From a virus: a stretch of DNA of 64,000 nt. A program made the translations under genes and the position numbers. Below the pieces are notes generated by a model. It made no database searches. It was not told the DNA's origin and saw only the letters and a list, made by a program, of their open reading frames with translations. The DNA lies in the IMG/VR virus record IMGVR_UViG_3300023179_007063, positions 33,088 through 97,087 of that record. One strand, 5' to 3'. Of the stretch, positions 1 to 64,000 are shown piece by piece (within the stretch, counting starts at the first letter, position 1; every line of letters starts with the position of its first letter).

Positions 1-2036
1 TGTACTATCAGAAAGTCGTACAAATCTGATGGTTTATTGACAATACTTGTAGTATCTATCCCTGACATCGACGTGTTGTTCTGTATCGCTTCCTTGACAA
101 CTGACCTTGAGTCGGTATCGTTCAAAGAAGTAGTAATATCAAAAGATATGTCACGTGTACCATCAACGTTGATGGTTGAAGAAGCTGAGCCTTGATCTAT
201 TGTAACAGACTTAACCGACTTGGCCAATCCTTCGACGTCTCTGTGCGGAGTTCTAATCGTTGCAATGTTAGAAACTGTTAGAAGTGCACCAGATAAATCG
301 TGTAAATATGCATTGTATTCTAGGTAGCCTTTGCCAGCCAATGAGCTTACATCGTCTGCCACAGTTAGACTTCCCGCTGTCTTTGAGTCAGTAGTTCCAC
401 TATATACAACGACTCTAGACGAAGCCCGTGTAATCTCAGGATATGCGTCTGTCACTGAGGTCTCCGGAAATGACCTTCGCTTGATGACTAATTTTGCATC
501 GCTTGGAATTCCATACACGTTTATGGTAACACTGTTACCCATAGCAGAAGCTCGAGAGTAAGAAGGAACTATTACTAGCTCAGAGAAGTAAGAGTACCCG
601 CGGCCGACGACAAAGTCTCTGTATTTCTTCGACTCTTGCCCTTTGTCGTCGACTGCTATTACTCTAACTAAGCCTAGCTGTGTTTTGATACTATAGAGGC
701 CGCTTTGCTTATTTTGAAGTGATCCTACAAACTCATATCGAGCACCTGCAGCTGCTTTTCCAAGGGACTTCACATACACATTGAACTTAGAGACTCTGCT
801 GCTTTCTCTCTGAAAATATTTTGACGACTGATACGGGCTTCGCTTTGCTAGTCCATCGACAGATATTGAAAAAATACTCTTGTCTTGTGCGGGATATGAA
901 AGACTTGCATTCGGCTCATACTGCATAGACTCGAAAGAATCTATTAGACTGTCTAGCGACACATCGATGGACTTTTTCTGTGTATACGGTTTGTTTCCGC
1001 TCGTGATTGGCTTTCCTGGTGCTTGATTCCAGGCGTATACTGAAATTCTATAAGTACTTGACTTATTTGGTATCTTGACTCCTGAGACAACAAGAGATAT
1101 ATCGACTTTTTGTTTAACGTTCTTGCCGATAACGACATTGTACCTGTCGTCATAGGGTCCATCAGGCGAGTCGACAAAGCAGTATTTTGTCATTCCACTG
1201 AGAACTCTGTTGTTTCTTGTCAAAGCTCTAAAAGAATTAAGCATGCCGAGGTCGTAAGCCGTGCTTACACCATAAGTCATGTTCATGACTTGAGATGGCG
1301 AAGCGTCTACTGGGCTGGGGGACTCAAGAGTTGCTTTGTTGAGCTCTATCGCTGTGCTATCTTTGAGACTAAAAGACACCTGAGGTCTGAATGGTGTCTG
1401 GTCTACGCTGTTGATTGTTGGTCTCGTAGGAGAGATCAGACTCTGAGCAAAGTTATTAGAAGTTGTTACTAGCCTTGGAGATGTCCAATAACTGACAGAT
1501 GCGTCTCTGACAGTGTTCCTTATGTCGTAATTGCTTTCATGGACTGTCTCGTACTTTTTATCAAGTACTTCGGCGCCTGCAAGAGCTCTCTTTAGCAGCT
1601 TTTCCCGTCCCGGGCTACCAGAAGCAGTCTCATATATCCCCTGGTATGTATCCGATAGACCTTGCTGCTTCAAAGAGTTGGCATCGTGAGTTGCAAGAAT
1701 GCTATTTGCGGCCGCGGCCGCAACCTTATTTATCTGCACCTCTCGGGGCGTGAGACGTCTCTCTATCTTAAGCGTCACATTCGTGAAACAGAGGTTTGTA
1801 GGTGGGTTTATTGGGTCATGGTCGATTCTTCCGACATCTTTTATCGGTTGACCTTCATTGTAATAGTAGTAACCATTCCACAAAAAATTATAGCTTGGTA
1901 CTTTGAAGCTCACGTCAAGGTCGACAGTCTGTAGCGTCTCATCGTAGTCTCTGATACTGAGAGCAGTTTCTTCGCTCATCTCTATCGCGCCGTGATTAGT
2001 AGCTGAGTCTTTGCTGTTCTTTATGCTGCTTGTCAT
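1..2036 (-). CDS. virion structural protein (partial, 3' end outside window)
   Basis: An uninterrupted minus-strand reading frame begins at the ATG whose first base is 2036 (N-terminus MTSSIKNSKDSATNHGA) and stays open for 678 codons to the window edge, so the C-terminus is missing. The protein is rich in Ser, Thr, Asn and beta-strand-like segments, with an Ala run around residues 100-105 and no enzymatic motif that I recognise. It lies 10 bases downstream of another large structural-type gene on the same strand and is probably cotranscribed with it. The size, composition and pairing suggest a tail, baseplate or fibre component. I see no hallmark for a specific T4 homologue, so the structural call is inference. 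Confidence 0.55.
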   Translation of the reverse strand, partial: MTSSIKNSKDSATNHGAIEMSEETALSIRDYDETLQTVDLDVSFKVPSYNFLWNGYYYYNEGQPIKDVGRIDHDPINPPTNLCFTNVTLKIERRLTPREVQINKVAAAAANSILATHDANSLKQQGLSDTYQGIYETASGSPGREKLLKRALAGAEVLDKKYETVHESNYDIRNTVRDASVSYWTSPRLVTTSNNFAQSLISPTRPTINSVDQTPFRPQVSFSLKDSTAIELNKATLESPSPVDASPSQVMNMTYGVSTAYDLGMLNSFRALTRNNRVLSGMTKYCFVDSPDGPYDDRYNVVIGKNVKQKVDISLVVSGVKIPNKSSTYRISVYAWNQAPGKPITSGNKPYTQKKSIDVSLDSLIDSFESMQYEPNASLSYPAQDKSIFSISVDGLAKRSPYQSSKYFQRESSRVSKFNVYVKSLGKAAAGARYEFVGSLQNKQSGLYSIKTQLGLVRVIAVDDKGQESKKYRDFVVGRGYSYFSELVIVPSYSRASAMGNSVTINVYGIPSDAKLVIKRRSFPETSVTDAYPEITRASSRVVVYSGTTDSKTAGSLTVADDVSSLAGKGYLEYNAYLHDLSGALLTVSNIATIRTPHRDVEGLAKSVKSVTIDQGSASSTINVDGTRDISFDITTSLNDTDSRSVVKEAIQNNTSMSGIDTTSIVNKPSDLYDFLIV

Positions 2037-2046
2037 CGATTATCCG

Positions 2047-3576
2047 TCATAGGTTCGTAGACTGCTGAGAATAAATCAGAGTAAACATGTTGATGAATAC
2101 TGATGTGTTCATCTTATCCAATAGTCGCTTGCCTAAAAAGAAGACGCGTAAGTTCGTTCCATCTGGTGACTTTATGCTTCCGTAGTCGACCATGTCAAGC
2201 TTGTTAACAGTGTGTACTGTTCCATCAGATACGACTTCGAAAAACTGGCCGAGAAGTCTATTTCCAAGAGAGGTCTGGTCGAAAGTTATCGATGACTTGC
2301 TAGAAGGTCCGTACTTATCTAGCCTAGATTTCAGGCCGCCGTCTCCTGTAAACTGCATCGGTGTGTTTCTACCAAATGCTGGGTAATTTCCTAGTAGATA
2401 GCTGCTAGCGAGTGTTGCAACTTCGGAAACGGGACTATCGAGTAGTGCTGGGATGTCAGTCTTGCTGTACTCTCTCGATGTTAGCTTCTTGAATTTTGCT
2501 CTAAGCGATCCTTCATCTGTCTTCAAGATCGGCGGCAAGTATCGATACTCGGGCAAGTTACTAAACTTATCGTCTAAAAATATCGAAGGTGATATGTCGA
2601 CATCACTTCTTTCAATGGCAGACTTATACGCAGGAGGTATGTTACTTAGTGAGAAAGAAACGGTATTAGATGACAGAGTAAAATTCTGATCGTTCTTCTG
2701 AAAGTCTATGGAGGCCAAAGTCTTAAGTCCCAAGAAGTTGTCAAAAGAAGCCGTAAGTTGGCCAGAAATCTGTGACAAGAATTCGTCTCCGACTATCTGT
2801 TCCTCAACTCTTCTACCTCCTGAGACAGTATCGAGGAGTGAGAACTGATCAGATTTAAGCTGCCCGAGATATTGAAGATTGATGTTGCCTAGACCTGGAT
2901 AGTCGAAGAAGACGTAGCTTCCCTGGGTGGTCGTGAAGATCTTGGGTCCTGCACCTGTGGATGCAGACATGGCATTTATTGCATTGCTGATTCTAGTAGC
3001 AACAACGTCGGATGACGGATCGTCTGAGACACCTATCGTGGAAATATACGGGCCGTTTCCCGGAAATGTGTTTGCTGGGTCTTCAAAAGTCAGAGGTATG
3101 CGGCTAAAGGGATCGAAAAATATACTAGCGGTGACACCGCCAACTGGATCTGAATATATGAATCCGTCAGATGTAGAATATTCAACGCTCTTAATGGGGG
3201 TTGTTAACAGTCGAGGCTTGTACTGATACTCTGAAGTCAACATCTCTCCGCCAACAAAATTTCCGACAGTGAAAGCACTCTTCATCGAAGGCATAGCATT
3301 GCTGAAGACAGAAGCGTCGGGATTGATAGACTTAATTCCTCCACCGCGTGTGTCTGTCTCAAACACGATCCTGTCTTGAGGAAGATTGCATGCCTCGAGA
3401 TAGATCTTTCCTGCAGGATCAATGTGACCATCAGCAGCGTCTGGCTGGTAGACGACGTCGGCATCTGTAAATGTCACGTACTTTATCTGAAAACGGTCTT
3501 CCGAAAGCTGTCGCCTTCCCTCGACAGTGAAGACCGCATCGATTACACGTGACTTTGGATCTAAGATTCCGCTCAT
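2047..3576 (-). CDS. probable virion structural protein, 509 aa
   Basis: This complete ORF starts MSGILDPKSRVIDAVFTVEG. The N-terminus (diagnostic stretches VFTVEGRRQLSE and IKYVTFTDADVVYQ) resembles a conserved family of uncharacterised structural proteins of large T4-type phages; that resemblance is from memory, not a search. The remainder is Ser/Asp-rich with alternating hydrophobic residues typical of beta-structure, and has no signal peptide, membrane segment or catalytic motif. It precedes the partial structural gene by 10 bases on the same strand. A connector, tail or baseplate accessory role is possible, and no enzymatic role is suggested. Confidence 0.55.
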   Translation of the reverse strand: MSGILDPKSRVIDAVFTVEGRRQLSEDRFQIKYVTFTDADVVYQPDAADGHIDPAGKIYLEACNLPQDRIVFETDTRGGGIKSINPDASVFSNAMPSMKSAFTVGNFVGGEMLTSEYQYKPRLLTTPIKSVEYSTSDGFIYSDPVGGVTASIFFDPFSRIPLTFEDPANTFPGNGPYISTIGVSDDPSSDVVATRISNAINAMSASTGAGPKIFTTTQGSYVFFDYPGLGNINLQYLGQLKSDQFSLLDTVSGGRRVEEQIVGDEFLSQISGQLTASFDNFLGLKTLASIDFQKNDQNFTLSSNTVSFSLSNIPPAYKSAIERSDVDISPSIFLDDKFSNLPEYRYLPPILKTDEGSLRAKFKKLTSREYSKTDIPALLDSPVSEVATLASSYLLGNYPAFGRNTPMQFTGDGGLKSRLDKYGPSSKSSITFDQTSLGNRLLGQFFEVVSDGTVHTVNKLDMVDYGSIKSPDGTNLRVFFLGKRLLDKMNTSVFINMFTLIYSQQSTNL

Positions 3577-3633
3577 TTAGTCTCAGACTCTCTTCATATT
3601 CAAATATACGTCGATGAGCGAGGCGTGACCGCT

Positions 3634-5016
3634 TTATAGAATCTTAGATGCAAGCGTTGCGAGGTCGCTTCTCTCTCCCTTGAGGAGAGTGATGTGTCCT
3701 GCAATGTCGTATTCTTTGAACTTTTCAACGGCATAGGTAAGTCCATTGGTGAAAGTGTCAACATGAACGTTGTCGATCTGCTCGATGTCTCCTGTCAGAA
3801 CTATCTTCGTTCCTTCACCGGCACGTGTGATGATCGTCTTGAGTTCGTGCAGCGTCAAGTTCTGAGCCTCGTCAATCACTATGAAAGCGTTTGGAATAGA
3901 CCTACCACGAATGAAAGATATGGCCTCGATCTCTAGTAGACCTCTTGACTGTAGAAGCTCAAGGTAGGGATCATGAAATCCAGTAGCACCTTCCTCTGTC
4001 TTCTTCTTTCTAATATTCTTATTCTTTCGTGAGGCACCAAGCAAGAATTCGAGACTGTCTCGTATCGGAGAGATCCAAGGCTCCATCTTTTCTTCCAGCG
4101 TACCAGGTAGGAATCCGATGTCTCTACCGACAGGCTGAACAGGGCGTGACACGATTAACTTCTGATATCTCTGCTGATCGCCGATCGACTCAAGCTGCTC
4201 GAGTCCTGCGGCCATTGCAATCAGAGTCTTGCCACAACCTGCACGACCTGTGAGAGTCACGAGTTTGACGTCTGGGTCCATCAGAAGATCGATAGAGAAC
4301 TTCTGCTCTTTGTTCCTAGGGAATAAGCCAAAGACTTTTTCGATCTTTTTCAAGGGCATCAGACGCCCATTCTGAAAGCGAGCTAGAGCTGAGCTATTTG
4401 TGTTACCTTCACCATCGACGTTCTTGAGGACTACTATCTCATTCGGTAGAACACACTTGTCTGTGACGATCGTAGCTTCAGGACAGATACCTGCATAGAA
4501 GTCTTCGATGACGCTAAGGTCCGTAATGATAACTTTTACGCCCGTATACAGCGTCTCTGTACTGTCCGCTACTTTCATAGAAAGGTAGTCTTGAGCAGAT
4601 ATTCCAAGGGCAGAGCACTTTATTCGAACGTTGATGTCCTTGGACACGAGGATGACGTTGGGATCAACGTTCTTCCTGTATCCATCGACAAATCCAAGAA
4701 TCATGTTATCAACGGACGTCGTTGACTTCAGCTCTGGTGGGAGACCCATGGTGTACTCGGGGCCAGATGACAATATTCTAAGAATTCCACCGGAAGGAAG
4801 CTTCACACCTATGACAGCGTCGCGTCCTGCAAAGAGGTCATCCAGAGACCGATTGACTTCTCTGCAGTTTCTACCAATTTCGTCCGATCTGCTCTTGTGT
4901 TTGTCTAGCTCTTCAAGTACCAACATCGGAACGATGAGGTTATTGTCTTGAAAGTTATTGAGACACTTAGGATCACTGAGAAGGACATTCGTGTCCAAGA
5001 TGAAAGTTTTTGTCAT
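3634..5016 (-). CDS. phoH: PhoH-family ATPase with N-terminal PIN domain
   Basis: The 460-aa protein has two domains. Residues 1-150 form a PIN-like nuclease domain (FILDTNVLL at 5-13 with the first acidic residue D8, an LEELDKH segment near 34-40, and acidic residues near 103 and 127). Residues 225-460 form a PhoH-type P-loop ATPase, with Walker A GRAGCGKT at 257-264 and a Walker B FIVIDEAQNL near 380. This PIN-PhoH fusion (PhoH2 type) is known from bacteria as an RNA helicase/RNase, and PhoH genes are common auxiliary genes in T4-like phages; the substrate here is unknown. It is divergent from the small sigma-like gene, with an extended -10-like element in the gap. No clear Shine-Dalgarno precedes the ATG. 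Confidence 0.9.
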   Translation of the reverse strand: MTKTFILDTNVLLSDPKCLNNFQDNNLIVPMLVLEELDKHKSRSDEIGRNCREVNRSLDDLFAGRDAVIGVKLPSGGILRILSSGPEYTMGLPPELKSTTSVDNMILGFVDGYRKNVDPNVILVSKDINVRIKCSALGISAQDYLSMKVADSTETLYTGVKVIITDLSVIEDFYAGICPEATIVTDKCVLPNEIVVLKNVDGEGNTNSSALARFQNGRLMPLKKIEKVFGLFPRNKEQKFSIDLLMDPDVKLVTLTGRAGCGKTLIAMAAGLEQLESIGDQQRYQKLIVSRPVQPVGRDIGFLPGTLEEKMEPWISPIRDSLEFLLGASRKNKNIRKKKTEEGATGFHDPYLELLQSRGLLEIEAISFIRGRSIPNAFIVIDEAQNLTLHELKTIITRAGEGTKIVLTGDIEQIDNVHVDTFTNGLTYAVEKFKEYDIAGHITLLKGERSDLATLASKIL

Positions 5017-5057
5017 GAATTATGAGACGTCTTTGAACAAGAAGATCTCTAAGCACA

Positions 5058-5066
5058 ATTATACCA
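5058..5066 (-). promoter_or_regulatory. extended -10 promoter element for the PhoH gene
   Basis: Read on the minus strand this is TGGTATAAT, a perfect host-type -10 hexamer preceded by a TG dinucleotide. It lies about 40 bases upstream of the PhoH start. No well-spaced -35 is present; the nearest candidate, TTGTCA, is 21 bases away. That fits an extended -10 promoter for early transcription. This is a motif match only. Confidence 0.45.
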
Positions 5067-5076
5067 TCTAACACCG

Positions 5077-5346
5077 ATGAGTACTGACAAAATAGGAAAG
5101 AAGCATCTACCCGTTGTAACGGGAGTCAAGTGTTATGAGGCTGTTGACAGACAAGGCTTGCCTTGCATGAGAAAGACATGTCAACAGTGGATCGAATATC
5201 CACAGGAGAAGAACTGTGTAGTGCTAACAACACAAAAAGGCCCACTGACCTTGCGAGAGATTGGCAAGATCTATGGACTCACTAGAATGAGAATCTGTCA
5301 GATTGAAAAGAATGTCTATCAGAAGATAAAGAAGCACATTCTTTAA
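5077..5346 (+). CDS. small sigma-70 region 4-like DNA-binding protein
   Basis: The 89-aa protein ends in a helix-turn-helix that closely follows sigma-70 region 4.2: LTLREIGKIYGLTRMRICQI at residues 58-77, followed by a basic tail (EKNVYQKIKKHIL). The pattern 'LT..EIG...G.TR.RI.QIE' is diagnostic of region 4.2, which contacts the -35 element. The first 55 residues hold three Cys and show no regions 1-3, so this is not a complete sigma factor. It is the only plus-strand gene in an 11-kb minus-strand block and its 3' end overlaps the next minus-strand gene by 4 bases. It may be a transcription regulator binding RNA polymerase or -35-like DNA. Fold confidence is good; the role is inferred. Confidence 0.7.
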   Translation: MSTDKIGKKHLPVVTGVKCYEAVDRQGLPCMRKTCQQWIEYPQEKNCVVLTTQKGPLTLREIGKIYGLTRMRICQIEKNVYQKIKKHIL

Positions 5347-5717
5347 GCAGACTTCTTGCCAAACTTCTTCTTTGGCTTGTCTTGAGCAACTTCAGTCGGC
5401 TCATGCGTCTCTGGTTGCACGGCTTCTAACTCAGAGGTCGTCTCGGTGATAGTTGCGGCTGTTGATTCTTCGACTTGTACTTGAAGATCAGGTACTGTTA
5501 CTTCGACTTTTTCTTCGCCTATTTTAACAACAGGCGGCGTTTGTGCAGAAATATTTTTTATCTCTGTAGCAATCTCTACTTTTTCTTCAGCAGAAGTCGA
5601 AAGAATAGCCTTTTGCTTGAGAGGCACAAGTCCGCTCTTTCCTGCGACATATGCCGCTTTGGGATCGAGATTCTTCTGTGCTAACTCTCTTAGTATCATC
5701 TGGTGTTGTCTGCTCAT
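5343..5717 (-). CDS. uncharacterised small acidic/Lys-tailed protein
   Basis: I chose the ATG at 5717 (MSRQHQMILRELAQKNL) over an in-frame ATG 51 bases upstream because a GGAG Shine-Dalgarno lies 12 bases before it and because the upstream extension overlaps a strong hairpin. The 124-aa product starts with a short helix, then has a long Glu/Val/Thr/Pro-rich stretch of low complexity and a Lys-rich end (KPKKKFGKKSA). It looks largely disordered and has no recognised domain. It converges with the sigma-like gene, overlapping it by 4 bases. Function unknown. Confidence 0.6.
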   Translation of the reverse strand: MSRQHQMILRELAQKNLDPKAAYVAGKSGLVPLKQKAILSTSAEEKVEIATEIKNISAQTPPVVKIGEEKVEVTVPDLQVQVEESTAATITETTSELEAVQPETHEPTEVAQDKPKKKFGKKSA

Positions 5718-5749
5718 AATTGTATGTATCTCCTGGCTGCAAATATAGA

Positions 5750-5785
5750 ACGAGACCCAGCATGCCAAGAAGCATGGGGTCTCGT
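5750..5785 (-). terminator. hairpin, probable terminator
   Basis: A perfect 9-bp outer stem (ACGAGACCC at 5750-5758 with GGGTCTCGT at 5777-5785) encloses an inner CATG/CATG pairing. On the minus strand it is followed by the moderately U-rich TTCTATATTT. It sits just after the stop of the 5790-5999 gene, where a factor-independent terminator would be expected. The U-tract is imperfect, so it could also be an attenuator or RNA-processing site. Confidence 0.5.
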
Positions 5786-5789
5786 TGTG

Positions 5790-5999
5790 TCACTTCTCTG
5801 TCTTGTTAGCCTTGTCCGTCTCAAGGGTGAGCTTGACAAGCTCCTTGGCAACGCCTTGAAGGTGGCGAAGACCCTTGCGTGCGCGTACGCCGGCAGCTGC
5901 TACGCCCTTCTCACCATTCTTCAAGACGTCAACCTCAAGAGCCTCTACGAGAGACTTGAGCTCAGACCACTTTGTAAGTACAACACTTGAATCACTCAT
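5790..5999 (-). CDS. small histone H1-like (Hc1-type) protein
   Basis: This 69-aa protein begins MSDSSVVLTKWSELKSLVEA and continues with a basic segment (GVRARKGLRHLQGVAKELVK). The layout of an amphipathic helix followed by 'A.GVRARK....L..VAK' resembles the Hc1/histone H1-like family of bacterial DNA-condensing proteins; this is recalled from family knowledge and is not decisive at this length. A strong AGGAGG Shine-Dalgarno lies 12 bases before the ATG, suggesting high expression. It is followed by a strong hairpin. It may bind phage or host DNA. A coiled-coil protein of other function is the alternative. Confidence 0.5.
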   Translation of the reverse strand: MSDSSVVLTKWSELKSLVEALEVDVLKNGEKGVAAAGVRARKGLRHLQGVAKELVKLTLETDKANKTEK

Positions 6000-6049
6000 T
6001 TGAAAGATAAACCTCCTGCAGGAAATGTAACACAGGCATTAAAGGAGTA

Positions 6050-6077
6050 AACTATCACTTCACAACTATCACTTCAC
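6050..6077. repeat. 14-bp perfect tandem duplication at helicase 3' end
   Basis: The unit AACTATCACTTCAC occurs twice in a row (6050-6063 and 6064-6077). The copy at 6064-6077 contains the helicase stop codon (6069-6071). The other copy lies in the non-coding gap and repeats the same stop sequence, so the duplication is silent for the protein. Confidence 0.9.
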
Positions 6078-7721
6078 AAATGAGGCTTTAAAGTCTTCTG
6101 GAAACATGTGAATGCTTCTTGTATAGAACTTGTCCCAATCAGAGTCCAAGATGTAGGAAACAGCATGATCTTTCTCATTCCTAATAGACCTACCGAAAGA
6201 CTGAATGACTGACTTTGCAGTCATATATGGATACCATGACTTATTCTTATCCATTCGCTTCTTGATCACTAGATCTCCTAGGTAAGGAAACGGAACCTTA
6301 CACAAGATCTGAAATCTGGATGCATCGTCGGATAGATCTACGCCCTCCATCATTGATGGGCTCAAGAGAACAGTGTGTTCGGAAGATTCGACATGCTTTC
6401 GGAGAACTTCGTCTCTATTGTTAGAGTCGTGTGTTAGAAGCCTGTTCGACCTAACGTTGTCGATCAGATACTTTGCAACTTTATAGTTTGTCGAATGGAT
6501 GATGCCCTTCTCGGCCGGATGCTTATTAAGCAACATCTTGACAGCCTCAGCCAGGACAGGAAGTGTCTTGTCGATGTTGTCCTTTGACATGCTTCCTACG
6601 GGTATGTAATGGATGGGTCGATTCTCAACAGGAAACGGTGAAGGCATTCGAAGGTAGGCGACTTCATCTGTGGGTAACCCAATGGACTTACAAAACACAT
6701 CCTTGTCGACAACAGTGGCCGACATTAACAAGACTCTTGCTCCGCTCTTGAAGAACACAGACGTACTATAAGGGCCTACATCGATGGGCTTAAACTCGAA
6801 TTTTCGTGCTCCTCTTCTGTTGCCTTCCTGCGGATATGCAATGTTCATCACCCAGTTGTCATCTCTGTAGACTTCGATGAACTGCTCTACCTTACCAATG
6901 TGCTTCTCAAGCATCTCTGCTTGCTTCGAGAACTCTCCGTATCCTTCAATGTCGCCTGATAGCTTTGCCAGGTTCTTGTCGAGGTCCTTCGCATACTTGT
7001 TGAGACTCTTCTTATAGCCTGCTCGAATCCATTCGAACACTGCGGACTGTGAGTCAAGCTTTGGAACCTTACACTTCAAGACGTCGCGAGCAAACTTTTC
7101 AGAGAATGTGACCTCTACGAACTTACCAAGTTCTGTCTCTGTATTGTGGCATTCATCAACTACGAGCAGGGCTCGAGGTTCAAGTTTTCCTGCATACGTT
7201 GTCTCTGCAAGAAAATAAGAGAAATTGGTGATAGAGATAGGTGACTCAATAAAGTCTTGCTTTTCTAGAGCATATAGACAGCTGGTCTTACACTTCTTCT
7301 GAAACTCTGTTCCGTTTAGCTGCTTTCCTAGCTGTGCAAGTACTCTTCGCGACTGTCCGCAAGACTGATCAGTGTAAAACTGACACTTATAGTTAGAAGA
7401 AGACTTGATGGTTCGTATCAGATTCTTACCTGAGGCTGGACCGAAGTCATCCATGTACTGCTCTTGTAGAATCTTCTGTGTCGTGATGACGTATGCACCT
7501 GTCATTAATTCTCCGTCTGCATTCCTAACAGACGGAGCGTGCGCTTCCATGTATCTTGCTACTGTAATACCGATAGCAGACTTGCCGAGTCCAGTACCTG
7601 CTTCTAGTAGAACGTACTTCTTTCCACTCTCATAGGCATCGATAGCAAACTCGATTGCTCGACGTTGCTGGTCTCTCATCTTTGTGAAGGGAAAATATTG
7701 GTCGTATTTGTGAAGCGGCAT
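6069..7721 (-). CDS. DinG/Rad3-like superfamily 2 DNA helicase
   Basis: The 550-aa protein has the XPD/DinG layout: a Q-like start (FTKMRDQQRRAIEFAI), Walker A AGTGLGKS at 41-48, a DECH-type Walker B (LLVVDECHNTE, about residue 190), and motif VI near the C-terminus (SFGRSIRNEKDH). Between motifs I and II are Cys residues (KCQFY..SCG and KKCKTSC) arranged as for a 4Fe-4S cluster, as in DinG. The MMEGVDLSDD segment matches motif V of this family. It probably unwinds DNA or DNA-RNA structures in phage replication or repair. It is about 150 aa shorter than E. coli DinG. The gene ends in a 14-bp tandem repeat. Confidence 0.88.
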   Translation of the reverse strand: MPLHKYDQYFPFTKMRDQQRRAIEFAIDAYESGKKYVLLEAGTGLGKSAIGITVARYMEAHAPSVRNADGELMTGAYVITTQKILQEQYMDDFGPASGKNLIRTIKSSSNYKCQFYTDQSCGQSRRVLAQLGKQLNGTEFQKKCKTSCLYALEKQDFIESPISITNFSYFLAETTYAGKLEPRALLVVDECHNTETELGKFVEVTFSEKFARDVLKCKVPKLDSQSAVFEWIRAGYKKSLNKYAKDLDKNLAKLSGDIEGYGEFSKQAEMLEKHIGKVEQFIEVYRDDNWVMNIAYPQEGNRRGARKFEFKPIDVGPYSTSVFFKSGARVLLMSATVVDKDVFCKSIGLPTDEVAYLRMPSPFPVENRPIHYIPVGSMSKDNIDKTLPVLAEAVKMLLNKHPAEKGIIHSTNYKVAKYLIDNVRSNRLLTHDSNNRDEVLRKHVESSEHTVLLSPSMMEGVDLSDDASRFQILCKVPFPYLGDLVIKKRMDKNKSWYPYMTAKSVIQSFGRSIRNEKDHAVSYILDSDWDKFYTRSIHMFPEDFKASFVK

Positions 7722-7766
7722 CAGGAGGACACTACAGTGATGTTGGACAAGATTACACTCATAGCT

Positions 7767-8378
7767 TCATGAGTTATCGCCAATGATCTTATCAACTATG
7801 CCCAGTCTTATAGCCTCCTGCGGCTGTATGTAGACGTCATGACCAACTTTCATGAGTCTCTCTATCTCGTGCCTAGATGATCCCGTCTCCTTCACAATCG
7901 CTTCTATCATCTGGTTCTGTTGACGCTTCATCTCTTTCGTGTCATTTATCACCTCAAAGATGTTTCCGCCGGCGCCGCCGCTGACAGGATGGACCATGAG
8001 ACGCGCAGATCTTCCTATCATCCTGTGCCCCTTGGCACCAGATGCTAGCAAGAGAACACCGGCAGACATCACTTTGCCCAATGCGACCGTATGAATCGGG
8101 CATGGTAAAAACTTGATCGTATCGTAAAGAGTAAACATCTCATCAACAGAACCGCCGTATGTCGAGATGATGAGATGAATCGGCTTGTTGTTCTGTGATG
8201 CAAGGTGAAGAAGCTGTGCTACGACGATCGTGATTGACTGCTCATTGACGTCTCCCGCCAAGACTACAATCCGTGCAGTGTCACCCGAAGCGATGTGCTG
8301 TATCTGAACACCCTCGGGACCTTCATTGTGTCCAGGCGATCGCCTCTTCGCTTCTATCGTAGCTGATGATCTTCCCAT
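7767..8378 (-). CDS. clpP: ClpP-like serine protease
   Basis: This 203-aa protein carries the ClpP fold signature from residue 25 on, with the full catalytic triad readable: Ser105 in GKVMSAGVLLLASG, His130 in RLMVHPVSGG, and Asp181 in VGHDVYI. The oxyanion-forming segment STYGGSVDE (72-80) is intact. The nucleophile context 'MSAG' differs from the usual 'ASMG' of bacterial ClpP. It is the last gene of a translationally coupled minus-strand operon (TAATG overlap with the upstream gene) that begins with a chaperonin-like gene, so a proteostasis role is likely. A prohead protease role is a less likely alternative because no capsid genes are nearby. Confidence 0.9.
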   Translation of the reverse strand: MGRSSATIEAKRRSPGHNEGPEGVQIQHIASGDTARIVVLAGDVNEQSITIVVAQLLHLASQNNKPIHLIISTYGGSVDEMFTLYDTIKFLPCPIHTVALGKVMSAGVLLLASGAKGHRMIGRSARLMVHPVSGGAGGNIFEVINDTKEMKRQQNQMIEAIVKETGSSRHEIERLMKVGHDVYIQPQEAIRLGIVDKIIGDNS

Positions 8379-8647
8379 TACACAATCTCCTGTTCAGGGT
8401 CTGGTGGGGTTTCTTCCGAGAAGACTCTCGACACAAACATGTCTTTTCCCTTCAAGTCTGATATGAATTTTGTCACAGATTTCATCTCTTCGACGTTCTC
8501 GATCTCAAGAGACAGTAGATGAATTATCAGCCATCTCTGTCTATCATTGATGCCGAACATGTTAATCTCTCTGACGATCTGTCGAGCTGCATTGTTGTCA
8601 GCAGCCAACTTCTCAGAAGCTGTCTGACCAAAAAACTCAGTGCTCAT
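8378..8647 (-). CDS. uncharacterised small protein, 89 aa
   Basis: It starts MSTEFFGQTASEKLAADNNA and is predicted to be helical, with a Glu/Asp/Pro-rich tail (SEETPPDPEQEIV). It contains NDRQRWLIIHLLSLEIENVE, which looks like a helix used for protein contact. It overlaps both neighbours by start/stop fusion (ATGA upstream, TAATG with clpP), so its translation is coupled to both. No known domain is recognised. A partner or adaptor of the neighbouring ClpP is conceivable from position only. Confidence 0.6.
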   Translation of the reverse strand: MSTEFFGQTASEKLAADNNAARQIVREINMFGINDRQRWLIIHLLSLEIENVEEMKSVTKFISDLKGKDMFVSRVFSEETPPDPEQEIV

Positions 8648-9114
8648 AGTATGACTACCTCTTCTCTTGCAAAGGACTCAACTTTAAAGAAAGTCTCACT
8701 CATAATGACGGCGTACTTGCCTTGCTTCACTCCTGCATCTTCTTCTTGAGCAAGCAGTATGAAGTTTCCCCACTGCTTGTTCTCCAAGATAAACTTTGCC
8801 TGCTCCCAGACTGATGTGTCGACGTTGTTTCTCTCTAAGATGTCAACTAAGTTTGATGGCAGACCAATTTTTATGTCTTCTATCGTTAAGATCGAAGACA
8901 TGTTCTCTCGACCGGTCATTATAGTCGACGTGCATATGTCTGTGATCTTGTGTATGACACCACAGTTGTTACACTGCGCAAACTTAGAAACTACTGTATC
9001 GTCATCGTTGATGACAGAAAAAACTATGAATCTGTGTGCTGGGGGATCGACTCGTCCCTTGAACGTCGGCAAGACGCATCGACATTTAATGAGATGTCGC
9101 TGACCTCGAGCCAT
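8644..9114 (-). CDS. uncharacterised protein with zinc-ribbon-like cysteines
   Basis: The 156-aa protein has paired cysteines (KCRCVLP near 10-16 and QCNNCGVIHK near 47-56) followed by another Cys (DIC), compatible with one structural zinc. The C-terminal half (LPSNLVDILERNN, TWEQ-like SVWEQAKFILENKQWG) is mixed alpha/beta. I recall proteins of this kind, without assigned function, in marine T4-like phages, but cannot verify it here. It overlaps both neighbouring genes by a few bases within the ClpP operon. Confidence 0.6.
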   Translation of the reverse strand: MARGQRHLIKCRCVLPTFKGRVDPPAHRFIVFSVINDDDTVVSKFAQCNNCGVIHKITDICTSTIMTGRENMSSILTIEDIKIGLPSNLVDILERNNVDTSVWEQAKFILENKQWGNFILLAQEEDAGVKQGKYAVIMSETFFKVESFAREEVVIL

Positions 9115-9374
9115 TACTTGTTTTTCGCCGTCTTGGATACGGTCTTGTGCTCTGAGACGATGTGATTATCAACTGACTTCTGAAAGACACGAATTGCCTT
9201 CTGATATCCCTCTCCAGCTGAAATTGAAACTAAGTTGACCAGCTTTGATAGCTGATCTTCTCTTATGTCTATTAGACCCGTCTTCGATGCTGTTATGAGG
9301 TTGTTGCTTATTGTGTCTTTCACGCTGTCGATTATCAGCTTGGTGTCGTGTACAATCTTATCGGAGGTCTTCAT
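9114..9374 (-). CDS. uncharacterised small helical protein, 86 aa
   Basis: The protein begins MKTSDKIVHDTKLIIDSVKD and is almost entirely predicted helix with alternating charged residues, ending in a basic tail (SKTAKNK). No domain is recognised. It is coupled to the downstream zinc-ribbon-like gene by a TAATG junction and lies 35 bases after the chaperonin-like gene on the same strand, so all five genes from 10552 to 7767 probably form one transcript. Confidence 0.55.
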   Translation of the reverse strand: MKTSDKIVHDTKLIIDSVKDTISNNLITASKTGLIDIREDQLSKLVNLVSISAGEGYQKAIRVFQKSVDNHIVSEHKTVSKTAKNK

Positions 9375-9409
9375 AGCACAATAGTAGGTCTATAGTCAAC
9401 AGTGTAAAC

Positions 9410-10552
9410 TTAGACGATCGCTGTACAGCTTTCTATTGTCGACATGAAGTGTTCATAGTGGCGCTTAGCTACTTCTGTTGCATCTTCTCTACACAGAAGA
9501 GCATGGCTCAGCCATCGAATGACTTCGTCGAATTTCTGACGAGTTGCTTCATACATTGCGTCGTTCGATAGATAGATCGTGACGTGCGAAGACGTGAGAG
9601 ATCGATATCTCTTGGAGAGAATGCTCTCTATCTCAGGTCGATCTTGTATCATCTTCTTTAAGTTCTGAACGTGATCTTCGACTCTCTGCGCTGTACGTCT
9701 GTTCTTTATCACAACAGCAGCATCACGAATTGATATCTCATCTACTGCAGGTGATTTCTTCATGTCTATTGCAGACATTAAGTCCCCCTTAAGACTCGAT
9801 GTGACGTCTGTACCACATACGACTGCGATGTCTACCATGGTGTTTGCATTATCGACATCGAAAGGCACTCTTATCGGTATGATCTTGAATATGCCCCTGT
9901 CATTGTTGACCTTGATGGTATTCAGAACATCATCAGATAGTCCCCTAACGAAGAGCATGCACGTCTCTTTGTTCTCGGCAAGATACTCAAGAATGTGATG
10001 AATTTCACTGATGTTTTCTACGTAACCATCGATGCAAAGAACTGTTGCATTCCTATAAAGACCGGTCTGTTTTAGCAGCACAGGCAAGCTAAATACGTAT
10101 CCATCCGTGGCTTCTACAAATGAAGCTAGTGATCTGGATTTTACAACAGACAATTTACCGGTGAGAGAAGACATGTCACATGCTAAAAGAAACATGTCGA
10201 CCTCTCTCTTTCGAAGTCCTACGAAGAATAGTTTTTCTTCTATTCTATCCCGAGTAATGCCATTTATGGCATTTATGGCATTTATGGCATTTGATTCATA
10301 AGGTGCACCAGCTACAAGCTTGAGTAACTGAATGCCGGCTCCGGCCGACGTCGTCTCTGCTTTCGAAGCATATGCTAGAAGCGTTTGATAGACCCCTGCT
10401 GTGCTTTTGTCTCTGTATTTCTTATCAAAGAATATCTGTAATCTACTTCTAAGACGTAAATTGTCACCTTCTACTGAAAGTGCAGACGTGACAGATTTTG
10501 AATTTTCTATGAAGCTTCTAATTTCTTGTAGCGACGCTTCTACTTTGTTCAC
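9410..10552 (-). CDS. GroEL-like chaperonin protein lacking the ATP-binding half
   Basis: Residues ~165-255 align with the GroEL apical domain: a strand (ATVLCIDGYVENISE) in place of the GroEL 'ILLADKKISNIRE' strand, then LFVRGLSDDVLNTIKVN, RGIFKIIPIRVP and MVDIAVVCGT, corresponding to 'AEDVEGEALATLVVN', 'RGIVKVAAVKAP' and 'MLQDIATLTGGT'. Residues ~280-360 (AAVVIKNRR...QRVEDHVQNLKKMI...HVTIYLSND) follow the GroEL intermediate and C-terminal equatorial path. The GDGTTT nucleotide motif and most of the N-terminal equatorial domain are absent, and the protein has 380 aa against about 545. It may be a substrate-binding cofactor or ATP-independent chaperone, or may modulate host GroEL. It heads the operon that ends with ClpP. 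The homology is by eye. Confidence 0.7.
   Translation of the reverse strand: MNKVEASLQEIRSFIENSKSVTSALSVEGDNLRLRSRLQIFFDKKYRDKSTAGVYQTLLAYASKAETTSAGAGIQLLKLVAGAPYESNAINAINAINGITRDRIEEKLFFVGLRKREVDMFLLACDMSSLTGKLSVVKSRSLASFVEATDGYVFSLPVLLKQTGLYRNATVLCIDGYVENISEIHHILEYLAENKETCMLFVRGLSDDVLNTIKVNNDRGIFKIIPIRVPFDVDNANTMVDIAVVCGTDVTSSLKGDLMSAIDMKKSPAVDEISIRDAAVVIKNRRTAQRVEDHVQNLKKMIQDRPEIESILSKRYRSLTSSHVTIYLSNDAMYEATRQKFDEVIRWLSHALLCREDATEVAKRHYEHFMSTIESCTAIV
10257..10292. repeat. 9-bp tandem repeat, four copies, coding for Asn-Ala-Ile
   Basis: ATGGCATTT is repeated four times (the first copy has one mismatch). On the minus strand it encodes NAINAINAI inside the chaperonin-like protein (about residues 88-97), in the linker before the apical region. 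The in-frame 9-bp unit can change copy number by slippage without breaking the frame. Confidence 0.9.
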
Positions 10553-10589
10553 TCATCTATCATACGACAAATCTGTGTATTGAACAAGA

Positions 10590-11108
10590 TCACATGTGCT
10601 TCTCAATCCAATTGAAGATGAGCGTAATTGCTCCTCCGCCCAGGGCTACTACTATCCACTTGATGATCGATCCAGCCTGATCTTTTGATCTTGTAAGATG
10701 GTCGACGGTCTTTTCTAGCTGAACTATCTTGTCAGCATTATCATCGACATTTTGCTCGTGCTTCGTGTCTGACTTTTCTTGGTGTTTCTTCCATTCAGTA
10801 AGCTCTGCTAGCTTCTGTGACGTCTCACCGTGTTGTTGAGCGTTTTCAATCTTAGCAGCTCCGATCTTGGCAAAGATTCCATCGATAGGATCGTAGATCG
10901 AGTCGTGTATCTTGTCGACTTTTGTGACTATTTGTCCCTGGCATTGCTCGATTTTATCAATCTTGAATAGAAGAGTATCAAATCCACCGTTGAGAGCTGC
11001 GCTAGACGTTATCTTTCGCTGAATCTCCTCGAGCAGCTCTGACTCTTTCTTTTGTTCTATCTTCTGGTTCGTAACTGCAATAGGACGAACAGAAAGTCTT
11101 TTTGCCAT
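10590..11108 (-). CDS. coiled-coil protein with C-terminal membrane anchor
   Basis: I chose the ATG at 11108 (MAKRLSVRPIAV) because a GGAG lies 7 bases before it; the ATG two codons upstream touches the same Shine-Dalgarno and is too close. The 172-aa protein has a long charged helical region (roughly residues 20-140, with Lys/Glu/Gln heptad-like spacing) and ends in one hydrophobic segment (IIKWIVVALGGGAITLIF) followed by NWIEKHM. This is the layout of a tail-anchored inner-membrane protein facing the cytoplasm. A holin is unlikely given the single TM and long coiled coil. A role in superinfection exclusion or membrane organisation is possible but unproven. Confidence 0.65.
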   Translation of the reverse strand: MAKRLSVRPIAVTNQKIEQKKESELLEEIQRKITSSAALNGGFDTLLFKIDKIEQCQGQIVTKVDKIHDSIYDPIDGIFAKIGAAKIENAQQHGETSQKLAELTEWKKHQEKSDTKHEQNVDDNADKIVQLEKTVDHLTRSKDQAGSIIKWIVVALGGGAITLIFNWIEKHM

Positions 11109-11141
11109 GTACATTCTCCGGGCGACTAAGTAGATTCCTCT

Positions 11142-11149
11142 CTTAAATA
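11142..11149 (+). promoter_or_regulatory. possible T4-type late promoter element
   Basis: CTTAAATA matches 6 of 8 positions of the T4 late consensus TATAAATA and lies 44 bases before the first gene of the glycan cassette, in the divergent gap after the coiled-coil gene. The phage encodes a gp55-like late sigma, so such promoters are expected. The AT-rich leader follows directly. It is a motif match only. Confidence 0.3.
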
Positions 11150-11192
11150 GTAAGAATTTTAAGTCTTAAAGAAAAAATAGGAATTCAGAGAA

Positions 11193-13208
11193 ATGGCAAA
11201 TTTCAGAGACGCAGTGTTCGTAGATCCGAACAAATTAATACGCGATGATGCAGATATCATATTTGTTTCCGATCTTTTTGAAGAAGACTACGTCGGCGGT
11301 GCAGAGCTGACAACTGAAGCTCTCATCCAGGAATCTCCCTACAAAATTCAGAAATTGCACTCAAGAGATGTGAAGTTAGCTCACCTGTCACAAGGCGTAG
11401 CTAAAACGTGGCTCTTCGGAAATTTCTCACAGATTAATCCCGAGCTAATCCCCAGCATCATTGCGAACCTTAAGTACTCGGTCTTAGAGTACGACTACAA
11501 GTATTGCAAGTATAGATCACCAGAGAAGCATGAAGCATCTACTGGTGATAAGTGTGACTGCCAGAACAACCTATCGGGAAAGCTGGTCTCTGCTTTCTAT
11601 TACGGTTCATTGTGCATGTGGTGGATGTCAGAGAAGCAGAAGCAAAGATATCTGGAACTGTTTCCGTTCTTGTCTGAGAAAGACAACATCGTACTATCTA
11701 GTGTATTTTCAAAAAATACTCTGGGCACCATCCAGATCCTACGAACAGCTGCTTCAAAGAACGAACGTAAGGGCTGGGTTGTCCTTGGTTCTGACTCTTG
11801 GGTAAAGGGGGCAGAGGCTGCCAAGAAGTGGTGCGAAGACAACGGCAAAGATGCTCAAGTCATTTGGAACTTGAGATACGATGAGACGCTAGCTAAGCTT
11901 GCAGCAGCTGAGGGTTTTGTTTATCTGCCAGCCGGCGCAGACACTTGTCCTCGAATGGTCATCGAAGCGAAGTTGCTAGGATGTAAGCTCGAGCTGAATG
12001 ACAACGTTCAGCACAGAGACGAAGAGTGGTTTGCAACCGACGACATCGACAGCATTCACGACTATCTATATGCAGCTCCTACAACTTTCTGGAACGTGAT
12101 TCGACACCTCATGGATAAGAAGCCGACGATCTCAGGCTACACAACGACATACAACTGCGTAACACAAGGTTATCCGTTCGAGCAGAGCATCAGGTCCATG
12201 ATGCAGTTCTGTGATGAGGTATGCGTAGTCGATGGAGGATCTACTGATGAGACACCCGAGAAGCTCTTTCAGCTTCAGATGGAGAACAGCGGTCTAGACG
12301 GCAAAGGTCGAGAAGACTTCATGCTTAGTATGGAGACCGGTCCCGATGGGATCAAACTTCGAGATGCTATGGAAAAGCTCAATGAGATTTCCAAGGTCAA
12401 GGTCAAGTTCATTGCTAGAGACTGGTCACATCCACGTCATGCTGTGTTCGATGGCATGCAGAAGGCCGAGGCTAGGAAGATGTGCATGGGAGAGTTCTGC
12501 TGGCAGATGGATTCCGATGAGATAGTGCACGAAGACGACTTCTCGAAGGTGTCTGACTTGTGTAGCAAGATGCCTAAGAACGTTGATCTTATATCGCTCC
12601 CTGTCGTCGAGTATTGGGGCGGCTCTGAAAAAGTTCGTGTCGACATACAGCCCTGGAAGTGGCGTCTCAGCAGAAACCAGTCGTACATAACTCACGGAAT
12701 TCCCGTAGAGCTACGTGCCAAAGATGGAAATGGAGACGTCTATGCTTCGAGTGGAACAGACGGTTGTGATCTGATCCACACAGAGTCAGGAGAACGTATA
12801 CCGCACCTTACTTTCCACAACGAAGACTCTGAAAAGTTGAGGCTAGCTGCTATGTCAGGCAACGCCGCAGCACTCAAGCAGTATGAGACGTGGTTCAATG
12901 CCGTCGTAGAAAACTTACCGGGCGTACACCACTATTCTTGGTTTGACATTCCCAGAAAGATGAGACTCTATCGTGACTACTGGACACGTCACTGGAACTC
13001 TCTGTTCAACAAGTCTCTCGAAGACACTGCAGAGACGAACATGATGTTTGATCTACCTTGGGCTGAAGTGACAGAAGAGATGATCGAGGCCCGTGCGAAA
13101 GAACTAGCAGAAAAGACGGGAGGTTGGATCTGGCATCAGAAGTGGAATGGTCAGAATATACCTTCGATCAAGTGCGGTAGAAGTCAACCAAATCTAATGG
13201 CTCTTTGA
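11193..13208 (+). CDS. two-domain glycosyltransferase (GT-B-like plus GT2)
   Basis: This 671-aa protein is the first gene of the glycan cassette. Residues ~1-300 look like a GT-B (family 4-like) enzyme: GGAELTTEALI near the start and a donor-site-like GADTCPRMVIEAKLLG near 250. Residues ~310-500 form a GT-A family 2 domain: TTTYNCVTQGYPFEQSI, VVDGGSTDETPEKL, and the metal-binding QMDSDEIVHEDD. The C-terminal ~170 residues are of mixed composition. A bifunctional transferase adding two sugars is the simplest reading. An AGGA precedes the ATG. The next gene follows after 13 bases. Confidence 0.82.
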   Translation: MANFRDAVFVDPNKLIRDDADIIFVSDLFEEDYVGGAELTTEALIQESPYKIQKLHSRDVKLAHLSQGVAKTWLFGNFSQINPELIPSIIANLKYSVLEYDYKYCKYRSPEKHEASTGDKCDCQNNLSGKLVSAFYYGSLCMWWMSEKQKQRYLELFPFLSEKDNIVLSSVFSKNTLGTIQILRTAASKNERKGWVVLGSDSWVKGAEAAKKWCEDNGKDAQVIWNLRYDETLAKLAAAEGFVYLPAGADTCPRMVIEAKLLGCKLELNDNVQHRDEEWFATDDIDSIHDYLYAAPTTFWNVIRHLMDKKPTISGYTTTYNCVTQGYPFEQSIRSMMQFCDEVCVVDGGSTDETPEKLFQLQMENSGLDGKGREDFMLSMETGPDGIKLRDAMEKLNEISKVKVKFIARDWSHPRHAVFDGMQKAEARKMCMGEFCWQMDSDEIVHEDDFSKVSDLCSKMPKNVDLISLPVVEYWGGSEKVRVDIQPWKWRLSRNQSYITHGIPVELRAKDGNGDVYASSGTDGCDLIHTESGERIPHLTFHNEDSEKLRLAAMSGNAAALKQYETWFNAVVENLPGVHHYSWFDIPRKMRLYRDYWTRHWNSLFNKSLEDTAETNMMFDLPWAEVTEEMIEARAKELAEKTGGWIWHQKWNGQNIPSIKCGRSQPNLMAL

Positions 13209-13221
13209 GAGAAGGAACCTA

Positions 13222-13947
13222 ATGAAAATTATAGACATAAGGAAGAAGCTTGAAGAATTGGGAACAAGTGTCTCAAGCATTCCACTTGGAGATTTTGACT
13301 ATATTGGAAAATTTACAGCAGAAAGAATGAGAGATAGGGGGTCAGATCTCTATAACAAAGTAGGGGCCTTCTATAGATCGAATTACGAAAGAGGAATTTT
13401 GATCAGTACTCTTATCAAGACCTATAAGATTGAGTCAGTTTTAGAGATAGGTTTTGGTAGAGGATATTCTACCTTCTGTGCTGCAAAAACATTTGATGAG
13501 CTTGGTATACAAGGGAAGATACACACAATTGATCCTAATTTCGATCAAAACCTAATTCAGAGTCTAAAAAGTGTATTTCCTCAAAAATGGTTCAGCTATA
13601 TAACTTTTATGAATGGAACATCAAGAGATGTTCTTCCATCTATTAGAGAAGAATATGATCTCATATACATCGATGGAGACCACTCATATGAGGGAACAAA
13701 ATTTGACTGGGAGATGACTAAAAACAAGTGGAAAAAGTGTCTTCTATTTGATGACTATCATCTACCAACAAAGAACGACCCGGGAATTCAATGCAGAGAA
13801 TTGATCGATACTATCGAAGATCCTTCAAAAGAATTGATCATAGGAGATAGAAGAATATTCTTTGATGATAGAAGACTACCTGACGATAAGATAGACTACG
13901 GTCAAGTCCTATTGACAAAACAGGGAATCATTAGCAATGACTGGTAA
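13222..13947 (+). CDS. class I SAM-dependent methyltransferase
   Basis: The 241-aa protein has motif I VLEIGFGRGYSTFCAA (near 74-89), an acidic post-I segment (IHTIDPNFD), and IYIDGDHSYEGTKFDW, the 'DGDHSYEG' hallmark of the Methyltransf_24 group. Such enzymes often methylate sugars or polyketides; in this context a glycan O-methyltransferase is likely. The gene is more AT-rich than its upstream neighbour. It overlaps the next glycosyltransferase by 11 bases. Confidence 0.8.
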   Translation: MKIIDIRKKLEELGTSVSSIPLGDFDYIGKFTAERMRDRGSDLYNKVGAFYRSNYERGILISTLIKTYKIESVLEIGFGRGYSTFCAAKTFDELGIQGKIHTIDPNFDQNLIQSLKSVFPQKWFSYITFMNGTSRDVLPSIREEYDLIYIDGDHSYEGTKFDWEMTKNKWKKCLLFDDYHLPTKNDPGIQCRELIDTIEDPSKELIIGDRRIFFDDRRLPDDKIDYGQVLLTKQGIISNDW

Positions 13948-14662
13948 TAGATTCGTGTTTGTGTGTCCAATGTTTAATGCATCCAAGACGCTTGAGAGAC
14001 TTTTACACTCACTCTATGGACAGTCATACGAAGACTGGAAAATCATTATACTAGATGACGTTTCAGACAAGAACGATTCTATGCGTTGCAACGAGATTAT
14101 CTACTCGTTTAGAAATTTCGGCTACGGCAAGATCAAGATCATTCACAACTCAGAGAAGAAGTGGGAAGTTGCAAATGTTCTTCATGGCATCTCGATGTGC
14201 GATGATAACGACATCGTCTGCAGGATAGATGCTGATGACTGGTTGACCGATCTGGATGCGCTAGCAATCATAGACTCGACCTATCAACAGACAGGATGTG
14301 ATGCTCTTTGGACTGCTCATCGGTGGAGCTTTAGCGACAAGAACATCAGCGGTCCCATGCCTGAAGATGCTGATCCTTATGTGTTTCCTTGGGTTTCAAG
14401 TCATCTGAAGACGTTTCGAAAGAGCCTCATCAATGACGTCAAAGACGAGAACTTTAGAGGGGAAGATGGCAACTACATTCGTAGAGCCGGCGATCAAGCA
14501 ATCTATCTTCCCGTTCTCAAGAAAGCAAAGAAACGCTTGTTCTTACCGCGAGTGATGTACCACTATACTATCAAAGACGTCCCAGAGACCTATCAAACTG
14601 ATGACGCCAGGTTTCAGAGAGACGAAGCTGTCTTCTTGAGGAAAAGGGGTTACATAGAATGA
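13937..14662 (+). CDS. family 2 glycosyltransferase
   Basis: A GT-A fold is seen from residue 5: FVFVCPMFNASKTLERLLHS, IIILDDVSDKND and the metal-binding CRIDADDWL (DAD motif, about residue 97). The rest (WVSSHLKTFRKSLI and GDQAIYLPVL) is typical of the acceptor half of GT2 enzymes. At 241 aa it is short but complete. It probably transfers one sugar from a nucleotide donor in the cytoplasm. It is coupled at both ends (11-base overlap upstream, ATGA downstream). Confidence 0.85.
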   Translation: MTGNRFVFVCPMFNASKTLERLLHSLYGQSYEDWKIIILDDVSDKNDSMRCNEIIYSFRNFGYGKIKIIHNSEKKWEVANVLHGISMCDDNDIVCRIDADDWLTDLDALAIIDSTYQQTGCDALWTAHRWSFSDKNISGPMPEDADPYVFPWVSSHLKTFRKSLINDVKDENFRGEDGNYIRRAGDQAIYLPVLKKAKKRLFLPRVMYHYTIKDVPETYQTDDARFQRDEAVFLRKRGYIE

Positions 14663-15027
14663 AATCTACCGTAAACGAAACGATTACAAAGCTTCTGGTA
14701 GAGAGGTTGCAGTGGAGGAAAGAACAAAAGCTTGACACGTCTACCTGCTCAGAGATATACCAAGACATCTTCTTTACTCTTTCTGAGATAGTGAAAGAGG
14801 CTAACACGCCGCTTAGCAATGAGTCAGTGAACCTGCTGTCGCAAATGTACTATGACAGTGTGACAGTACAGACGTCATCAGGTCCCATGGAGCTAGATCC
14901 TAACATCTTCACCCAGCGTGCCAAGATAGAAAATATCCCAACAAAGGAGCTAGCTCTTCTTGCTACGATGATGAATGGAACACCCTATGGCGACATCTTC
15001 GTCGGTGCTGTCAAGAGGCGGTCTTGA
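14659..15027 (+). CDS. uncharacterised protein in glycan cassette, 122 aa
   Basis: The protein begins MKSTVNETITKLLVERLQWR and is predicted mostly helical, with no transferase motif, membrane segment or signal peptide. It is locked into the operon: its ATG overlaps the previous stop (ATGA) and its TGA overlaps a TTG start for the next gene. That coupling implies a role with the neighbouring glycosyltransferases, but nothing in the sequence says which. Confidence 0.6.
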   Translation: MKSTVNETITKLLVERLQWRKEQKLDTSTCSEIYQDIFFTLSEIVKEANTPLSNESVNLLSQMYYDSVTVQTSSGPMELDPNIFTQRAKIENIPTKELALLATMMNGTPYGDIFVGAVKRRS

Positions 15028-15965
15028 AGGTACACGTCGACAATGTCGACCCAGCATCAAGAAGTGGTCCTAACTCTTTTGCATTTCGACTAACAACAGA
15101 GCTTGTCAAGCGAGGTCACACTGTCGCTCTAGACAGTGGAAAAGATGCAGACGTCTCTCTCATTTTCATAGAGCCTTCGGGAAGACAACTTGCAAAGCGA
15201 ACAGTACAACGTCTAGATGGAATATGGTTTGCACCTGACGAGTTCCACCACAAGAATTCAAACATCAAGCAGATTTATCACCAAGCTGACCATGTCATAT
15301 GGCAGTCTCAGTTTGACAGAAACATGACGACTACCTGGTGGGGTTCTCCTCGAGAGGGTTCAGTTGTCTCAAACGGCGCCTCAAACAGTTACAAGAAGTT
15401 TGACGCTGTAGAGGCTCAGATGGGTCTCCTCAGAGAGAAACACGAGAAGATCTTCGTGTGTTCTGCGAACTGGCATCCTCAGAAGAGACTGAAGGACAAC
15501 ATCCGTCTCTTTCGACACCTCAAGACCCACTATCCCACAGCGTGTCTCATTGTCATGGGATCTAACGGACACAACGGTGGCGAGTCTGACGTGTACGTAG
15601 TGGGAAACCAGCCTCACGATGTGTGCATGCAAGTCTTCGAAGCATCGGACTGGATGTTACACCTCGCGTGGCTAGACCACTGTCCCAACACCGTAGTAGA
15701 GTCCCTGTCCGTAGGAACACCAGTCATCTGCACAGAAGACGGAGGAACACGAGAGATTGTGGGAGACTATGGCATTGTCCTTCGCGAAGACGTGAAGTAC
15801 AACTACGAGCTGAAAGACTACGACTCGCCCCCTCCTATTGACGTGACACAGGTAGGTATCCTACCATCGAAGAACGACCTGGGTGACCACCCAGACTTAT
15901 CGATAGAAACAAGTGCAAGTAACTACATTAGAATATTCGAAGATTTACTAAAGAAGATACCATGA
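15024..15965 (+). CDS. GT-B (family 4-like) glycosyltransferase, TTG start
   Basis: The start is TTG at 15024, overlapping the previous stop as TTGA, the same junction style as the ATGA and GTGA overlaps elsewhere in this operon. The 313-aa product has an N-terminal SGPNSFAFRLTTELVKRGH (the usual acceptor-side glycine loop and first helix) and a C-terminal donor half: FVCSANWHPQKRLKDNI, LIVMGSNGHNGG and CPNTVVESLSVGTPVICTE. The helix 'P.TVVESLS.GTPVI' is the nucleotide-sugar binding site of GT4 enzymes. The next gene is coupled by ATGA. Confidence 0.82.
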   Translation: MKVHVDNVDPASRSGPNSFAFRLTTELVKRGHTVALDSGKDADVSLIFIEPSGRQLAKRTVQRLDGIWFAPDEFHHKNSNIKQIYHQADHVIWQSQFDRNMTTTWWGSPREGSVVSNGASNSYKKFDAVEAQMGLLREKHEKIFVCSANWHPQKRLKDNIRLFRHLKTHYPTACLIVMGSNGHNGGESDVYVVGNQPHDVCMQVFEASDWMLHLAWLDHCPNTVVESLSVGTPVICTEDGGTREIVGDYGIVLREDVKYNYELKDYDSPPPIDVTQVGILPSKNDLGDHPDLSIETSASNYIRIFEDLLKKIP

Positions 15966-16858
15966 ACAAAGTCTACGTTCTACCACCTCGAGAAGATTGG
16001 ATTGTTGACAGGTTTGTCAAAGAGTGGAATGAAGACAACTCCGACATTAGTGTGCATCACCCGAAAGATGCACAAGTTGTGTGGCTACTAGCAGACTGGT
16101 GTTGGGAGCGACTCTGGAGAAGTGGTGCGCTGAAAGACAAGAAGGTGATCACAACTGTGCACCACATAGTACCAGAGAAATTCGGACATCAGCAACGCCA
16201 AGAGTTCGATGTAAGAGACAAGATCACAACTGCGTATCACGTCTATAACGAGAGGACACTAGACTTTATTCGTCCGATGACAGACAAGCCCGTACACTTC
16301 ATCAAATACTGGGCAAATCAGAAAATCTGGAATGTAACTGAGTCGAAGTCAGAACTGCGCAAGAAGTACGACATACCTGAAGATGGTGTGAAAGTAATTG
16401 GATCATTTCAGAGAGACACTGAGGGTCACGATCTCAAGAGTCCAAAGCTGGAGAAAGGTCCCGATCTTTTTGCTGACTACGTAGGAAAGCTGGCGGAGAA
16501 ACCCTTCGTTCTACTTGCAGGCTGGAGAAGACAATACGTGATCAGTCGCCTAGAGACTATGGGCATTCCTTACAAGTACTTCGAAAGGCCCGATCAAAGC
16601 ACAGTCAACGAGCTTTATCAGTGCTTGGACTTGTATGTTGTTTCAGCTAGACACGAAGGAGGTCCACAGTCACTCATCGAATGTGGACTTACTAATGTAC
16701 CTGTCATCTCAACTCCCGTTGGAATTGCCGAACAAGTTCTACCGAGCAGTGCGATAAATGTCGATCTCGCAAAAGCAGAACCTGCAATACCCGATGTCGA
16801 CAGTTGGAAACTGCCAGACGGCTATTTGCTGTATAGAAAGCTGATAAATTCTCTCTAG
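15962..16858 (+). CDS. GT-B (family 4) glycosyltransferase
   Basis: The 298-aa protein shows the E-x7-E donor motif HEGGPQSLIECGLTNVPVIS near 238-257, with the usual GT4 segment upstream (VIGSFQRDTEGHDL, PFVLLAGWRRQYVI). The N-terminal half is shortened compared with typical GT4 enzymes (~370 aa), as in its neighbours. The ATG overlaps the preceding stop. The next coding remnant begins 28 bases later, the first real gap in the cassette, next to a decayed carbamoyltransferase. Confidence 0.83.
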   Translation: MNKVYVLPPREDWIVDRFVKEWNEDNSDISVHHPKDAQVVWLLADWCWERLWRSGALKDKKVITTVHHIVPEKFGHQQRQEFDVRDKITTAYHVYNERTLDFIRPMTDKPVHFIKYWANQKIWNVTESKSELRKKYDIPEDGVKVIGSFQRDTEGHDLKSPKLEKGPDLFADYVGKLAEKPFVLLAGWRRQYVISRLETMGIPYKYFERPDQSTVNELYQCLDLYVVSARHEGGPQSLIECGLTNVPVISTPVGIAEQVLPSSAINVDLAKAEPAIPDVDSWKLPDGYLLYRKLINSL

Positions 16859-16885
16859 AGTGTGGTACCTTATGTCAAGGTACAC

Positions 16886-17022
16886 ATGAAGATAGCAGGT
16901 ATTTGGTCAGGTCACGATTGCTCGTATTGCATACTTGATTCCGGAAAACCGGTTGCTTCTTGGGAACCAACATCGACTATTTATACTTTCCCGAGTACAA
17001 CAAGATCTTGAGGAGAAAGTGA
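16886..17022 (+). pseudogene. carbamoyltransferase remnant with large internal deletion
   Basis: Frame 1 from ATG 16886 encodes MKIAGIWSGHDCSYCILD, the N-terminus of NodU/CmcH-type carbamoyltransferases ('MKI.GI..GHD.S..ILD.GK'). From about 16954 a different frame encodes CFLGTNIDYLYFPEYNKIL and stops at 17020-17022. That matches the C-terminal end of the same family ('..CF..T.IDYLV.GN..L'). Only about 25 N-terminal and 22 C-terminal codons remain out of some 550, joined out of frame near 16951-16960. The stop still overlaps the GTG start of the next gene as GTGA, so the deletion was clean. The family assignment is by eye from two short ends. Confidence 0.7.
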
Positions 17023-17951
17023 AAGTCTTCTTCAACAGACACCTGAGGCGTACACCCTGGGGAGGTGGAGTCCATTTTGCTACTGGTCTAGCTGACTACT
17101 TGGAGCATAATGGACACAAAGCAACAACTGAGTACGAAGATGACGTCGATGTCATTCTAATGTTAGACCCCCGAGATGACGAAGGTTTCGGAAGAGTAGA
17201 ACATCTGATATCTTACAAAAAACATCTTCGAGAAAAGGGCAGAAATGTAAAAGTAGTTCACAGGATAAACGATACTGACGTAGCAAGAGGAACAAATTTC
17301 CTAGTCGACCTCAACATCAAGGCAAATTCGGCTATAGCTGATGAGACTGTCTTCATAAGCTCGTGGTTGAAAAACCACTATGAAGACAGAGGATTTAGTC
17401 GAAATAGCAGCGTCATAACAAATGGTTGCAATCAAAAGTGGTTTTACCCGAGGTCAACAAACAGCATAGAAGGCCCAGTTAGAGTAGTCACACATCACTG
17501 GTCGGACAACTACAACAAGGGATTTGATGCATACATTGAGCTTGATAAGCAGCTTTCTCATAGAAGCGACATAGAATTTACATACGTCGGAAGATACTTC
17601 AAAGGCTACGCACCTACAAATACAAAAATCATACAGCCTCTATATGGAATGCCACTAGCGGATGAGCTTAGAAAGCACGACGTGTATCTAACAGCAGCAC
17701 GCTGGGAAGCGTGTGGAATGCATCACATCGAAGCTTCTTCTTGCGGCCTACCCGTAGTATATCACAGAGACGGAGGAGGCATCAATGAAGTCTGTGAATC
17801 ACACGGAATTCAATTCGAAGACCCGTCCAGAGTGTGCGATGTCATCTTAGAAGCCTTTAAACAACGCATCGAGCTATCTTCAAAAATTGCATACGAAAAG
17901 CTAGACAGTGATCAAGTAAATGCAATGTACTTGAAGGTGCTGTCAGTATGA
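17019..17951 (+). CDS. GT-B (family 4) glycosyltransferase, GTG start
   Basis: I place the start at GTG 17019 (MKVFFNRHLRRTPWGGGVHF), not at the in-frame ATG at 16935, because the upstream 28 codons overlap the carbamoyltransferase remnant and because GTGA overlap matches the operon's coupling style. The 310-aa protein has the acceptor glycine loop WGGGVHFATGLADYLEHNGH and the donor E-x7-E motif WEACGMHHIEASSCGLPVVY. The TPWGGG motif and RINDTDVARG resemble glycosyltransferases seen in viral and environmental glycan clusters. The next gene is ATGA-coupled. Confidence 0.82.
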   Translation: MKVFFNRHLRRTPWGGGVHFATGLADYLEHNGHKATTEYEDDVDVILMLDPRDDEGFGRVEHLISYKKHLREKGRNVKVVHRINDTDVARGTNFLVDLNIKANSAIADETVFISSWLKNHYEDRGFSRNSSVITNGCNQKWFYPRSTNSIEGPVRVVTHHWSDNYNKGFDAYIELDKQLSHRSDIEFTYVGRYFKGYAPTNTKIIQPLYGMPLADELRKHDVYLTAARWEACGMHHIEASSCGLPVVYHRDGGGINEVCESHGIQFEDPSRVCDVILEAFKQRIELSSKIAYEKLDSDQVNAMYLKVLSV

Positions 17952-18886
17952 AGATCATTGCCATAACTCCTGATAGAAAGAGAGACTATACAACAGAGCT
18001 CACACTGGAGGGTCTTAGAGATCTAGGTTGCAATGTAATCGTATCAGATGCAGGAAATGGCATAGAAGAAGCTGCATCCGAAGAGTCGATACTTGAAACT
18101 CACGATGCAGACGCTGTCATAGCTTTCTTTGGTAAAGTTAGAGGAAATAGACCTCCGAAGTATCATCTCCTAGACGATCTAAAGAAGAGATACAAGACAG
18201 CCTACATCGATGGGAGCGAGTGGACATGTACAGGTTATCCAAGTGAAGGTCAGATGTCTGACTCTTTGTCAAAGCCAGAGAGGCGAAGAGGTCATCCTTG
18301 GATTAATCAGCACATGAAAGACATCACAGATTTCTACTATAAGAGAGAGTGTTATCCACAAGATCTCGAAGAAGGAATCATTCCGCTTCCATTTTGTCTA
18401 TCAAGTCGACACATATCTGAGACAGTCAATAAAGACATAGACGTTATGTGTGTTTTTGGTCACAGTCTAACAGGTATGAGAAGAGAAGTAGTTCAAGAGT
18501 GCATGAATCTCAGAAGCAAGACTTCGTACAACATAGTAATAGCCGACAATTTAGATTCTCTCACTTATAGAAGCGTACTGTCTAGATCTAAAATTGTCAT
18601 CGACGCCTGGGGAGGCGGAGACACCTGTGACAGATTCTTCGAAGCCATAGGCTCGGGCGCGTGCTGTCTATATCAGAGATACAATGTAGTAGTTGAGAAT
18701 CCTTTCAGTGATTTCGAAAATGCTGTTTCGTATTGGGATACATCCACCTTGATAGACAGACTATCGATGCTGTTATCTTCCCCAGAGATTAGTAGGTTGA
18801 TAGGTGAAAATGGAAAACACCACGCCATGAAATACCATACAGCGGCTATAAGAGCACAAAAAATACTCAACAATTTTCAGGTGTAG
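17948..18886 (+). CDS. CgeB-like / family 1 glycosyltransferase
   Basis: The 312-aa protein lacks the classical E-x7-E helix. Its C-terminal half (SKIVIDAWGGGDTCDRFFEAIGSGACCLYQRY) matches the 'D..G.......FE..ASGA.L' pattern of CgeB-like glycosyltransferases. The N-terminal half holds a degenerate Rossmann domain (IIAITPDRKRDYTT, DADAVIAFFGKVRG) and an AYIDGSEWT segment. An activity on a surface glycan is likely; donor and acceptor are unknown. It is coupled upstream by ATGA and lies 3 bases before the next gene. Confidence 0.7.
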   Translation: MKIIAITPDRKRDYTTELTLEGLRDLGCNVIVSDAGNGIEEAASEESILETHDADAVIAFFGKVRGNRPPKYHLLDDLKKRYKTAYIDGSEWTCTGYPSEGQMSDSLSKPERRRGHPWINQHMKDITDFYYKRECYPQDLEEGIIPLPFCLSSRHISETVNKDIDVMCVFGHSLTGMRREVVQECMNLRSKTSYNIVIADNLDSLTYRSVLSRSKIVIDAWGGGDTCDRFFEAIGSGACCLYQRYNVVVENPFSDFENAVSYWDTSTLIDRLSMLLSSPEISRLIGENGKHHAMKYHTAAIRAQKILNNFQV

Positions 18887-18889
18887 ACA

Positions 18890-19780
18890 ATGATTACATT
18901 TTGTGGATTTTCTTATAGAAGCTCTGGAATAATACGCGGAATGCAATTATCAGACCGCATAGAAGGATCTGATTTCCTCGATGTTGACAGATTGTCGGGT
19001 GCAAGACCAAAGAACGACATCATCATCTACGTTAGAAAGTTTGATCCTGCCCATGCAAATTTCTGTAAGTCGATGGGTCTCAAAGTAGGATTTGACGTTG
19101 CAGATAACCCAGTAACAGATTTCTTATATGGAAGAGTGAAGAAAGACGACTTCGTCAGATACACACATCAATCAATAGACTTCTACATCGTCAATAATGA
19201 CATTATGTTGAATGAGATGAAGAAAGTGACTGACAAGCCCGTTTATGTCATTCCTCACCACAATTGCAACTTCTTGAAGAAGCACAATATGCTAAAAGGC
19301 AGACCGAAGAGACTCGGCTACGTCGGCTTGCCAGAGCAGACAATACACGAAGATAGCATGATCAGTCTTTGCAAAAAGCTAGACGTTAGCTTCACATCTC
19401 AGGATGTGACTAGTCACGATCAGCTAGATGAAGCATTCTCTAAGATAGACATAGGAATCGTCTACTTCGACAGAGATGATTCAAAGAGTGAATATCAGAG
19501 CAAGATCTTGCGCTACAAGCCTGCAACCAAGCTTAGCAATTTTCAGAGCTACGGAATTCCAACAGTCTGTCTTCCTTACGAGAGTTTCAAGCAATTTGGA
19601 GGAGGAAAGAATGTATTCGTTGACAGCTTTGAAGATCTTGAAAATGCTGTTGAACGTCTAGTCAAAGATGAAGAAGCTTACTCTAGCCTAGCAAGCGAGT
19701 CTCTCGTACAAGGAGAATCTCTGCATATTGAAAAAGTTGTAGATTACTACCACGGCATAGCGAAAGATTTAGAGACATGA
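18890..19780 (+). CDS. GT-B-like glycosyltransferase
   Basis: The 296-aa protein starts MITFCGFSYRSSGIIRGMQL. The second half shows the sugar-nucleotide domain pattern of degenerate GT-B enzymes: KRLGYVGLPEQTIHEDS, DIGIVYFDRDDSK and KLSNFQSYGIPTVCLPYES, the last being the 'K..N....GIP.V......' donor helix. GFDVADNP near residue 65 resembles the acceptor domain of related phage proteins. No signal or membrane segment. ATGA coupling joins it to the following oxygenase gene. Confidence 0.65.
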   Translation: MITFCGFSYRSSGIIRGMQLSDRIEGSDFLDVDRLSGARPKNDIIIYVRKFDPAHANFCKSMGLKVGFDVADNPVTDFLYGRVKKDDFVRYTHQSIDFYIVNNDIMLNEMKKVTDKPVYVIPHHNCNFLKKHNMLKGRPKRLGYVGLPEQTIHEDSMISLCKKLDVSFTSQDVTSHDQLDEAFSKIDIGIVYFDRDDSKSEYQSKILRYKPATKLSNFQSYGIPTVCLPYESFKQFGGGKNVFVDSFEDLENAVERLVKDEEAYSSLASESLVQGESLHIEKVVDYYHGIAKDLET

Positions 19781-20544
19781 GAAATGTTGTGAATTTGCTT
19801 GACGAGAAGAGTCTAAAAGAATCTTTTAGGGGCGCAGCTCCGTTCGACCATATAGTCATTGACAACTTTCTTCAAGAGAGCTTTGCTACTGACCTAGCCA
19901 ACACATTTCCAGGCGTAAAAGATCACGTCTGGTGGGTATATGACAATCCGCTTGAGAGAAAGTTAGCATTCAACGACATATCACGACTACCTGCCTGTTT
20001 TTCACAATTCTTCTCTTGCGTAAACGGAGTAGAGTTCGTATCGTGGCTATCTAGAGTCACAGGGATCGAAAACTTAAGGTCTGACTCTTCTCTTAGGGGT
20101 GGAGGCCTTCATTACATAAGAAAGGGTGGAAAGCTCGACGTACATCAAGACTTCAACATACACAAAGAGATTAACATGCTTCGAAAGGTTAACTTGATAG
20201 TCTATCTAAACGAAGCTTGGGATGAAAGTTGGGGAGGGCATCTAGAGCTTTGGGACAAAGATATGACTCGTCTGTGTCAAAGAATCGCTCCCATCTTCAA
20301 CAGAGCAGTCATATTCCGAACAGACACCGAATCGAACCACGGGCATCCACACCCTCTACAGTGCCCAGAAGATAGAGGAAGAATGTCATTAGCTACGTAC
20401 TACTACGTAGAAGACAAGAATATTGACACCATACCCTATAAGTCCACCGTCTACAAGAAGCTCCCAGGTGAAGATGACAGCTTAGACGAGCTAAGAATTA
20501 AAAGAAGCGAGGGTCGTCTAGCAAACATCACTTCAGGCAAATGA
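19777..20544 (+). CDS. 2-oxoglutarate/Fe(II)-dependent oxygenase (prolyl-4-hydroxylase-like)
   Basis: The 255-aa protein has the Fe(II) facial triad H123-x-D125 (KLDVHQDFN) and a distal His near 188 (SNHGHPHPL), followed by the 2OG-binding Arg (R200 or R202 in EDRGRMSLATYYY). The core LHYIRKGGKLDVHQD with NLIVYLNEAWDESWGGHLEL is typical of 2OG-FeII_Oxy_3 proteins, which include prolyl hydroxylases and sugar or antibiotic oxygenases. In this operon it could hydroxylate a glycan or a protein; the window also encodes collagen-like fibres, natural substrates for prolyl hydroxylation. It is ATGA-coupled on both sides. Confidence 0.85.
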   Translation: MRNVVNLLDEKSLKESFRGAAPFDHIVIDNFLQESFATDLANTFPGVKDHVWWVYDNPLERKLAFNDISRLPACFSQFFSCVNGVEFVSWLSRVTGIENLRSDSSLRGGGLHYIRKGGKLDVHQDFNIHKEINMLRKVNLIVYLNEAWDESWGGHLELWDKDMTRLCQRIAPIFNRAVIFRTDTESNHGHPHPLQCPEDRGRMSLATYYYVEDKNIDTIPYKSTVYKKLPGEDDSLDELRIKRSEGRLANITSGK

Positions 20545-21284
20545 GAAGACACATGACAAATAACGTCGCAATTGTCACATATACTACTTCTAAATACTCA
20601 GACGTTTGGGACATGCATTTCGGTCAGCTAACAAGGCATGCTGCGAGCTTGAAAAGCTATGCATTCTCCGACAGGCTTTCTCGAGATGCATGGAAACACA
20701 CCAAACACACACTTGTAACATACGAAGACAGCGATCCATACTGGAAGCAGTACACTACGTGTCTCAAGAGCATCGAAGAAGACTTTGTCATCTATTCACA
20801 AGAAGACTTCATATTGTTTGCAGATGTAGACTATGCTGCTCTGAATAGGTACAGAGATTTCTTGTCGAATACAAACTATGACTATGTACGTCTAATTAGA
20901 TGCGGATATTCAACACCGCTTGACAGACCAGTGCAGGAAGACATCTATGAGGTCGACATGAGCACGAATGATGCATTCTCCATGCAGGCAACGATGTGGA
21001 AGAAGTCATCGATAGACAAGTTGTATAGACATGTCAAATCAGAGAAGTGGCTGGAGTCAGAATCGTGGAACTCAGGTGCTCGTGAGATTGGTATAAAAGG
21101 AACGCTTGTCTACAACGGTGAGAGAAAGATTGGAGCATTCCATTACGACTCTATCGTGTATCCTTATGTCTGCACTGCAATCAACAGAGGAAAATGGAAT
21201 GTTGATCAATATCCAGATGTAATGAGCGAAATGTTTACGAAGTACAATATAGATCCTTCAGTCAGGGGTATTAGAGTTAGATGA
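20541..21284 (+). CDS. probable glycosyltransferase (GT-A-like)
   Basis: The first ATG (20541) overlaps the previous stop as ATGA; a second in-frame ATG at 20553 (MTNNVAIVTYTT) is an alternative and starts the first beta strand directly. The product has VAIVTYTTSKYSDVWDMHF, YSQEDFILFADVDY (an acidic cluster possibly binding metal) and SMQATMWKKSSIDKL, which together resemble small GT-A glycosyltransferases found in phage and viral glycan clusters. No exact family can be named. It is coupled to the next gene by ATGA. Confidence 0.6.
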   Translation: MRRHMTNNVAIVTYTTSKYSDVWDMHFGQLTRHAASLKSYAFSDRLSRDAWKHTKHTLVTYEDSDPYWKQYTTCLKSIEEDFVIYSQEDFILFADVDYAALNRYRDFLSNTNYDYVRLIRCGYSTPLDRPVQEDIYEVDMSTNDAFSMQATMWKKSSIDKLYRHVKSEKWLESESWNSGAREIGIKGTLVYNGERKIGAFHYDSIVYPYVCTAINRGKWNVDQYPDVMSEMFTKYNIDPSVRGIRVR

Positions 21285-22078
21285 AGATCTATAGCTTAGT
21301 ATTCGACTACAATTTGTCGAAGATGAAAGGGACAGGTCGTCCATGGGCTGAAACTGCTTATAAGAACAAGGACTTCATCTTTTCATACTCAGCAGCTTCA
21401 ATTGCAACATTTCTTCATCACAACCCACATCTTCCATACGAGATCCTTACAGACGATGTGTACTTGCTCATCAGAAAACTCGATGAATATGCAGTAGATA
21501 CTCACAACTTGACCATCACAGATGCAAGAAGCCTAATCAGTGAGTGGACTTCACACTGGTACTGCTTCTGGCCTCTCATAAAGTCTTTTGACTATTTTGC
21601 AAGAGAGTCGAATCAAGGTGTCTTGAAGCTTGACAACGACTTGACTTGCTTGAAACCCATAGACGATCTTCTTAAACATGATGGTGCAATTGTCTGGAAG
21701 CGGGAGAGAAATTGTAGCGACGGTCGCGAGTACTGGGGTGAGAAGTATGCAGCTAAGCGGGCATTTGGAACAGACAACTTTTCAATCTACAACACAGGAA
21801 CGTGGGGCGTCTCATCTCAACACGTAGAATCAGCTCACTCCATACCCGATCTATGCGAGAAGATGATATCCGTCGATGTCACCGATATCTCCAGATTTCC
21901 AGAAACACCAGAAGTAAGAACTAAAGTCTTTAACACTAGCGATCAAGTATCTAATTGCTATTATCTAAGCTACAACGATATTCCTGTTATAGAATCTAAG
22001 GCATGGTTCGAACACCATTGCTATGGACATGATGCAAAAGCACAGTGCATAGAGAGAGCCGTGCGTCTAAAGAAATGA
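21281..22078 (+). CDS. GT-A-type glycosyltransferase with D-x-D motif
   Basis: The 265-aa protein has a plausible metal and nucleotide site LKLDNDLTCLKPIDDLL (DND near residue 113), and earlier PYEILTDDVYLLI and WYCFWPLIKSFDYF, a pattern of family 8/32-like glycosyltransferases. The later FSIYNTGTWGVSSQHV resembles the 'N.G......' acceptor-loop of these families. ATGA overlaps join it on both sides to the neighbouring cassette genes. The donor sugar is unknown. Confidence 0.65.
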   Translation: MKIYSLVFDYNLSKMKGTGRPWAETAYKNKDFIFSYSAASIATFLHHNPHLPYEILTDDVYLLIRKLDEYAVDTHNLTITDARSLISEWTSHWYCFWPLIKSFDYFARESNQGVLKLDNDLTCLKPIDDLLKHDGAIVWKRERNCSDGREYWGEKYAAKRAFGTDNFSIYNTGTWGVSSQHVESAHSIPDLCEKMISVDVTDISRFPETPEVRTKVFNTSDQVSNCYYLSYNDIPVIESKAWFEHHCYGHDAKAQCIERAVRLKK

Positions 22079-22701
22079 GAATTATCAAGCAAAAAGAATT
22101 CAATGAACCTTCTAGAAGAGTAGGGCCAAAAAAAGACGAATGCTACTACTTGAAGGCGTTATACAGCACACTTGTTCATTTTCGACCAAAAGTATGTCTA
22201 GAGATAGGCACACATACGGGAAAATCTTCTCGAGTTTTTCAGAAATACTTTGATGATTACATGCCCGACGGATTGTTAATTACATGCGACATCAAAAAGT
22301 ATGTTGATCTCTCAAGTCTTAAAAATGTAAGACAGATCATAGTATCACATCACATACCAGATATTGATCGACTTCACAATGTAGATTCAGCGAGTCTTGT
22401 ATTCAACGACAAAGAGTCAACAAAGACCAATATAGATCTCATAAAGAAAGAGTCTCAGTTGTACGACTTTGCATTCATTGATGGCGATCACACTAGAATC
22501 TCATTCCTAAAAGATTTGGAAATATGCGAGTCTGTGCTGTCTCATCCTATGAACATTCTGATAGATGACACGAAAGAACCTGTACACGAATGCAAATCTG
22601 TGTATGAAAATGAGATAAGAAAATCGAGTCTATACGAATGTTATGACTTTGAAGACTGGGATGTATTTGTTGGATGCTCTTTAATAAAGAGAAGGTCATA
22701 A
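22075..22701 (+). CDS. class I SAM-dependent methyltransferase
   Basis: I chose ATG 22075 (MRIIKQKEFNEPSRR), which overlaps the previous stop as ATGA, over an ATG 30 bases upstream inside the previous gene. The 208-aa product has motif I VCLEIGTHTGKSSRVFQ and the Methyltransf_24-type FAFIDGDHTRISFLKD, matching the first methyltransferase of the cassette (IYIDGDHSYEG). The likely substrate is a sugar or lipid-linked glycan. It is noticeably more AT-rich than the enzymes around 23.3 kb. Confidence 0.78.
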   Translation: MRIIKQKEFNEPSRRVGPKKDECYYLKALYSTLVHFRPKVCLEIGTHTGKSSRVFQKYFDDYMPDGLLITCDIKKYVDLSSLKNVRQIIVSHHIPDIDRLHNVDSASLVFNDKESTKTNIDLIKKESQLYDFAFIDGDHTRISFLKDLEICESVLSHPMNILIDDTKEPVHECKSVYENEIRKSSLYECYDFEDWDVFVGCSLIKRRS

Positions 22702-22704
22702 GAA

Positions 22705-23268
22705 ATGGGAAGTCTAGATAAGAACGTTCTTGCAAGCATATTGAATAGTCACAACGCAGCTTTAGAAGACTTCCCAATTTTTATAGAGACGGGAACTCAT
22801 TTAGGTACGACTAGCGCAAGGATGAGTTCACTTTTTAGAGAAGTTCACACAATTGAGATATCCGATCTTTATTACGAAGAATCGAAAAAGTCGCTTAATA
22901 GACTACAGAACGTAAAAACTTATTTGGGTGATTGCGTAGATTTGCTTCCGTCGATACTTTCATCTTGTGTTGGAAATACAGTCTTTTGGCTTGATGGTCA
23001 CTGGTCTGGCGGGACGACGGGGAGAGGTAAAGATGATTGTCCTGTTCTCGATGAATGCAAAATAATAAACAACTATTTGAGTCAAACATGTTCTAAGTCT
23101 ATCATAGTAATCGACGACTATAGACTGTTTGGTGAAATAAAAGAACACAATTGGAAGAACATCACCGTCAATAATATCAGATCGATCTTTCCAATTGAAA
23201 AGATTCGTACTGATATGATTAACAATAAGGTCGACTGCTACAGCATCTGTGTCTCTTACGAGAAATAA
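22705..23268 (+). CDS. SAM-dependent methyltransferase-like protein
   Basis: The 187-aa protein has a motif-I-like IFIETGTHLGTTSARMS, an acidic strand HTIEISDLYYEES, and TVFWLDGHWSGGTTGRG in place of the usual 'IDGDHSYEG', then a strand SIIVIDDYRLFG. It therefore keeps the Rossmann fold and probably SAM binding, but its active-site loop differs from the two other methyltransferases of the cassette. An AGAAGG lies before the ATG. The alternative is a non-methylating Rossmann protein of the same superfamily. Confidence 0.65.
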   Translation: MGSLDKNVLASILNSHNAALEDFPIFIETGTHLGTTSARMSSLFREVHTIEISDLYYEESKKSLNRLQNVKTYLGDCVDLLPSILSSCVGNTVFWLDGHWSGGTTGRGKDDCPVLDECKIINNYLSQTCSKSIIVIDDYRLFGEIKEHNWKNITVNNIRSIFPIEKIRTDMINNKVDCYSICVSYEK

Positions 23269-23289
23269 ATGCATACCAATAACAATCAT

Positions 23290-24273
23290 ATGAAAAAAGC
23301 GCTTGTTTGTGGAGCAGGTGGATTCATAGGATCACACCTCGTGAAGTGTCTCAAGAGAGAGGGATACTGGGTGAGAGGCGTTGATCTAAAACACCCAGAA
23401 TATTCTTCTACAGCAGCTGATGAGTTTGTCATTGGAGATTTGAGAGATTTGTCTACTGTGGTTTCTGTCTTACACACAGATACTTCTTGGGGCAGGGGAT
23501 TTGACGAGGTGTATCAGCTAGCCGCAGATATGGGTGGAGCAGGTTATATCTTTACGGGTGAAAACGACTCCAATGTGATGCACAACTCCGCAACAATCAA
23601 CCTTAATGTCGTTTCCTCAGTAGTCAAATTCAAGGTGATGCCCCGTGTCTTCTACTCCTCATCAGCTTGCATGTACCCAGCTTACAATCAAGAAGATCCT
23701 GAGAACCCAAAGTGCAGTGAAGAGTCAGCTTACCCAGCAGCTCCGGACAGTGAGTACGGCTGGGAGAAGCTCTTCAGTGAGCGCTTATATCTTGCGCACT
23801 CAAGAAACTTCGGTCTCCAAGTTCGAATTGCCAGATATCACAACATTTTCGGGCCAGAAGGAACCTGGAGGGGTGGCAAAGAGAAAGCTCCTGCAGCGAT
23901 TTGTAGAAAGGTGGCAGAAGCAAAAGACGGTGATGAAATTGAGGTGTGGGGTGACGGTCAGCAGACCCGATCTTTCCTCTACATCGATGAATGTGTAGAA
24001 GGAACTCGAAAGCTCATGGACTCTAATTTCGAAGGACCTGTCAACATTGGATCCGATGAGATGATCAAGATACAAGATCTTGTGAAGATGGTAGCATCGT
24101 TGGCTGGGAAAGATATTCGCATCAAGAATGTTACGGGACCCATAGGCGTCCGTGGAAGAAACTCAGACAACAAGCTAATCGAAGAGAAGCTTTGTTGGAA
24201 ACCTACATCATCGTTGAAAGATGGCATCGTCAAGACTTATGAATGGATATTGAATCAAGCAAGCAAGTCATAG
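23290..24273 (+). CDS. GDP-mannose 3,5-epimerase-like SDR enzyme
   Basis: I start at ATG 23290 (MKKALVCGAGGFIGSHLVK), where the Rossmann strand begins; an upstream in-frame ATG (23269) directly follows the previous stop. The 327-aa protein has GAGGFIG at 8-14, SSSACMYP at 123-130 with Cys127 in the position of the catalytic Cys of GDP-mannose 3,5-epimerases, and Tyr156-x3-Lys160 in SEYGWEKLFSERLYLA. EGTWRGGKEKAPAAICRK and DGQQTRSFLYIDECVEG are strongly family-specific. The enzyme makes GDP-L-galactose and GDP-L-gulose from GDP-mannose, supplying donors for the cassette's glycosyltransferases. Confidence 0.9.
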   Translation: MKKALVCGAGGFIGSHLVKCLKREGYWVRGVDLKHPEYSSTAADEFVIGDLRDLSTVVSVLHTDTSWGRGFDEVYQLAADMGGAGYIFTGENDSNVMHNSATINLNVVSSVVKFKVMPRVFYSSSACMYPAYNQEDPENPKCSEESAYPAAPDSEYGWEKLFSERLYLAHSRNFGLQVRIARYHNIFGPEGTWRGGKEKAPAAICRKVAEAKDGDEIEVWGDGQQTRSFLYIDECVEGTRKLMDSNFEGPVNIGSDEMIKIQDLVKMVASLAGKDIRIKNVTGPIGVRGRNSDNKLIEEKLCWKPTSSLKDGIVKTYEWILNQASKS

Positions 24274-24275
24274 AA

Positions 24276-24956
24276 ATGATATGCTACATTCACTATATGA
24301 TCTCGAATGATCCTGACAGATCAGATCAAATTTTCAGAGAGATATACGACAGGTTGCAATCTTCATCACTTTTACAGAAGCTCTCTGATGTAAAAATTGT
24401 AACTGTAGGAAACCACAAATCTCTAAAAACAAACTTTGGCGAGTATGAAAAAGCTCAACAAGTAGATCACAAAGAAAACGTCTTTGAGTACGAGTTTCCA
24501 ACTCTCTCTAGAGTATACCAAGATGCACAACTTCTAGACGGCGACACTCCCATCTTGTATCTTCATCTAAAAGGAGCTTCAAAGCCCAAGAATCACTCTG
24601 ATGATTCTTGGAGAGAAAGAATGATGGTCGGCGTTCTGGATAAACATGTAGAATGTCTTGAAAGTTTGCAGAATATCAGAGTCGTAGGCATCGATCTAGC
24701 TCGAGTAAAAATGAACGACGGAGAGACATGCCCTGCATATACGGGAAATTTCTGGTGGTCATCTGCAAGACACCTATCGTCACTACCCGACCCATCAGTT
24801 GAAAGCATTAAGAAGTCACATGGACATCTAGTAAAGAGTAGAACCAGCAAGAATCCGTCATCTCCGCGTGGCGATAATCACAGATACCTTGCAGAATTTT
24901 GGGTTTGCATGAACAATCTTGATAATCCTGCTGGTCTAAGTGTACTATCGGTCTAA
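24276..24956 (+). CDS. uncharacterised glycan-cluster protein (GT-like)
   Basis: I favour ATG 24276 (MICYIHYMISNDPDRSD), just past the previous stop, where the first beta strand begins; an ATG at 24243 would overlap the epimerase by 31 bases. Diagnostic segments are PILYLHLKGASKPKNH, SWRERMMVGVLDKHVECL and AYTGNFWWSSARHLSSLP. The 'Y.H.KGAS' plus 'NFWW' pair occurs in a family of uncharacterised proteins that sit in glycan clusters and resemble GT-A enzymes. The stop overlaps the next ATG by one base (TAATG). Confidence 0.6.
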   Translation: MICYIHYMISNDPDRSDQIFREIYDRLQSSSLLQKLSDVKIVTVGNHKSLKTNFGEYEKAQQVDHKENVFEYEFPTLSRVYQDAQLLDGDTPILYLHLKGASKPKNHSDDSWRERMMVGVLDKHVECLESLQNIRVVGIDLARVKMNDGETCPAYTGNFWWSSARHLSSLPDPSVESIKKSHGHLVKSRTSKNPSSPRGDNHRYLAEFWVCMNNLDNPAGLSVLSV

Positions 24957-25924
24957 TGATCACATTTTTTGGTCTGAATGATAGAGATCACATACAAGAA
25001 TTCCAACACCGCTTGTTGGAAAGAAATGTTGGTCCTGATAGCGTGCATGACAAAAGTCTATCTACAGAATCCATAGGAAGAAATCTTTCTGCCTTCGTGT
25101 GGCAAGAAGATGGAAAAAGACTGCTCGTAATACTAGACGTCGACGACGGTAGCGGAGGAACACCTGCCGACTGTAAGATAGTCTGGCCGTCTTACAACAA
25201 CATACTTCATCGTTATAGACCTCACGACGTAATGGTGTTGAAGTCACAGGTTCATCCCGTAGATGAGTACAATCAGTTCTATCCATTCAAAGAAGACGTT
25301 CTACCCATAGGTGTTTTTAGCAACAAAATAAAAGACGTCTTCAGTATGAGAGAGAAATTTGCACCTGTCACAAAAGACATCGACGTCTTTTTTGCGGGCG
25401 GTCTCAAGCATTCAAAGAACAGACCATATGCTTGGCCCAAGAATAGAGACATCAAGAGATGGTGGTCAGGAGCATCTGTCAGGGGATACGACAAGCTCTT
25501 AGAGATAAGAGAGAATAGAAGGGACATAAAATTCGAGCTATTCGACGAATCTGTATCACCAGATGACTTTTACAATCTCGTGAGAAGAAGCAAAATATGC
25601 ATCGATCTACCCGGTGTCGGTCTTTCTTCAAGAAAATTCTATGAATTCATGGTTTTTGGTAAGTGCGTTTTGTCGCTTAGACAGCAACTCACGCCCTGGG
25701 AATGCCAAGAGAACGTTCACTATAGATCAATGGGAGAAGATCTAGACTTCGAAACGCTAGAAAGTGAAATAGACAACCTCTTGAGATCAGATGAATCACG
25801 AATTGCAATAGAAGAGAATGTTCGATCGATAGAGACACAACTCACACTTGAACACATGATCACAAGAGCTGAAAGATCTATAAGAGAAAAAGCTAAAAAT
25901 GCAACCCAAAGACTCACGTACTAA
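24956..25924 (+). CDS. exostosin/GT-B-like glycosyltransferase
   Basis: The 322-aa protein has a C-terminal donor-type region KICIDLPGVGLSSRKFYEFMVFGKCVLS, resembling exostosin (GT47)-like and family 1 proteins ('L.G.G....R.FE.M..G...L'), and a central strand DIDVFFAGGLKHSKNRP. The N-terminal part (KRLLVILDVDDGSGG, CKIVWPSYNNILH) is poorly conserved. Activity on a surface or virion glycan is inferred from context. Its end overlaps the next gene by 26 bases. Confidence 0.6.
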   Translation: MITFFGLNDRDHIQEFQHRLLERNVGPDSVHDKSLSTESIGRNLSAFVWQEDGKRLLVILDVDDGSGGTPADCKIVWPSYNNILHRYRPHDVMVLKSQVHPVDEYNQFYPFKEDVLPIGVFSNKIKDVFSMREKFAPVTKDIDVFFAGGLKHSKNRPYAWPKNRDIKRWWSGASVRGYDKLLEIRENRRDIKFELFDESVSPDDFYNLVRRSKICIDLPGVGLSSRKFYEFMVFGKCVLSLRQQLTPWECQENVHYRSMGEDLDFETLESEIDNLLRSDESRIAIEENVRSIETQLTLEHMITRAERSIREKAKNATQRLTY

Positions 25925-26678
25925 CACAGTTGGAATTCTAGGGTTTGGAGAGATAGGTCGCGCTCTACACGAGGTTTATGCTTTAAGTAGCAAAAGCTTC
26001 AATGTCAAAGTCAAGGACTTAGAGAGAGATGACGGTCTGGTCGACTTAGATGTGCTAAACATAGCATTGCCCTTTAACGACTCTTTTGATTTCATTCGGA
26101 CCGTTGAAGAGGCTGCAATTCTCTCTGGGTCAAAGATTGTAATCATTCACTCTACAGTACCTGTAGGCACAACAAAGAAGCTGAAGCAGTCACTAACGTC
26201 TGCAGCGGTTTGTCACTCACCCTGCAGGGGAGTTCATCCGAATCTCTTCGAAGGAATTATGACTTTCGAGAAAATCATCGGAGCTACTTCGCAAGAAGAT
26301 GCGCGCTTGGCGTCTATCCATCTTGAAGAGCTAGGAATTAAGACGCGTATTTGTACCAATTCAGAGACTACTGAGTTAGCAAAGCTACTAGACACGACGT
26401 ATTACGGTCTATGCATTGCATTTCATGGCGAGGCTGCTAAAGCATGTGAGAAGCTTGGAGCCGACTTCGAAGATGTCATGACTTCATACAACACAACATA
26501 CAATGAAGGCTACACAAAACTAGGAAAGAAGAATGTAGTTAGACCAGTACTACATGCACCTACTAACGGCATTGGCGGACATTGCGTGGTTCAAAATGCT
26601 GAACTGTTAAAGAAGCAAATTGAGTCCGACGTATTAGATTTGATTATCTCATACAAGAAAGCTAATCAGCATGAGTAA
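25899..26678 (+). CDS. UDP-sugar dehydrogenase-like protein (short)
   Basis: The 259-aa protein has the NAD-binding GILGFGEIGRALHEV (12-26), IVIIHSTVPVGTTKKLK, and the family's catalytic Cys loop NGIGGHCVVQNAELLKK (Cys near 225). It matches the first two domains of UDP-glucose/GDP-mannose dehydrogenases but ends before the C-terminal UDP-binding domain and is far shorter than the usual ~430 aa. The HSPCRGVHPNLFEG segment is unusual for UDP-glucose dehydrogenases. It may form uronic acids, or be a specialised paralogue working with the next gene. The start overlaps the preceding gene. Confidence 0.72.
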   Translation: MQPKDSRTNTVGILGFGEIGRALHEVYALSSKSFNVKVKDLERDDGLVDLDVLNIALPFNDSFDFIRTVEEAAILSGSKIVIIHSTVPVGTTKKLKQSLTSAAVCHSPCRGVHPNLFEGIMTFEKIIGATSQEDARLASIHLEELGIKTRICTNSETTELAKLLDTTYYGLCIAFHGEAAKACEKLGADFEDVMTSYNTTYNEGYTKLGKKNVVRPVLHAPTNGIGGHCVVQNAELLKKQIESDVLDLIISYKKANQHE

Positions 26679-27606
26679 GTCAATTGCAGTTATTGGTCAA
26701 GGATTCGTCGGCGGGTCTCTCACCACAGTATTTTCTGAGAGAAACTTTGAAGTCTATGCCTATGACAAAGCAGGCAACTACGCAACGGGAGCCTGGAGAA
26801 GCGGCGAAGACGGAACGAGACTGCCACAAAGGCCAACATCCATCAAAGACCTAGTTGAACTTTGTGAATCAAAAGAAAACTTTTCCAACGTCTACTTCGT
26901 GTGTCTTCCGACTCCCATGTACGAGGACGGCTCGGCGGACCTCAGAATAGTGGAAGGAGTGCTAGAGGAGTTAGCATCTGTCCCTGGTGAGAGGATCGCA
27001 GTTGTCAAGTCCACAGTTCCACCTGGTTCTACAGAGAAGTGGAACGAGGCGTTCGGACCTCGAGGTCTCCACGTGGTCTTCAACCCAGAGTTCCTCACAG
27101 AAGCCAACGCGCTTGATGACATGCGCAACCAGAACCGCATCATCCTCGGCGGACCTCGTCCTTGGATCAACGAAGTAAAGCAAGTCTTCCAGACTGCATT
27201 CCCGAAGGTTCCACTAATCAAAACGTCTAGCACTACGGCTGAAATGGTGAAGTACATGACCAACAACTTCCTCACCGTCAAGGTAGCCTTCGCTAACGAG
27301 ATGGCACAGATCTGCGAGGCTCTAGACAAATCCGGTCTAAATGTGGACTATGACAAGGTGGTCGAATATGCGAAGTACGACAGGCGCCTAGGAGAGAGTC
27401 ACTGGAGTGTACCTGGCCCTGACGGCGATCGAGGTTTCGGAGGCCACTGCTTTCCGAAGGACATTAATGCTATGATCAGAGTTGCAGAGAGTTTAGACGT
27501 GTGCCCCTTAGTCCTACAATCTGCATGGAACAAGAACAGAGAGGTCAGAAAAGACCTAGACTGGGAGAAGCAAGTAGGTCGCGCTGTCTCCAAGAAAACC
27601 TGTTAA
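26671..27606 (+). CDS. UDP-glucose 6-dehydrogenase-like protein lacking C-terminal domain
   Basis: The 311-aa protein shows the full N-terminal half of UDP-glucose dehydrogenase: AVIGQGFVGGSLTTVFSE, FVCLPTPMYEDGSADLR, VVKSTVPPGSTEKWNEAF, VFNPEFLTEANALDDM, and the catalytic GFGGHCFPKDINAM (Cys near 274). It stops about 100 residues before the usual end, so the UDP-binding domain is absent. Two such short dehydrogenases in a row may form a heteromer, or one may be decaying. GC content rises here and stays high through the next gene. The likely product is a UDP-uronic acid donor. Confidence 0.82.
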   Translation: MSKSIAVIGQGFVGGSLTTVFSERNFEVYAYDKAGNYATGAWRSGEDGTRLPQRPTSIKDLVELCESKENFSNVYFVCLPTPMYEDGSADLRIVEGVLEELASVPGERIAVVKSTVPPGSTEKWNEAFGPRGLHVVFNPEFLTEANALDDMRNQNRIILGGPRPWINEVKQVFQTAFPKVPLIKTSSTTAEMVKYMTNNFLTVKVAFANEMAQICEALDKSGLNVDYDKVVEYAKYDRRLGESHWSVPGPDGDRGFGGHCFPKDINAMIRVAESLDVCPLVLQSAWNKNREVRKDLDWEKQVGRAVSKKTC

Positions 27607-27642
27607 TTGAACTGTTGAGTCTCTGCACTGTATGGTCTTACA

Positions 27643-28458
27643 ATGCAAGACAAGTCGTCCTTCGAGATTCTTCCGACAGGAAAGCCGCACGTTTCTTTCT
27701 CTGAAGTGAAACAGTGGAAGGAGTGCTCCTTCCGACACCACCTCGTTCACGTCAAGAAGCTCGATGTCTTCAAGCCTTCACCCGTGCTAGAGTTCGGTAC
27801 TGCAGTACACGCGGCGTGCGAGGACTACCTGTTGACACGCGTCATGAAGGTAGAGATCGCACACGCAGCGATACAGGACGCCTGGAAGAAGAACGAAAAT
27901 ATCGAAGAATTCAACGAGCGTTCCCTCAATGAGGCGCTCAGAGATTCTTCTGCCATACTCTCTGAGGTCCCGGCGTTCCTCGATGAGACCTTTCCCGAGT
28001 GGACCGTGGTGGACGCTGAACACGAACTCTATGAGTCCATCGAGGGTCATCCGCACGCCTTCAAGGGATTCATCGACGGAGTCATCAAGGCGAAGGGCAA
28101 GAAGGGAGAGGACCTCTACTGGATCCTCGACTGGAAGACCTCTGCGCGAGGCTGGTTCCGCGAGAAGCGGTCAGACGACATGGTGAAGGCGCAGTTGGCG
28201 CTCTACAAGAACTTCTGGCACAAGAAGAATCCCCAGGTCCCGTTCAAGGACATCCGTTGCGGTTTCGTCATCCTCAAGAAGAGTGGTAAGCCTGGTACTC
28301 ACTGTGAACTCTTCACCGTTCCCATGGGTGAGGTCCCCATCACGCGGTCGCTCAAGGTGGTGAGTAACATGATCGCATCTGTCAAGCGGGGCATGTCAAT
28401 CAAGAACAAGAGTTCATGCACGTACTGTGAGTTCCGAGAGACAGAACACTGTCCGTAA
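27643..28458 (+). CDS. Cas4/AddB-like Fe-S PD-(D/E)XK nuclease
   Basis: The 271-aa protein has the RecB-family layout: FSEVKQWKECSFRHHL at 19-34 with Cys28, GTAVHAACEDYL at 52-63, and the catalytic pair GFIDGVI / WILDWKTSARGW (D and DxK). It ends with SCTYCEFRETEHCP, giving Cys259, Cys262 and Cys270, which with Cys28 would hold a 4Fe-4S cluster, as in Cas4 and AddB. It probably acts as a DNA exonuclease or in recombination. It is unrelated to the sugar enzymes around it and is clearly richer in G+C. The group I intron begins just after its stop. Confidence 0.85.
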   Translation: MQDKSSFEILPTGKPHVSFSEVKQWKECSFRHHLVHVKKLDVFKPSPVLEFGTAVHAACEDYLLTRVMKVEIAHAAIQDAWKKNENIEEFNERSLNEALRDSSAILSEVPAFLDETFPEWTVVDAEHELYESIEGHPHAFKGFIDGVIKAKGKKGEDLYWILDWKTSARGWFREKRSDDMVKAQLALYKNFWHKKNPQVPFKDIRCGFVILKKSGKPGTHCELFTVPMGEVPITRSLKVVSNMIASVKRGMSIKNKSSCTYCEFRETEHCP

Positions 28459-28473
28459 TACTTCAGCGTTGTT

Positions 28474-29000
28474 TCATTTCATGAGATAGTTCTTATAGAA
28501 TTATCGACACTGCAATCCTGAAAGTATGAGTCCAATTTTTTCCATCATGTCAAAAATGCATGCCCACGAGATATGGACAAACGATGCAAAAAGACTGGAA
28601 ACAATTGCTTCGATAGGGTATAGAATCCTCGTCATACGGGAGAGCGAATACAAGAATGGATCTTGGGTTGATAAGCTCGACCGATGGCTGGAGGAAAATG
28701 GAAAAGAAAAAGATATTGATACTGTCAGACCATCCGTGAACGACCACAGCTCAGCGGATGTAAAATTGGGTGAATTGCTGGAAACTCGTGGGATAGACAC
28801 CACAGCGTGACTGGAAACGGTGAGCGCGAAGGTCAAAAAGTCTTACTATACGACAATCAGCAGCCAAGCTCCTAAGGAGAAATTCTGGAGAAGGTTCAGA
28901 GACTACGGTTAGCCTAAATCAAAAAGACACGGCAATGATCCGACAGCGCCCAACACCAAATCAAGTATGGTGATGATATAGTCCAAAACTTTTTGTAAAG
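28474..29000 (+). ncRNA. group I intron carrying an endonuclease-like ORF
   Basis: The 3' core is readable: P3 TTGGGTG (28766-28772) with CGCCCAA (28947-28953), P4 TTGCTG (28775-28780) with CAGCAG (28858-28863), P7 GACTA (28901-28905) with TAGTC (28979-28983), P8 CACCA (28954-28958) with TGGTG (28968-28972), the six-base J8/7 ATGATA, and a short P9 hairpin at 28984-28995. G29000 would be the terminal G. The best 5' site is after T28473: a 10-bp P1-like stem (28468-28477 with 28481-28490) puts that U against G28485. Splicing there joins codons for SVILQRC in frame to LSTSGVGTQ of the following glycosyltransferase. Boundaries are inferred; the core is strong. Confidence 0.75.
28526..28810 (+). 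CDS. truncated homing endonuclease-like ORF inside the intron
   Basis: The 94-aa ORF starts MSPIFSIMSKMHAHEIWTND. AHEIWTNDAKRLETIASIGY followed by RILVIRESEYKNGSW matches the C-terminal part of Vsr/PD-(D/E)XK-like homing endonucleases ('.W..D..R...I...GY.V..IWE.E'). The N-terminal catalytic part seems lost, so it is probably a remnant. Its 3' end overlaps the P3 and P4 strands of the intron core, as is common for intron ORFs. No Shine-Dalgarno is apparent. Confidence 0.55.
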   Translation: MSPIFSIMSKMHAHEIWTNDAKRLETIASIGYRILVIRESEYKNGSWVDKLDRWLEENGKEKDIDTVRPSVNDHSSADVKLGELLETRGIDTTA

Positions 29001-30214
29001 TGAGCACCTCCGGAGTAGGCACACAGGCCCGATGGCTTGTATCAGGTCTGATAGAAACAGGCAAGTATTCGTTCAGATGCTTCGGCGGAGCGATTAAGCA
29101 TGACAACTACGATACGGTCGTAGTCAACCCTGACTTCATCATCAAGCCTACAAACGGCTTCGGTGATAGAAATCTTCTACGCAAGACGCTGGCTCAGGTG
29201 AAGCCTGATGCCCTGATGCTGTTTACTGACCCACGTTTCTTCATGTGGGTCTGGGAGATGGAGGACGAGATCCACCAGATGTGCCCAATCGTCTATTGGC
29301 ACTTGTGGGACAATCCTCCCTGGCCTGAGTTCAATCGTCACATCTATGAGTCGACCGACCTCGTCAACTGCATCAACTATCCGACATACAAGATGGTACA
29401 CGAGAGGTTCCCAGAGAAGACAAACTACATTCCTCACGCTGTTCCCGAAGATCTATACAAGCCGCTTCCGAAAGAAGACGTTAGGAAGTTCAAAGCAGCG
29501 CTCTTAGGCAATGAAAAGGTCGACCACTTTACGCCGATGTACGTCAGTCGTAATGCGAGGAGAAAAGTTCCGAGCGACATCATAGAGTCGTGGAAGATTT
29601 TCTTGGATGACCTTGAGGCAAAGTACGGCCACAGGAAGGCGACTCTGATCCTCCACACAGACCCACTTGATCAAGAGGGAACAAATTTATTTATGCTTGT
29701 CGACCTCTTTGGCGTGAAAGACAACGTCGTCTTCTCCAAGGAGAGAATAGGCTTCCAGGAGATGAGCACCCTCTACAACGTTTGCGACTGTGTCGTCAAC
29801 CGGTCTATGAATGAGGGCTTCGGTCTACCTGTTCTAGAGTCGATTCTATGTGGCAAGCCGCCGATAGTTGTGAAGACAGGCGGTTTGACACGACAGGTAT
29901 ACGACGATGAGACAGGTGAAAAATACGGTATCGGTCTGGACCCTGAAGTTCGAACTCTCGCTGGTAATCACTTCGTTCCCTACATCTATGAAGACTTCGT
30001 GTCTCACAAGACTTTCGCAAATGCATTCATGGAGATGTATGAACTCGGTCCTGAGGGGAGAGCGGCACTTGGCAACAAGGCAAGAGAGAGAGCGAAGAAA
30101 GAGTATAATCTCAAGAAAGTCGTCTCTGACTGGGACAACACTCTCGATTCAACGATCTCTAGGTGGAGAGATGATAGAAAGTCCTTCGACAGATGGAGCA
30201 AGATAGAACTATGA
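29000..30214 (+). CDS. GT-B (family 4) glycosyltransferase, second exon
   Basis: Read alone, this ORF would start at GTG 29000 with no Shine-Dalgarno and lacks the first beta strand that GT-B enzymes need, although STSGVGTQARWLVSGLIE (acceptor loop and first helix) is intact. The donor motif NEGFGLPVLESILCGKPPIV (E-x7-E) is near residue 275. The missing strand is supplied if the upstream intron is spliced: the joined N-terminus SVILQRCLSTSGVGTQ aligns with SVLLRGPLLTQSGYGVHA of the next gene. The start codon of exon 1 is unresolved; CTG 28449 is the only near-cognate in frame after the TGA at 28428. It is ATGA-coupled downstream. Confidence 0.8.
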   Translation: MSTSGVGTQARWLVSGLIETGKYSFRCFGGAIKHDNYDTVVVNPDFIIKPTNGFGDRNLLRKTLAQVKPDALMLFTDPRFFMWVWEMEDEIHQMCPIVYWHLWDNPPWPEFNRHIYESTDLVNCINYPTYKMVHERFPEKTNYIPHAVPEDLYKPLPKEDVRKFKAALLGNEKVDHFTPMYVSRNARRKVPSDIIESWKIFLDDLEAKYGHRKATLILHTDPLDQEGTNLFMLVDLFGVKDNVVFSKERIGFQEMSTLYNVCDCVVNRSMNEGFGLPVLESILCGKPPIVVKTGGLTRQVYDDETGEKYGIGLDPEVRTLAGNHFVPYIYEDFVSHKTFANAFMEMYELGPEGRAALGNKARERAKKEYNLKKVVSDWDNTLDSTISRWRDDRKSFDRWSKIEL

Positions 30215-31395
30215 GCACCACCACTCTTAAGAAATCAGTACTTCTCCGCGGACCGCTTCTGACTCAGTCAGGTTACGGAGTCCATGCACGACAGATCGCG
30301 GCTTGGGCGATAGGAAGAGACGACTTCGAAGTGCAAGTACAAGCTACTCCGTGGGGTGAAACTCCGTGGATCATAGACGAAAGCGCTTGTGGTGGTCTCA
30401 TCAGAAGCATCATGGAAAGGACAGTCGACCCAGGAAATAAGCTGTACGACATCACAGTACAGATTCAACTACCGAATGAGTGGAATCCATCGCTAGGTCG
30501 ATTCAACATTGGCGTCACGGCAGCAGTAGAGACTGACACGTGCCACCCATCCTGGCCAGAATATTGCAACAAAATGTCAGCTGTGGTTGTTCCATCAGAG
30601 CATGCAAAGAGCTGCCTGTTGTCATCTGGTAAGATCACAGTCCCGATCCTAGTGATACCCGAAGCTTACAACGATGCAATCGTTGCCGCCGAGAAGACAC
30701 ACATCGATGAAGTCAAGTTCTCAACACCTTTCAACTTCTTAGTCTTCGGTCAGATGACAGGCAGCAATCCAGAGAATGACAGGAAGAACCTCTTCTACAC
30801 TGTCAAGTGGTTCTGTGAGGCGTTCAAAGATAACCAGGAAGTAGGCCTGGTCTTGAAGACTAATATGGGAAGAAACACAAAGCTCGATAGACGACTCGTG
30901 ACTAACTTGTTGCAAAATCTACTAAAGGAAGTGAGAAAGAGTGCATTTCCAAAGGTTCACCTCATTCATGGTGACATGTCAGACGCTGAGGTCGCCTCTC
31001 TCTATAGACACCCACAGGTAAAGGCCCTCTTGACACTGACAAGAGGGGAAGGATATGGTCTCCCGATACTAGAAGCAGCAGCATCAGGACTGCCAGTCAT
31101 TGCTACAGGTTGGTCTGGTCACACTGAATTTCTTAAGAATGGAAAGTACATAGAGATCTCCTATAAGCTTGACAAGATACACCCGTCAAGAGTTGATGAC
31201 AAGATCTTCGTAAATAATGCAAGGTGGGCAAATCCTTCTGAAGAAGACTTCAAGAGAAAAGCGCAGAAGTTTAAGTCTTCTGCATCTGTTCCTAAAGAAT
31301 GGGCCGAATCGATGAAGAGAGTGATCTTAGAGAAGTATTCACTAGATTCTCTCAAGCCGAAATACGACGATTTGGTGAACGGAGCTGTCCCGTGA
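30211..31395 (+). CDS. GT-B (family 4) glycosyltransferase
   Basis: I chose ATG 30211 (MSTTTLKKSVLLRGPLL), which overlaps the previous stop as ATGA, over an ATG 18 bases upstream. The 394-aa protein is a full-length GT4 enzyme: SVLLRGPLLTQSGYGVHARQ at the start, FNFLVFGQMTGSNPENDRK mid-protein, and the donor motif GEGYGLPILEAAASGLPVI. It is the last transferase of the cassette and a paralogue of the preceding intron-split gene. A GTGA overlap couples it to the membrane protein gene downstream. Confidence 0.86.
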   Translation: MSTTTLKKSVLLRGPLLTQSGYGVHARQIAAWAIGRDDFEVQVQATPWGETPWIIDESACGGLIRSIMERTVDPGNKLYDITVQIQLPNEWNPSLGRFNIGVTAAVETDTCHPSWPEYCNKMSAVVVPSEHAKSCLLSSGKITVPILVIPEAYNDAIVAAEKTHIDEVKFSTPFNFLVFGQMTGSNPENDRKNLFYTVKWFCEAFKDNQEVGLVLKTNMGRNTKLDRRLVTNLLQNLLKEVRKSAFPKVHLIHGDMSDAEVASLYRHPQVKALLTLTRGEGYGLPILEAAASGLPVIATGWSGHTEFLKNGKYIEISYKLDKIHPSRVDDKIFVNNARWANPSEEDFKRKAQKFKSSASVPKEWAESMKRVILEKYSLDSLKPKYDDLVNGAVP

Positions 31396-31691
31396 TACTA
31401 CTGTTGACGCTGTATTCTGTATCCGTCACGTTCATAGCATACTACAGCGTCCGAAAGAATATGCTGGCCTATGACAAACTTGAGGCAGTAGCCGCTCAGA
31501 TAGAGGAGTCATTAGATGAGCTTGACGTTTGTTATACAAATATCGATGCAAAGACGAAGATCGAAGTGGTGTCAGACGAGCCTGTAGTAAGAGAACTTCT
31601 GCAGGACATGAACCGTGCAAGGGACACAATTCTACTCGTCGCAAACAAGATATCTAACCCCCTGATAGAAGGCGACGAAATAGATGAGTGA
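31392..31691 (+). CDS. small N-terminally anchored membrane protein, 99 aa
   Basis: The start is GTG 31392 (translated MILLLTLYSVSVTFIAYYSV), which forms a GTGA overlap with the previous stop; a longer frame to an upstream ATG would lie wholly inside the glycosyltransferase. One N-terminal transmembrane segment (about residues 2-20) is followed by an acidic helical domain (AYDKLEAVAAQIEESLDELD). Small proteins of this design, without function, occur next to gene 55 in T4-like phages, from memory. It overlaps the gp55-like gene by 8 bases. Confidence 0.65.
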   Translation: MILLLTLYSVSVTFIAYYSVRKNMLAYDKLEAVAAQIEESLDELDVCYTNIDAKTKIEVVSDEPVVRELLQDMNRARDTILLVANKISNPLIEGDEIDE

Positions 31692-32391
31692 AGAAACCGA
31701 CAAGAAAATCAGCCCAAAGCTCTATTTTAATTCCGGTACGCAAGAAGCGATCGTCAGCTTTCAGTCAGAGACAGATAAAAGAAAGAGAGATGAGATCTAT
31801 GTCTACCACATCATGCCGGCTTTTGAGAAGCTTGTGGAGAGTCTCATCAACATACACAAGTTCACTTCAATACACGATTCTCATGACGACCTAAAGAACG
31901 ACTGCATCAACTTTCTCTTTGAAACAATACACAAATTCGATCACAGACGAGGCACCAATGCTTTCTCATATTTCAACGTCGTAGCAAAGAACTGGCTCAT
32001 CATCAAGACGAAGCAGAAGTCCCAGAAGCTGAAGAAGAGCGTCAGTCTTGACGACCCAGCCGGCCTCACGATGTATGAGACTTTACTCGTCGAAGAACAC
32101 AACACGATACCTGCGCAAGACGTGATGCTTGACGACAACAGGTCATCACAGCTGACTCTTGACATGCTCTATGAGATACGAACGAAGGTCAAGAAGGAGA
32201 ATGAGCTGATATGCATTAATTCCATCATCACTATCTTTGAGAACATCAATGATCTTGATCTCCTCAACAAGGGAGCTATTCTTCTATACATGAGAGAGCT
32301 GTCCGGGCTCACGCCGAAGCAGTTGACAACAACGATGCAGACGATTAAGAAGCACTATAAGAAGACGAAATCGGACGCGAAGAGGTCGTGA
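31684..32391 (+). CDS. 55: late-transcription sigma factor, T4 gp55-like
   Basis: The 235-aa protein contains the gp55/sigma region-2 core: YHIMPAFEKLVESLINIHKF, HDDLKNDCINFLFETIHKFD, and RRGTNAFSYFNVVAKNWLII, the 'KFD...G..AFSYF...A.N' signature. These correspond to the RNA polymerase-binding and -10-reading parts of sigma-70. A full sigma region 4 is absent, as in T4 gp55, which reads only TATAAATA late promoters and relies on the sliding clamp. It probably directs late transcription of the structural genes that follow directly. Start overlaps the upstream gene. Confidence 0.82.
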   Translation: MSEETDKKISPKLYFNSGTQEAIVSFQSETDKRKRDEIYVYHIMPAFEKLVESLINIHKFTSIHDSHDDLKNDCINFLFETIHKFDHRRGTNAFSYFNVVAKNWLIIKTKQKSQKLKKSVSLDDPAGLTMYETLLVEEHNTIPAQDVMLDDNRSSQLTLDMLYEIRTKVKKENELICINSIITIFENINDLDLLNKGAILLYMRELSGLTPKQLTTTMQTIKKHYKKTKSDAKRS

Positions 32392-32406
32392 ACAATAATT
32401 GTAGTT

Positions 32407-32763
32407 ATGCAGACCATAGCTGAGCTTCAGGACACACTCGAGTCAAAAGTACGCGACTTCTCAGGCCTTCTTGATCAGATTGATGGAGTGTCAGACAAGA
32501 AGAAGAAGTTGTGGAAAGAGATATATGAGAACGCAATAGTCGATCGACAGAATGCCTACGTACTATTCACCACTCTTGTCACCATCGTTGAAGATAAGAG
32601 TACTGAGCATGCAATCCACGGTAAGACTCTTGCTACGTACATCGAGAGAATGAGCAAAGCAAACGAGCAGCTAATTCGTCTCTCAGAGCTCATCTCAAAG
32701 TCAGAGAGCAAGCAAGAAGAGTCTATAGATCCTGACGAGATGTTTCGAAAGATCGGTGGATAA
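32407..32763 (+). CDS. uncharacterised helical protein next to gene 55
   Basis: The 118-aa protein begins MQTIAELQDTLESKVRDFSG and is fully helical, with KLWKEIYENAIVDRQNAYVL and ATYIERMSKANEQLIRLSEL as its most characteristic parts. It lies between the late sigma gene and the first baseplate gene, the position where a late-transcription coactivator (gp33-like) could sit, but I see no specific gp33 feature. A tail or clamp-associated protein is equally possible. Its stop abuts the ATG of the next gene. Confidence 0.55.
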   Translation: MQTIAELQDTLESKVRDFSGLLDQIDGVSDKKKKLWKEIYENAIVDRQNAYVLFTTLVTIVEDKSTEHAIHGKTLATYIERMSKANEQLIRLSELISKSESKQEESIDPDEMFRKIGG

Positions 32764-34287
32764 ATGGCGCTAAGAGACAAGCACGAGAATGCGTCTTCAG
32801 CACAAGACTTCGTATCAGGCAGGTACGAAGGAAAGACAGTCTCTAGCTATAGCAACCAGCCGCACTTCCGAAAAGTCGTGGTGCTTGAGGTCATAACAGA
32901 CCCAAATAACATCATTGACGAAAAAAAGATTGATTATTGGAATGCCGTTCTCAAAGTGTCCAACCTGCAGTATGCAAGGACGCTACCAAGAAACGCCATT
33001 GTAGGCCAGTTTCTTGACAGGCAGATCAATCCAATGTTCTTGTTTCCATTCTTCCCTTCGCATATATCTCTTCCATGCAAACCAGGTGAGACGCTATGGG
33101 CAATGGTCGAGGACCCAGAAGCTCCTGCGACCGATATAGCATACTGGTTCGGCAGAGTCACTGAGAATCATCTTGCCGACGACGTCAACCACACGCATGC
33201 GCCGAGAGCATTCGATCGATCGATGGCAGCCGGTTCACTCAAGGACAGACAAGAGAACGACGGAAAGGTCGATCCTGTCTACGATTTAAGGAACGGTGGG
33301 GTCGGAACATACGACGGTCTCAGAGTCACAAATCCAAAGCAAGTCTACTTGTCTAGTGGTAATGAGAGCATATTTGAAGATCTTGTGTCTAGAACAGACG
33401 GGGCTGCAATGATGCAGTACGAGTCAGTTCCCAGATTTAGAAAGCGACCCGGGGACCTTGTTCTAGAGGGTACTAACAACACGCTTGTAGTATTAGGTAC
33501 AGACAGAAGTGGCCCAGTCGCCGAATATGTTGAAGACCCTGATAAGAAGTCAAAGGTACCCCAACCGACACTTGATATGGTAGGATCAGCAGGCTCGATA
33601 GACATCGTCGCTGGTCGTGGCCAATTGTCTGACACGCACGGTCTTCCCGTGTCTACAACAAGCATCTATAGAAAGTCTAATGAAAAGAAGGGTGCAGAGA
33701 TTCACAAAGAGCTGGGAAAGCATCTACAAGACACATCTCCTATGGAGGGCGATCCTGACTTCTCAAGTGATAGAAGCAGAGTCCTAGTCTCTCAAAGAAC
33801 GATGGTAGACACCAACTTTGGTCTGTCGGACAACAACGTGTCTTCTTTCTCAGGTCAGGGAGCGGAAGTCAAAGACTCGACGGAAGGTGACGCTGCTGTC
33901 GTCATAAAGTCAGACAAAGTTAGAATCATAGCAAGATCAGACATACAGATAATCGTCAAGGGATCAGACACGGCAAAAGCCCCTGATGGAAAAGACATTC
34001 TATTAGAAAAGACAGAGTCAAAATTCTATGCATCCATCACGATAAAGAAGAACGGAGACATTGTCTTCACCCCCAGCGCATCTGGCTATATTAAGCTCGG
34101 TAGTGACAATGCAGATAAGGCGATACTATGCACTGACTCTCCTGCTGTAAAAGTTCCTGCCGCAAACCCAGGAGACGCCTCGTCTGTTCTTGGACTTCCA
34201 AATGCTATCAGTGATACATCAGCAGGATTCATTGGAACAGGAGCTGCAGGTCAGGGAACTTGGGCTAAGAAAGTTCTTGTAGACTGA
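32764..34287 (+). CDS. baseplate central spike protein (gp5-like, OB-fold)
   Basis: The 507-aa protein has an OB-fold-like domain at ~35-130 containing FPFFPSHISLPCKPGETLWAMVED, the hallmark of gp5/VgrG-type spike proteins. The second half is beta-rich and repetitive (VVIKSDKVRIIARSDIQIIV and ASITIKKNGDIVFTPSASGY), consistent with a trimeric beta-helix needle. It ends in a Gly/Ala/Ser-rich tail. No lysozyme domain is present. The next gene brings a separate peptidoglycan-cleaving domain. It likely forms the tip that punctures the outer membrane. Confidence 0.75.
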   Translation: MALRDKHENASSAQDFVSGRYEGKTVSSYSNQPHFRKVVVLEVITDPNNIIDEKKIDYWNAVLKVSNLQYARTLPRNAIVGQFLDRQINPMFLFPFFPSHISLPCKPGETLWAMVEDPEAPATDIAYWFGRVTENHLADDVNHTHAPRAFDRSMAAGSLKDRQENDGKVDPVYDLRNGGVGTYDGLRVTNPKQVYLSSGNESIFEDLVSRTDGAAMMQYESVPRFRKRPGDLVLEGTNNTLVVLGTDRSGPVAEYVEDPDKKSKVPQPTLDMVGSAGSIDIVAGRGQLSDTHGLPVSTTSIYRKSNEKKGAEIHKELGKHLQDTSPMEGDPDFSSDRSRVLVSQRTMVDTNFGLSDNNVSSFSGQGAEVKDSTEGDAAVVIKSDKVRIIARSDIQIIVKGSDTAKAPDGKDILLEKTESKFYASITIKKNGDIVFTPSASGYIKLGSDNADKAILCTDSPAVKVPAANPGDASSVLGLPNAISDTSAGFIGTGAAGQGTWAKKVLVD

Positions 34288-34301
34288 TGTAATATAGAGA
34301 T

Positions 34302-36338
34302 ATGGCTGAACCCCCAAAGGCACAAGAAGCTGCAAACGTCCTAAAGCTTGACCCAAACTCTGGGAAGCTCGTCTTGACAGACGAGGCTCGGGGAATATTC
34401 ATCAAGCGGACAAAAGAAGCTCTGTCGACAGGTGACATCAATTTGGGATTTCCGTGTATGCCACCGATCCCTGTCTTCGATAAGGCAAAAGATCTCGACT
34501 TGGCTGACAAAGAAAAATACCCTGATTTCCATAAATTCTGGATCGATGGAATGTATACTTCCGTTGCCCGGGCTCTCAACGTTCAGTCACAGTTTCAGAT
34601 ACCCGTATTTGACCCTATAGCATTGGGGCTTAAGCTAGGTCTACCTGCACCTCTACCAGATTTAAATCTGGTATCTGTGGCCGCATCATTTGCAGCTCCT
34701 ATTCCTATGGCGCTTCAATTGCTGAAGATAAAACCGCTGGACTTTCCAAATATGATACCGAAAGTCACGGGTCTAGTAATTCCTAAGCCGCCGAGCATCG
34801 CTCTAGACTGGCAGCTTCCTAACATTTCATTTGCGCCCTTTGGAGCACTCGATATACAGCTTGCTCTGGCGACAGGACTGCCTTCGGCATTCTTGGGTCT
34901 AGTCGCGGGTCTGGCCAAGCCAGACTTCTGGCTAAAGTTCACGATACCAGGACTTTTTGAACTATCTTGTCAGACGATGTCAAAGCCGTTTATGTCAGCT
35001 TATGAGTCATCTCCGTCGTCTTCTCCTCCCATAACAGCTTTTGCAGCGGCAAAAGCAATGGGATCAGTCACAGCAGACTGTGCTGCTTTCGCAGGCACAT
35101 CTTCTGTCATAGGCGCTGGAATTGTTGTTGATAAGGAAGCAGAATCTAAGGGTTATAAACAGAAGAAACAAGAGCGGTCTCCCGATTTGGTAGCAGAAGC
35201 AGCACTTCACAATCTGTTGCCTTTTGATCCTGATGAAGGCTCAGGAGCCAAGTGGGTGTTCAAAGACACTAATAGAAAATTCTGGTTTGGGGATCCCATT
35301 ACAGTCGACTATCTCTATGCTCTGGCTGATTACATGAAGTCGCAAAGCTTCGAAGTACCTGACTACGTCCTTGAAATTGGAAACATATCAGGATTAGATG
35401 ACGACTGGATAAACTCGGAGGGCTCAAAGATAAAGGGTAAGGGATGGAGATACTGCCACTCCACAGAAACAACAAATCCGAGAGTGAGGCACGGTCTCTA
35501 TAAGTCAGGGCCTCCGATCACTACGACATTTTCTGCACACGCAGGTGCGTCTTTCGACATGGCTTACCCGATGAGAGACGGCAACACAAGAATAACAGGA
35601 ATGAATCCCAACTCAAGATACTTGACAAGAGAGCATGCAGAGCTCGAGACAACCTTTTTGTCGTCAGGCGCAGTGAAGAAAGAGACACTAGCATCTAGCA
35701 ACAAGACTAGAGACGCTAACGTGTATAGGCCTGACGCCGCCGGAGCGAATAAAGACGGACCGCTTACTGAAGCTTCTGATTTTAATGCAAAGCTTCATTG
35801 GGTGTCTCCTGGTTGGAAGGCAGACTACTACGACAGAGAAGTCATATATGAGCTCGTCAAGTGGTCTAGAAAATACTTCATAGATCTTGCGGAGAGTGGA
35901 AAAGTTGAAATATCGGCAAATGACAAGGTGATGCCGACACCCATTCAACAACGCAAGCCAGGATCGAAGATCAACTATAGGTCAATTCTTAACTCTTTTT
36001 CGATGGGACCGTGTGTAAGAGCAAAGATGGTCGACTGGGCTAATAAAAATAGGGCAAAAGATCCCGAAAAAGACGCTGTGCTAGGACTCATTGCGCCACA
36101 GTCGGCCCACGAGGACCACATCCACGTTAGACTAACAAGAAGCAGGTTAAACCCAGACAAGACAGCAGAGACAGGTAAAAACCACTACTTGCTTCTAGTA
36201 AACACAGACGCATACTACGGCAATACTAAAGACTTAGAAAAATACCCGGACAGAGCTATTTTTGCAGGTCATCCTGTAGAAGAGAGAGACATAGCAGATC
36301 CTGCCGATCCTGCTAAAAAACTATGGGTCCGCATTTGA
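34302..36338 (+). CDS. baseplate hub protein with murein endopeptidase (LAS/M74-like) domain
   Basis: The 678-aa protein has an N-terminal Pro/Leu-rich structural part (residues ~1-290) and a C-terminal metallopeptidase. Zinc ligands of the LAS group are visible: FSAHAGASFDMAYPM (His and Asp, about 415-421) and AHEDHIHVRLTR (the H-x-H motif, about 610). The 'HEDH.HVR' form is the signature of MepA-type penicillin-insensitive endopeptidases (M74), which cut peptide crosslinks in peptidoglycan. It replaces the lysozyme domain that T4 carries on gp5 and probably clears the cell wall during injection. The adjacent gp5-like spike lacks such a domain. Confidence 0.75.
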   Translation: MAEPPKAQEAANVLKLDPNSGKLVLTDEARGIFIKRTKEALSTGDINLGFPCMPPIPVFDKAKDLDLADKEKYPDFHKFWIDGMYTSVARALNVQSQFQIPVFDPIALGLKLGLPAPLPDLNLVSVAASFAAPIPMALQLLKIKPLDFPNMIPKVTGLVIPKPPSIALDWQLPNISFAPFGALDIQLALATGLPSAFLGLVAGLAKPDFWLKFTIPGLFELSCQTMSKPFMSAYESSPSSSPPITAFAAAKAMGSVTADCAAFAGTSSVIGAGIVVDKEAESKGYKQKKQERSPDLVAEAALHNLLPFDPDEGSGAKWVFKDTNRKFWFGDPITVDYLYALADYMKSQSFEVPDYVLEIGNISGLDDDWINSEGSKIKGKGWRYCHSTETTNPRVRHGLYKSGPPITTTFSAHAGASFDMAYPMRDGNTRITGMNPNSRYLTREHAELETTFLSSGAVKKETLASSNKTRDANVYRPDAAGANKDGPLTEASDFNAKLHWVSPGWKADYYDREVIYELVKWSRKYFIDLAESGKVEISANDKVMPTPIQQRKPGSKINYRSILNSFSMGPCVRAKMVDWANKNRAKDPEKDAVLGLIAPQSAHEDHIHVRLTRSRLNPDKTAETGKNHYLLLVNTDAYYGNTKDLEKYPDRAIFAGHPVEERDIADPADPAKKLWVRI

Positions 36339-36359
36339 CGAACACGCTACTTAACGTCA

Positions 36360-36830
36360 ATGGGATCGATCAGCTTCAAGAGCGTCGGTAAGACGAGACA
36401 GATCACAGCAGCAGAAGCTGTTGCCACGTCGAAGATCCCCTTTGGAATAAAGACGCCTGTAGCTCTCGGAACAAATTCTGAGGGAATATTCTCCATGAAC
36501 TACAGTCTGGAGGATCAGTTTGCAGACAACCTCAGAAACTTGTTACTGACCAACTGGGGAGAGCGTCTCGGACAATACAAATTTGGAGCAAATCTTCGAC
36601 CTATCACAACAGAGTTAGTATCACAAGACAGCTTCGATGCAGAAGCCATTAGTAGAATAAAGACTGCTGTTGAGACATGGATGCCCTTCATCGATCTCGA
36701 AGACTTCATGTCAGAAACAGACAGGACGGAAAACGCTAGCACGGCTGTAATTAAAGTCAGCATCACGTACACGATACCTGCGCTTCAGACAGGGAAAAAG
36801 CGTCTTCAGATCGTCTTGTATGCAGTCTGA
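36360..36830 (+). CDS. 25: baseplate wedge protein, gp25-like
   Basis: The 156-aa protein matches the gp25/GpW family: MNYSLEDQFADNLRNLLLTN, followed by WGERLGQYKFGANLRPITTE, which contains the conserved 'N...T..GE......FG..L..' core. A C-terminal beta hairpin (AVIKVSITYTIP ... LQIVLYAV) is as in the family. In contractile-tail phages gp25 links the wedge to the tail tube and sheath. Its position between the hub gene and the gp6-like gene fits. Confidence 0.88.
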   Translation: MGSISFKSVGKTRQITAAEAVATSKIPFGIKTPVALGTNSEGIFSMNYSLEDQFADNLRNLLLTNWGERLGQYKFGANLRPITTELVSQDSFDAEAISRIKTAVETWMPFIDLEDFMSETDRTENASTAVIKVSITYTIPALQTGKKRLQIVLYAV

Positions 36831-36861
36831 CACGACGGTCGTAAGATAGTTAGGTGAGAAG

Positions 36862-38745
36862 ATGGCAATCATTAACAATCCACAAGCACTGAAGTCGGTC
36901 AGGCAACGGAACTACCTCGCAAGAGACTTCGACTCTCTTCGTGCAGTGATACTCGACTACGCACGTCAGTACTATCCTGACAGAATACAGGACTTCTCTG
37001 ACGCATCGCTCGGTGGTCTCTTTCTTGACATGGCTGCTTACGTTGGAGACAACCTCTCATTCTACCTAGATCACTTGTATTCAGAGCTCAACTACGACAC
37101 GGCTGTAGAGACTAAAAACATAGAGCGAGCCATAGCTAATGCAGGAATAAAGGTGGTGGGTGCCTCTGCATCTCTAGTCAACATCGACTTCTACATCGAA
37201 GTACCTGCCTCAGCATCAGACCCAACTAATCCTGACTTCAACTTGCTGCCTACAATAGCTGCAGGTACGACAGTTAGATCTGACAGCGGGATACTCTTCA
37301 CTCTTCTGCAGAATGCAGCATTCTGGAGATATGACGAAGCAGGAAATATTGTCCTCGGTAGCAACGTGACGAAGTCGACAGGGAGAAGAACTGGGGGTAA
37401 TATTGCTACTTACATCCTCAAGAAGTCCGGACCTGACACACTCTGCACAAGTGGCAACCTTACGACAGAATCTTTCTCAGTCGGTGTGTTCATACCATAC
37501 AGAAAGATAGTCCTGTCACAACCCGACATCACACAGGTGATAAGTGTAACAGACGGGTACGGAAACACATATTACGAAGTCGGAAGTCTATCACACGACG
37601 TCGTGTATAAGAGTGTTCTAAACACAAATACGTCGGACTCGAGTCTAGTTCAGAACGTAATTAAAGTAGTACCAGCTCCATACAGATATCTGCGAGACGT
37701 CTCTCTGCAGACACGAAACACAACACTGACTTTTGGCGGTGGATCCGCTGAGGACATACAAGACGACATAATTCCTGACCCATCACAGTTCGCTATTCCG
37801 CTGCCCTATGGCAACGCTTTCTCTAGGATTGGAATCAATCCATCGACTCTTTTGAAGACTACGACGCTTGGCACTGCAGCTTCCAATACGATGCTGAATA
37901 TCACGTATCGATACGGCGGCGGGCTCAGTCACAACGTGTCACCCGGATCGATTCGAACGATAGTAGGTCTAGACATGTCTTTCCCCACAAACCCATCTGC
38001 TGCCTTACAAGTACAAGTTCGAAACACGATCGAAGCATACAATGCCGCGGCAGCTGTAGGCGGAGAGGATGCCCCAACTTCAGATGAACTCTTGGCACTC
38101 ATCCCGGGAATGAAACATACACAGGAGAGAGTCGTGACCAAGGAAGATCTTCTAGCACGTGTGTACACGATGCCGAGCAACTTTGGAAGAGTCTTCAGAG
38201 CTGCTATCATGAGAAACGAGAACAATCCGCTAGCTATTCGATTGGCAATTGCCTCAAGAGATGAAAATAGCAAGTTGATTATCTCACCAAATACACTCAA
38301 GAACAACTTGAGGACATATCTCAACTCTTATAGAATGGTCTCCGATGCGATAGACGTTGAAGACGCAAAGATAGTTAATCTGCAGCTCTACTTCAAGATA
38401 GTGTCGGATCCTTCACTCAATAAGAGTACACTTATCTTCAACATCATCGGAGATCTAAAGAGTCAGTTCAATATAAAGAACTTTCAGATAAACCAGCCGA
38501 TCATCATCTCTGACATTATAAGCACCATCTTTGCTCGTCAAGGCGTTCTAGCTGTTGATAGAGTAGAGTTTAAAAACTTGTTCGGCCTGAATTCTGCGAT
38601 AAAGAACAACAAGAAATACTCAGACGTGATATTCGACCCGAAGTCGAACACAAGAAATTCGATATTGTACCCACCGGACGGCGGAATATTTGAGATAAGA
38701 TTCCCAGACATTGACATAATCGGAGAGGCAGTATCAGATGTATAA
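36862..38745 (+). CDS. 6: baseplate wedge protein, gp6-like (baseplate J family)
   Basis: The 627-aa protein opens with YLARDFDSLRAVILDYARQY and SDASLGGLFLDMAAYVGDNL, the N-terminal signature of gp6/baseplate J proteins ('D......A.......D......G..L....A.')). It continues with NYDTAVETKNIERAIANAG and a C-terminal region rich in short repeats (VFRAAIMRNENNPLAIRLA, IISDIISTIFARQGVLAVD) typical of the family. It would form the baseplate ring with gp25. The stop overlaps the next ATG by 8 bases. Confidence 0.88.
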   Translation: MAIINNPQALKSVRQRNYLARDFDSLRAVILDYARQYYPDRIQDFSDASLGGLFLDMAAYVGDNLSFYLDHLYSELNYDTAVETKNIERAIANAGIKVVGASASLVNIDFYIEVPASASDPTNPDFNLLPTIAAGTTVRSDSGILFTLLQNAAFWRYDEAGNIVLGSNVTKSTGRRTGGNIATYILKKSGPDTLCTSGNLTTESFSVGVFIPYRKIVLSQPDITQVISVTDGYGNTYYEVGSLSHDVVYKSVLNTNTSDSSLVQNVIKVVPAPYRYLRDVSLQTRNTTLTFGGGSAEDIQDDIIPDPSQFAIPLPYGNAFSRIGINPSTLLKTTTLGTAASNTMLNITYRYGGGLSHNVSPGSIRTIVGLDMSFPTNPSAALQVQVRNTIEAYNAAAAVGGEDAPTSDELLALIPGMKHTQERVVTKEDLLARVYTMPSNFGRVFRAAIMRNENNPLAIRLAIASRDENSKLIISPNTLKNNLRTYLNSYRMVSDAIDVEDAKIVNLQLYFKIVSDPSLNKSTLIFNIIGDLKSQFNIKNFQINQPIIISDIISTIFARQGVLAVDRVEFKNLFGLNSAIKNNKKYSDVIFDPKSNTRNSILYPPDGGIFEIRFPDIDIIGEAVSDV

Positions 38746-40234
38746 GGTCGCCAAGTCTGACAAAGACACGTACATAACCAGCAAGTACATTCAAAAGAAG
38801 TTAGTGACCGGAAGTAATGTCGGAATAGCTGCCTCTCTTGACCTCTACAAGCTCTATGGCAACACATACACAGGCAACACACCTAACACTGAACTTTCAC
38901 GTCTTCTAATCCATTTTGATCTCAAAGAGCTAAAGAACTTGCACGCCGAGAACAAAATAGACGTCTCAGACAGCAGCTTCTGGTGTAAACTTTCTCTCAA
39001 AGACGTGTACGCTGGTCAGACTACACCCTCTAACTTCAAAGTGAGTGTGTTTCCTCTGTCTGCTTCCTTCAATGAAGGCGTCGGAAAAGACGTTGTCTAT
39101 TACACAGATAGAGACGTCGCTAACTGGAAATACTCTGACTACGGTGTCGAGTGGTATGGCGTAGGATGCACAGGTGACTGTCTAGACGACACACCAGGCG
39201 ACTACATCATCAAGTATAAGAGCCTTGGTTCAACTGAGTCGACACAGACTTTTAAGACAGGTGCAGAAGACCTATTAGTTGACGTCACGAAGATCGTATC
39301 GGCGACAGTCGTCGGAGTGCTACCAGACAGCGGTTTTCGAGTGTCTCTGACTTCATCCCTGGAGTCAAATTCACAGACTTATTTCGTCAAGCGGTTTGGC
39401 AGTAGACACGCGTATAACACTCTCAAACATCCTCGATTGATCTATGGATTCGACGACTCTGTGAGCGACGACTCACAGAACTTGGTGTTTGACACAGACA
39501 GCAGTGTCAATCTATACAACTACGTCGCAGGAGAATCAGCTAACATAGTGTCTGCATCCTACGACATAGTCGGCTCTGATTCTTTGCTTCTAAAATTGGT
39601 AACAAGTATATCAGGCGGATTTTACGAAGATTACTTCACGGGTTCCCAGCTGACACTGGGAATAAATCCTGTAACAGGTGTGTACACAGCAACTGTCAAT
39701 GTGCCCTCCGACGACCCTGACATAGCGCAGAAGCTGGAGATGAGCGGATCTGTTAGTTTTACTCCCTATTGGAAGTCACTCGATGACAGCGTGTGTTATG
39801 CAACGGGCAGCACTCTAACATTTCGGCGGCCCGAGCGTACTTCTAAATCAAGCAAGAGCAGGTCCTATGTCGTCACAGTCACGGGTCTCAAATCGATAGA
39901 ACCAAAGAACAGTGAGACGTCCGTTAGGGTCAACATCTTCGATTATTCGAGCCCACTCATCCAGGTCGTGAGAGTCCCAGTCGAAATGCCGGGTATAGTC
40001 TTGAAGAACGTCTATTACAGCGTGAGGGACGTCTCTACAGGAGAGCAAGTGATACCATTCGACTTCGATAAGAACTCTACGAAAGTCTCTTCTGACTCTG
40101 ACGGCATGTTCTTCATACTCGACACCTCTGTATTGGAGCCAGGAAGGACTTATGTGATCGACGTCGCCGTCAAGATCAACGGAATGACTCAGAAGTTCGT
40201 CGATTGTTCACCCACTTTTAGGGTCGAGGAATAA
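38738..40234 (+). CDS. virion structural protein with DNRLRE/CBM-like fold
   Basis: The 498-aa protein begins MYKVAKSDKDTYITSKYI, and 'DTYI....' followed by SRLLIHFDLKELKNL and SSFWCKLSLKDVYAG is the pattern of DNRLRE-type beta-sandwich domains. A second half of Ig- or fibronectin-like composition runs from about 290 (NLVFDTDSSVNLYNY, SGSVSFTPYWKSLDDSV). It sits among baseplate genes and probably forms an outer baseplate or tail-fibre attachment part. The fold call is by eye. Confidence 0.6.
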   Translation: MYKVAKSDKDTYITSKYIQKKLVTGSNVGIAASLDLYKLYGNTYTGNTPNTELSRLLIHFDLKELKNLHAENKIDVSDSSFWCKLSLKDVYAGQTTPSNFKVSVFPLSASFNEGVGKDVVYYTDRDVANWKYSDYGVEWYGVGCTGDCLDDTPGDYIIKYKSLGSTESTQTFKTGAEDLLVDVTKIVSATVVGVLPDSGFRVSLTSSLESNSQTYFVKRFGSRHAYNTLKHPRLIYGFDDSVSDDSQNLVFDTDSSVNLYNYVAGESANIVSASYDIVGSDSLLLKLVTSISGGFYEDYFTGSQLTLGINPVTGVYTATVNVPSDDPDIAQKLEMSGSVSFTPYWKSLDDSVCYATGSTLTFRRPERTSKSSKSRSYVVTVTGLKSIEPKNSETSVRVNIFDYSSPLIQVVRVPVEMPGIVLKNVYYSVRDVSTGEQVIPFDFDKNSTKVSSDSDGMFFILDTSVLEPGRTYVIDVAVKINGMTQKFVDCSPTFRVEE

Positions 40235-40237
40235 GGA

Positions 40238-43200
40238 ATGTCTGTAAGATCAACCTATCCATACATACAATCTTACATAAAGTCTGCTCGATTTGATGCC
40301 AAACCTGTCAGGCTGACGGGCATCGACGCCGGTCCCATATCACCAGAAGACACACGCGGACTCTTTAAGTACGATCCGCTCAGCTTCCCACTTAGAAATA
40401 CGCAGCAACTGAATCTCGACTGGTCGAGATTCGAGAACCACACGTTCTTCTCTTCAGCAGAAGTCAAGGTAAACGAGGCGTTCAATGCAATTATCAACGG
40501 CTATCCTTTCGATGGTACAAAACTCGAAGTTGAGCAGTTCCTGGACAAGCTATCGGGGTTTGATAAGTACGTTTACGACAATTTTCCCAGATGGAAGGGA
40601 GCTCTAGCATTCTCAGGGACAGCAGCTGGGGAAGACCCAGCGTCTGGATATGCAGCGGGCCTAGGTAACTGGATATCAGTCAAAGACTCAGCAGGATTCT
40701 TGTATCCTGACCTGGCGAAGAACTCTTCTGGGGACTCGATCCTCAATCCCGACGCTGACACTTCTTTCACAATAGAGGCACAGGTCTTCTTGCCGCAAAT
40801 CAGCAACGGCACACAGGTCATCTTCCAGAAGTCTTCGACACAGAAAGAAGGATTGTCTGTCCATCTTCAGCCCTCGTCTTCTGACGATGTGACAGCTGTA
40901 TTCAGCGTATCGTCAGGTTCATTTCAAAACAGCGTGTCAGCTAACCTCAAGAAGGGAGAGTACAACCACATTTGTGTGTCTCTCAACAAGTCTGACGCAA
41001 GAGAGCACGTTCTTCAGTTCTTTGTCAATGAAAATTTAGTAGCTACGAGCAAGAATAGCATAGAATTTGGGAAACTAAACATTGATACAGCTGAATTTCT
41101 GATAGGTTCCGGGACAGCATTCTTCTCGAACAAGACGCTCGTCACACCGACACAGACTTTCAGCGGCACTCTCGATGAACTAAGAGTATTTCACTCGCTT
41201 CGCGATGCAAAGACACAAAAGCTGTATGCAGCCAAGGGACTATATTCGACCCCCGACCTGAAGCTGTACTACAGGTTTAACGAGCCTCAAGGAAAATTGT
41301 CATCTGATCCGAATGACGATGTCAATAGAATAGTTCTTGACAGCAGTGGAAATGCTCTCCATTCTGTTGTCAATAACTTTACTTCGAGCCTCAGGATAGA
41401 CGCATCAAAAGACGTTCTAAACCCAGTCACACACGAGAGGGAAGAATTCACGGTAATTCTATTCCCGGCATACACAGATGTGCTAGATCTGAACGCAACG
41501 CTCCTCACCAGTGCATCTACGTATGACCGGTCAAACCCAAACTTAATTATCAACCTTGTTCCAAAGCACTATCTTCTCGAGGGAGCTTTCCAGGACGGAA
41601 CAAACACTGAGTTGGGAAACTATGGAGCTGCATACTCAGGAGACGGAATACCTGGTCAGGGCGTCAAGGGTACGGGCCAGATAATCTTGTCGTTTCTCTA
41701 CATCTGGGCTAAGTTCTTCGATGACATCAAGATGTATGTTGATTCTTTCAGCACACTGAGAACTGTCGACTACGAGACGAACGAGACGATTCCCGACAAT
41801 TTCTTAGACGATCTCATAAGAGAGAGTGGCTTCTATTTGCCACCGTTCTTCGCACACGCTTCAGTGGCTCAGTACATAGAAGGTGAGGACTATGCAGGAG
41901 TCGACTATGCGACGACACCGCTTAAGAAGATACACTCTGCTCTCTTAAGAAGAGTGCTTGTCAACCTACCTGACGTTGTTCGGTCAAAGGGAACTCAGCA
42001 CAGCATACGGTCGTTTCTTCGGTCTGTAGGCATCGATCCTGACAACAGCCTGAAGATCAGAGAATACGGTGGACCTACAGTCAAACAGCTCTCTACAGCG
42101 AGGTCCAAAAAGATGGTGACCGATGCCATGCTAGACTTTGTGACATCGAGCGTCGCGATCTCAAATCCCCTGTCAGCCTCTAGAGTAGAGCCTGGTTTCC
42201 CTAGACCGACAGGAAATTTCTTATATAGAAATGGCAACATCGTCGGAACTAGCGATGCATCAGACGGGCTTCTTACATCTGGTTCTTGGGCACTAGAGGG
42301 TGTCTTTAGAATACCCCCGCAGAAGACGTTTCAGATAACAGACGTCAACAACTACCAGTCTCTCATGAGAATGATAGTCACCGGTTCAACGGTCGCTAGC
42401 TCACCAGGCTTGGTGGCTAACATCATCGCAACACCAAGAATTGAGTTTGGTGCCACTCCTGCACGCGTATTAGCTTATCTACGGCCCGGAACAGCAACAA
42501 ATTCTCCGCTGCTCAAGATGAGCTTAGACATGGAAGGAAGCGGTCTGTTTGGCGGTGACAAGTGGTACGTTTCGATCGGCTGTCAACGCAATGATGCTTC
42601 ACAATCAGTTGTGTCCTCTTCGTACTTCTTGAGAGTTGCGTCACTCGACAACACAATACAGAATAAGCTATACCAGACGTCGTCCTTCTTCTTGGAAAAT
42701 CCTCTAGGAGAGGATAACGTCTTCAGAAAATCGAGTACGACACACAACGCTTCAGGATCTTATGTAGTCTTAGGAAAGAATCAGACCGTTCCTGGAGGAC
42801 TCAGTGTAAGTGGGTACAAGTTCTTGAATGACTATGACAGCGTACCAGACACAGCGAGAGTGAGAGATTTCATTGGTAGAGCATCTAACATCAAATTCTG
42901 GTCGAAGCATCTGGAAGACAGCGAGTGGAAAGAGCATGCAAAGAATTACAGATCGACGGGTGTCGATAATCCTCTCACTAACTACAGTTTCGTGAACGTA
43001 AAGAGCGGATCTTTTGAAAAGCTTAGAATGAATGCAATATCGAAGCAAGAAGTTCTGTCAGCTGATGCGTCGGGTAGGATAGAGCTCGTCGACTACAGTC
43101 TCAACAACAACTTCATCCATGCTTCCGGCTATGACTCTGGTTCGAACGTTTTGATGGGAGAGCAGTTCATCTTCACTCAGCTATCTACGACATTTGATGA

Positions 43201-43759
43201 AATTTCCTCCGACGATAAAGTGAGAATCAGAAGCTTCCTCAGCTTGGATGACGATATTCTCTCGGAAAATCCATGGTCTGTCCCAGCTCCGAGCTATTAT
43301 CACAGTCTCCAGATGAAGACACAAGTTCCGCAAGACGATACGAGGCTGTCGATAGAGTTCTCTCTCATCGACAGTCTCAATAACGACATTATCAACATGT
43401 TCTCTACATTCGATTCTCTCGCTTCTGCAATCGGAAATCCTGAGCTTGCGTTCTCGCCAGACTATCCGGCACTTGAGACAATGAGAGACATATACTTCAA
43501 CAGGCTGTCAGACAGAGTCTACTTCAAGAAGTTCTTAGAGTTCTACAGGTGGTTCGACATCTCTATATCTACCTTTATAGAGCAGCTGATGCCCGCCAAG
43601 ACGAAGTACAAAGGAACGAACTTCGTGATAGAGTCACACATGCTAGAGAGGCACAAGAAGCAGTACTTCCACAATGAGATGTACATGGGTGACAAGATGA
43701 TAGTCAATAACGATAACATCCTGCTGCAGCAGGTACAGACTACGCTGAAGAAGTACTAA
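40238..43759 (+). CDS. large baseplate/tail protein with LamG-like domain
   Basis: This 1173-aa protein is the largest in the window. Residues ~170-350 hold a concanavalin/LamG-like module: DADTSFTIEAQVFLPQIS, EYNHICVSLNK, ETFSGTLDELRVFHSLRD-like segment FSGTLDELRVFHSLRDAK. A second such region lies around 680-920 (GSWALEGVFRIPP, DFIGRASNIKFWSKHLED). The middle has RRVLVNLPDVVRSKGTQHSI and FLRSVGIDP, seen in phage tail proteins. The gene position suggests a wedge protein of the gp7/gp10 class, with glycan-binding modules. Confidence 0.62.
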   Translation: MSVRSTYPYIQSYIKSARFDAKPVRLTGIDAGPISPEDTRGLFKYDPLSFPLRNTQQLNLDWSRFENHTFFSSAEVKVNEAFNAIINGYPFDGTKLEVEQFLDKLSGFDKYVYDNFPRWKGALAFSGTAAGEDPASGYAAGLGNWISVKDSAGFLYPDLAKNSSGDSILNPDADTSFTIEAQVFLPQISNGTQVIFQKSSTQKEGLSVHLQPSSSDDVTAVFSVSSGSFQNSVSANLKKGEYNHICVSLNKSDAREHVLQFFVNENLVATSKNSIEFGKLNIDTAEFLIGSGTAFFSNKTLVTPTQTFSGTLDELRVFHSLRDAKTQKLYAAKGLYSTPDLKLYYRFNEPQGKLSSDPNDDVNRIVLDSSGNALHSVVNNFTSSLRIDASKDVLNPVTHEREEFTVILFPAYTDVLDLNATLLTSASTYDRSNPNLIINLVPKHYLLEGAFQDGTNTELGNYGAAYSGDGIPGQGVKGTGQIILSFLYIWAKFFDDIKMYVDSFSTLRTVDYETNETIPDNFLDDLIRESGFYLPPFFAHASVAQYIEGEDYAGVDYATTPLKKIHSALLRRVLVNLPDVVRSKGTQHSIRSFLRSVGIDPDNSLKIREYGGPTVKQLSTARSKKMVTDAMLDFVTSSVAISNPLSASRVEPGFPRPTGNFLYRNGNIVGTSDASDGLLTSGSWALEGVFRIPPQKTFQITDVNNYQSLMRMIVTGSTVASSPGLVANIIATPRIEFGATPARVLAYLRPGTATNSPLLKMSLDMEGSGLFGGDKWYVSIGCQRNDASQSVVSSSYFLRVASLDNTIQNKLYQTSSFFLENPLGEDNVFRKSSTTHNASGSYVVLGKNQTVPGGLSVSGYKFLNDYDSVPDTARVRDFIGRASNIKFWSKHLEDSEWKEHAKNYRSTGVDNPLTNYSFVNVKSGSFEKLRMNAISKQEVLSADASGRIELVDYSLNNNFIHASGYDSGSNVLMGEQFIFTQLSTTFDEISSDDKVRIRSFLSLDDDILSENPWSVPAPSYYHSLQMKTQVPQDDTRLSIEFSLIDSLNNDIINMFSTFDSLASAIGNPELAFSPDYPALETMRDIYFNRLSDRVYFKKFLEFYRWFDISISTFIEQLMPAKTKYKGTNFVIESHMLERHKKQYFHNEMYMGDKMIVNNDNILLQQVQTTLKKY

Positions 43760-43775
43760 CAAGACAGGTATAAAC

Positions 43776-44819
43776 ATGCAGCTTGCAAGTCTCCCGGCAG
43801 GAAACGACGACGTCTTTAGTAACATTGCAGCGACGCGCACCATTCAAAAGCTTTATTTTGAAGATCAAGGACAACCAAGCTTTGTCTCCGGAAGCGCGGA
43901 CCAGAACGAGAAGTCAAGAGTTGTGGGCTTATTTGCTCACGAAAGACTAAACAACAAACAGAGTCTATCTCAGGCGGCGAAGCAGCGGCAGTCTCTTCAT
44001 GCTTACATCGTTAGTGGAACTCTTAGACAGGCTGATCAATTTAGAAACGGAATAGAGATATCTTCTAACACTATCTGGAGTTCTGGACTTGTAAAGATGT
44101 GGTCGGGAGATCCTGGGCACATAATCAAAAGTCCGAACTCCTACGGGGTCGTGAATCTTGACATCGTGGATTCAGACAGCTTCAAAGAGATTGACACTTT
44201 CAATCCTGTCGAATTCATAAAAGCTCAAGCAGACGAAGCAGTCTTCTACCACTATCAACTCGCATTCACTTATCCAATTGTAACGAGTGACGTCAATCAG
44301 AGAGAGAACTCAATCTTCAACGGCATCATTGAAGCAATGCCGATAAGAGAGATCATATCATTCTTCTCGATCAACGTTCCCTTCGAGCCTAGAGGAGTTG
44401 TTGGAGACTTCGGTGGAGGTAACTACAGGAGGCTCAGCAACTCTACAGACCAAGTTCTAACAGTAGAAGAATTCAATCCATCGATTCGTAATAAAACGCC
44501 ATACGCTGATCTGCTCGACGACGTGACTGTCACGAAGAAAGACGCATATGGAAATTCTTACAAAGTACACCTCGGATATACGATGGGGTACTTCTCGCAA
44601 GACTACAACAAAACAACACCTTTCGTCGACGAAGTAAATCCGAGAGACCACACAAATACCGGCACCTACGCTGAAGACATGATAAGCGTCATAAGGAACA
44701 TGCCGCCAAAAGACAACTACGTTAGAGAAAAACAACGGGCATCTACTTCTGGTTTTGTGTATGATAGCACAATCAGGGGTACAGACTCTCTGGCATTCGG
44801 AGGCCTCACGTATACATGA
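43776..44819 (+). CDS. virion structural protein, 347 aa
   Basis: It starts MQLASLPAGNDDVFSNIAAT. No catalytic motif is seen. A conserved-looking core is SIFNGIIEAMPIREIISFFS and FEPRGVVGDFGGGNYRR, possibly a small baseplate domain. It is embedded in an unbroken run of structural genes and its stop overlaps the next ATG by 4 bases. A baseplate or neck component is the most likely role, but nothing specific can be named. Confidence 0.55.
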   Translation: MQLASLPAGNDDVFSNIAATRTIQKLYFEDQGQPSFVSGSADQNEKSRVVGLFAHERLNNKQSLSQAAKQRQSLHAYIVSGTLRQADQFRNGIEISSNTIWSSGLVKMWSGDPGHIIKSPNSYGVVNLDIVDSDSFKEIDTFNPVEFIKAQADEAVFYHYQLAFTYPIVTSDVNQRENSIFNGIIEAMPIREIISFFSINVPFEPRGVVGDFGGGNYRRLSNSTDQVLTVEEFNPSIRNKTPYADLLDDVTVTKKDAYGNSYKVHLGYTMGYFSQDYNKTTPFVDEVNPRDHTNTGTYAEDMISVIRNMPPKDNYVREKQRASTSGFVYDSTIRGTDSLAFGGLTYT

Positions 44820-46771
44820 AAAAGAGAAGAATACTTCCGAGAAGAGAAGTTTCCCGCCTGGATCCTGTCGACTTCATAAAGAAGTCGACAGGCGTCTTCA
44901 ATGACTTAGACACGATATTCTTCTCAGGAAGCATGACTCTAGATATGCCCAGCGGACTCCCGCGGGGCAATAGTCTCCCCCTGTACGTGTCTTCAACTTA
45001 CGGTCGACAACTTTCTGACATAGTGTCGCAGTCAGACGCTGAGGGCCTGTATGTCACAGGAACGATGACGTGGGACTCTTTCGACAGATTTGTATATTCT
45101 GATCCGCTGGTAAGCGGATCAGCAGATCCCTTCAAAGAAGATGCGCTATTCGATCAAGGAACACAAGACTTAAGCTTCTTCAGCACGGGGTCTGACCCGA
45201 AGATTGGGAATGGTTCACTAAGAAAGCCGCTGACTAGCAAGGTGCAGATAAAGAAGTCTTTTTCAGTCAAGACTCAACAAGTTCTACCTGCAGCTACAAG
45301 CAGTTTCTACTACTTTGATGTAGCTGCAGGATCTTGGATCATTCCGGATGCTGTCAAGCCCATCTTGACAGACCCTTTCAAGAAGACATCATTTCCCACC
45401 GTAGTCTTCTGTCCCCCATCAATCAATGGGACTAGCGGCAGCCTCTACATCGAAGACGCGATAGGATTTGACGCATATGGCAATTTCTTGGCCTCGGGAT
45501 CTCGAGACATTCTAAGACAAGGATCAGACACAAAATCGACGTATTACTTCCCCGCTGAGGAGAAGACTAACAGCAGCTTGTCAGTATTTCTAAGCATTCA
45601 GCAAGACAAGTCTTTTACAAACAGCCTTGAATTCAAGGCGCAGGACGCGCAACAGTTCGAAGTCACCATATCTAGGCCCTTCATGCTTGAAAAGGCTACT
45701 GTCAGCATACCCGTGTGTGCTGGACCGGACTGGTTTCTAGACAAGACTGTCTCTCTTTTCATCACGGGCTCCGGAGACGACTTAAAGAGTGGATCCAGCT
45801 ACTCTATTGCCAATGAATATAGCATCGGAAATTCAGGAGGCCCGGCAGTCTCTGTTGCCCTCTTACACCAGAAAAGATTTGTGATAAACGGTGCTGATCT
45901 AAGCATAAGAGACGTAATATGTCATGCTTCTTTCACACACTCAGGAGACGTCGCTGACGCCACCTACGACATCATACAGCGTAGAGACCCCGACAGAACG
46001 CTTGTGACACCTGCAGGAATCGGATCAGAAGAGAACGGAGCCAACGTCGGCTCAGTAGTCACAGTTCCCGACAACCTCTACTTCACAGGAAGTGTGAGCG
46101 TCAACATGACATCCAGGTCTGAATGTGGAATAGCAGGCCACGTCAATAGAGTCTTTCCAGGCTCCACTGTTACTAAGGCGGCTTCGCAATTAAAGACTGT
46201 TCTCTCTACGAAGAAATTCCCAGAGAAAGAAAAGTTTATCAATTTGGAGTCGAATGCTGCAGGAGAGTACGGAATCGGTATTGCAGCGATTGTGCCCTTT
46301 GGAAGATCTCATACAGGTCTCACCGGTGGCGGAACGTCTCCTTTTGGTAGAGACTTCTTGATGTACGACTTTGGTCCTGGATTCCGAAACCCTGGGTACT
46401 CGTCAAATACATCTACTGTTGATGAAGCTGTTAATAAGTTTAGTGATGTATATGACGGGTCTTCTCCCTTTGGGGTTCAAGGATATTCCAACAACATTGC
46501 TTCCAAAGACTCACCTTATCTACTGATGCCCGGTGACAAACTGATACTCTGCGCCACGAAGACGAGACCAGCATATCAGCATCTCATGGGCGTCAATGTC
46601 GCAGTTGGAAGTACAGTACCTCTCAATGTCGGAAAATTTACCTATACGTCATCTTCCTATTACAACTCTCTCAGAAGCGGTAGGGGTCATGACATAATGT
46701 TCAACACAGGAAGCATAGACATCACATTGTTCGGAACCTATGTAAGCAACGGCGGCGAGTACTCAAGATGA
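44816..46771 (+). CDS. virion structural protein, 651 aa
   Basis: The protein starts MKKRRILPRREVSRLDPVDF. It is Ser/Gly/Thr-rich, with many short beta-strand segments and repeated 'GS' turns (MTLDMPSGLPRGN, LYVTGTMTWDSF), typical of extended fibre or baseplate proteins. The basic N-terminus may be the attachment part. There are no enzyme motifs. It is coupled on both sides by 4-base overlaps to other structural genes. Confidence 0.55.
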   Translation: MKKRRILPRREVSRLDPVDFIKKSTGVFNDLDTIFFSGSMTLDMPSGLPRGNSLPLYVSSTYGRQLSDIVSQSDAEGLYVTGTMTWDSFDRFVYSDPLVSGSADPFKEDALFDQGTQDLSFFSTGSDPKIGNGSLRKPLTSKVQIKKSFSVKTQQVLPAATSSFYYFDVAAGSWIIPDAVKPILTDPFKKTSFPTVVFCPPSINGTSGSLYIEDAIGFDAYGNFLASGSRDILRQGSDTKSTYYFPAEEKTNSSLSVFLSIQQDKSFTNSLEFKAQDAQQFEVTISRPFMLEKATVSIPVCAGPDWFLDKTVSLFITGSGDDLKSGSSYSIANEYSIGNSGGPAVSVALLHQKRFVINGADLSIRDVICHASFTHSGDVADATYDIIQRRDPDRTLVTPAGIGSEENGANVGSVVTVPDNLYFTGSVSVNMTSRSECGIAGHVNRVFPGSTVTKAASQLKTVLSTKKFPEKEKFINLESNAAGEYGIGIAAIVPFGRSHTGLTGGGTSPFGRDFLMYDFGPGFRNPGYSSNTSTVDEAVNKFSDVYDGSSPFGVQGYSNNIASKDSPYLLMPGDKLILCATKTRPAYQHLMGVNVAVGSTVPLNVGKFTYTSSSYYNSLRSGRGHDIMFNTGSIDITLFGTYVSNGGEYSR

Positions 46772-49467
46772 GCTACACTAGAAACACTGTGTTCACAGAC
46801 GTTGTAAAGGACATAATAGGTGACGAGCCAGTGCTCGATCAGTTCGACATCGACTATAAGGCTCTCTTCTTTGGAAGTGTCATGGACGACTACATCACAG
46901 GATCGATGGTTGTCTACGATGACACAAACAAAGTCCTTCCTCTCAACGGTTCAGTCTATCGTAACATTCAACCTTCCGGAACAGGAAGGGGGTCCATACT
47001 CAGCAAGACAGCATGGCTGTTTCAACCGTCCAATTCTGAGCCAGGAACAAGCACCATTAATGTCAGCCCGTATGAGTCGACAAGAGTCACACCTGTTCAA
47101 ACTCTAAAGTCGAGTCAGTTTAGAACTTTCACAATGATAGATGAGAGAGAGCGGTTCTATGACAGCTGCCTTCCATCTCTCAAGTCTTCTCTCGCTGCTG
47201 ACGGCACATCTTTCTGGACGATATACGACGTGTCACCGTTTCTGTGGCTAAGTCCCGTAGCAAACACCGTGTACGATAAAATAGGATATATCAGGTTTAA
47301 TGACATAAATCTTCAACACATAGGAAACTTTCCGGCAGGAAGAGACCCTCTCACAAACAACAGCTGGACTTGGTCTTATCCGTATGAGACGAGATATAAT
47401 CCTGATCTGAGGTTCGCAAACACCGAAGAGATATTTGATGTTGGATCAACCAACTTGGCGACGACTTGGTTCCCAATACCGTTTCAGAAGGTCAATACAG
47501 CTGCTGGTACCATCCAACTAAAGGGATTTCTTCCGCTATTCTCTGGGAGATTTTCACAAGATGCGCTCGGCAGCGGTGGCGTTAATGGCCTTAGAAACAG
47601 CGAGTTTCTTCCTACGGGATCGGCCGTAGACAGTATGTACGGAACGGGATACATCATACCTGCTGACGTGGACTTCAGCAAAATAACATCGGGAATGGAA
47701 CACCAGACGGGATCAGCCCCCGTAGTCGACTTGATGAAAGCATTGTACGGCTTTGGAGACAATAATTGCGTTGGCTATGTGTATTCCGATCTTCTACAGG
47801 AAGCCAGCTCAAGCGCCTATTACAAGGACTTTAGTGGAAGCTTTGGAACACGTGCTTACAACATAGCAAGCTCTACAGATGCAGGAACGGGTAGCATAAA
47901 GTGGAACAACTCGTCTCAGGTGAATCCATGGACAGTCCTGCAGAGAGACGGCACCTCACTAAAGCCCTCGGGCATCACTTACAGTTACCTGTCGTCGTCA
48001 GTCTATTGGAGCAGTAGAAGTGACTCTGTTCTAGCTTCTGACACTGACACATCTCTATATGGCGGTCTGAGTGCAGGCAAGCATAGCACGTTTAGTCTGG
48101 ACGTGACGTCTTCAAATCCTTGGTGCTTTGCCTACAAGCGATACGTTGCTTCGGACACTTCTAACTATCTAGAGGTCTACATCAACAGAGCACGAACAGA
48201 GAGCATCGATGTCGCAAATGTAAAGATACCGATCGATTCAGTGCAACCGGGTGATGGCGGTGCATACGGACCAGGAGGATCTTCTGCACCTCCTAGAATA
48301 CTGCAGCCCTTCACGTCTTCCTACTACCCACCAGGTGAGTATAAGATCAACGTGTCTTATGTTAGAGACGTGCAGGCTTTATCATTCTCAGGATTTGCAG
48401 CAGGGGCTCTCAACGTTCTTTCAGCTTTCGAGGAGATGGCAGACACTTTAAAGAACAAGAACGCGATAAATTCTAACACCAATAAGTACGACGTCGTCGG
48501 CCCGAACCGTGTAGCTTCTGTAGGAAGTGCCAAAGATTCACTGATCAAGACGCCTGGTGCTTTCTCGTCTCCGTCTCTTCTCTCAGACATCAACAAGAAA
48601 GCACAGCAACAGCAGAAGACTTCTGTGAATGCTAACTCAGCTCTAATAGGCGCTGCTAAGACGATAGGATCAAGCACTCCTACTCTCATACCTGCCGCAA
48701 TACTGGGTAACACGGCGGAGCTAGTTCTCGGATCGAAGTCGACAGTAGACACGATCGACAGAGCTTTCATAAGCGAGATCAACATCATCACTTGGGACGC
48801 GATGTCGAGTAGTGATGTATTTAGCAAGAAGACAGCTGTCAGGATAGGGGGAAACAACTATCCTACATTCCGAAGAGTCGCCGTTGACACACGAGCTACA
48901 CTCGATAGCCTCTTCCCAGGTACACCAGAACAGAAGCTGAAATCTTCAAGACTGTACTCTTCTTACAACTTTGGAATTAAGCCTGTGATACGCGGCTGGA
49001 AGTACGGACTCTACAGCGGTATGCCGATGAACTCCAAAGCAGTGTTTAGAAGAGACCATTACGGTCACCTCAGAGACATGCTTGAGCAGAGGCCCTACAC
49101 GAAGTTCTATTACGAACAGAAGACGAGAGTTGCTGGCTCGGGCGTGCCTCCTGCCCCTGCCACATATCCGACGAACGGAGAAGAGAAACCAGGAGATTTA
49201 AGTCTTCCTGCAGTCTCTGTCAGGTTTGTCAAGAGACGCTATAAGCTTCTAGGAACTGCTAGTAACATCGGAGAGATGTATAATGTGGAGGTCGACCCAG
49301 AGTTGACACTGTCACACAACTTGAGCACAGAAGCCACTTCATCTATTCCCTACTTTGACAACATCTCACGCGAGAGAGACGAGTCGTCTTATGCAAAGAG
49401 CAGAGACGCTAGCGTCGTCGTAGCAAAGTACGACTTCGATCTCAGTAGCGGCTTGGTGATCAAATGA
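46768..49467 (+). CDS. large virion structural protein, 899 aa
   Basis: It starts MSYTRNTVFTDVVKDIIGDE. It is rich in Ser, Tyr, Asn and aromatic residues, with beta-rich segments (ISPFLWLSPVAN-like SPFLWLSPVANTVYDKIGY) and a helical Ala-rich region near 545-640 (SFSGFAAGALNVLSAFEEM, QQQQKTSVNANSALIGAAK). The C-terminal third is compact and Tyr-rich (LRDMLEQRPYTKFYYEQKTR). No enzymatic motif. Likely a fibre or baseplate periphery protein, coupled to the next fibre gene by ATGA. Confidence 0.55.
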   Translation: MSYTRNTVFTDVVKDIIGDEPVLDQFDIDYKALFFGSVMDDYITGSMVVYDDTNKVLPLNGSVYRNIQPSGTGRGSILSKTAWLFQPSNSEPGTSTINVSPYESTRVTPVQTLKSSQFRTFTMIDERERFYDSCLPSLKSSLAADGTSFWTIYDVSPFLWLSPVANTVYDKIGYIRFNDINLQHIGNFPAGRDPLTNNSWTWSYPYETRYNPDLRFANTEEIFDVGSTNLATTWFPIPFQKVNTAAGTIQLKGFLPLFSGRFSQDALGSGGVNGLRNSEFLPTGSAVDSMYGTGYIIPADVDFSKITSGMEHQTGSAPVVDLMKALYGFGDNNCVGYVYSDLLQEASSSAYYKDFSGSFGTRAYNIASSTDAGTGSIKWNNSSQVNPWTVLQRDGTSLKPSGITYSYLSSSVYWSSRSDSVLASDTDTSLYGGLSAGKHSTFSLDVTSSNPWCFAYKRYVASDTSNYLEVYINRARTESIDVANVKIPIDSVQPGDGGAYGPGGSSAPPRILQPFTSSYYPPGEYKINVSYVRDVQALSFSGFAAGALNVLSAFEEMADTLKNKNAINSNTNKYDVVGPNRVASVGSAKDSLIKTPGAFSSPSLLSDINKKAQQQQKTSVNANSALIGAAKTIGSSTPTLIPAAILGNTAELVLGSKSTVDTIDRAFISEINIITWDAMSSSDVFSKKTAVRIGGNNYPTFRRVAVDTRATLDSLFPGTPEQKLKSSRLYSSYNFGIKPVIRGWKYGLYSGMPMNSKAVFRRDHYGHLRDMLEQRPYTKFYYEQKTRVAGSGVPPAPATYPTNGEEKPGDLSLPAVSVRFVKRRYKLLGTASNIGEMYNVEVDPELTLSHNLSTEATSSIPYFDNISRERDESSYAKSRDASVVVAKYDFDLSSGLVIK

Positions 49468-51572
49468 TAGAGAAGAGCAAGAGCGATCTCTTCTATCTAG
49501 CGAAGGATGAAAAGAGCGGAGAGGCGAAGCGCCTCGCGGCGGCGACCGACGTACAGATAGGAACAGAGAGCAAGCCTTCAGAGCTTCAGATCACAGGAAG
49601 AATATCTCACAGTCTACAGACAGTAGAACTAGCTGTGAACCAGACGGCTCAGATGGATAACAACACGACGTACCTCCTCGTGTATGCATACGGTGCTGTG
49701 GGGCCCGTTGGCGTGGTGCTACCTGCCAGCCCGCGCAAGGGACAGGTATGCACTATTAAAGATGCAAGTGGAAACTCAAGCACCTATAACATAGTGGTGC
49801 ATGCTTCAGGGGTGGCAATGATAGACGGTCAGCCCATGAGAATGTTATCTGCTGACTACGGAAGTGTGTCGTTCATTTGGGGTGGCGCACAGTGGCATGT
49901 CGTCGGTTTCTCCGAGACGATCGTGATACCGGAAATTCCTGATCCAGCACCTCCGCCTCGACAACCTATCGACGGAAAAAACGGTGACACAGGGCCTAAG
50001 GGTGACACAGGACCTGCAGGTACCAACGGAGTCAACGGTGACACAGGACCTGCAGGATCAGACGCATACGAATACACTTTGTATCCTGCTTCTATTGGAC
50101 TCAATGCCGCTCCCACAGGAGTCGTGTACAGCTATGCTAGGACTTCTACTGTAATAAAAGCTTACAAGGGATCGACAGCACTCACGCCTGTCGCAGGTAC
50201 AAGTCCATCGACAGGACAGTTTGCAGTCAGCGAAGTCGTCAGCTCGACGGGAATTGTACCTGACATAACTCTAGGATCACCAAAGACCCAGAATATCGCT
50301 AATAAAGAGATGGACTACGGCACAATGTCAGGAATGTCTAACAACGTGTCGACTGCCTACATCGACTACACGCTGTACCTCGAGAGCAACACAAACACAA
50401 GAGTATTGCGACAAACAATTACGAAGACCATCGACGGAACAACAGGACCAACAGGACCAACAGGACCGACAGGACCGACAGGACCGACAGGAGAGAATGG
50501 CATCTCTAGAGATGCACTCGTCGTCGCGGGGGGAGAAGGTGACTATTCTCTCGCATACTCATATGACGGTGGAGAAACTTGGACAGGTGTTGCAGGATCA
50601 TCGAGCATCATTCAACAATGCTATGGAGTGGCCTGGAATGGCAGCACGTGGATTGCTGTCGGCAATAGAGGCACAGGAACTCACTCCATAGCTTTGTCTG
50701 CAAATGGTACAAGCTGGGCAGGTGTATACAATGTATCCGATATATGGGGCGCAAATGCTGTTATTAAATGCGTCGCATGGAACGGATATGCATGGGTAAT
50801 TGGCGGGTATCAAGGTACCACAGCGAAGCTGGCGTTTTCTCTTGATAACGGTGTGTCTTGGTCGTCATTTGCAGGAGAAAGTACGTTAACGAGCACTCCT
50901 AGTTACACTTCTATAAATGCTCTCACACGTGTTTTGAACACTTACGAAGGATCGACTGTATTCGATCTAATTGCTGTTGGTTCAACAAGCTCGGGTAACA
51001 GCAGCTACCCTCTTTATATCAATGCTTCCGGAACCATCACGCGGATGGCGGCCGCGAGTGGTTTTCAATACAGCGGCAATGGAATAGCTTCAAATGCAAA
51101 CTACGTCGTTGCAGTCGGAGCTGTGTCAAATAACACGGCACCCAGAACTCTTTACATTCATCTGCCCTGTGCTGCTGGTGGTGCATGGTCAAATGCAACG
51201 ACGTCCGGAATGGTACCTGACTTTGGCGATATAGGCAATGCAGTGGTGTGGAACGGTCTCACTTGGGTTGCAGCTGGGGGCAACGCTACTGCATCCGGAG
51301 GTACGGTCATCAAACGATCGACAAACTACAACAGCCCAAGTGACTGGCTAGGCGTGGCGGTATCTCCTGCAATAATTGGTCCTGGAAGAGCATTGTGCTG
51401 GAACGGGTCAAGATGGATTGCACAAGGCAACAAAGACGAAAACAGCACAACAATGTACACTGACGACTTCACGGGAAGTTCGTCATGGCATGCCGGTCTT
51501 CGGGGAGGCGAATCAGTATTCACTGTAGGATACTGCTTGGCGTCGAGGCACGTTGTTCTTCCTCAGATTTAA
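49464..51572 (+). CDS. tail fibre with collagen-like segments and beta-propeller head
   Basis: The 702-aa protein has an N-terminal attachment region (about 1-165) and a first collagen-like segment (DGKNGDTGPKGDTGPAG, about 172-200). After a beta-rich linker comes a second, pure GPT stretch (five repeats, about 326-342). The C-terminal ~340 residues contain five or six repeats of 'VAWNG..W(I/V)A.G' with Asp-box-like 'S.DGG..W' elements (YSYDGGETWT, FSLDNGVSWS), so a sialidase-like beta-propeller is likely. Such heads bind or hydrolyse glycans; no catalytic residues can be assigned. It is the last plus-strand gene before the convergent minus block. Confidence 0.72.
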   Translation: MIEKSKSDLFYLAKDEKSGEAKRLAAATDVQIGTESKPSELQITGRISHSLQTVELAVNQTAQMDNNTTYLLVYAYGAVGPVGVVLPASPRKGQVCTIKDASGNSSTYNIVVHASGVAMIDGQPMRMLSADYGSVSFIWGGAQWHVVGFSETIVIPEIPDPAPPPRQPIDGKNGDTGPKGDTGPAGTNGVNGDTGPAGSDAYEYTLYPASIGLNAAPTGVVYSYARTSTVIKAYKGSTALTPVAGTSPSTGQFAVSEVVSSTGIVPDITLGSPKTQNIANKEMDYGTMSGMSNNVSTAYIDYTLYLESNTNTRVLRQTITKTIDGTTGPTGPTGPTGPTGPTGENGISRDALVVAGGEGDYSLAYSYDGGETWTGVAGSSSIIQQCYGVAWNGSTWIAVGNRGTGTHSIALSANGTSWAGVYNVSDIWGANAVIKCVAWNGYAWVIGGYQGTTAKLAFSLDNGVSWSSFAGESTLTSTPSYTSINALTRVLNTYEGSTVFDLIAVGSTSSGNSSYPLYINASGTITRMAAASGFQYSGNGIASNANYVVAVGAVSNNTAPRTLYIHLPCAAGGAWSNATTSGMVPDFGDIGNAVVWNGLTWVAAGGNATASGGTVIKRSTNYNSPSDWLGVAVSPAIIGPGRALCWNGSRWIAQGNKDENSTTMYTDDFTGSSSWHAGLRGGESVFTVGYCLASRHVVLPQI
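50443..50492. repeat. 9-bp tandem repeat coding Gly-Pro-Thr
   Basis: The near-identical unit ACAGGACCA or ACAGGACCG is repeated in phase, encoding GPT triplets within the fibre gene. Copy number could change by slippage without a frameshift, altering stalk length. Confidence 0.85.
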
Positions 51573-51580
51573 GCCGCGAC

Positions 51581-52063
51581 TTAATTAAGTAACTTCTTTT
51601 CAGGTAGTTTCGTCTTGCCGTCCACGACGTCGTCGAACAAATCGGACAAATCAAGCTTAGGTTTGTTCCTGCCCTTTATCTGAGTTACTTTGAGCAGCTT
51701 GTGGCGCTTACCGTTCCACGGTATCGTTCCACCGGACACCCATCCGCTATACGTCTCGACATAGGATCCGCCGATGGCGTTCGTTGGTGTCTGTATTCCG
51801 TAGTGCTTCGCGAGCCGAATTCTCTCAAACATCTCCGACTCAGGCGTCTCGACGAAAGAGGAGTTATCACCGTCGTATATGTACTCCGCACCCATCCACT
51901 CGACCTCCAAGAAGTCGTCGCGTTCTAGCGTTACGTTGCAGCAGTACTCTCCGTCTGGCTCGGGTGTCGACATGCCGAGGTAATAGACAGCTTCGGGAGA
52001 GTCGAACAACGTGAAAGACCACCCTTTGGCTGGGGTCTTCAGGGTCAAACGTACTTTCTTCAT
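51581..52063 (-). CDS. uncharacterised protein, 160 aa
   Basis: The protein begins MKKVRLTLKTPAKGWSFTLF and reads as mixed alpha/beta, with ERDDFLEVEWMGAEYIYDGD and RLAKHYGIQTPTNAIGGSYV. No family is recognised. It converges with the fibre gene; only 8 bases separate the stop codons, and the shared gap contains the perfect 12-bp palindrome ACTTAATTAAGT (51580-51591). It is the last gene of the minus-strand accessory block. Confidence 0.55.
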   Translation of the reverse strand: MKKVRLTLKTPAKGWSFTLFDSPEAVYYLGMSTPEPDGEYCCNVTLERDDFLEVEWMGAEYIYDGDNSSFVETPESEMFERIRLAKHYGIQTPTNAIGGSYVETYSGWVSGGTIPWNGKRHKLLKVTQIKGRNKPKLDLSDLFDDVVDGKTKLPEKKLLN

Positions 52064-52082
52064 CTTTGTAAATAGTACTTCG

Positions 52083-52685
52083 CTATGAAGCTTTCGTATC
52101 TAGATACTTCTTCTTGATGACAGTTCGAAGTCCGGGATTGACACGAAGCGCCTCAGGCATAATGCGGTGTCGGATGAGGTTCCGCATGTACCTCTCGTCT
52201 GTGTTAGACGCGTCATCGATCCACTGCAAGTCTCGTTTTTTCGCCCAAGAGATGAGCTCAGACTTCGGAGTGACGAGGAAGGGTCGAACCACGTTTCCCC
52301 TCCTATAAGGAAGAAGCTTCGACGCACCGTGGAGAGATGAGAAGATCCATGTCTCGACAGCGTCGTCGAGGTGGTGGGCTGTGACGATAGGATCTTCGAA
52401 CTGAGTCAAAAACTCGTAGCGACAGTTGCGCCAGTACTCTTCCTGAGACTCGTCGGACGGCTTGGGGCCGGTGATGTGTCCGACGGTGAGGGGGACCTCA
52501 CGGTCAAGCGCGAAACTCTTTGCAAAGTTCAAGGCCTCATCGGAGGTCTTGGTTCCGTGATGGAAAAAGGCCAAGGAAACGTCTCGTTTACCATTTATGA
52601 GGAAGTCCGTAATTGCTACGGAATCAACTCCTCCTGAGAAGGCTACGATACATTTCCTTGGAAGACTTCCGATGAATCGAATCAT
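52083..52685 (-). CDS. tilS: TilS-like tRNA(Ile)-lysidine synthase, N-terminal domain type
   Basis: I start at ATG 52685 (MIRFIGSLPRKCIVAFSGG) because the longer frame runs into the adjacent tRNA gene. The 200-aa protein has the PP-loop ATP-pyrophosphatase motif SGGVDS at 17-22, then TAHHLDDAVETWIFSSLHGA and WIDDASNTDERYMRNLIRHR, which are specific TilS signatures. It corresponds to the catalytic N-terminal domain only; E. coli TilS has about 430 aa. TilS places lysidine at C34 of tRNA-Ile(CAU) so that it reads AUA. The gene starts just 6 bases past a CAU-anticodon tRNA, its likely substrate. Confidence 0.88.
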   Translation of the reverse strand: MIRFIGSLPRKCIVAFSGGVDSVAITDFLINGKRDVSLAFFHHGTKTSDEALNFAKSFALDREVPLTVGHITGPKPSDESQEEYWRNCRYEFLTQFEDPIVTAHHLDDAVETWIFSSLHGASKLLPYRRGNVVRPFLVTPKSELISWAKKRDLQWIDDASNTDERYMRNLIRHRIMPEALRVNPGLRTVIKKKYLDTKAS

Positions 52686-52690
52686 TGTCT

Positions 52691-53005
52691 TGGTGGAACC
52701 ATTCGGACTTGAACCGAAAACCCGCTGATTCACGTTTGTGTTAATTTCTTAACTCCGTGGACTATATCATCATCCTCAGCTTTACCTGTTAGGATGTCGG
52801 ACGCTTTATCCCGTATTACGTTGAAAGTTTCGTTCAACACCGGGTAGTCTCTACACCTTTCTACCACGCTTGGTAGACTTGGCTCGGGATTACCTTATCT
52901 TGCGACTTAGGCTTCCCCGAATTCATCCGATTTTCGACAATCATTTCTGATTGAAGTCACCTTTTGCGATGAGTCAGCTGCTCTAACCGATTGAGCTATG
53001 GTTCC
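52691..53005 (-). tRNA. tRNA with CAU anticodon, split by group I intron (Ile2 favoured)
   Basis: Exon 1 is 53005-52969 and exon 2 is 52730-52691; together they give a 77-nt tRNA with encoded CCA. Acceptor GGAACCA pairs fully with TGGTTCC, the D arm is GCTC/GAGC, the anticodon stem GCTGA/TCAGC encloses CTCATAA (anticodon CAT), and the T stem is TTCGG/CCGAA around TTCAAGT. A paired 1-72 position rules out an initiator tRNA. Elongator Met or Ile2 both carry CAT; the adjacent tilS gene and similarity of the GCAG.CGACTCATAATCG-like region to E. coli Ile2 favour Ile2. Confidence 0.93.
52731..52968 (-). ncRNA. complete 238-nt group I intron in the tRNA anticodon loop
   Basis: All core helices are readable on the minus strand: P1 UCAU (52972-52969, exon) with GUGA (52960-52957), giving U-G at the splice site; P2 CAATCA-GAAA-TGATTG (52953-52938); P3 TCGGAT (52930-52925) with GTCCGA (52802-52797); P4 TCGGG (52920-52916) with CCCGA (52888-52884); P6 TCTACCA/TGGTAGA; P7 GACTA (52849-52845) with TAGTC (52764-52760); P8 CATCCT/AGGATG; J8/7 ATGATA; P9 GTTAA-GAAA-TTAAC; terminal G at 52731. 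An extra stem lies between P7 and P3 (P7.1-like). Both L2 and L9 are GAAA tetraloops. There is no ORF. The intron interrupts the gene directly 3' of the anticodon. Confidence 0.93.
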
Positions 53006-53033
53006 GTATTGAAAGTTGTGTTTATTCCTTTCG

Positions 53034-53116
53034 TGCTCAGGGTGGGAATCGAACCCACACGGGAGTTACCCCGGCTGATTTTGAGTCAGCTGCGTCTGCC
53101 GTTTCGCCACCAGAGC
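53034..53116 (-). tRNA. tRNA-Leu, anticodon CAA
   Basis: This is a type II tRNA: acceptor GCTCTGG/CCTGAGC with one U-U mismatch at 5-68, anticodon stem GCTGA/TCAGC around CTCAAAA (anticodon CAA), a long variable arm (CGGGGTAACTCCCG), and T arm GTGGG/CCCAC around TTCGATT. CCA is not encoded (CGA follows the discriminator). It sits 28 bases upstream of the intron-split tRNA on the same strand and shares its anticodon-stem sequence. Confidence 0.9.
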
Positions 53117-53162
53117 GTCTCTACCTCTTCATCATAAGGTAGCTGTGCTCTAGTTTACACTG

Positions 53163-53558
53163 TCACAACAGCTTAAGTCTTCCTGTGATCTCATCGATGA
53201 TGTCAGATGCATCCGGACCTACAGCGATGGCCGCTAGTTGTTCCACTGTGTCAGACTTCTCGTCGTCAGGATCTGACTTGCGCTGGGTCGTTACAGAATG
53301 CGTGGAGAGACCATGCTTCTCAGCTTTAAATGCGACAGCTTCAAGTGCGCCTAGGGACGCGACGCCCAACACTACAACCTGCGGATCATTGATCCATGCA
53401 GATTCCTCTTTTGACAGTTCGACGTGTAGGACTTCGAGACGAGCAGAGTCGTCGTTTTCTAAGAAGAATCTCATCGATGCTTTCGCAACAAGAGCTGCCA
53501 TCTCTGCACGTCGGAGCCGCAGGTCGCGACGCACCACGACTACTTGCTTGGTTCTCAT
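53163..53558 (-). CDS. peptidyl-tRNA hydrolase, PTH2 family
   Basis: The 131-aa protein matches PTH2: KQVVVVRRDLRLRRAEMAAL at 4-23 (the 'VVR.DL.M..GK..AQ.AHA' region), WINDPQVVVLGVASLGALEA, KAEKHGLSTHSVTTQ, and the terminal AIAVGPDASDIIDEITGRLK, the family's 'A.GP.....ID..TG.LKL' end. PTH2 releases peptides from prematurely dropped peptidyl-tRNA. Its place beside phage tRNA genes and TilS suggests that the phage maintains its tRNA pool. The usual 'AQ.AHA' reads 'ALVAKA', so activity is likely but not certain. Confidence 0.82.
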   Translation of the reverse strand: MRTKQVVVVRRDLRLRRAEMAALVAKASMRFFLENDDSARLEVLHVELSKEESAWINDPQVVVLGVASLGALEAVAFKAEKHGLSTHSVTTQRKSDPDDEKSDTVEQLAAIAVGPDASDIIDEITGRLKLL

Positions 53559-53574
53559 GGTATCTACCTAGATT

Positions 53575-54054
53575 CTACTCAGACGCAGAAGACTTAAACA
53601 GATCGTCTTCATCTTTGGCTTCTTTACGAAGCTCTTCTCGAAGCTCCATTAAGATCCTCCCCAACCAGTTCTCGCCCGTGCCCCTGCAGACACCCCAGAA
53701 TCTATCGTTCCACGTGTTACCGTGAACTAGTTCAGCGTCGCCCGTTGCAAGGAGATACTGACGAAGGAGTGGATTCTCGAACTTCAAACGCGTGAAGGTT
53801 CGCATTAGATCGATCTTAACATCGTTCCAATCAGATCGGATCTCGACTCCACGACCCAGCTTCTTAGCCTCGGCCGGGGTCTTAGCTCGTCTAATGAGAG
53901 CTCTCGAGTCTTCATTGAGAGTCTTGTGTGCCTGATACGCGTGCTCGACTGTTGGATACGTCTTACCATCCACGACGATCGTTGAAGTGTGGAAGTTTGA
54001 GAGTTGACCGTGTCCTGAAGAAGCGTAGAAGTTGATGATCTTCTTGTCTGTCAT
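53575..54054 (-). CDS. NADAR/YbiA-family protein
   Basis: The 159-aa protein has the family hallmarks YPTVEHAYQAHKTL (about 33-46), AKTPAEAKKLGRG, DAELVHGNTWNDRFWGVCRG and GENWLGRILMELRE. NADAR proteins bind ADP-ribose, and members of the family have been reported to remove ADP-ribose from guanine bases in DNA, reversing DarT-type toxins. For a phage this suggests counter-defence or NAD-derived metabolite repair. The C-terminal ~20 residues are acidic and probably disordered. It lies between peptidyl-tRNA hydrolase and tRNA-Glu. Confidence 0.88.
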   Translation of the reverse strand: MTDKKIINFYASSGHGQLSNFHTSTIVVDGKTYPTVEHAYQAHKTLNEDSRALIRRAKTPAEAKKLGRGVEIRSDWNDVKIDLMRTFTRLKFENPLLRQYLLATGDAELVHGNTWNDRFWGVCRGTGENWLGRILMELREELRKEAKDEDDLFKSSASE

Positions 54055-54112
54055 TTATGTTGAACAGTTTCCCGAAAAGCTAAATGTTCTTTACGAGGAG
54101 AATTTGCAATCC

Positions 54113-54132
54113 ATCTTAAACTATGTTAAGAT
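54113..54132. repeat. 20-bp inverted repeat upstream of the NADAR gene
   Basis: ATCTTAA (54113-54119) and TTAAGAT (54126-54132) are perfect inverted copies around a 6-base loop. No clear U-tract follows on either strand, so a terminator is not supported. A protein-binding or mRNA-leader structure is possible. Confidence 0.5.
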
Positions 54133-54149
54133 AAATTTCAGCTCTGATT

Positions 54150-54281
54150 ATGTCGAACTCTTGCAAAGAGTGCGGAAATCCTTGTAGGAAGGTATATTGT
54201 TCTGCAAGGTGTTCAGTCTTTGGCAATAGCTATAACAAACAGCGACCCCAGTTGGATTTGAACCGACGTCTTCCGGAGTGA
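54150..54281 (+). CDS. tiny cysteine-rich (treble-clef-like) ORF, possibly a remnant
   Basis: The 43-codon plus-strand ORF reads MSNSCKECGNPCRKVYCSAR and then CSVFGNSYNKQRP. The C-x2-C...C-x3-C pattern with 'YCS..CS' is that of the zinc finger found at the N-terminus of many phage HNH or homing endonucleases. The frame then runs antisense through the tRNA-Glu gene and stops inside it, so only the zinc-finger part looks real. A remnant of an endonuclease gene broken at the tRNA is the likeliest reading. A functional tiny protein cannot be excluded. Confidence 0.35.
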   Translation: MSNSCKECGNPCRKVYCSARCSVFGNSYNKQRPQLDLNRRLPE

Positions 54282-54316
54282 AAATCCGGTATCCTAGACC
54301 ACTAGACGATGGGGCC
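54243..54316 (-). tRNA. tRNA-Glu, anticodon TTC
   Basis: Acceptor GGCCCCA/TGGGGTC forms seven pairs (one G-U), the anticodon stem CCGGA/TCCGG encloses TTTTCAC (anticodon TTC), and the T arm is GTCGG/CCAAC around TTCAAAT with one C-A mismatch. CCA is not encoded. It lies between the NADAR and lipoprotein genes on the same strand, and the small zinc-finger ORF on the other strand ends inside it. Confidence 0.9.
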
Positions 54317-54347
54317 AAATGGCGGAGCTTTCACCCCGCCTCTTCAC

Positions 54348-54719
54348 TCACTTCTTGTCAGCAGAAGCTGCAGGCTTTGTAGCAGCCTTCTTGTCGTCCT
54401 TCTTCGTCTCAGGCTTGTGTGGAGCGACTCCGGCAGGAAGCGGAACCGACACCGGGGCACCGTTCGGAGTCACTGTCGGAGCAGCAGCCGGTGCCGAAGG
54501 CGCCGCTGAAGCTGACGGAGCGGGCGCAGCTGGAGCCTTCACCTCGACGAGTGCAGCAGCCGAAGCGCTCGGTGCAGCGGCAGCTGATGGAGCTGGTGCG
54601 GCCGAAGGAGCAGCAGATACAGAAGCAGCGGTCGTCGGCGGCGAGGTCTCTGCTGAGTTACAGGCGAGGCTGAGAGCTACTGCTGAGAGGCAAACTGAGA
54701 GAGTCTTAAATGTGTTCAT
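54348..54719 (-). CDS. secreted lipoprotein, Ala/Pro/Ser-rich
   Basis: The 123-aa protein begins MNTFKTLSVCLSAVALSLAC, a type II signal peptide with lipobox SLAC and Cys20 as the lipidated residue, followed by N-S-A. The mature part is a low-complexity Ala/Pro/Ser/Thr stretch and ends in a Lys-rich tail (KKDDKKAATKPAASADKK). A GGAG lies about 10 bases before the ATG and a perfect late-promoter element 56 bases upstream. Candidate roles are superinfection exclusion at the outer membrane or a spanin-like o-subunit. An equally long plus-strand ORF is a GC-skew shadow. Confidence 0.75.
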   Translation of the reverse strand: MNTFKTLSVCLSAVALSLACNSAETSPPTTAASVSAAPSAAPAPSAAAAPSASAAALVEVKAPAAPAPSASAAPSAPAAAPTVTPNGAPVSVPLPAGVAPHKPETKKDDKKAATKPAASADKK

Positions 54720-54774
54720 ATTTCGTTTTCTCCGGATCCACGACGTATTGTGTCAAGTTTTGGATCGTTCATGG

Positions 54775-54782
54775 TATTTATA
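54775..54782 (-). promoter_or_regulatory. T4-type late promoter element
   Basis: Read on the minus strand this is TATAAATA, identical to the T4 late consensus. It lies 56 bases before the lipoprotein start, leaving a leader of about 45-50 bases. The phage encodes a gp55-like sigma that should recognise such elements. A weaker plus-strand match, CATAAATT (54784-54791), lies next to it and could serve the fibre gene at 54870. Confidence 0.55.
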
Positions 54783-54869
54783 GTCATAAATTGGCATATG
54801 TACATCGTAAGATTGTTCTCGTGATCGATCCTGTGTCGTCCAACAATTCAACTGATAGAAGAAAAGTAG

Positions 54870-57578
54870 ATGGCGTTTAAAGACTCGCAAAGATATAGAA
54901 AAGTCTACTCGTATTACAGACCGCAACCCAGACTGACAGACAGCTTTGCGGCCGACAACGAGTTCGTCTTAGAGGCTCTACGGGGAATAGACTGGAAGCA
55001 GTCTGTGAGGGCAGCTTCCACGGCAAACATCAGTAATCTAGTTAGTGTCACTAGCATTGACGGTGTGACACTCTCCGATGAAGACAGAGTTCTCCTAAAG
55101 AATCAGTCTTCCGCTGAAGAGAACGGAATATACGTCTTCTATTCCGCGTCGGGTCTTGTTAGGTCGCTCGACGCGACGACGTCTGTCTTGACGTGCGGCG
55201 CGACGTGCTACGTTGACGAGGGAACGTCGAATGCAGGAACGTTCTGGACCTTGACAACCCCTGATTCGATAACGGTAGGGTCCACTCCACAGACATGGGA
55301 GGAGAAGATTGGTGCGGGGGGAGGTGGTGGCGGAGGAGGAAGCGGAAACTGGAATGAGCTCTCTCCCTCACCTCGACTCAACACAACAGCTTCTATTGCA
55401 ATAGCAGGAGAACTTGGTTCGACATATGCAGCACAGAGCACAGGTACAGACGTCTTCTTCTACGTCAGCGGCACGATAAAGGGCAACACACCTGTATCTT
55501 CACCTAAAGTGTCTGTCTTCGGAGGCGATGTAGTAACTAGTGGATCGCTAACAGTCTCCGGCACTGTCAAGATAGGCGGGATCCAAACGGTGCCCGTCTA
55601 CGGCGACGTCCCGGGGGTCGTCGACGCATACTTCGTCAAGTCATACAACTTCGCGTTCCCGGGAAGCTCATTTCAGTCGTTCGGTTCTCTGTATCCGAAT
55701 CTGCAGGGATCAGAAAGAGGTCACCTTGGAAACGACGGCGACCTATCAAAAATTTGGTTCGACAGGACGGGTCTGTTGCATGCAAAGATCCTTTCCGCGT
55801 CATCAATTAGTGGTTCGATCACAAAGTTGTCAGATGGAACGTCTTATCTGATAGCCGGTACGAACATCAACATCACTTCTCAGTCTAACGGCTCCATCTT
55901 AATAGCCGCATCACCCGCGGCAGGTGGAGACGGTTATTTCTACAGCGTCGCAAACGGGTCTGTCTACACGACTGGCTCTGTGGCATTCTCCGGACTGTCA
56001 GGCATCACTTCGGTGAACAACATAGGCTCCGACGTCTTCTTCTACGTCAGCGGATCCAAGGACGGTCTCAGGAAGTCAGTGTTTGGAGGCGACGTAGCAG
56101 TCAGCGGAACGGTATACGGATCCCGCTTCCTCGCCGGCACGAATCCAAGCAAAGACATCTGGCTGGGTTCTGCTTCACTCGATCAAGCACCAGGCGGGAA
56201 CATCAGCATCATCGCACAGCACGGTATCTCACCACACGCACCTGGTAACGTGCTGATCAACGCCGGCAACGTTGACTATCCCGGAGTCTCGAGTGACTAC
56301 GTAGGAAGCGTATCGATACACGGCGGTGAGGTATTCGTCTCTGCATCGAATCCAATAGATAGTCAACACAACGGGAAGCTCAATCTCACAGCTGATAAGC
56401 TTACACTAGCAGTCCATCCGGATGGCGATCCATGGATGACTTTCAAGACTCTTGCATTCTATCTCGACGAGAACGAAGGAATAGCTGAGGTCGACAGCAA
56501 GACGTGGGGATTCTTGGGAGCTCTCGGGCGCGCCAACGCCGACCTCGTCGATGTCACGCTGCTTTCTACAAGTTCGCTAGATGACGATCAAGATCTCCGT
56601 AGAGGAATAACAGCAGCGATACCCAGGGGACAGTCAAAGTACTTCTCGGTCGGCGCCTACGACGGAGACATCAGTCTCGATCCTCAGAACGTCGGTGTAA
56701 CCAAAGTCATGACGGTCTCCGACACGGGAGACGTAGCAGCTGCTGGATACGTCACAGCTAGTCTGGGCTTCTCTGGTTCTCTCACGAGGCTAGCAAGCGG
56801 TGCTTCATACCTCATTGCAGGTAACAATGTCACGATAACTTCCGCATCGAACGGCTCCATTACGATATCTTCGAACGGAGGCGGCGGAGGTGCCACAGGA
56901 CCTACAGGGCCTCAAGGTGCCACAGGACCTACAGGACCTACAGGGCCTCAAGGTGCCACAGGGCCAACTGGACCGCAGGGAGACACAGGTCCTGCTGGCC
57001 CTTCTCAGACCTATCAGAAAGGATTTGTTCTTGGCTCTGCACAGGATGGATCCGGAAACATCGATCTATCGTCCATAGGCACACTAGTTCCAGGATATAA
57101 CGCGGAAGCTGACATAGACGTATTCGTCAACGGTCAGCTTCTAGCTGCACCCGACGACTACAATATGATTTCGTCAACGGTTGTGCACATCTCAACCACG
57201 CTATCGTCTACAGACATCGTCACCGTGAGGATGCTGACAAACTCATCAACGCCTGGCGGGATCTATACGCCCGGGGCTCCGTCCACAAGCATCCAGTTCA
57301 ACGATGGAGGAAGCTTCGGTGGTAGCTCTGCGCTTACATTCGACAAAACTACAAACACAGTGACAGCACACGATGTCGTACCCGCGTCAGACTCCTCCTA
57401 CAGCCTAGGATCGGCCAACAAGAGGTGGTCCAACGTGTACACGGGCGACCTTCACCTAAGAAACGATAGGGGCGACTGGACGATCGTCGAAGAAGAAGAC
57501 TTTCTCTGCGTTGTCAACAACAAGACGGGCAAGCGATTCAAGATGGCATTGATACCCCTGGAAGAAGATCGACTTTGA
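54870..57578 (+). CDS. tail fibre with collagen-like segment and repeated fibre modules
   Basis: The 902-aa protein starts MAFKDSQRYRKVYSYYRPQP. Its N-terminal third contains NISNLVSVTSIDGVTLSDED and a poly-Gly hinge near 150 (GAGGGGGGGG). It then carries modules of the form 'SDVFFYVSG.KDG...SVFGGDV.VSG' (twice) and '(S)GS(I/L)T.L..G.SYLIAG.N..ITS.SNGSI' (twice), which recur in the following fibre genes. A collagen-like stretch of GPT/GPQ/GAT triplets occupies about 672-710. The C-terminal end (DLHLRNDRGDWTIVEEEDFL) resembles phage fibre C-termini. It starts a late fibre operon. Confidence 0.68.
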   Translation: MAFKDSQRYRKVYSYYRPQPRLTDSFAADNEFVLEALRGIDWKQSVRAASTANISNLVSVTSIDGVTLSDEDRVLLKNQSSAEENGIYVFYSASGLVRSLDATTSVLTCGATCYVDEGTSNAGTFWTLTTPDSITVGSTPQTWEEKIGAGGGGGGGGSGNWNELSPSPRLNTTASIAIAGELGSTYAAQSTGTDVFFYVSGTIKGNTPVSSPKVSVFGGDVVTSGSLTVSGTVKIGGIQTVPVYGDVPGVVDAYFVKSYNFAFPGSSFQSFGSLYPNLQGSERGHLGNDGDLSKIWFDRTGLLHAKILSASSISGSITKLSDGTSYLIAGTNINITSQSNGSILIAASPAAGGDGYFYSVANGSVYTTGSVAFSGLSGITSVNNIGSDVFFYVSGSKDGLRKSVFGGDVAVSGTVYGSRFLAGTNPSKDIWLGSASLDQAPGGNISIIAQHGISPHAPGNVLINAGNVDYPGVSSDYVGSVSIHGGEVFVSASNPIDSQHNGKLNLTADKLTLAVHPDGDPWMTFKTLAFYLDENEGIAEVDSKTWGFLGALGRANADLVDVTLLSTSSLDDDQDLRRGITAAIPRGQSKYFSVGAYDGDISLDPQNVGVTKVMTVSDTGDVAAAGYVTASLGFSGSLTRLASGASYLIAGNNVTITSASNGSITISSNGGGGGATGPTGPQGATGPTGPTGPQGATGPTGPQGDTGPAGPSQTYQKGFVLGSAQDGSGNIDLSSIGTLVPGYNAEADIDVFVNGQLLAAPDDYNMISSTVVHISTTLSSTDIVTVRMLTNSSTPGGIYTPGAPSTSIQFNDGGSFGGSSALTFDKTTNTVTAHDVVPASDSSYSLGSANKRWSNVYTGDLHLRNDRGDWTIVEEEDFLCVVNNKTGKRFKMALIPLEEDRL

Positions 57579-57611
57579 TACTTAGTCCTGCAAGCAGAGA
57601 TAGGAACTCAA

Positions 57612-60600
57612 ATGGCACTAGTCGGTAACATATCAGGTAGCGCGTCGAGCAACTCCATCATCGGAGTGACGGGCTCTCTCGTCTTCGCGAACGCCAACAA
57701 CGCGTCTTTCCCGGCCCAGGCATCGGACACGATCTTTTACGTCTCGGGTGCGAAGGACGGGACGGCACAGTCGGTGTTCGGTGGAAACCTCGTCATATCA
57801 GGTTCTACGAGGATCAAAGGCGACCTCACCGTAGACGGCACGACGACCTACGTCAACACAGAAAACCTGCTCGTCAAGGACCCGTTCGTCCTCCTCAACT
57901 CGGGATCGGCGGGCACCGACATGGGAGTCATCTTCGCCGGTGGCAACGGTTCGAACGACGTCATCCTCGGGGTCGACAACAAGAACGGCACGGTCGCCGT
58001 CGTCACCGCCGACTCGGTGAGCGGATCCATCACGACCTACCCAACCTCCAGCACGCTCGCGAGCTTCTACGCTGCGACGTACCAGGTCGGAGCCGGTGGT
58101 GCAGATTTATCGTCAACACCCGTGGGTTACCTCAGCGGATCTGGTAGCGACGTGTGGTTGCAGGCGAGCTCTTACCTCTACCTTTCGTCTTCTTTGGTGA
58201 CTTTGACGCAAGACGCGGCGATCAGCGGCAGCCTGTCCCAAGGGCTCGGGCCCATCACGCTAGGATCTTACTCCCACGCCGAGGGATACCAGACGGTCAC
58301 ATCAGGAGCCTATTCTCACGCCGAAGGGTACCAGACGGTCACATCAGGAGCCTACTCCCACGCCGAAGGACGCAAAAACATCGCATTAGGAGCCTATTCT
58401 CACGCCGAAGGTCGCAACACCTTCGCTCTTGGCTTCGCTTCCCACGCCGAAGGGTACCAGACGGTCACATCAGGAGCCTACTCCCACGCCGAAGGAAACC
58501 AGACCAAGACTGTCGGTACAGCTGCGCATACTGAAGGGTACGCTAGCATAGCAGGCGTCCGAGGGGCAACTTCATGCAACTTCGTAAACGCATACACGTC
58601 GTCGGTTTCCGGTGACGAAACGTCGTTTTTCACAGTCGGAGATGTGGTGAGAGTGTACGACCTCGAGGGCAGCGGCAAGCCGTACACAACTTTCATACTC
58701 GACGGTCTGAGTTACGACTCTAGTGCCGGTGAGACATTCCTGTCGTCGTCGGTCTCCGTCTTCTTGGCGGAGCAGTTCATCGACGGCGGGCGCGCACTGT
58801 TCGTGAGAAACGTCGACCCGTATGGTGCAGGCACCCCGACACCCGCTTCTCACGCCGAGGGCCTGAACACTATAGCCGCGGGCTCCTACTCGCATGCTGA
58901 GGGAAGCGGTTCTATTGCTCACGGCTTCGGGTCGCACGTCGAGGGTGACAGTACAAGAGCCTCGGGAGCCTATTCCCATACCGAAGGGTACCAAACTATC
59001 ACGTTAGGAAGTCATTCCCACGCCGAAGGAAATAGCACGACAGCGTCAGGAGCCTATTCCCACGCCGAAGGTGATAGCACGTCTACGTACGGTATCGCTT
59101 CTCACGCGGAAGGAGCTGGCACCACCGCGGGAGTGATAAACTTTCCACTTAATTTGCATTCCATTTCAGGAGACTTCTGCACCGCTTCCATTGGCTCGAG
59201 CGATCTAACGTCGTTCTTCACCGTGGGGAACGTCATAAGCTCTTTCCAAGACTCCCAGACAGGAGTACCCTACCAAGAAGCCACATTGACAGGAATGAAC
59301 TACGACGGTGCCGTGACGTGGCTGACTGCCTCTCTCGGAGTCATGACCCCTGCCGCTGGCATAGTGGATTTGTCAATTGAAATTCCTCGCGGCACGCCCG
59401 GGTCTATCGAGGGTGGTGGATTTTCTCACGCAGAGGGCGACGCTTCTTTCGCGCGGGGAACCTTCTCCCATGCTGAAGGTAGCAGCGCGGAAGCGTACGG
59501 GTACGGCTCCCACGCCGAAGGGTACCAGACCAAAGCTTACGGAGAAAACTCCCACGCCGAAGGATCTGGCACGATTGCGCTCGGCCTGTACTCCCACGCT
59601 GAGGGTAGCAACACCGTAGCTTCGGGTTCTTATTCTCATGCCGAAGGGTACCAGACTACCGTGCGCACTGACGCTTCCCACGCCGAAGGTGATAGCACGA
59701 CGGTGGTCGGTTACGCTTCTCACGCCGAAGGTTCTAGCACAACAGCGGGGACGACGTACTTCCCTGGAGTCTTTACCAGCGGAACAGGATCGATAAACGG
59801 TGACGTAACGTCGTACTTTGGTGTGGGTCATACTCTGTTCCTGTGGGATAGGTCTGACTCATACGGCAACTACAAGTACTCTACGATCATGGGAGTTAAC
59901 TACGATGTCAGCGGCGACACGACGTACGTCACTTCGTCTCTCACTGACACCTATGTAGCGGGTGCAAGGTTACTCGACTTTTCGAACGTACCTCCAGTAG
60001 GAACTGACGGTACCACCGTGTCGGTAAATTCCCACGCCGAGGGCTGCCAGTCGCAGGCTTTTGGCGACAACTCCCACGCCGAGGGATCAGGAACTTTCGC
60101 GGCAGGAAACGCTTCTCACGTGGAGGGAGAAGGTGGGCAGGCGTCTGGTCACGCTTCTCACGCCGAAGGTAGCACGACTCTTGCTGCGGGCGAAAGCTCA
60201 CACGCAGAAGGATCTGGCACGACAGCGTCCGGAGTATCTTCCCACGCAGAAGGATCTGGCACGACAGCGTCCGGAGCTGCATCTCACGCAGAGGGAGAAA
60301 ACACGACAGCGTCGGGAGACTCTTCTCACGCGGAGGGCGAAGGTACATTCGCTCTTGGCGATGCTTCTCACGCTGGTGGGTTCCACACAATTGCGTCCGG
60401 GTCGAACCAGACCGTCATAGGCCAGTACAACAAGCGTAACAACACGACTTCCTTGTTCACGATAGGAAACGGCACGGGAGATGACAACGCAAGCCGCAGT
60501 GACGTTGTCAACGTGTACATCAGTGGTGTGGAAGTCACGGGCTCTACGAGGATCAAAGGCGACCTCACCGTAGACGGATCCACAACAACAGGAAGCATTT

Positions 60601-60995
60601 CCGGAGATCTTATAGTTTCCGGAAGGAGCAACCTAGGCACAGTTGTCGAGAATATTCTGACGAGCAATGGGGGTACGGGGACCGTTGCTTTCAGTCTTTC
60701 CGAACAGTCGATCTTTTATAGAAATGCACCGACCGGAAACATCACAGCTAACTTCACGAGCGTTCCTGCCACCACGAACAAGGTGATATCCACCACCGTG
60801 ATCCTGTCGCAGTCTTCTCCGGCATACATCGTGAGCGCTGTACAGATCAACGGTGTTGCTCAGACTCTCAACTGGGTGAACGGTGTAACGCCCTCCGGAA
60901 CCGCGAACAAGCACGACGCTTTCGGTTTCTCGCTGATACGATCAGGATCCACTCCGACTTGGGTGGTTCTTGGCCAGATGAGCACGTACGGGTGA
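57612..60995 (+). CDS. giant tail fibre/adhesin with about 31 SHAEG repeats
   Basis: The 1127-aa protein starts with the shared module DTIFYVSGAKDGTAQSVFGG and STRIKGDLTVDGTTTY. From about residue 215 to 925 it holds roughly 31 copies of a 14-residue motif 'Y(S)HAEG..T.ASGA', as in trimeric autotransporter (YadA/Hep_Hag-type) head domains, arranged in four blocks. Three inserts of about 70-90 residues sharing 'GD.TSFFTVG.V' separate the blocks. The C-terminal ~150 residues (TVILSQSSPAYIVSAVQING) look like a fibre tip. It probably forms a trimeric beta-roll receptor-binding fibre. GC content is higher than in the baseplate genes. Confidence 0.75.
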   Translation: MALVGNISGSASSNSIIGVTGSLVFANANNASFPAQASDTIFYVSGAKDGTAQSVFGGNLVISGSTRIKGDLTVDGTTTYVNTENLLVKDPFVLLNSGSAGTDMGVIFAGGNGSNDVILGVDNKNGTVAVVTADSVSGSITTYPTSSTLASFYAATYQVGAGGADLSSTPVGYLSGSGSDVWLQASSYLYLSSSLVTLTQDAAISGSLSQGLGPITLGSYSHAEGYQTVTSGAYSHAEGYQTVTSGAYSHAEGRKNIALGAYSHAEGRNTFALGFASHAEGYQTVTSGAYSHAEGNQTKTVGTAAHTEGYASIAGVRGATSCNFVNAYTSSVSGDETSFFTVGDVVRVYDLEGSGKPYTTFILDGLSYDSSAGETFLSSSVSVFLAEQFIDGGRALFVRNVDPYGAGTPTPASHAEGLNTIAAGSYSHAEGSGSIAHGFGSHVEGDSTRASGAYSHTEGYQTITLGSHSHAEGNSTTASGAYSHAEGDSTSTYGIASHAEGAGTTAGVINFPLNLHSISGDFCTASIGSSDLTSFFTVGNVISSFQDSQTGVPYQEATLTGMNYDGAVTWLTASLGVMTPAAGIVDLSIEIPRGTPGSIEGGGFSHAEGDASFARGTFSHAEGSSAEAYGYGSHAEGYQTKAYGENSHAEGSGTIALGLYSHAEGSNTVASGSYSHAEGYQTTVRTDASHAEGDSTTVVGYASHAEGSSTTAGTTYFPGVFTSGTGSINGDVTSYFGVGHTLFLWDRSDSYGNYKYSTIMGVNYDVSGDTTYVTSSLTDTYVAGARLLDFSNVPPVGTDGTTVSVNSHAEGCQSQAFGDNSHAEGSGTFAAGNASHVEGEGGQASGHASHAEGSTTLAAGESSHAEGSGTTASGVSSHAEGSGTTASGAASHAEGENTTASGDSSHAEGEGTFALGDASHAGGFHTIASGSNQTVIGQYNKRNNTTSLFTIGNGTGDDNASRSDVVNVYISGVEVTGSTRIKGDLTVDGSTTTGSISGDLIVSGRSNLGTVVENILTSNGGTGTVAFSLSEQSIFYRNAPTGNITANFTSVPATTNKVISTTVILSQSSPAYIVSAVQINGVAQTLNWVNGVTPSGTANKHDAFGFSLIRSGSTPTWVVLGQMSTYG
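57804..57838. repeat. 35-bp perfect direct repeat, copy 1
   Basis: The 35 bases beginning TCTACGAGGATCAAAGG are identical to 60543-60577 in the same gene. They encode STRIKGDLTVDG at both the N- and C-terminal ends of the SHAEG fibre, flanking the repeat blocks. Confidence 0.9.
58262..60385. repeat. SHAEG coding-repeat array in four blocks
   Basis: About 31 near-identical 42-bp units carrying TCCCACGCCGAAGG encode SHAEG and close variants (SHVEG, SHTEG, AHTEG, SHAGG). Blocks lie at about 58262-58545, 58848-59130, 59421-59745 and 60027-60385. The most identical units (YQTVTSGAYSHAEG, near 58287, 58328 and 58455) differ by only a few bases and could recombine. Confidence 0.9.
60543..60577. repeat. 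35-bp perfect direct repeat, copy 2
   Basis: This is identical to 57804-57838 and 2.7 kb downstream in the same gene. Recombination between the two would delete the whole SHAEG region. Confidence 0.9.
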
Positions 60996-60999
60996 TTCC

Positions 61000-62064
61000 A
61001 TGCTAGGCAGGATCTCATCGACGACAGGTCCAATCTCGGCGGCGAAGACCACCTGGACGTTCAGGTACTACCGTTTTTCCGTCACAAGGGTGCGGGATAT
61101 CACCACCGATGGGTCCTATGGGACCTACAACATCGTGGGCATAACCCAGCTCAGCGAGTTTGAACTGATGCTGATGGGAACCAAGCTGAGCTACTCCGGA
61201 GCTACGGTGACAAATCCGGGAGGGGCCAATCCGGCGGGGCAAGACGTTTCAAAGGCCGTAGATGGGGACGAGAACACTGTGTGGCTCGATTGGTCCGGAA
61301 ACGGAACAGCAGGCGGACACGCGACAGGCGCCGTGAAGTCCTGGGTGCTGAAGGTGGATTTTGGCTCCGGCGTGAGAAAGACGATAGACGGTTTTCGGTA
61401 CAAGACGGGTGGTGACGAGACTGGTCGCGATCCCGTGCAGTGGGTGCTGGAAGGCAGTAACGATGATTCTACTTGGACCGTTGTCCACAGGCAGTCCACG
61501 GATGCCACGATCACCACGAATAGAAAGGCCTACACGCAGATCTTCTACACCACTCACAACTCTCTTCCGTATGAGCCGGGGTTGTTTAGGCAGACATACT
61601 CCGGATACATGGGAGATCTCAAGGGTACTGAAGACGACGTGGGCTACTTTGACACTGCTACCCCGTTCTCGTCCGACATACAGACTACAATCATACAAGA
61701 TCCGAATACAGACGACGGAAACAATTACAGCCGCCAGTGGCTCGGCTATTTCTTGCCTGCCACCACAGAAGCTTACACGTTCTACCTCAACTCCGACGAT
61801 TGCTCCTGGATGTGGATAGGCAGCAACGCAGTCTCTGGGTACACCATAGAAAATGCCACAGTAAACAACGGTGGATTGCACGGCTTGGTCGAAAAGTCAG
61901 GAACTGCCTCTCTTGTGTCGGGGACTTACTATCCCATCAGGATCCAGTTCGGTGAGCATTTAGGCGGAGATCAAATGGACTTTAACTATTCTACACCCAC
62001 AATCACGAAGACGACGAGTGTGACGGGCAGAGTTTTCCACCATCCTGCGACAAAATCTTTTTAA
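61000..62064 (+). CDS. adhesin-like protein with F5/8-type C and PA14-like domains
   Basis: The 354-aa protein has residues ~40-165 resembling a discoidin (F5/8 type C) domain: ISQLSEFELMLMG-like ITQLSEFELMLMG, KAVDGDENTVWLDWSG and WVLEGSNDDSTWTVVHRQ, the usual galactose/lipid-binding fold. Residues ~190-340 match PA14/GLEYA-like domains: LFRQTYSGYMGDL, GYFLPATTEAYTFYLNSDDC, SWMWIG and GTYYPIRIQFGEHLGG. Both folds bind carbohydrates. As it follows the fibres by 4 bases, it is likely a receptor-binding subunit or cell-surface adhesin of the virion. Confidence 0.8.
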   Translation: MLGRISSTTGPISAAKTTWTFRYYRFSVTRVRDITTDGSYGTYNIVGITQLSEFELMLMGTKLSYSGATVTNPGGANPAGQDVSKAVDGDENTVWLDWSGNGTAGGHATGAVKSWVLKVDFGSGVRKTIDGFRYKTGGDETGRDPVQWVLEGSNDDSTWTVVHRQSTDATITTNRKAYTQIFYTTHNSLPYEPGLFRQTYSGYMGDLKGTEDDVGYFDTATPFSSDIQTTIIQDPNTDDGNNYSRQWLGYFLPATTEAYTFYLNSDDCSWMWIGSNAVSGYTIENATVNNGGLHGLVEKSGTASLVSGTYYPIRIQFGEHLGGDQMDFNYSTPTITKTTSVTGRVFHHPATKSF

Positions 62065-62107
62065 TCGCTAGCAATTCTTGTCAAGAAATCATACTTATCA
62101 CTTATGA

Positions 62108-64000
<1,893 letters not shown>

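Follow-up and report, generated by a model that had tools for sequence, protein, structure and literature searches.

The open reading frame (ORF) at positions 57612-60995 (plus strand) of the window, the 64,000-nucleotide stretch analysed here and part of a 97,087-base IMG/VR virus record, probably encodes a phage tail-fibre-type protein that has a YadA-head-like roll as its shaft and a small barrel plugged into that shaft three times at a fixed socket. The YadA-head-like roll is of a known kind; the domain plugged into it is unannotated. Since the insert family recurs in two dozen further fibre genes of uncultured viruses, the protein looks like a modular scaffold displaying side domains; that the fibre is modular, varies in length and bears side domains is well supported.

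Results

Architecture of the fibre gene

The ORF encodes 1127 amino acids in a frame that is open throughout. It contains exactly 31 fourteen-residue SHAEG units between amino acids 221 and 932 (58272-60407), in agreement with the figure of about 31 given in the original prediction. The exact SHAEG motif is present in 26 of these units, 30 conform to SH[AVT][EG]G and one reads AHTEG; S1, G5, A10 and G12 are conserved across the units. The motif places His and Glu at positions 2 and 4 along the array (58272-60407), possibly as a polar His/Glu-lined core, the invariance of the His being partly built in by the search pattern. The units form four blocks of 7, 7, 8 and 9 (5' to 3'), and the normal spacing of 14 residues is replaced at three places by 108, 108 and 104 residues. 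With boundaries counted from after unit position 11, the N-terminal region (57612-58271, amino acids 1-220), which carries an FYVSG..SVFGG..V.SGS module, is followed by block 1 (58272-58556, seven units, the seventh reaching to position 11), insert 1 (58557-58847, amino acids 316-412), block 2 (58848-59132, again seven units, the last to position 11), insert 2 (59133-59423, amino acids 508-604), block 3 (59424-59750, eight units, the eighth to position 11), insert 3 (59751-60029, amino acids 714-806), block 4 (60030-60407, nine units) and the C-terminal region (60408-60995, amino acids 933-1127 and the stop), all on the plus strand. The last of these consists of a cap, QTVIGQYNK..LFTIGNGT, and a terminal module; because the last ~125 residues match fibre-like proteins of Actinomycetia and Synechococcus phages, the C-terminus of the fibre is a shared terminal module. 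Three block 1 units (58272, 58314 and 58440) encode the same amino acids and differ in DNA at 1-4 of 42 nucleotides (pairwise matches of 41, 39 and 38 of 42, the best being 58314/58440), which bears out the near-identical units previously placed near 58287-58500. Judged from the sequence, they are consistent with recent unit duplication or conversion.

The three inserts, each of about 90-95 amino acids, are mutually homologous, with pairwise Smith-Waterman scores of 96, 114 and 98, where the highest values in 1000 shuffles were 58, 60 and 66 (z 10-13), and inserts 2 and 3, taken with their flanking units, are 28% identical to insert 1. The view of the gene as a higher-order repeat of block and insert, with the inserts close to where we find them, was therefore correct. 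We refer to the insert as the class-A insert domain, a name defined in this analysis. Of the motifs proposed as common to the inserts, D.TS[FY]F.VG, a central Y and G[LMV][SN]YD are present in all three, while the exit motif '(T/L)SSL' is weak and only loosely conserved. All three inserts are entered in the same register, after position 11 of the preceding unit (AHTEGYASIAG|, SHAEGAGTTAG| and SHAEGSSTTAG|), and the Gly found at position 12 in ordinary units is shifted to position 11 in the insert-bearing units of the window. The original prediction did not include this common register.

An insert family in uncultured viral fibres

SHAEG genes were collected by IMG/VR scans, and a profile HMM of the insert, iterated from six inserts, was run on the spacers between their units. 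It detected 39 distinct copies in 25 SHAEG ORFs (IMG/VR contigs and the window ORF), and one further insert (L223/L254) was detected by whole-ORF search only. The number of inserts per SHAEG ORF ranges from 0 to 4 (1-4 in the 25 insert-bearing ORFs) and that of units per block from 2 to 26; many SHAEG ORFs have no insert, and as the set was gathered by an insert-seeded search, the share with an insert is not a population frequency. A single contig can hold two insert-bearing fibre genes, as in G001 and in G007, which carries L026 and L178. A different small domain, of the VGD.I.I type, is inserted at a similar place in the SHAEG arrays of L037, L166 and L241. It could be argued that the inserts are not domains at all, but degenerate SHAEG blocks produced by repeat drift, or assembly artefacts, given the many repeats of the gene and its origin in a metagenome contig. 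This is extremely improbable: the related copies are spread over many contigs, the frame is open throughout, the register is common and the predicted fold is coherent, and the recurrence of the insert in independent contigs effectively refutes it.

Known families and genomes provided no counterpart of the insert. Pfam and PHROGs family searches with the single window inserts gave no convincing match, eight insert relatives gave isolated matches only (best PHROG E 0.002, one member), an NCBIfam search with one relative gave none, and the insert profile produced chance-level matches only among PDB sequences. A tblastn search of 50,697 GenBank phages with two inserts of the window, one from a relative and an approximate consensus sequence found no real match; the matches of insert 1 at E 0.3-2 are MazG and regulator genes and were discarded as noise. 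None of the GenBank phage SHAEG genes examined has a class-A insert, and a SHAEG pattern scan of bacterial-genome contigs gave at least 11 SHAEG ORFs, with a class-A insert in none of the matches listed.

The shift of Gly to position 11 marks the insertion site in relatives as well. In a comparison restricted to loci found by patterns that do not touch positions 10-12, which avoids circularity, Gly11 is present in 25 of 27 insert-bearing units, as against 4 among 323 distinct ordinary units in those ORFs (Fisher p 8e-32, a nominal value because related sequences are not independent); the contrast is near-absolute. The insert tree, in which many forks are poorly supported and branches are long, groups the three window inserts loosely (84/58) with those of L003, L010 and L161. 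In this tree L039 has three close insert copies, and different subclades are mixed inside single proteins (L019, L021, L026, L178, L230 and L232), so that on tree evidence both duplication and exchange of inserts seem to occur.

Which part of the fibre varies

The inserts had been suggested to be the receptor-binding or variable parts, that is, determinants of receptor specificity which diversify faster than the shaft. The 28% identity of the later inserts of the window to the first favours this suggestion, and the different subclades within one protein are consistent with an exchange of binding modules. Related pairs of fibres argue against it. L003 and L010 are 94% identical in the N-terminus, 91% in the C-terminus and 80% in the insert, but only 64-67% in the blocks; inside their units, identity is 88% at consensus positions and 38% (76/198) at variable ones. 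In L020 and L232 the inserts are 66% and 53%, the C-terminus 91% and the variable unit positions 33% (8/24) identical. In both pairs the insert is therefore better conserved than the variable roll positions, which makes the roll surface, and not the insert, the fast part there; the comparison covers two pairs only, and some of their units may be aligned out of register. The description of the inserts as the variable parts is thus contradicted in these two pairs, and we regard their being the receptor-specificity determinants as unlikely.

The shaft also varies in length. L003 and L010 differ by the gain or loss of one whole unit (14 amino acids), L020 and L232 by a 42-amino-acid (three-unit) gap in the first block, and other pairs differ by large changes in unit number, such as 22 against 42 units in L162/L190. 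The inserts belong to one family across many relatives rather than having unrelated folds, and block number is not invariant among these relatives.

The conservation of the inserts relative to the roll surface would suit a purely structural role, in which, instead of binding a receptor, they would brace or bend the shaft, keep it in register or touch neighbouring fibres. There are parallels for such a role in HIN2, a head-insert motif (HIN) of trimeric autotransporter adhesin (TAA) heads, which packs on the neck (PMC2942831), and in the barrels of GH110, which participate in dimerisation (PMC7939477). However, fibres have anything from 0 to 4 inserts and 2-26 units per block, and such free variation in number and spacing is a poor fit with a fixed bracing geometry; many SHAEG ORFs do without inserts, which also speaks against bracing. 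We consider an exclusively structural role somewhat doubtful, and prefer the reading of the inserts as side domains plugged into the shaft.

Predicted structure

A single-chain AF2 prediction covering insert 1, the unit that bears it and the following unit, made from a 37-row alignment, gave a barrel-like antiparallel domain of seven main strands (pLDDT 71.9, pTM 0.61), and the insert fold is predicted with moderate confidence to be a small antiparallel beta-barrel. In a Foldseek search of the PDB the best matches of the insert model were to GH110 (E 0.018, probability 0.97, TM 0.47); the GH110 matches lay at E 0.02-0.1 and TM about 0.5, and no PDB match passed E 0.001. Judging by the pattern of strands and the length of the match, the part of GH110 that is matched would be a barrel. 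In BFVD the model matched domains of viral tail-fibre models (E 2.9e-4, probability 1.0, TM 0.5).

A longer AF2 model, with three units on each side, shows roll turns in both flanks (pLDDT 82-92), each 14 residues contributing two strands, and the turns carry on past the insert. The proposed protrusion of the inserts is consistent with this single-chain model in that confident roll strands flank the insert; the insert itself has a pLDDT of 40-66 there. At the sequence level, Pfam YadA_head matches the fibre, best in block 4, at E 1.2e-4 and 22.8 bits, below the gathering cut-off of 25, the roll matches the BpaC head by phmmer (E 2.2e-12), and the roll sequence matches the Hep_Hag-family structure 3s6l (E 2e-4). 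Foldseek with the longer model found no YadA or LbR structure among the best 50 PDB matches, so the assignment of the roll fold draws on sequence and on the periodicity of two strands per 14 residues.

Genomic surroundings

Upstream of the fibre ORF lie fibre-type genes containing collagen repeats and a gene whose product resembles a baseplate wedge protein (PHROG 6), and downstream an F5/8C and PA14/GLEYA protein followed by a long collagen-like ORF; with baseplate and fibre-type neighbours, the gene has the tail-module setting of a phage tail fibre. The downstream protein (61000-62064), which adjoins the fibre gene, is small and adhesin-like, its F5/8C domain being of the discoidin type, and the collagen-like ORF (62132-64000), which exceeds the end of the window, has higher-order repeats of 180-198 nucleotides made of Gly-X-Y units. 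The fibre ORF, at 57612-57809, and the neighbouring fibre gene at 54870-57578 share a module around FYVSG..SVFGG..V.SGS (43%, amino acids 13-66), and a stretch similar to it is also found in L006. The search for close relatives of this phage gave only distant relatives of its baseplate-region gene (L281-L287, 29-35%), which had no SHAEG gene in the stretches searched, so the fibre gene looks accessory. A run of sugar genes at 13222-31395 includes at least four glycosyltransferases, a GtrB-like protein and a nucleotide-sugar epimerase; their number seems unusually high for a phage, and they could decorate virion proteins or alter the host surface.

Discussion

The phage fibre resembles the head of a TAA (YadA, BadA, BpaA; YadA_head, PF05658) in its 14-residue repeat with the signature of a left-handed parallel beta-roll, in sequence similarity and in bearing an insertion in a roll turn. 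In its working it is like a TAA head with side domains, yet it is not a TAA: YadA_head is the only Pfam match at E<=0.01, with no match to a membrane anchor, stalk or neck, and the inner-strand motif is SHAEG in the phage fibre but SVAIG in TAAs. The insertion that TAA heads can carry sits in their final turn, before the neck (PMC2483945), and HIN2 of the BpaA head likewise precedes the neck, against which it packs (PMC2942831). Unlike HIN1 and HIN2, the phage inserts are internal and are followed by 7-9 further units, and unlike a HIN loop they are domains of ~90-95 amino acids, up to four per fibre. The same SHAEG 14-mers are found in the 'tail spike protein' of Flavobacterium phage immuto and the 'tail fiber protein' of Verrucomicrobia phage P8625; in contrast to the window fibre, the arrays examined in such LbR_YadA-like fibres are without a class-A insert. 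In GH110, two small beta-barrel domains accompany a core beta-helix (PMC7939477); these domains I and II, barrels appended to a beta-helix, are similar to what we propose and gave the insert model its best fold matches in the PDB. GH110 differs, however, in its host fold and in being catalytic, and no sequence similarity to the insert was found.

We propose that the shaft would be a YadA-head-like parallel beta-roll with one SHAEG unit per turn, probably as a homotrimer. At three turns, the loop past the outer strand (unit position 11) would be swapped for a small beta-barrel domain, beyond which the roll would resume in register. The unit turn would thus serve as a socket, the insert-bearing unit being marked by Gly at position 11 and not 12. 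Fibre length would shift through the gain or loss of whole 14-residue units, and the inserts would behave as modules that may be gained, lost, duplicated or exchanged. The barrels, of which a trimer of the window fibre would carry up to nine, probably stick out from the shaft and may make conserved side contacts, either binding a glycan or the host surface or bracing the fibre, whereas the rapidly changing surface of the roll, together with the C-terminal tip, would contribute specificity. More tentatively, it is quite possible that the SHAEG fibres of uncultured phages form a general display system with a fixed-turn socket, in which modules are added, dropped and swapped between several fibres of a genome and unit turnover would alter the length and surface of the roll. 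The socket would accept the resident insert family and perhaps other small barrels, as in L037, L166 and L241.

Our results define a domain that recurs in environmental phage fibres and has no annotation, together with a rule for the site at which it is plugged in. This rule supplies natural boundaries for isolated expression of the domain. It would also assist in assigning function to unannotated fibre proteins, which form a large class, and in comparing the evolution of the shaft length, the roll surface and the side domains. Our results further suggest that the host specificity of these phages may be located in the roll surface or the tip of the fibre, rather than in its conspicuous inserts.
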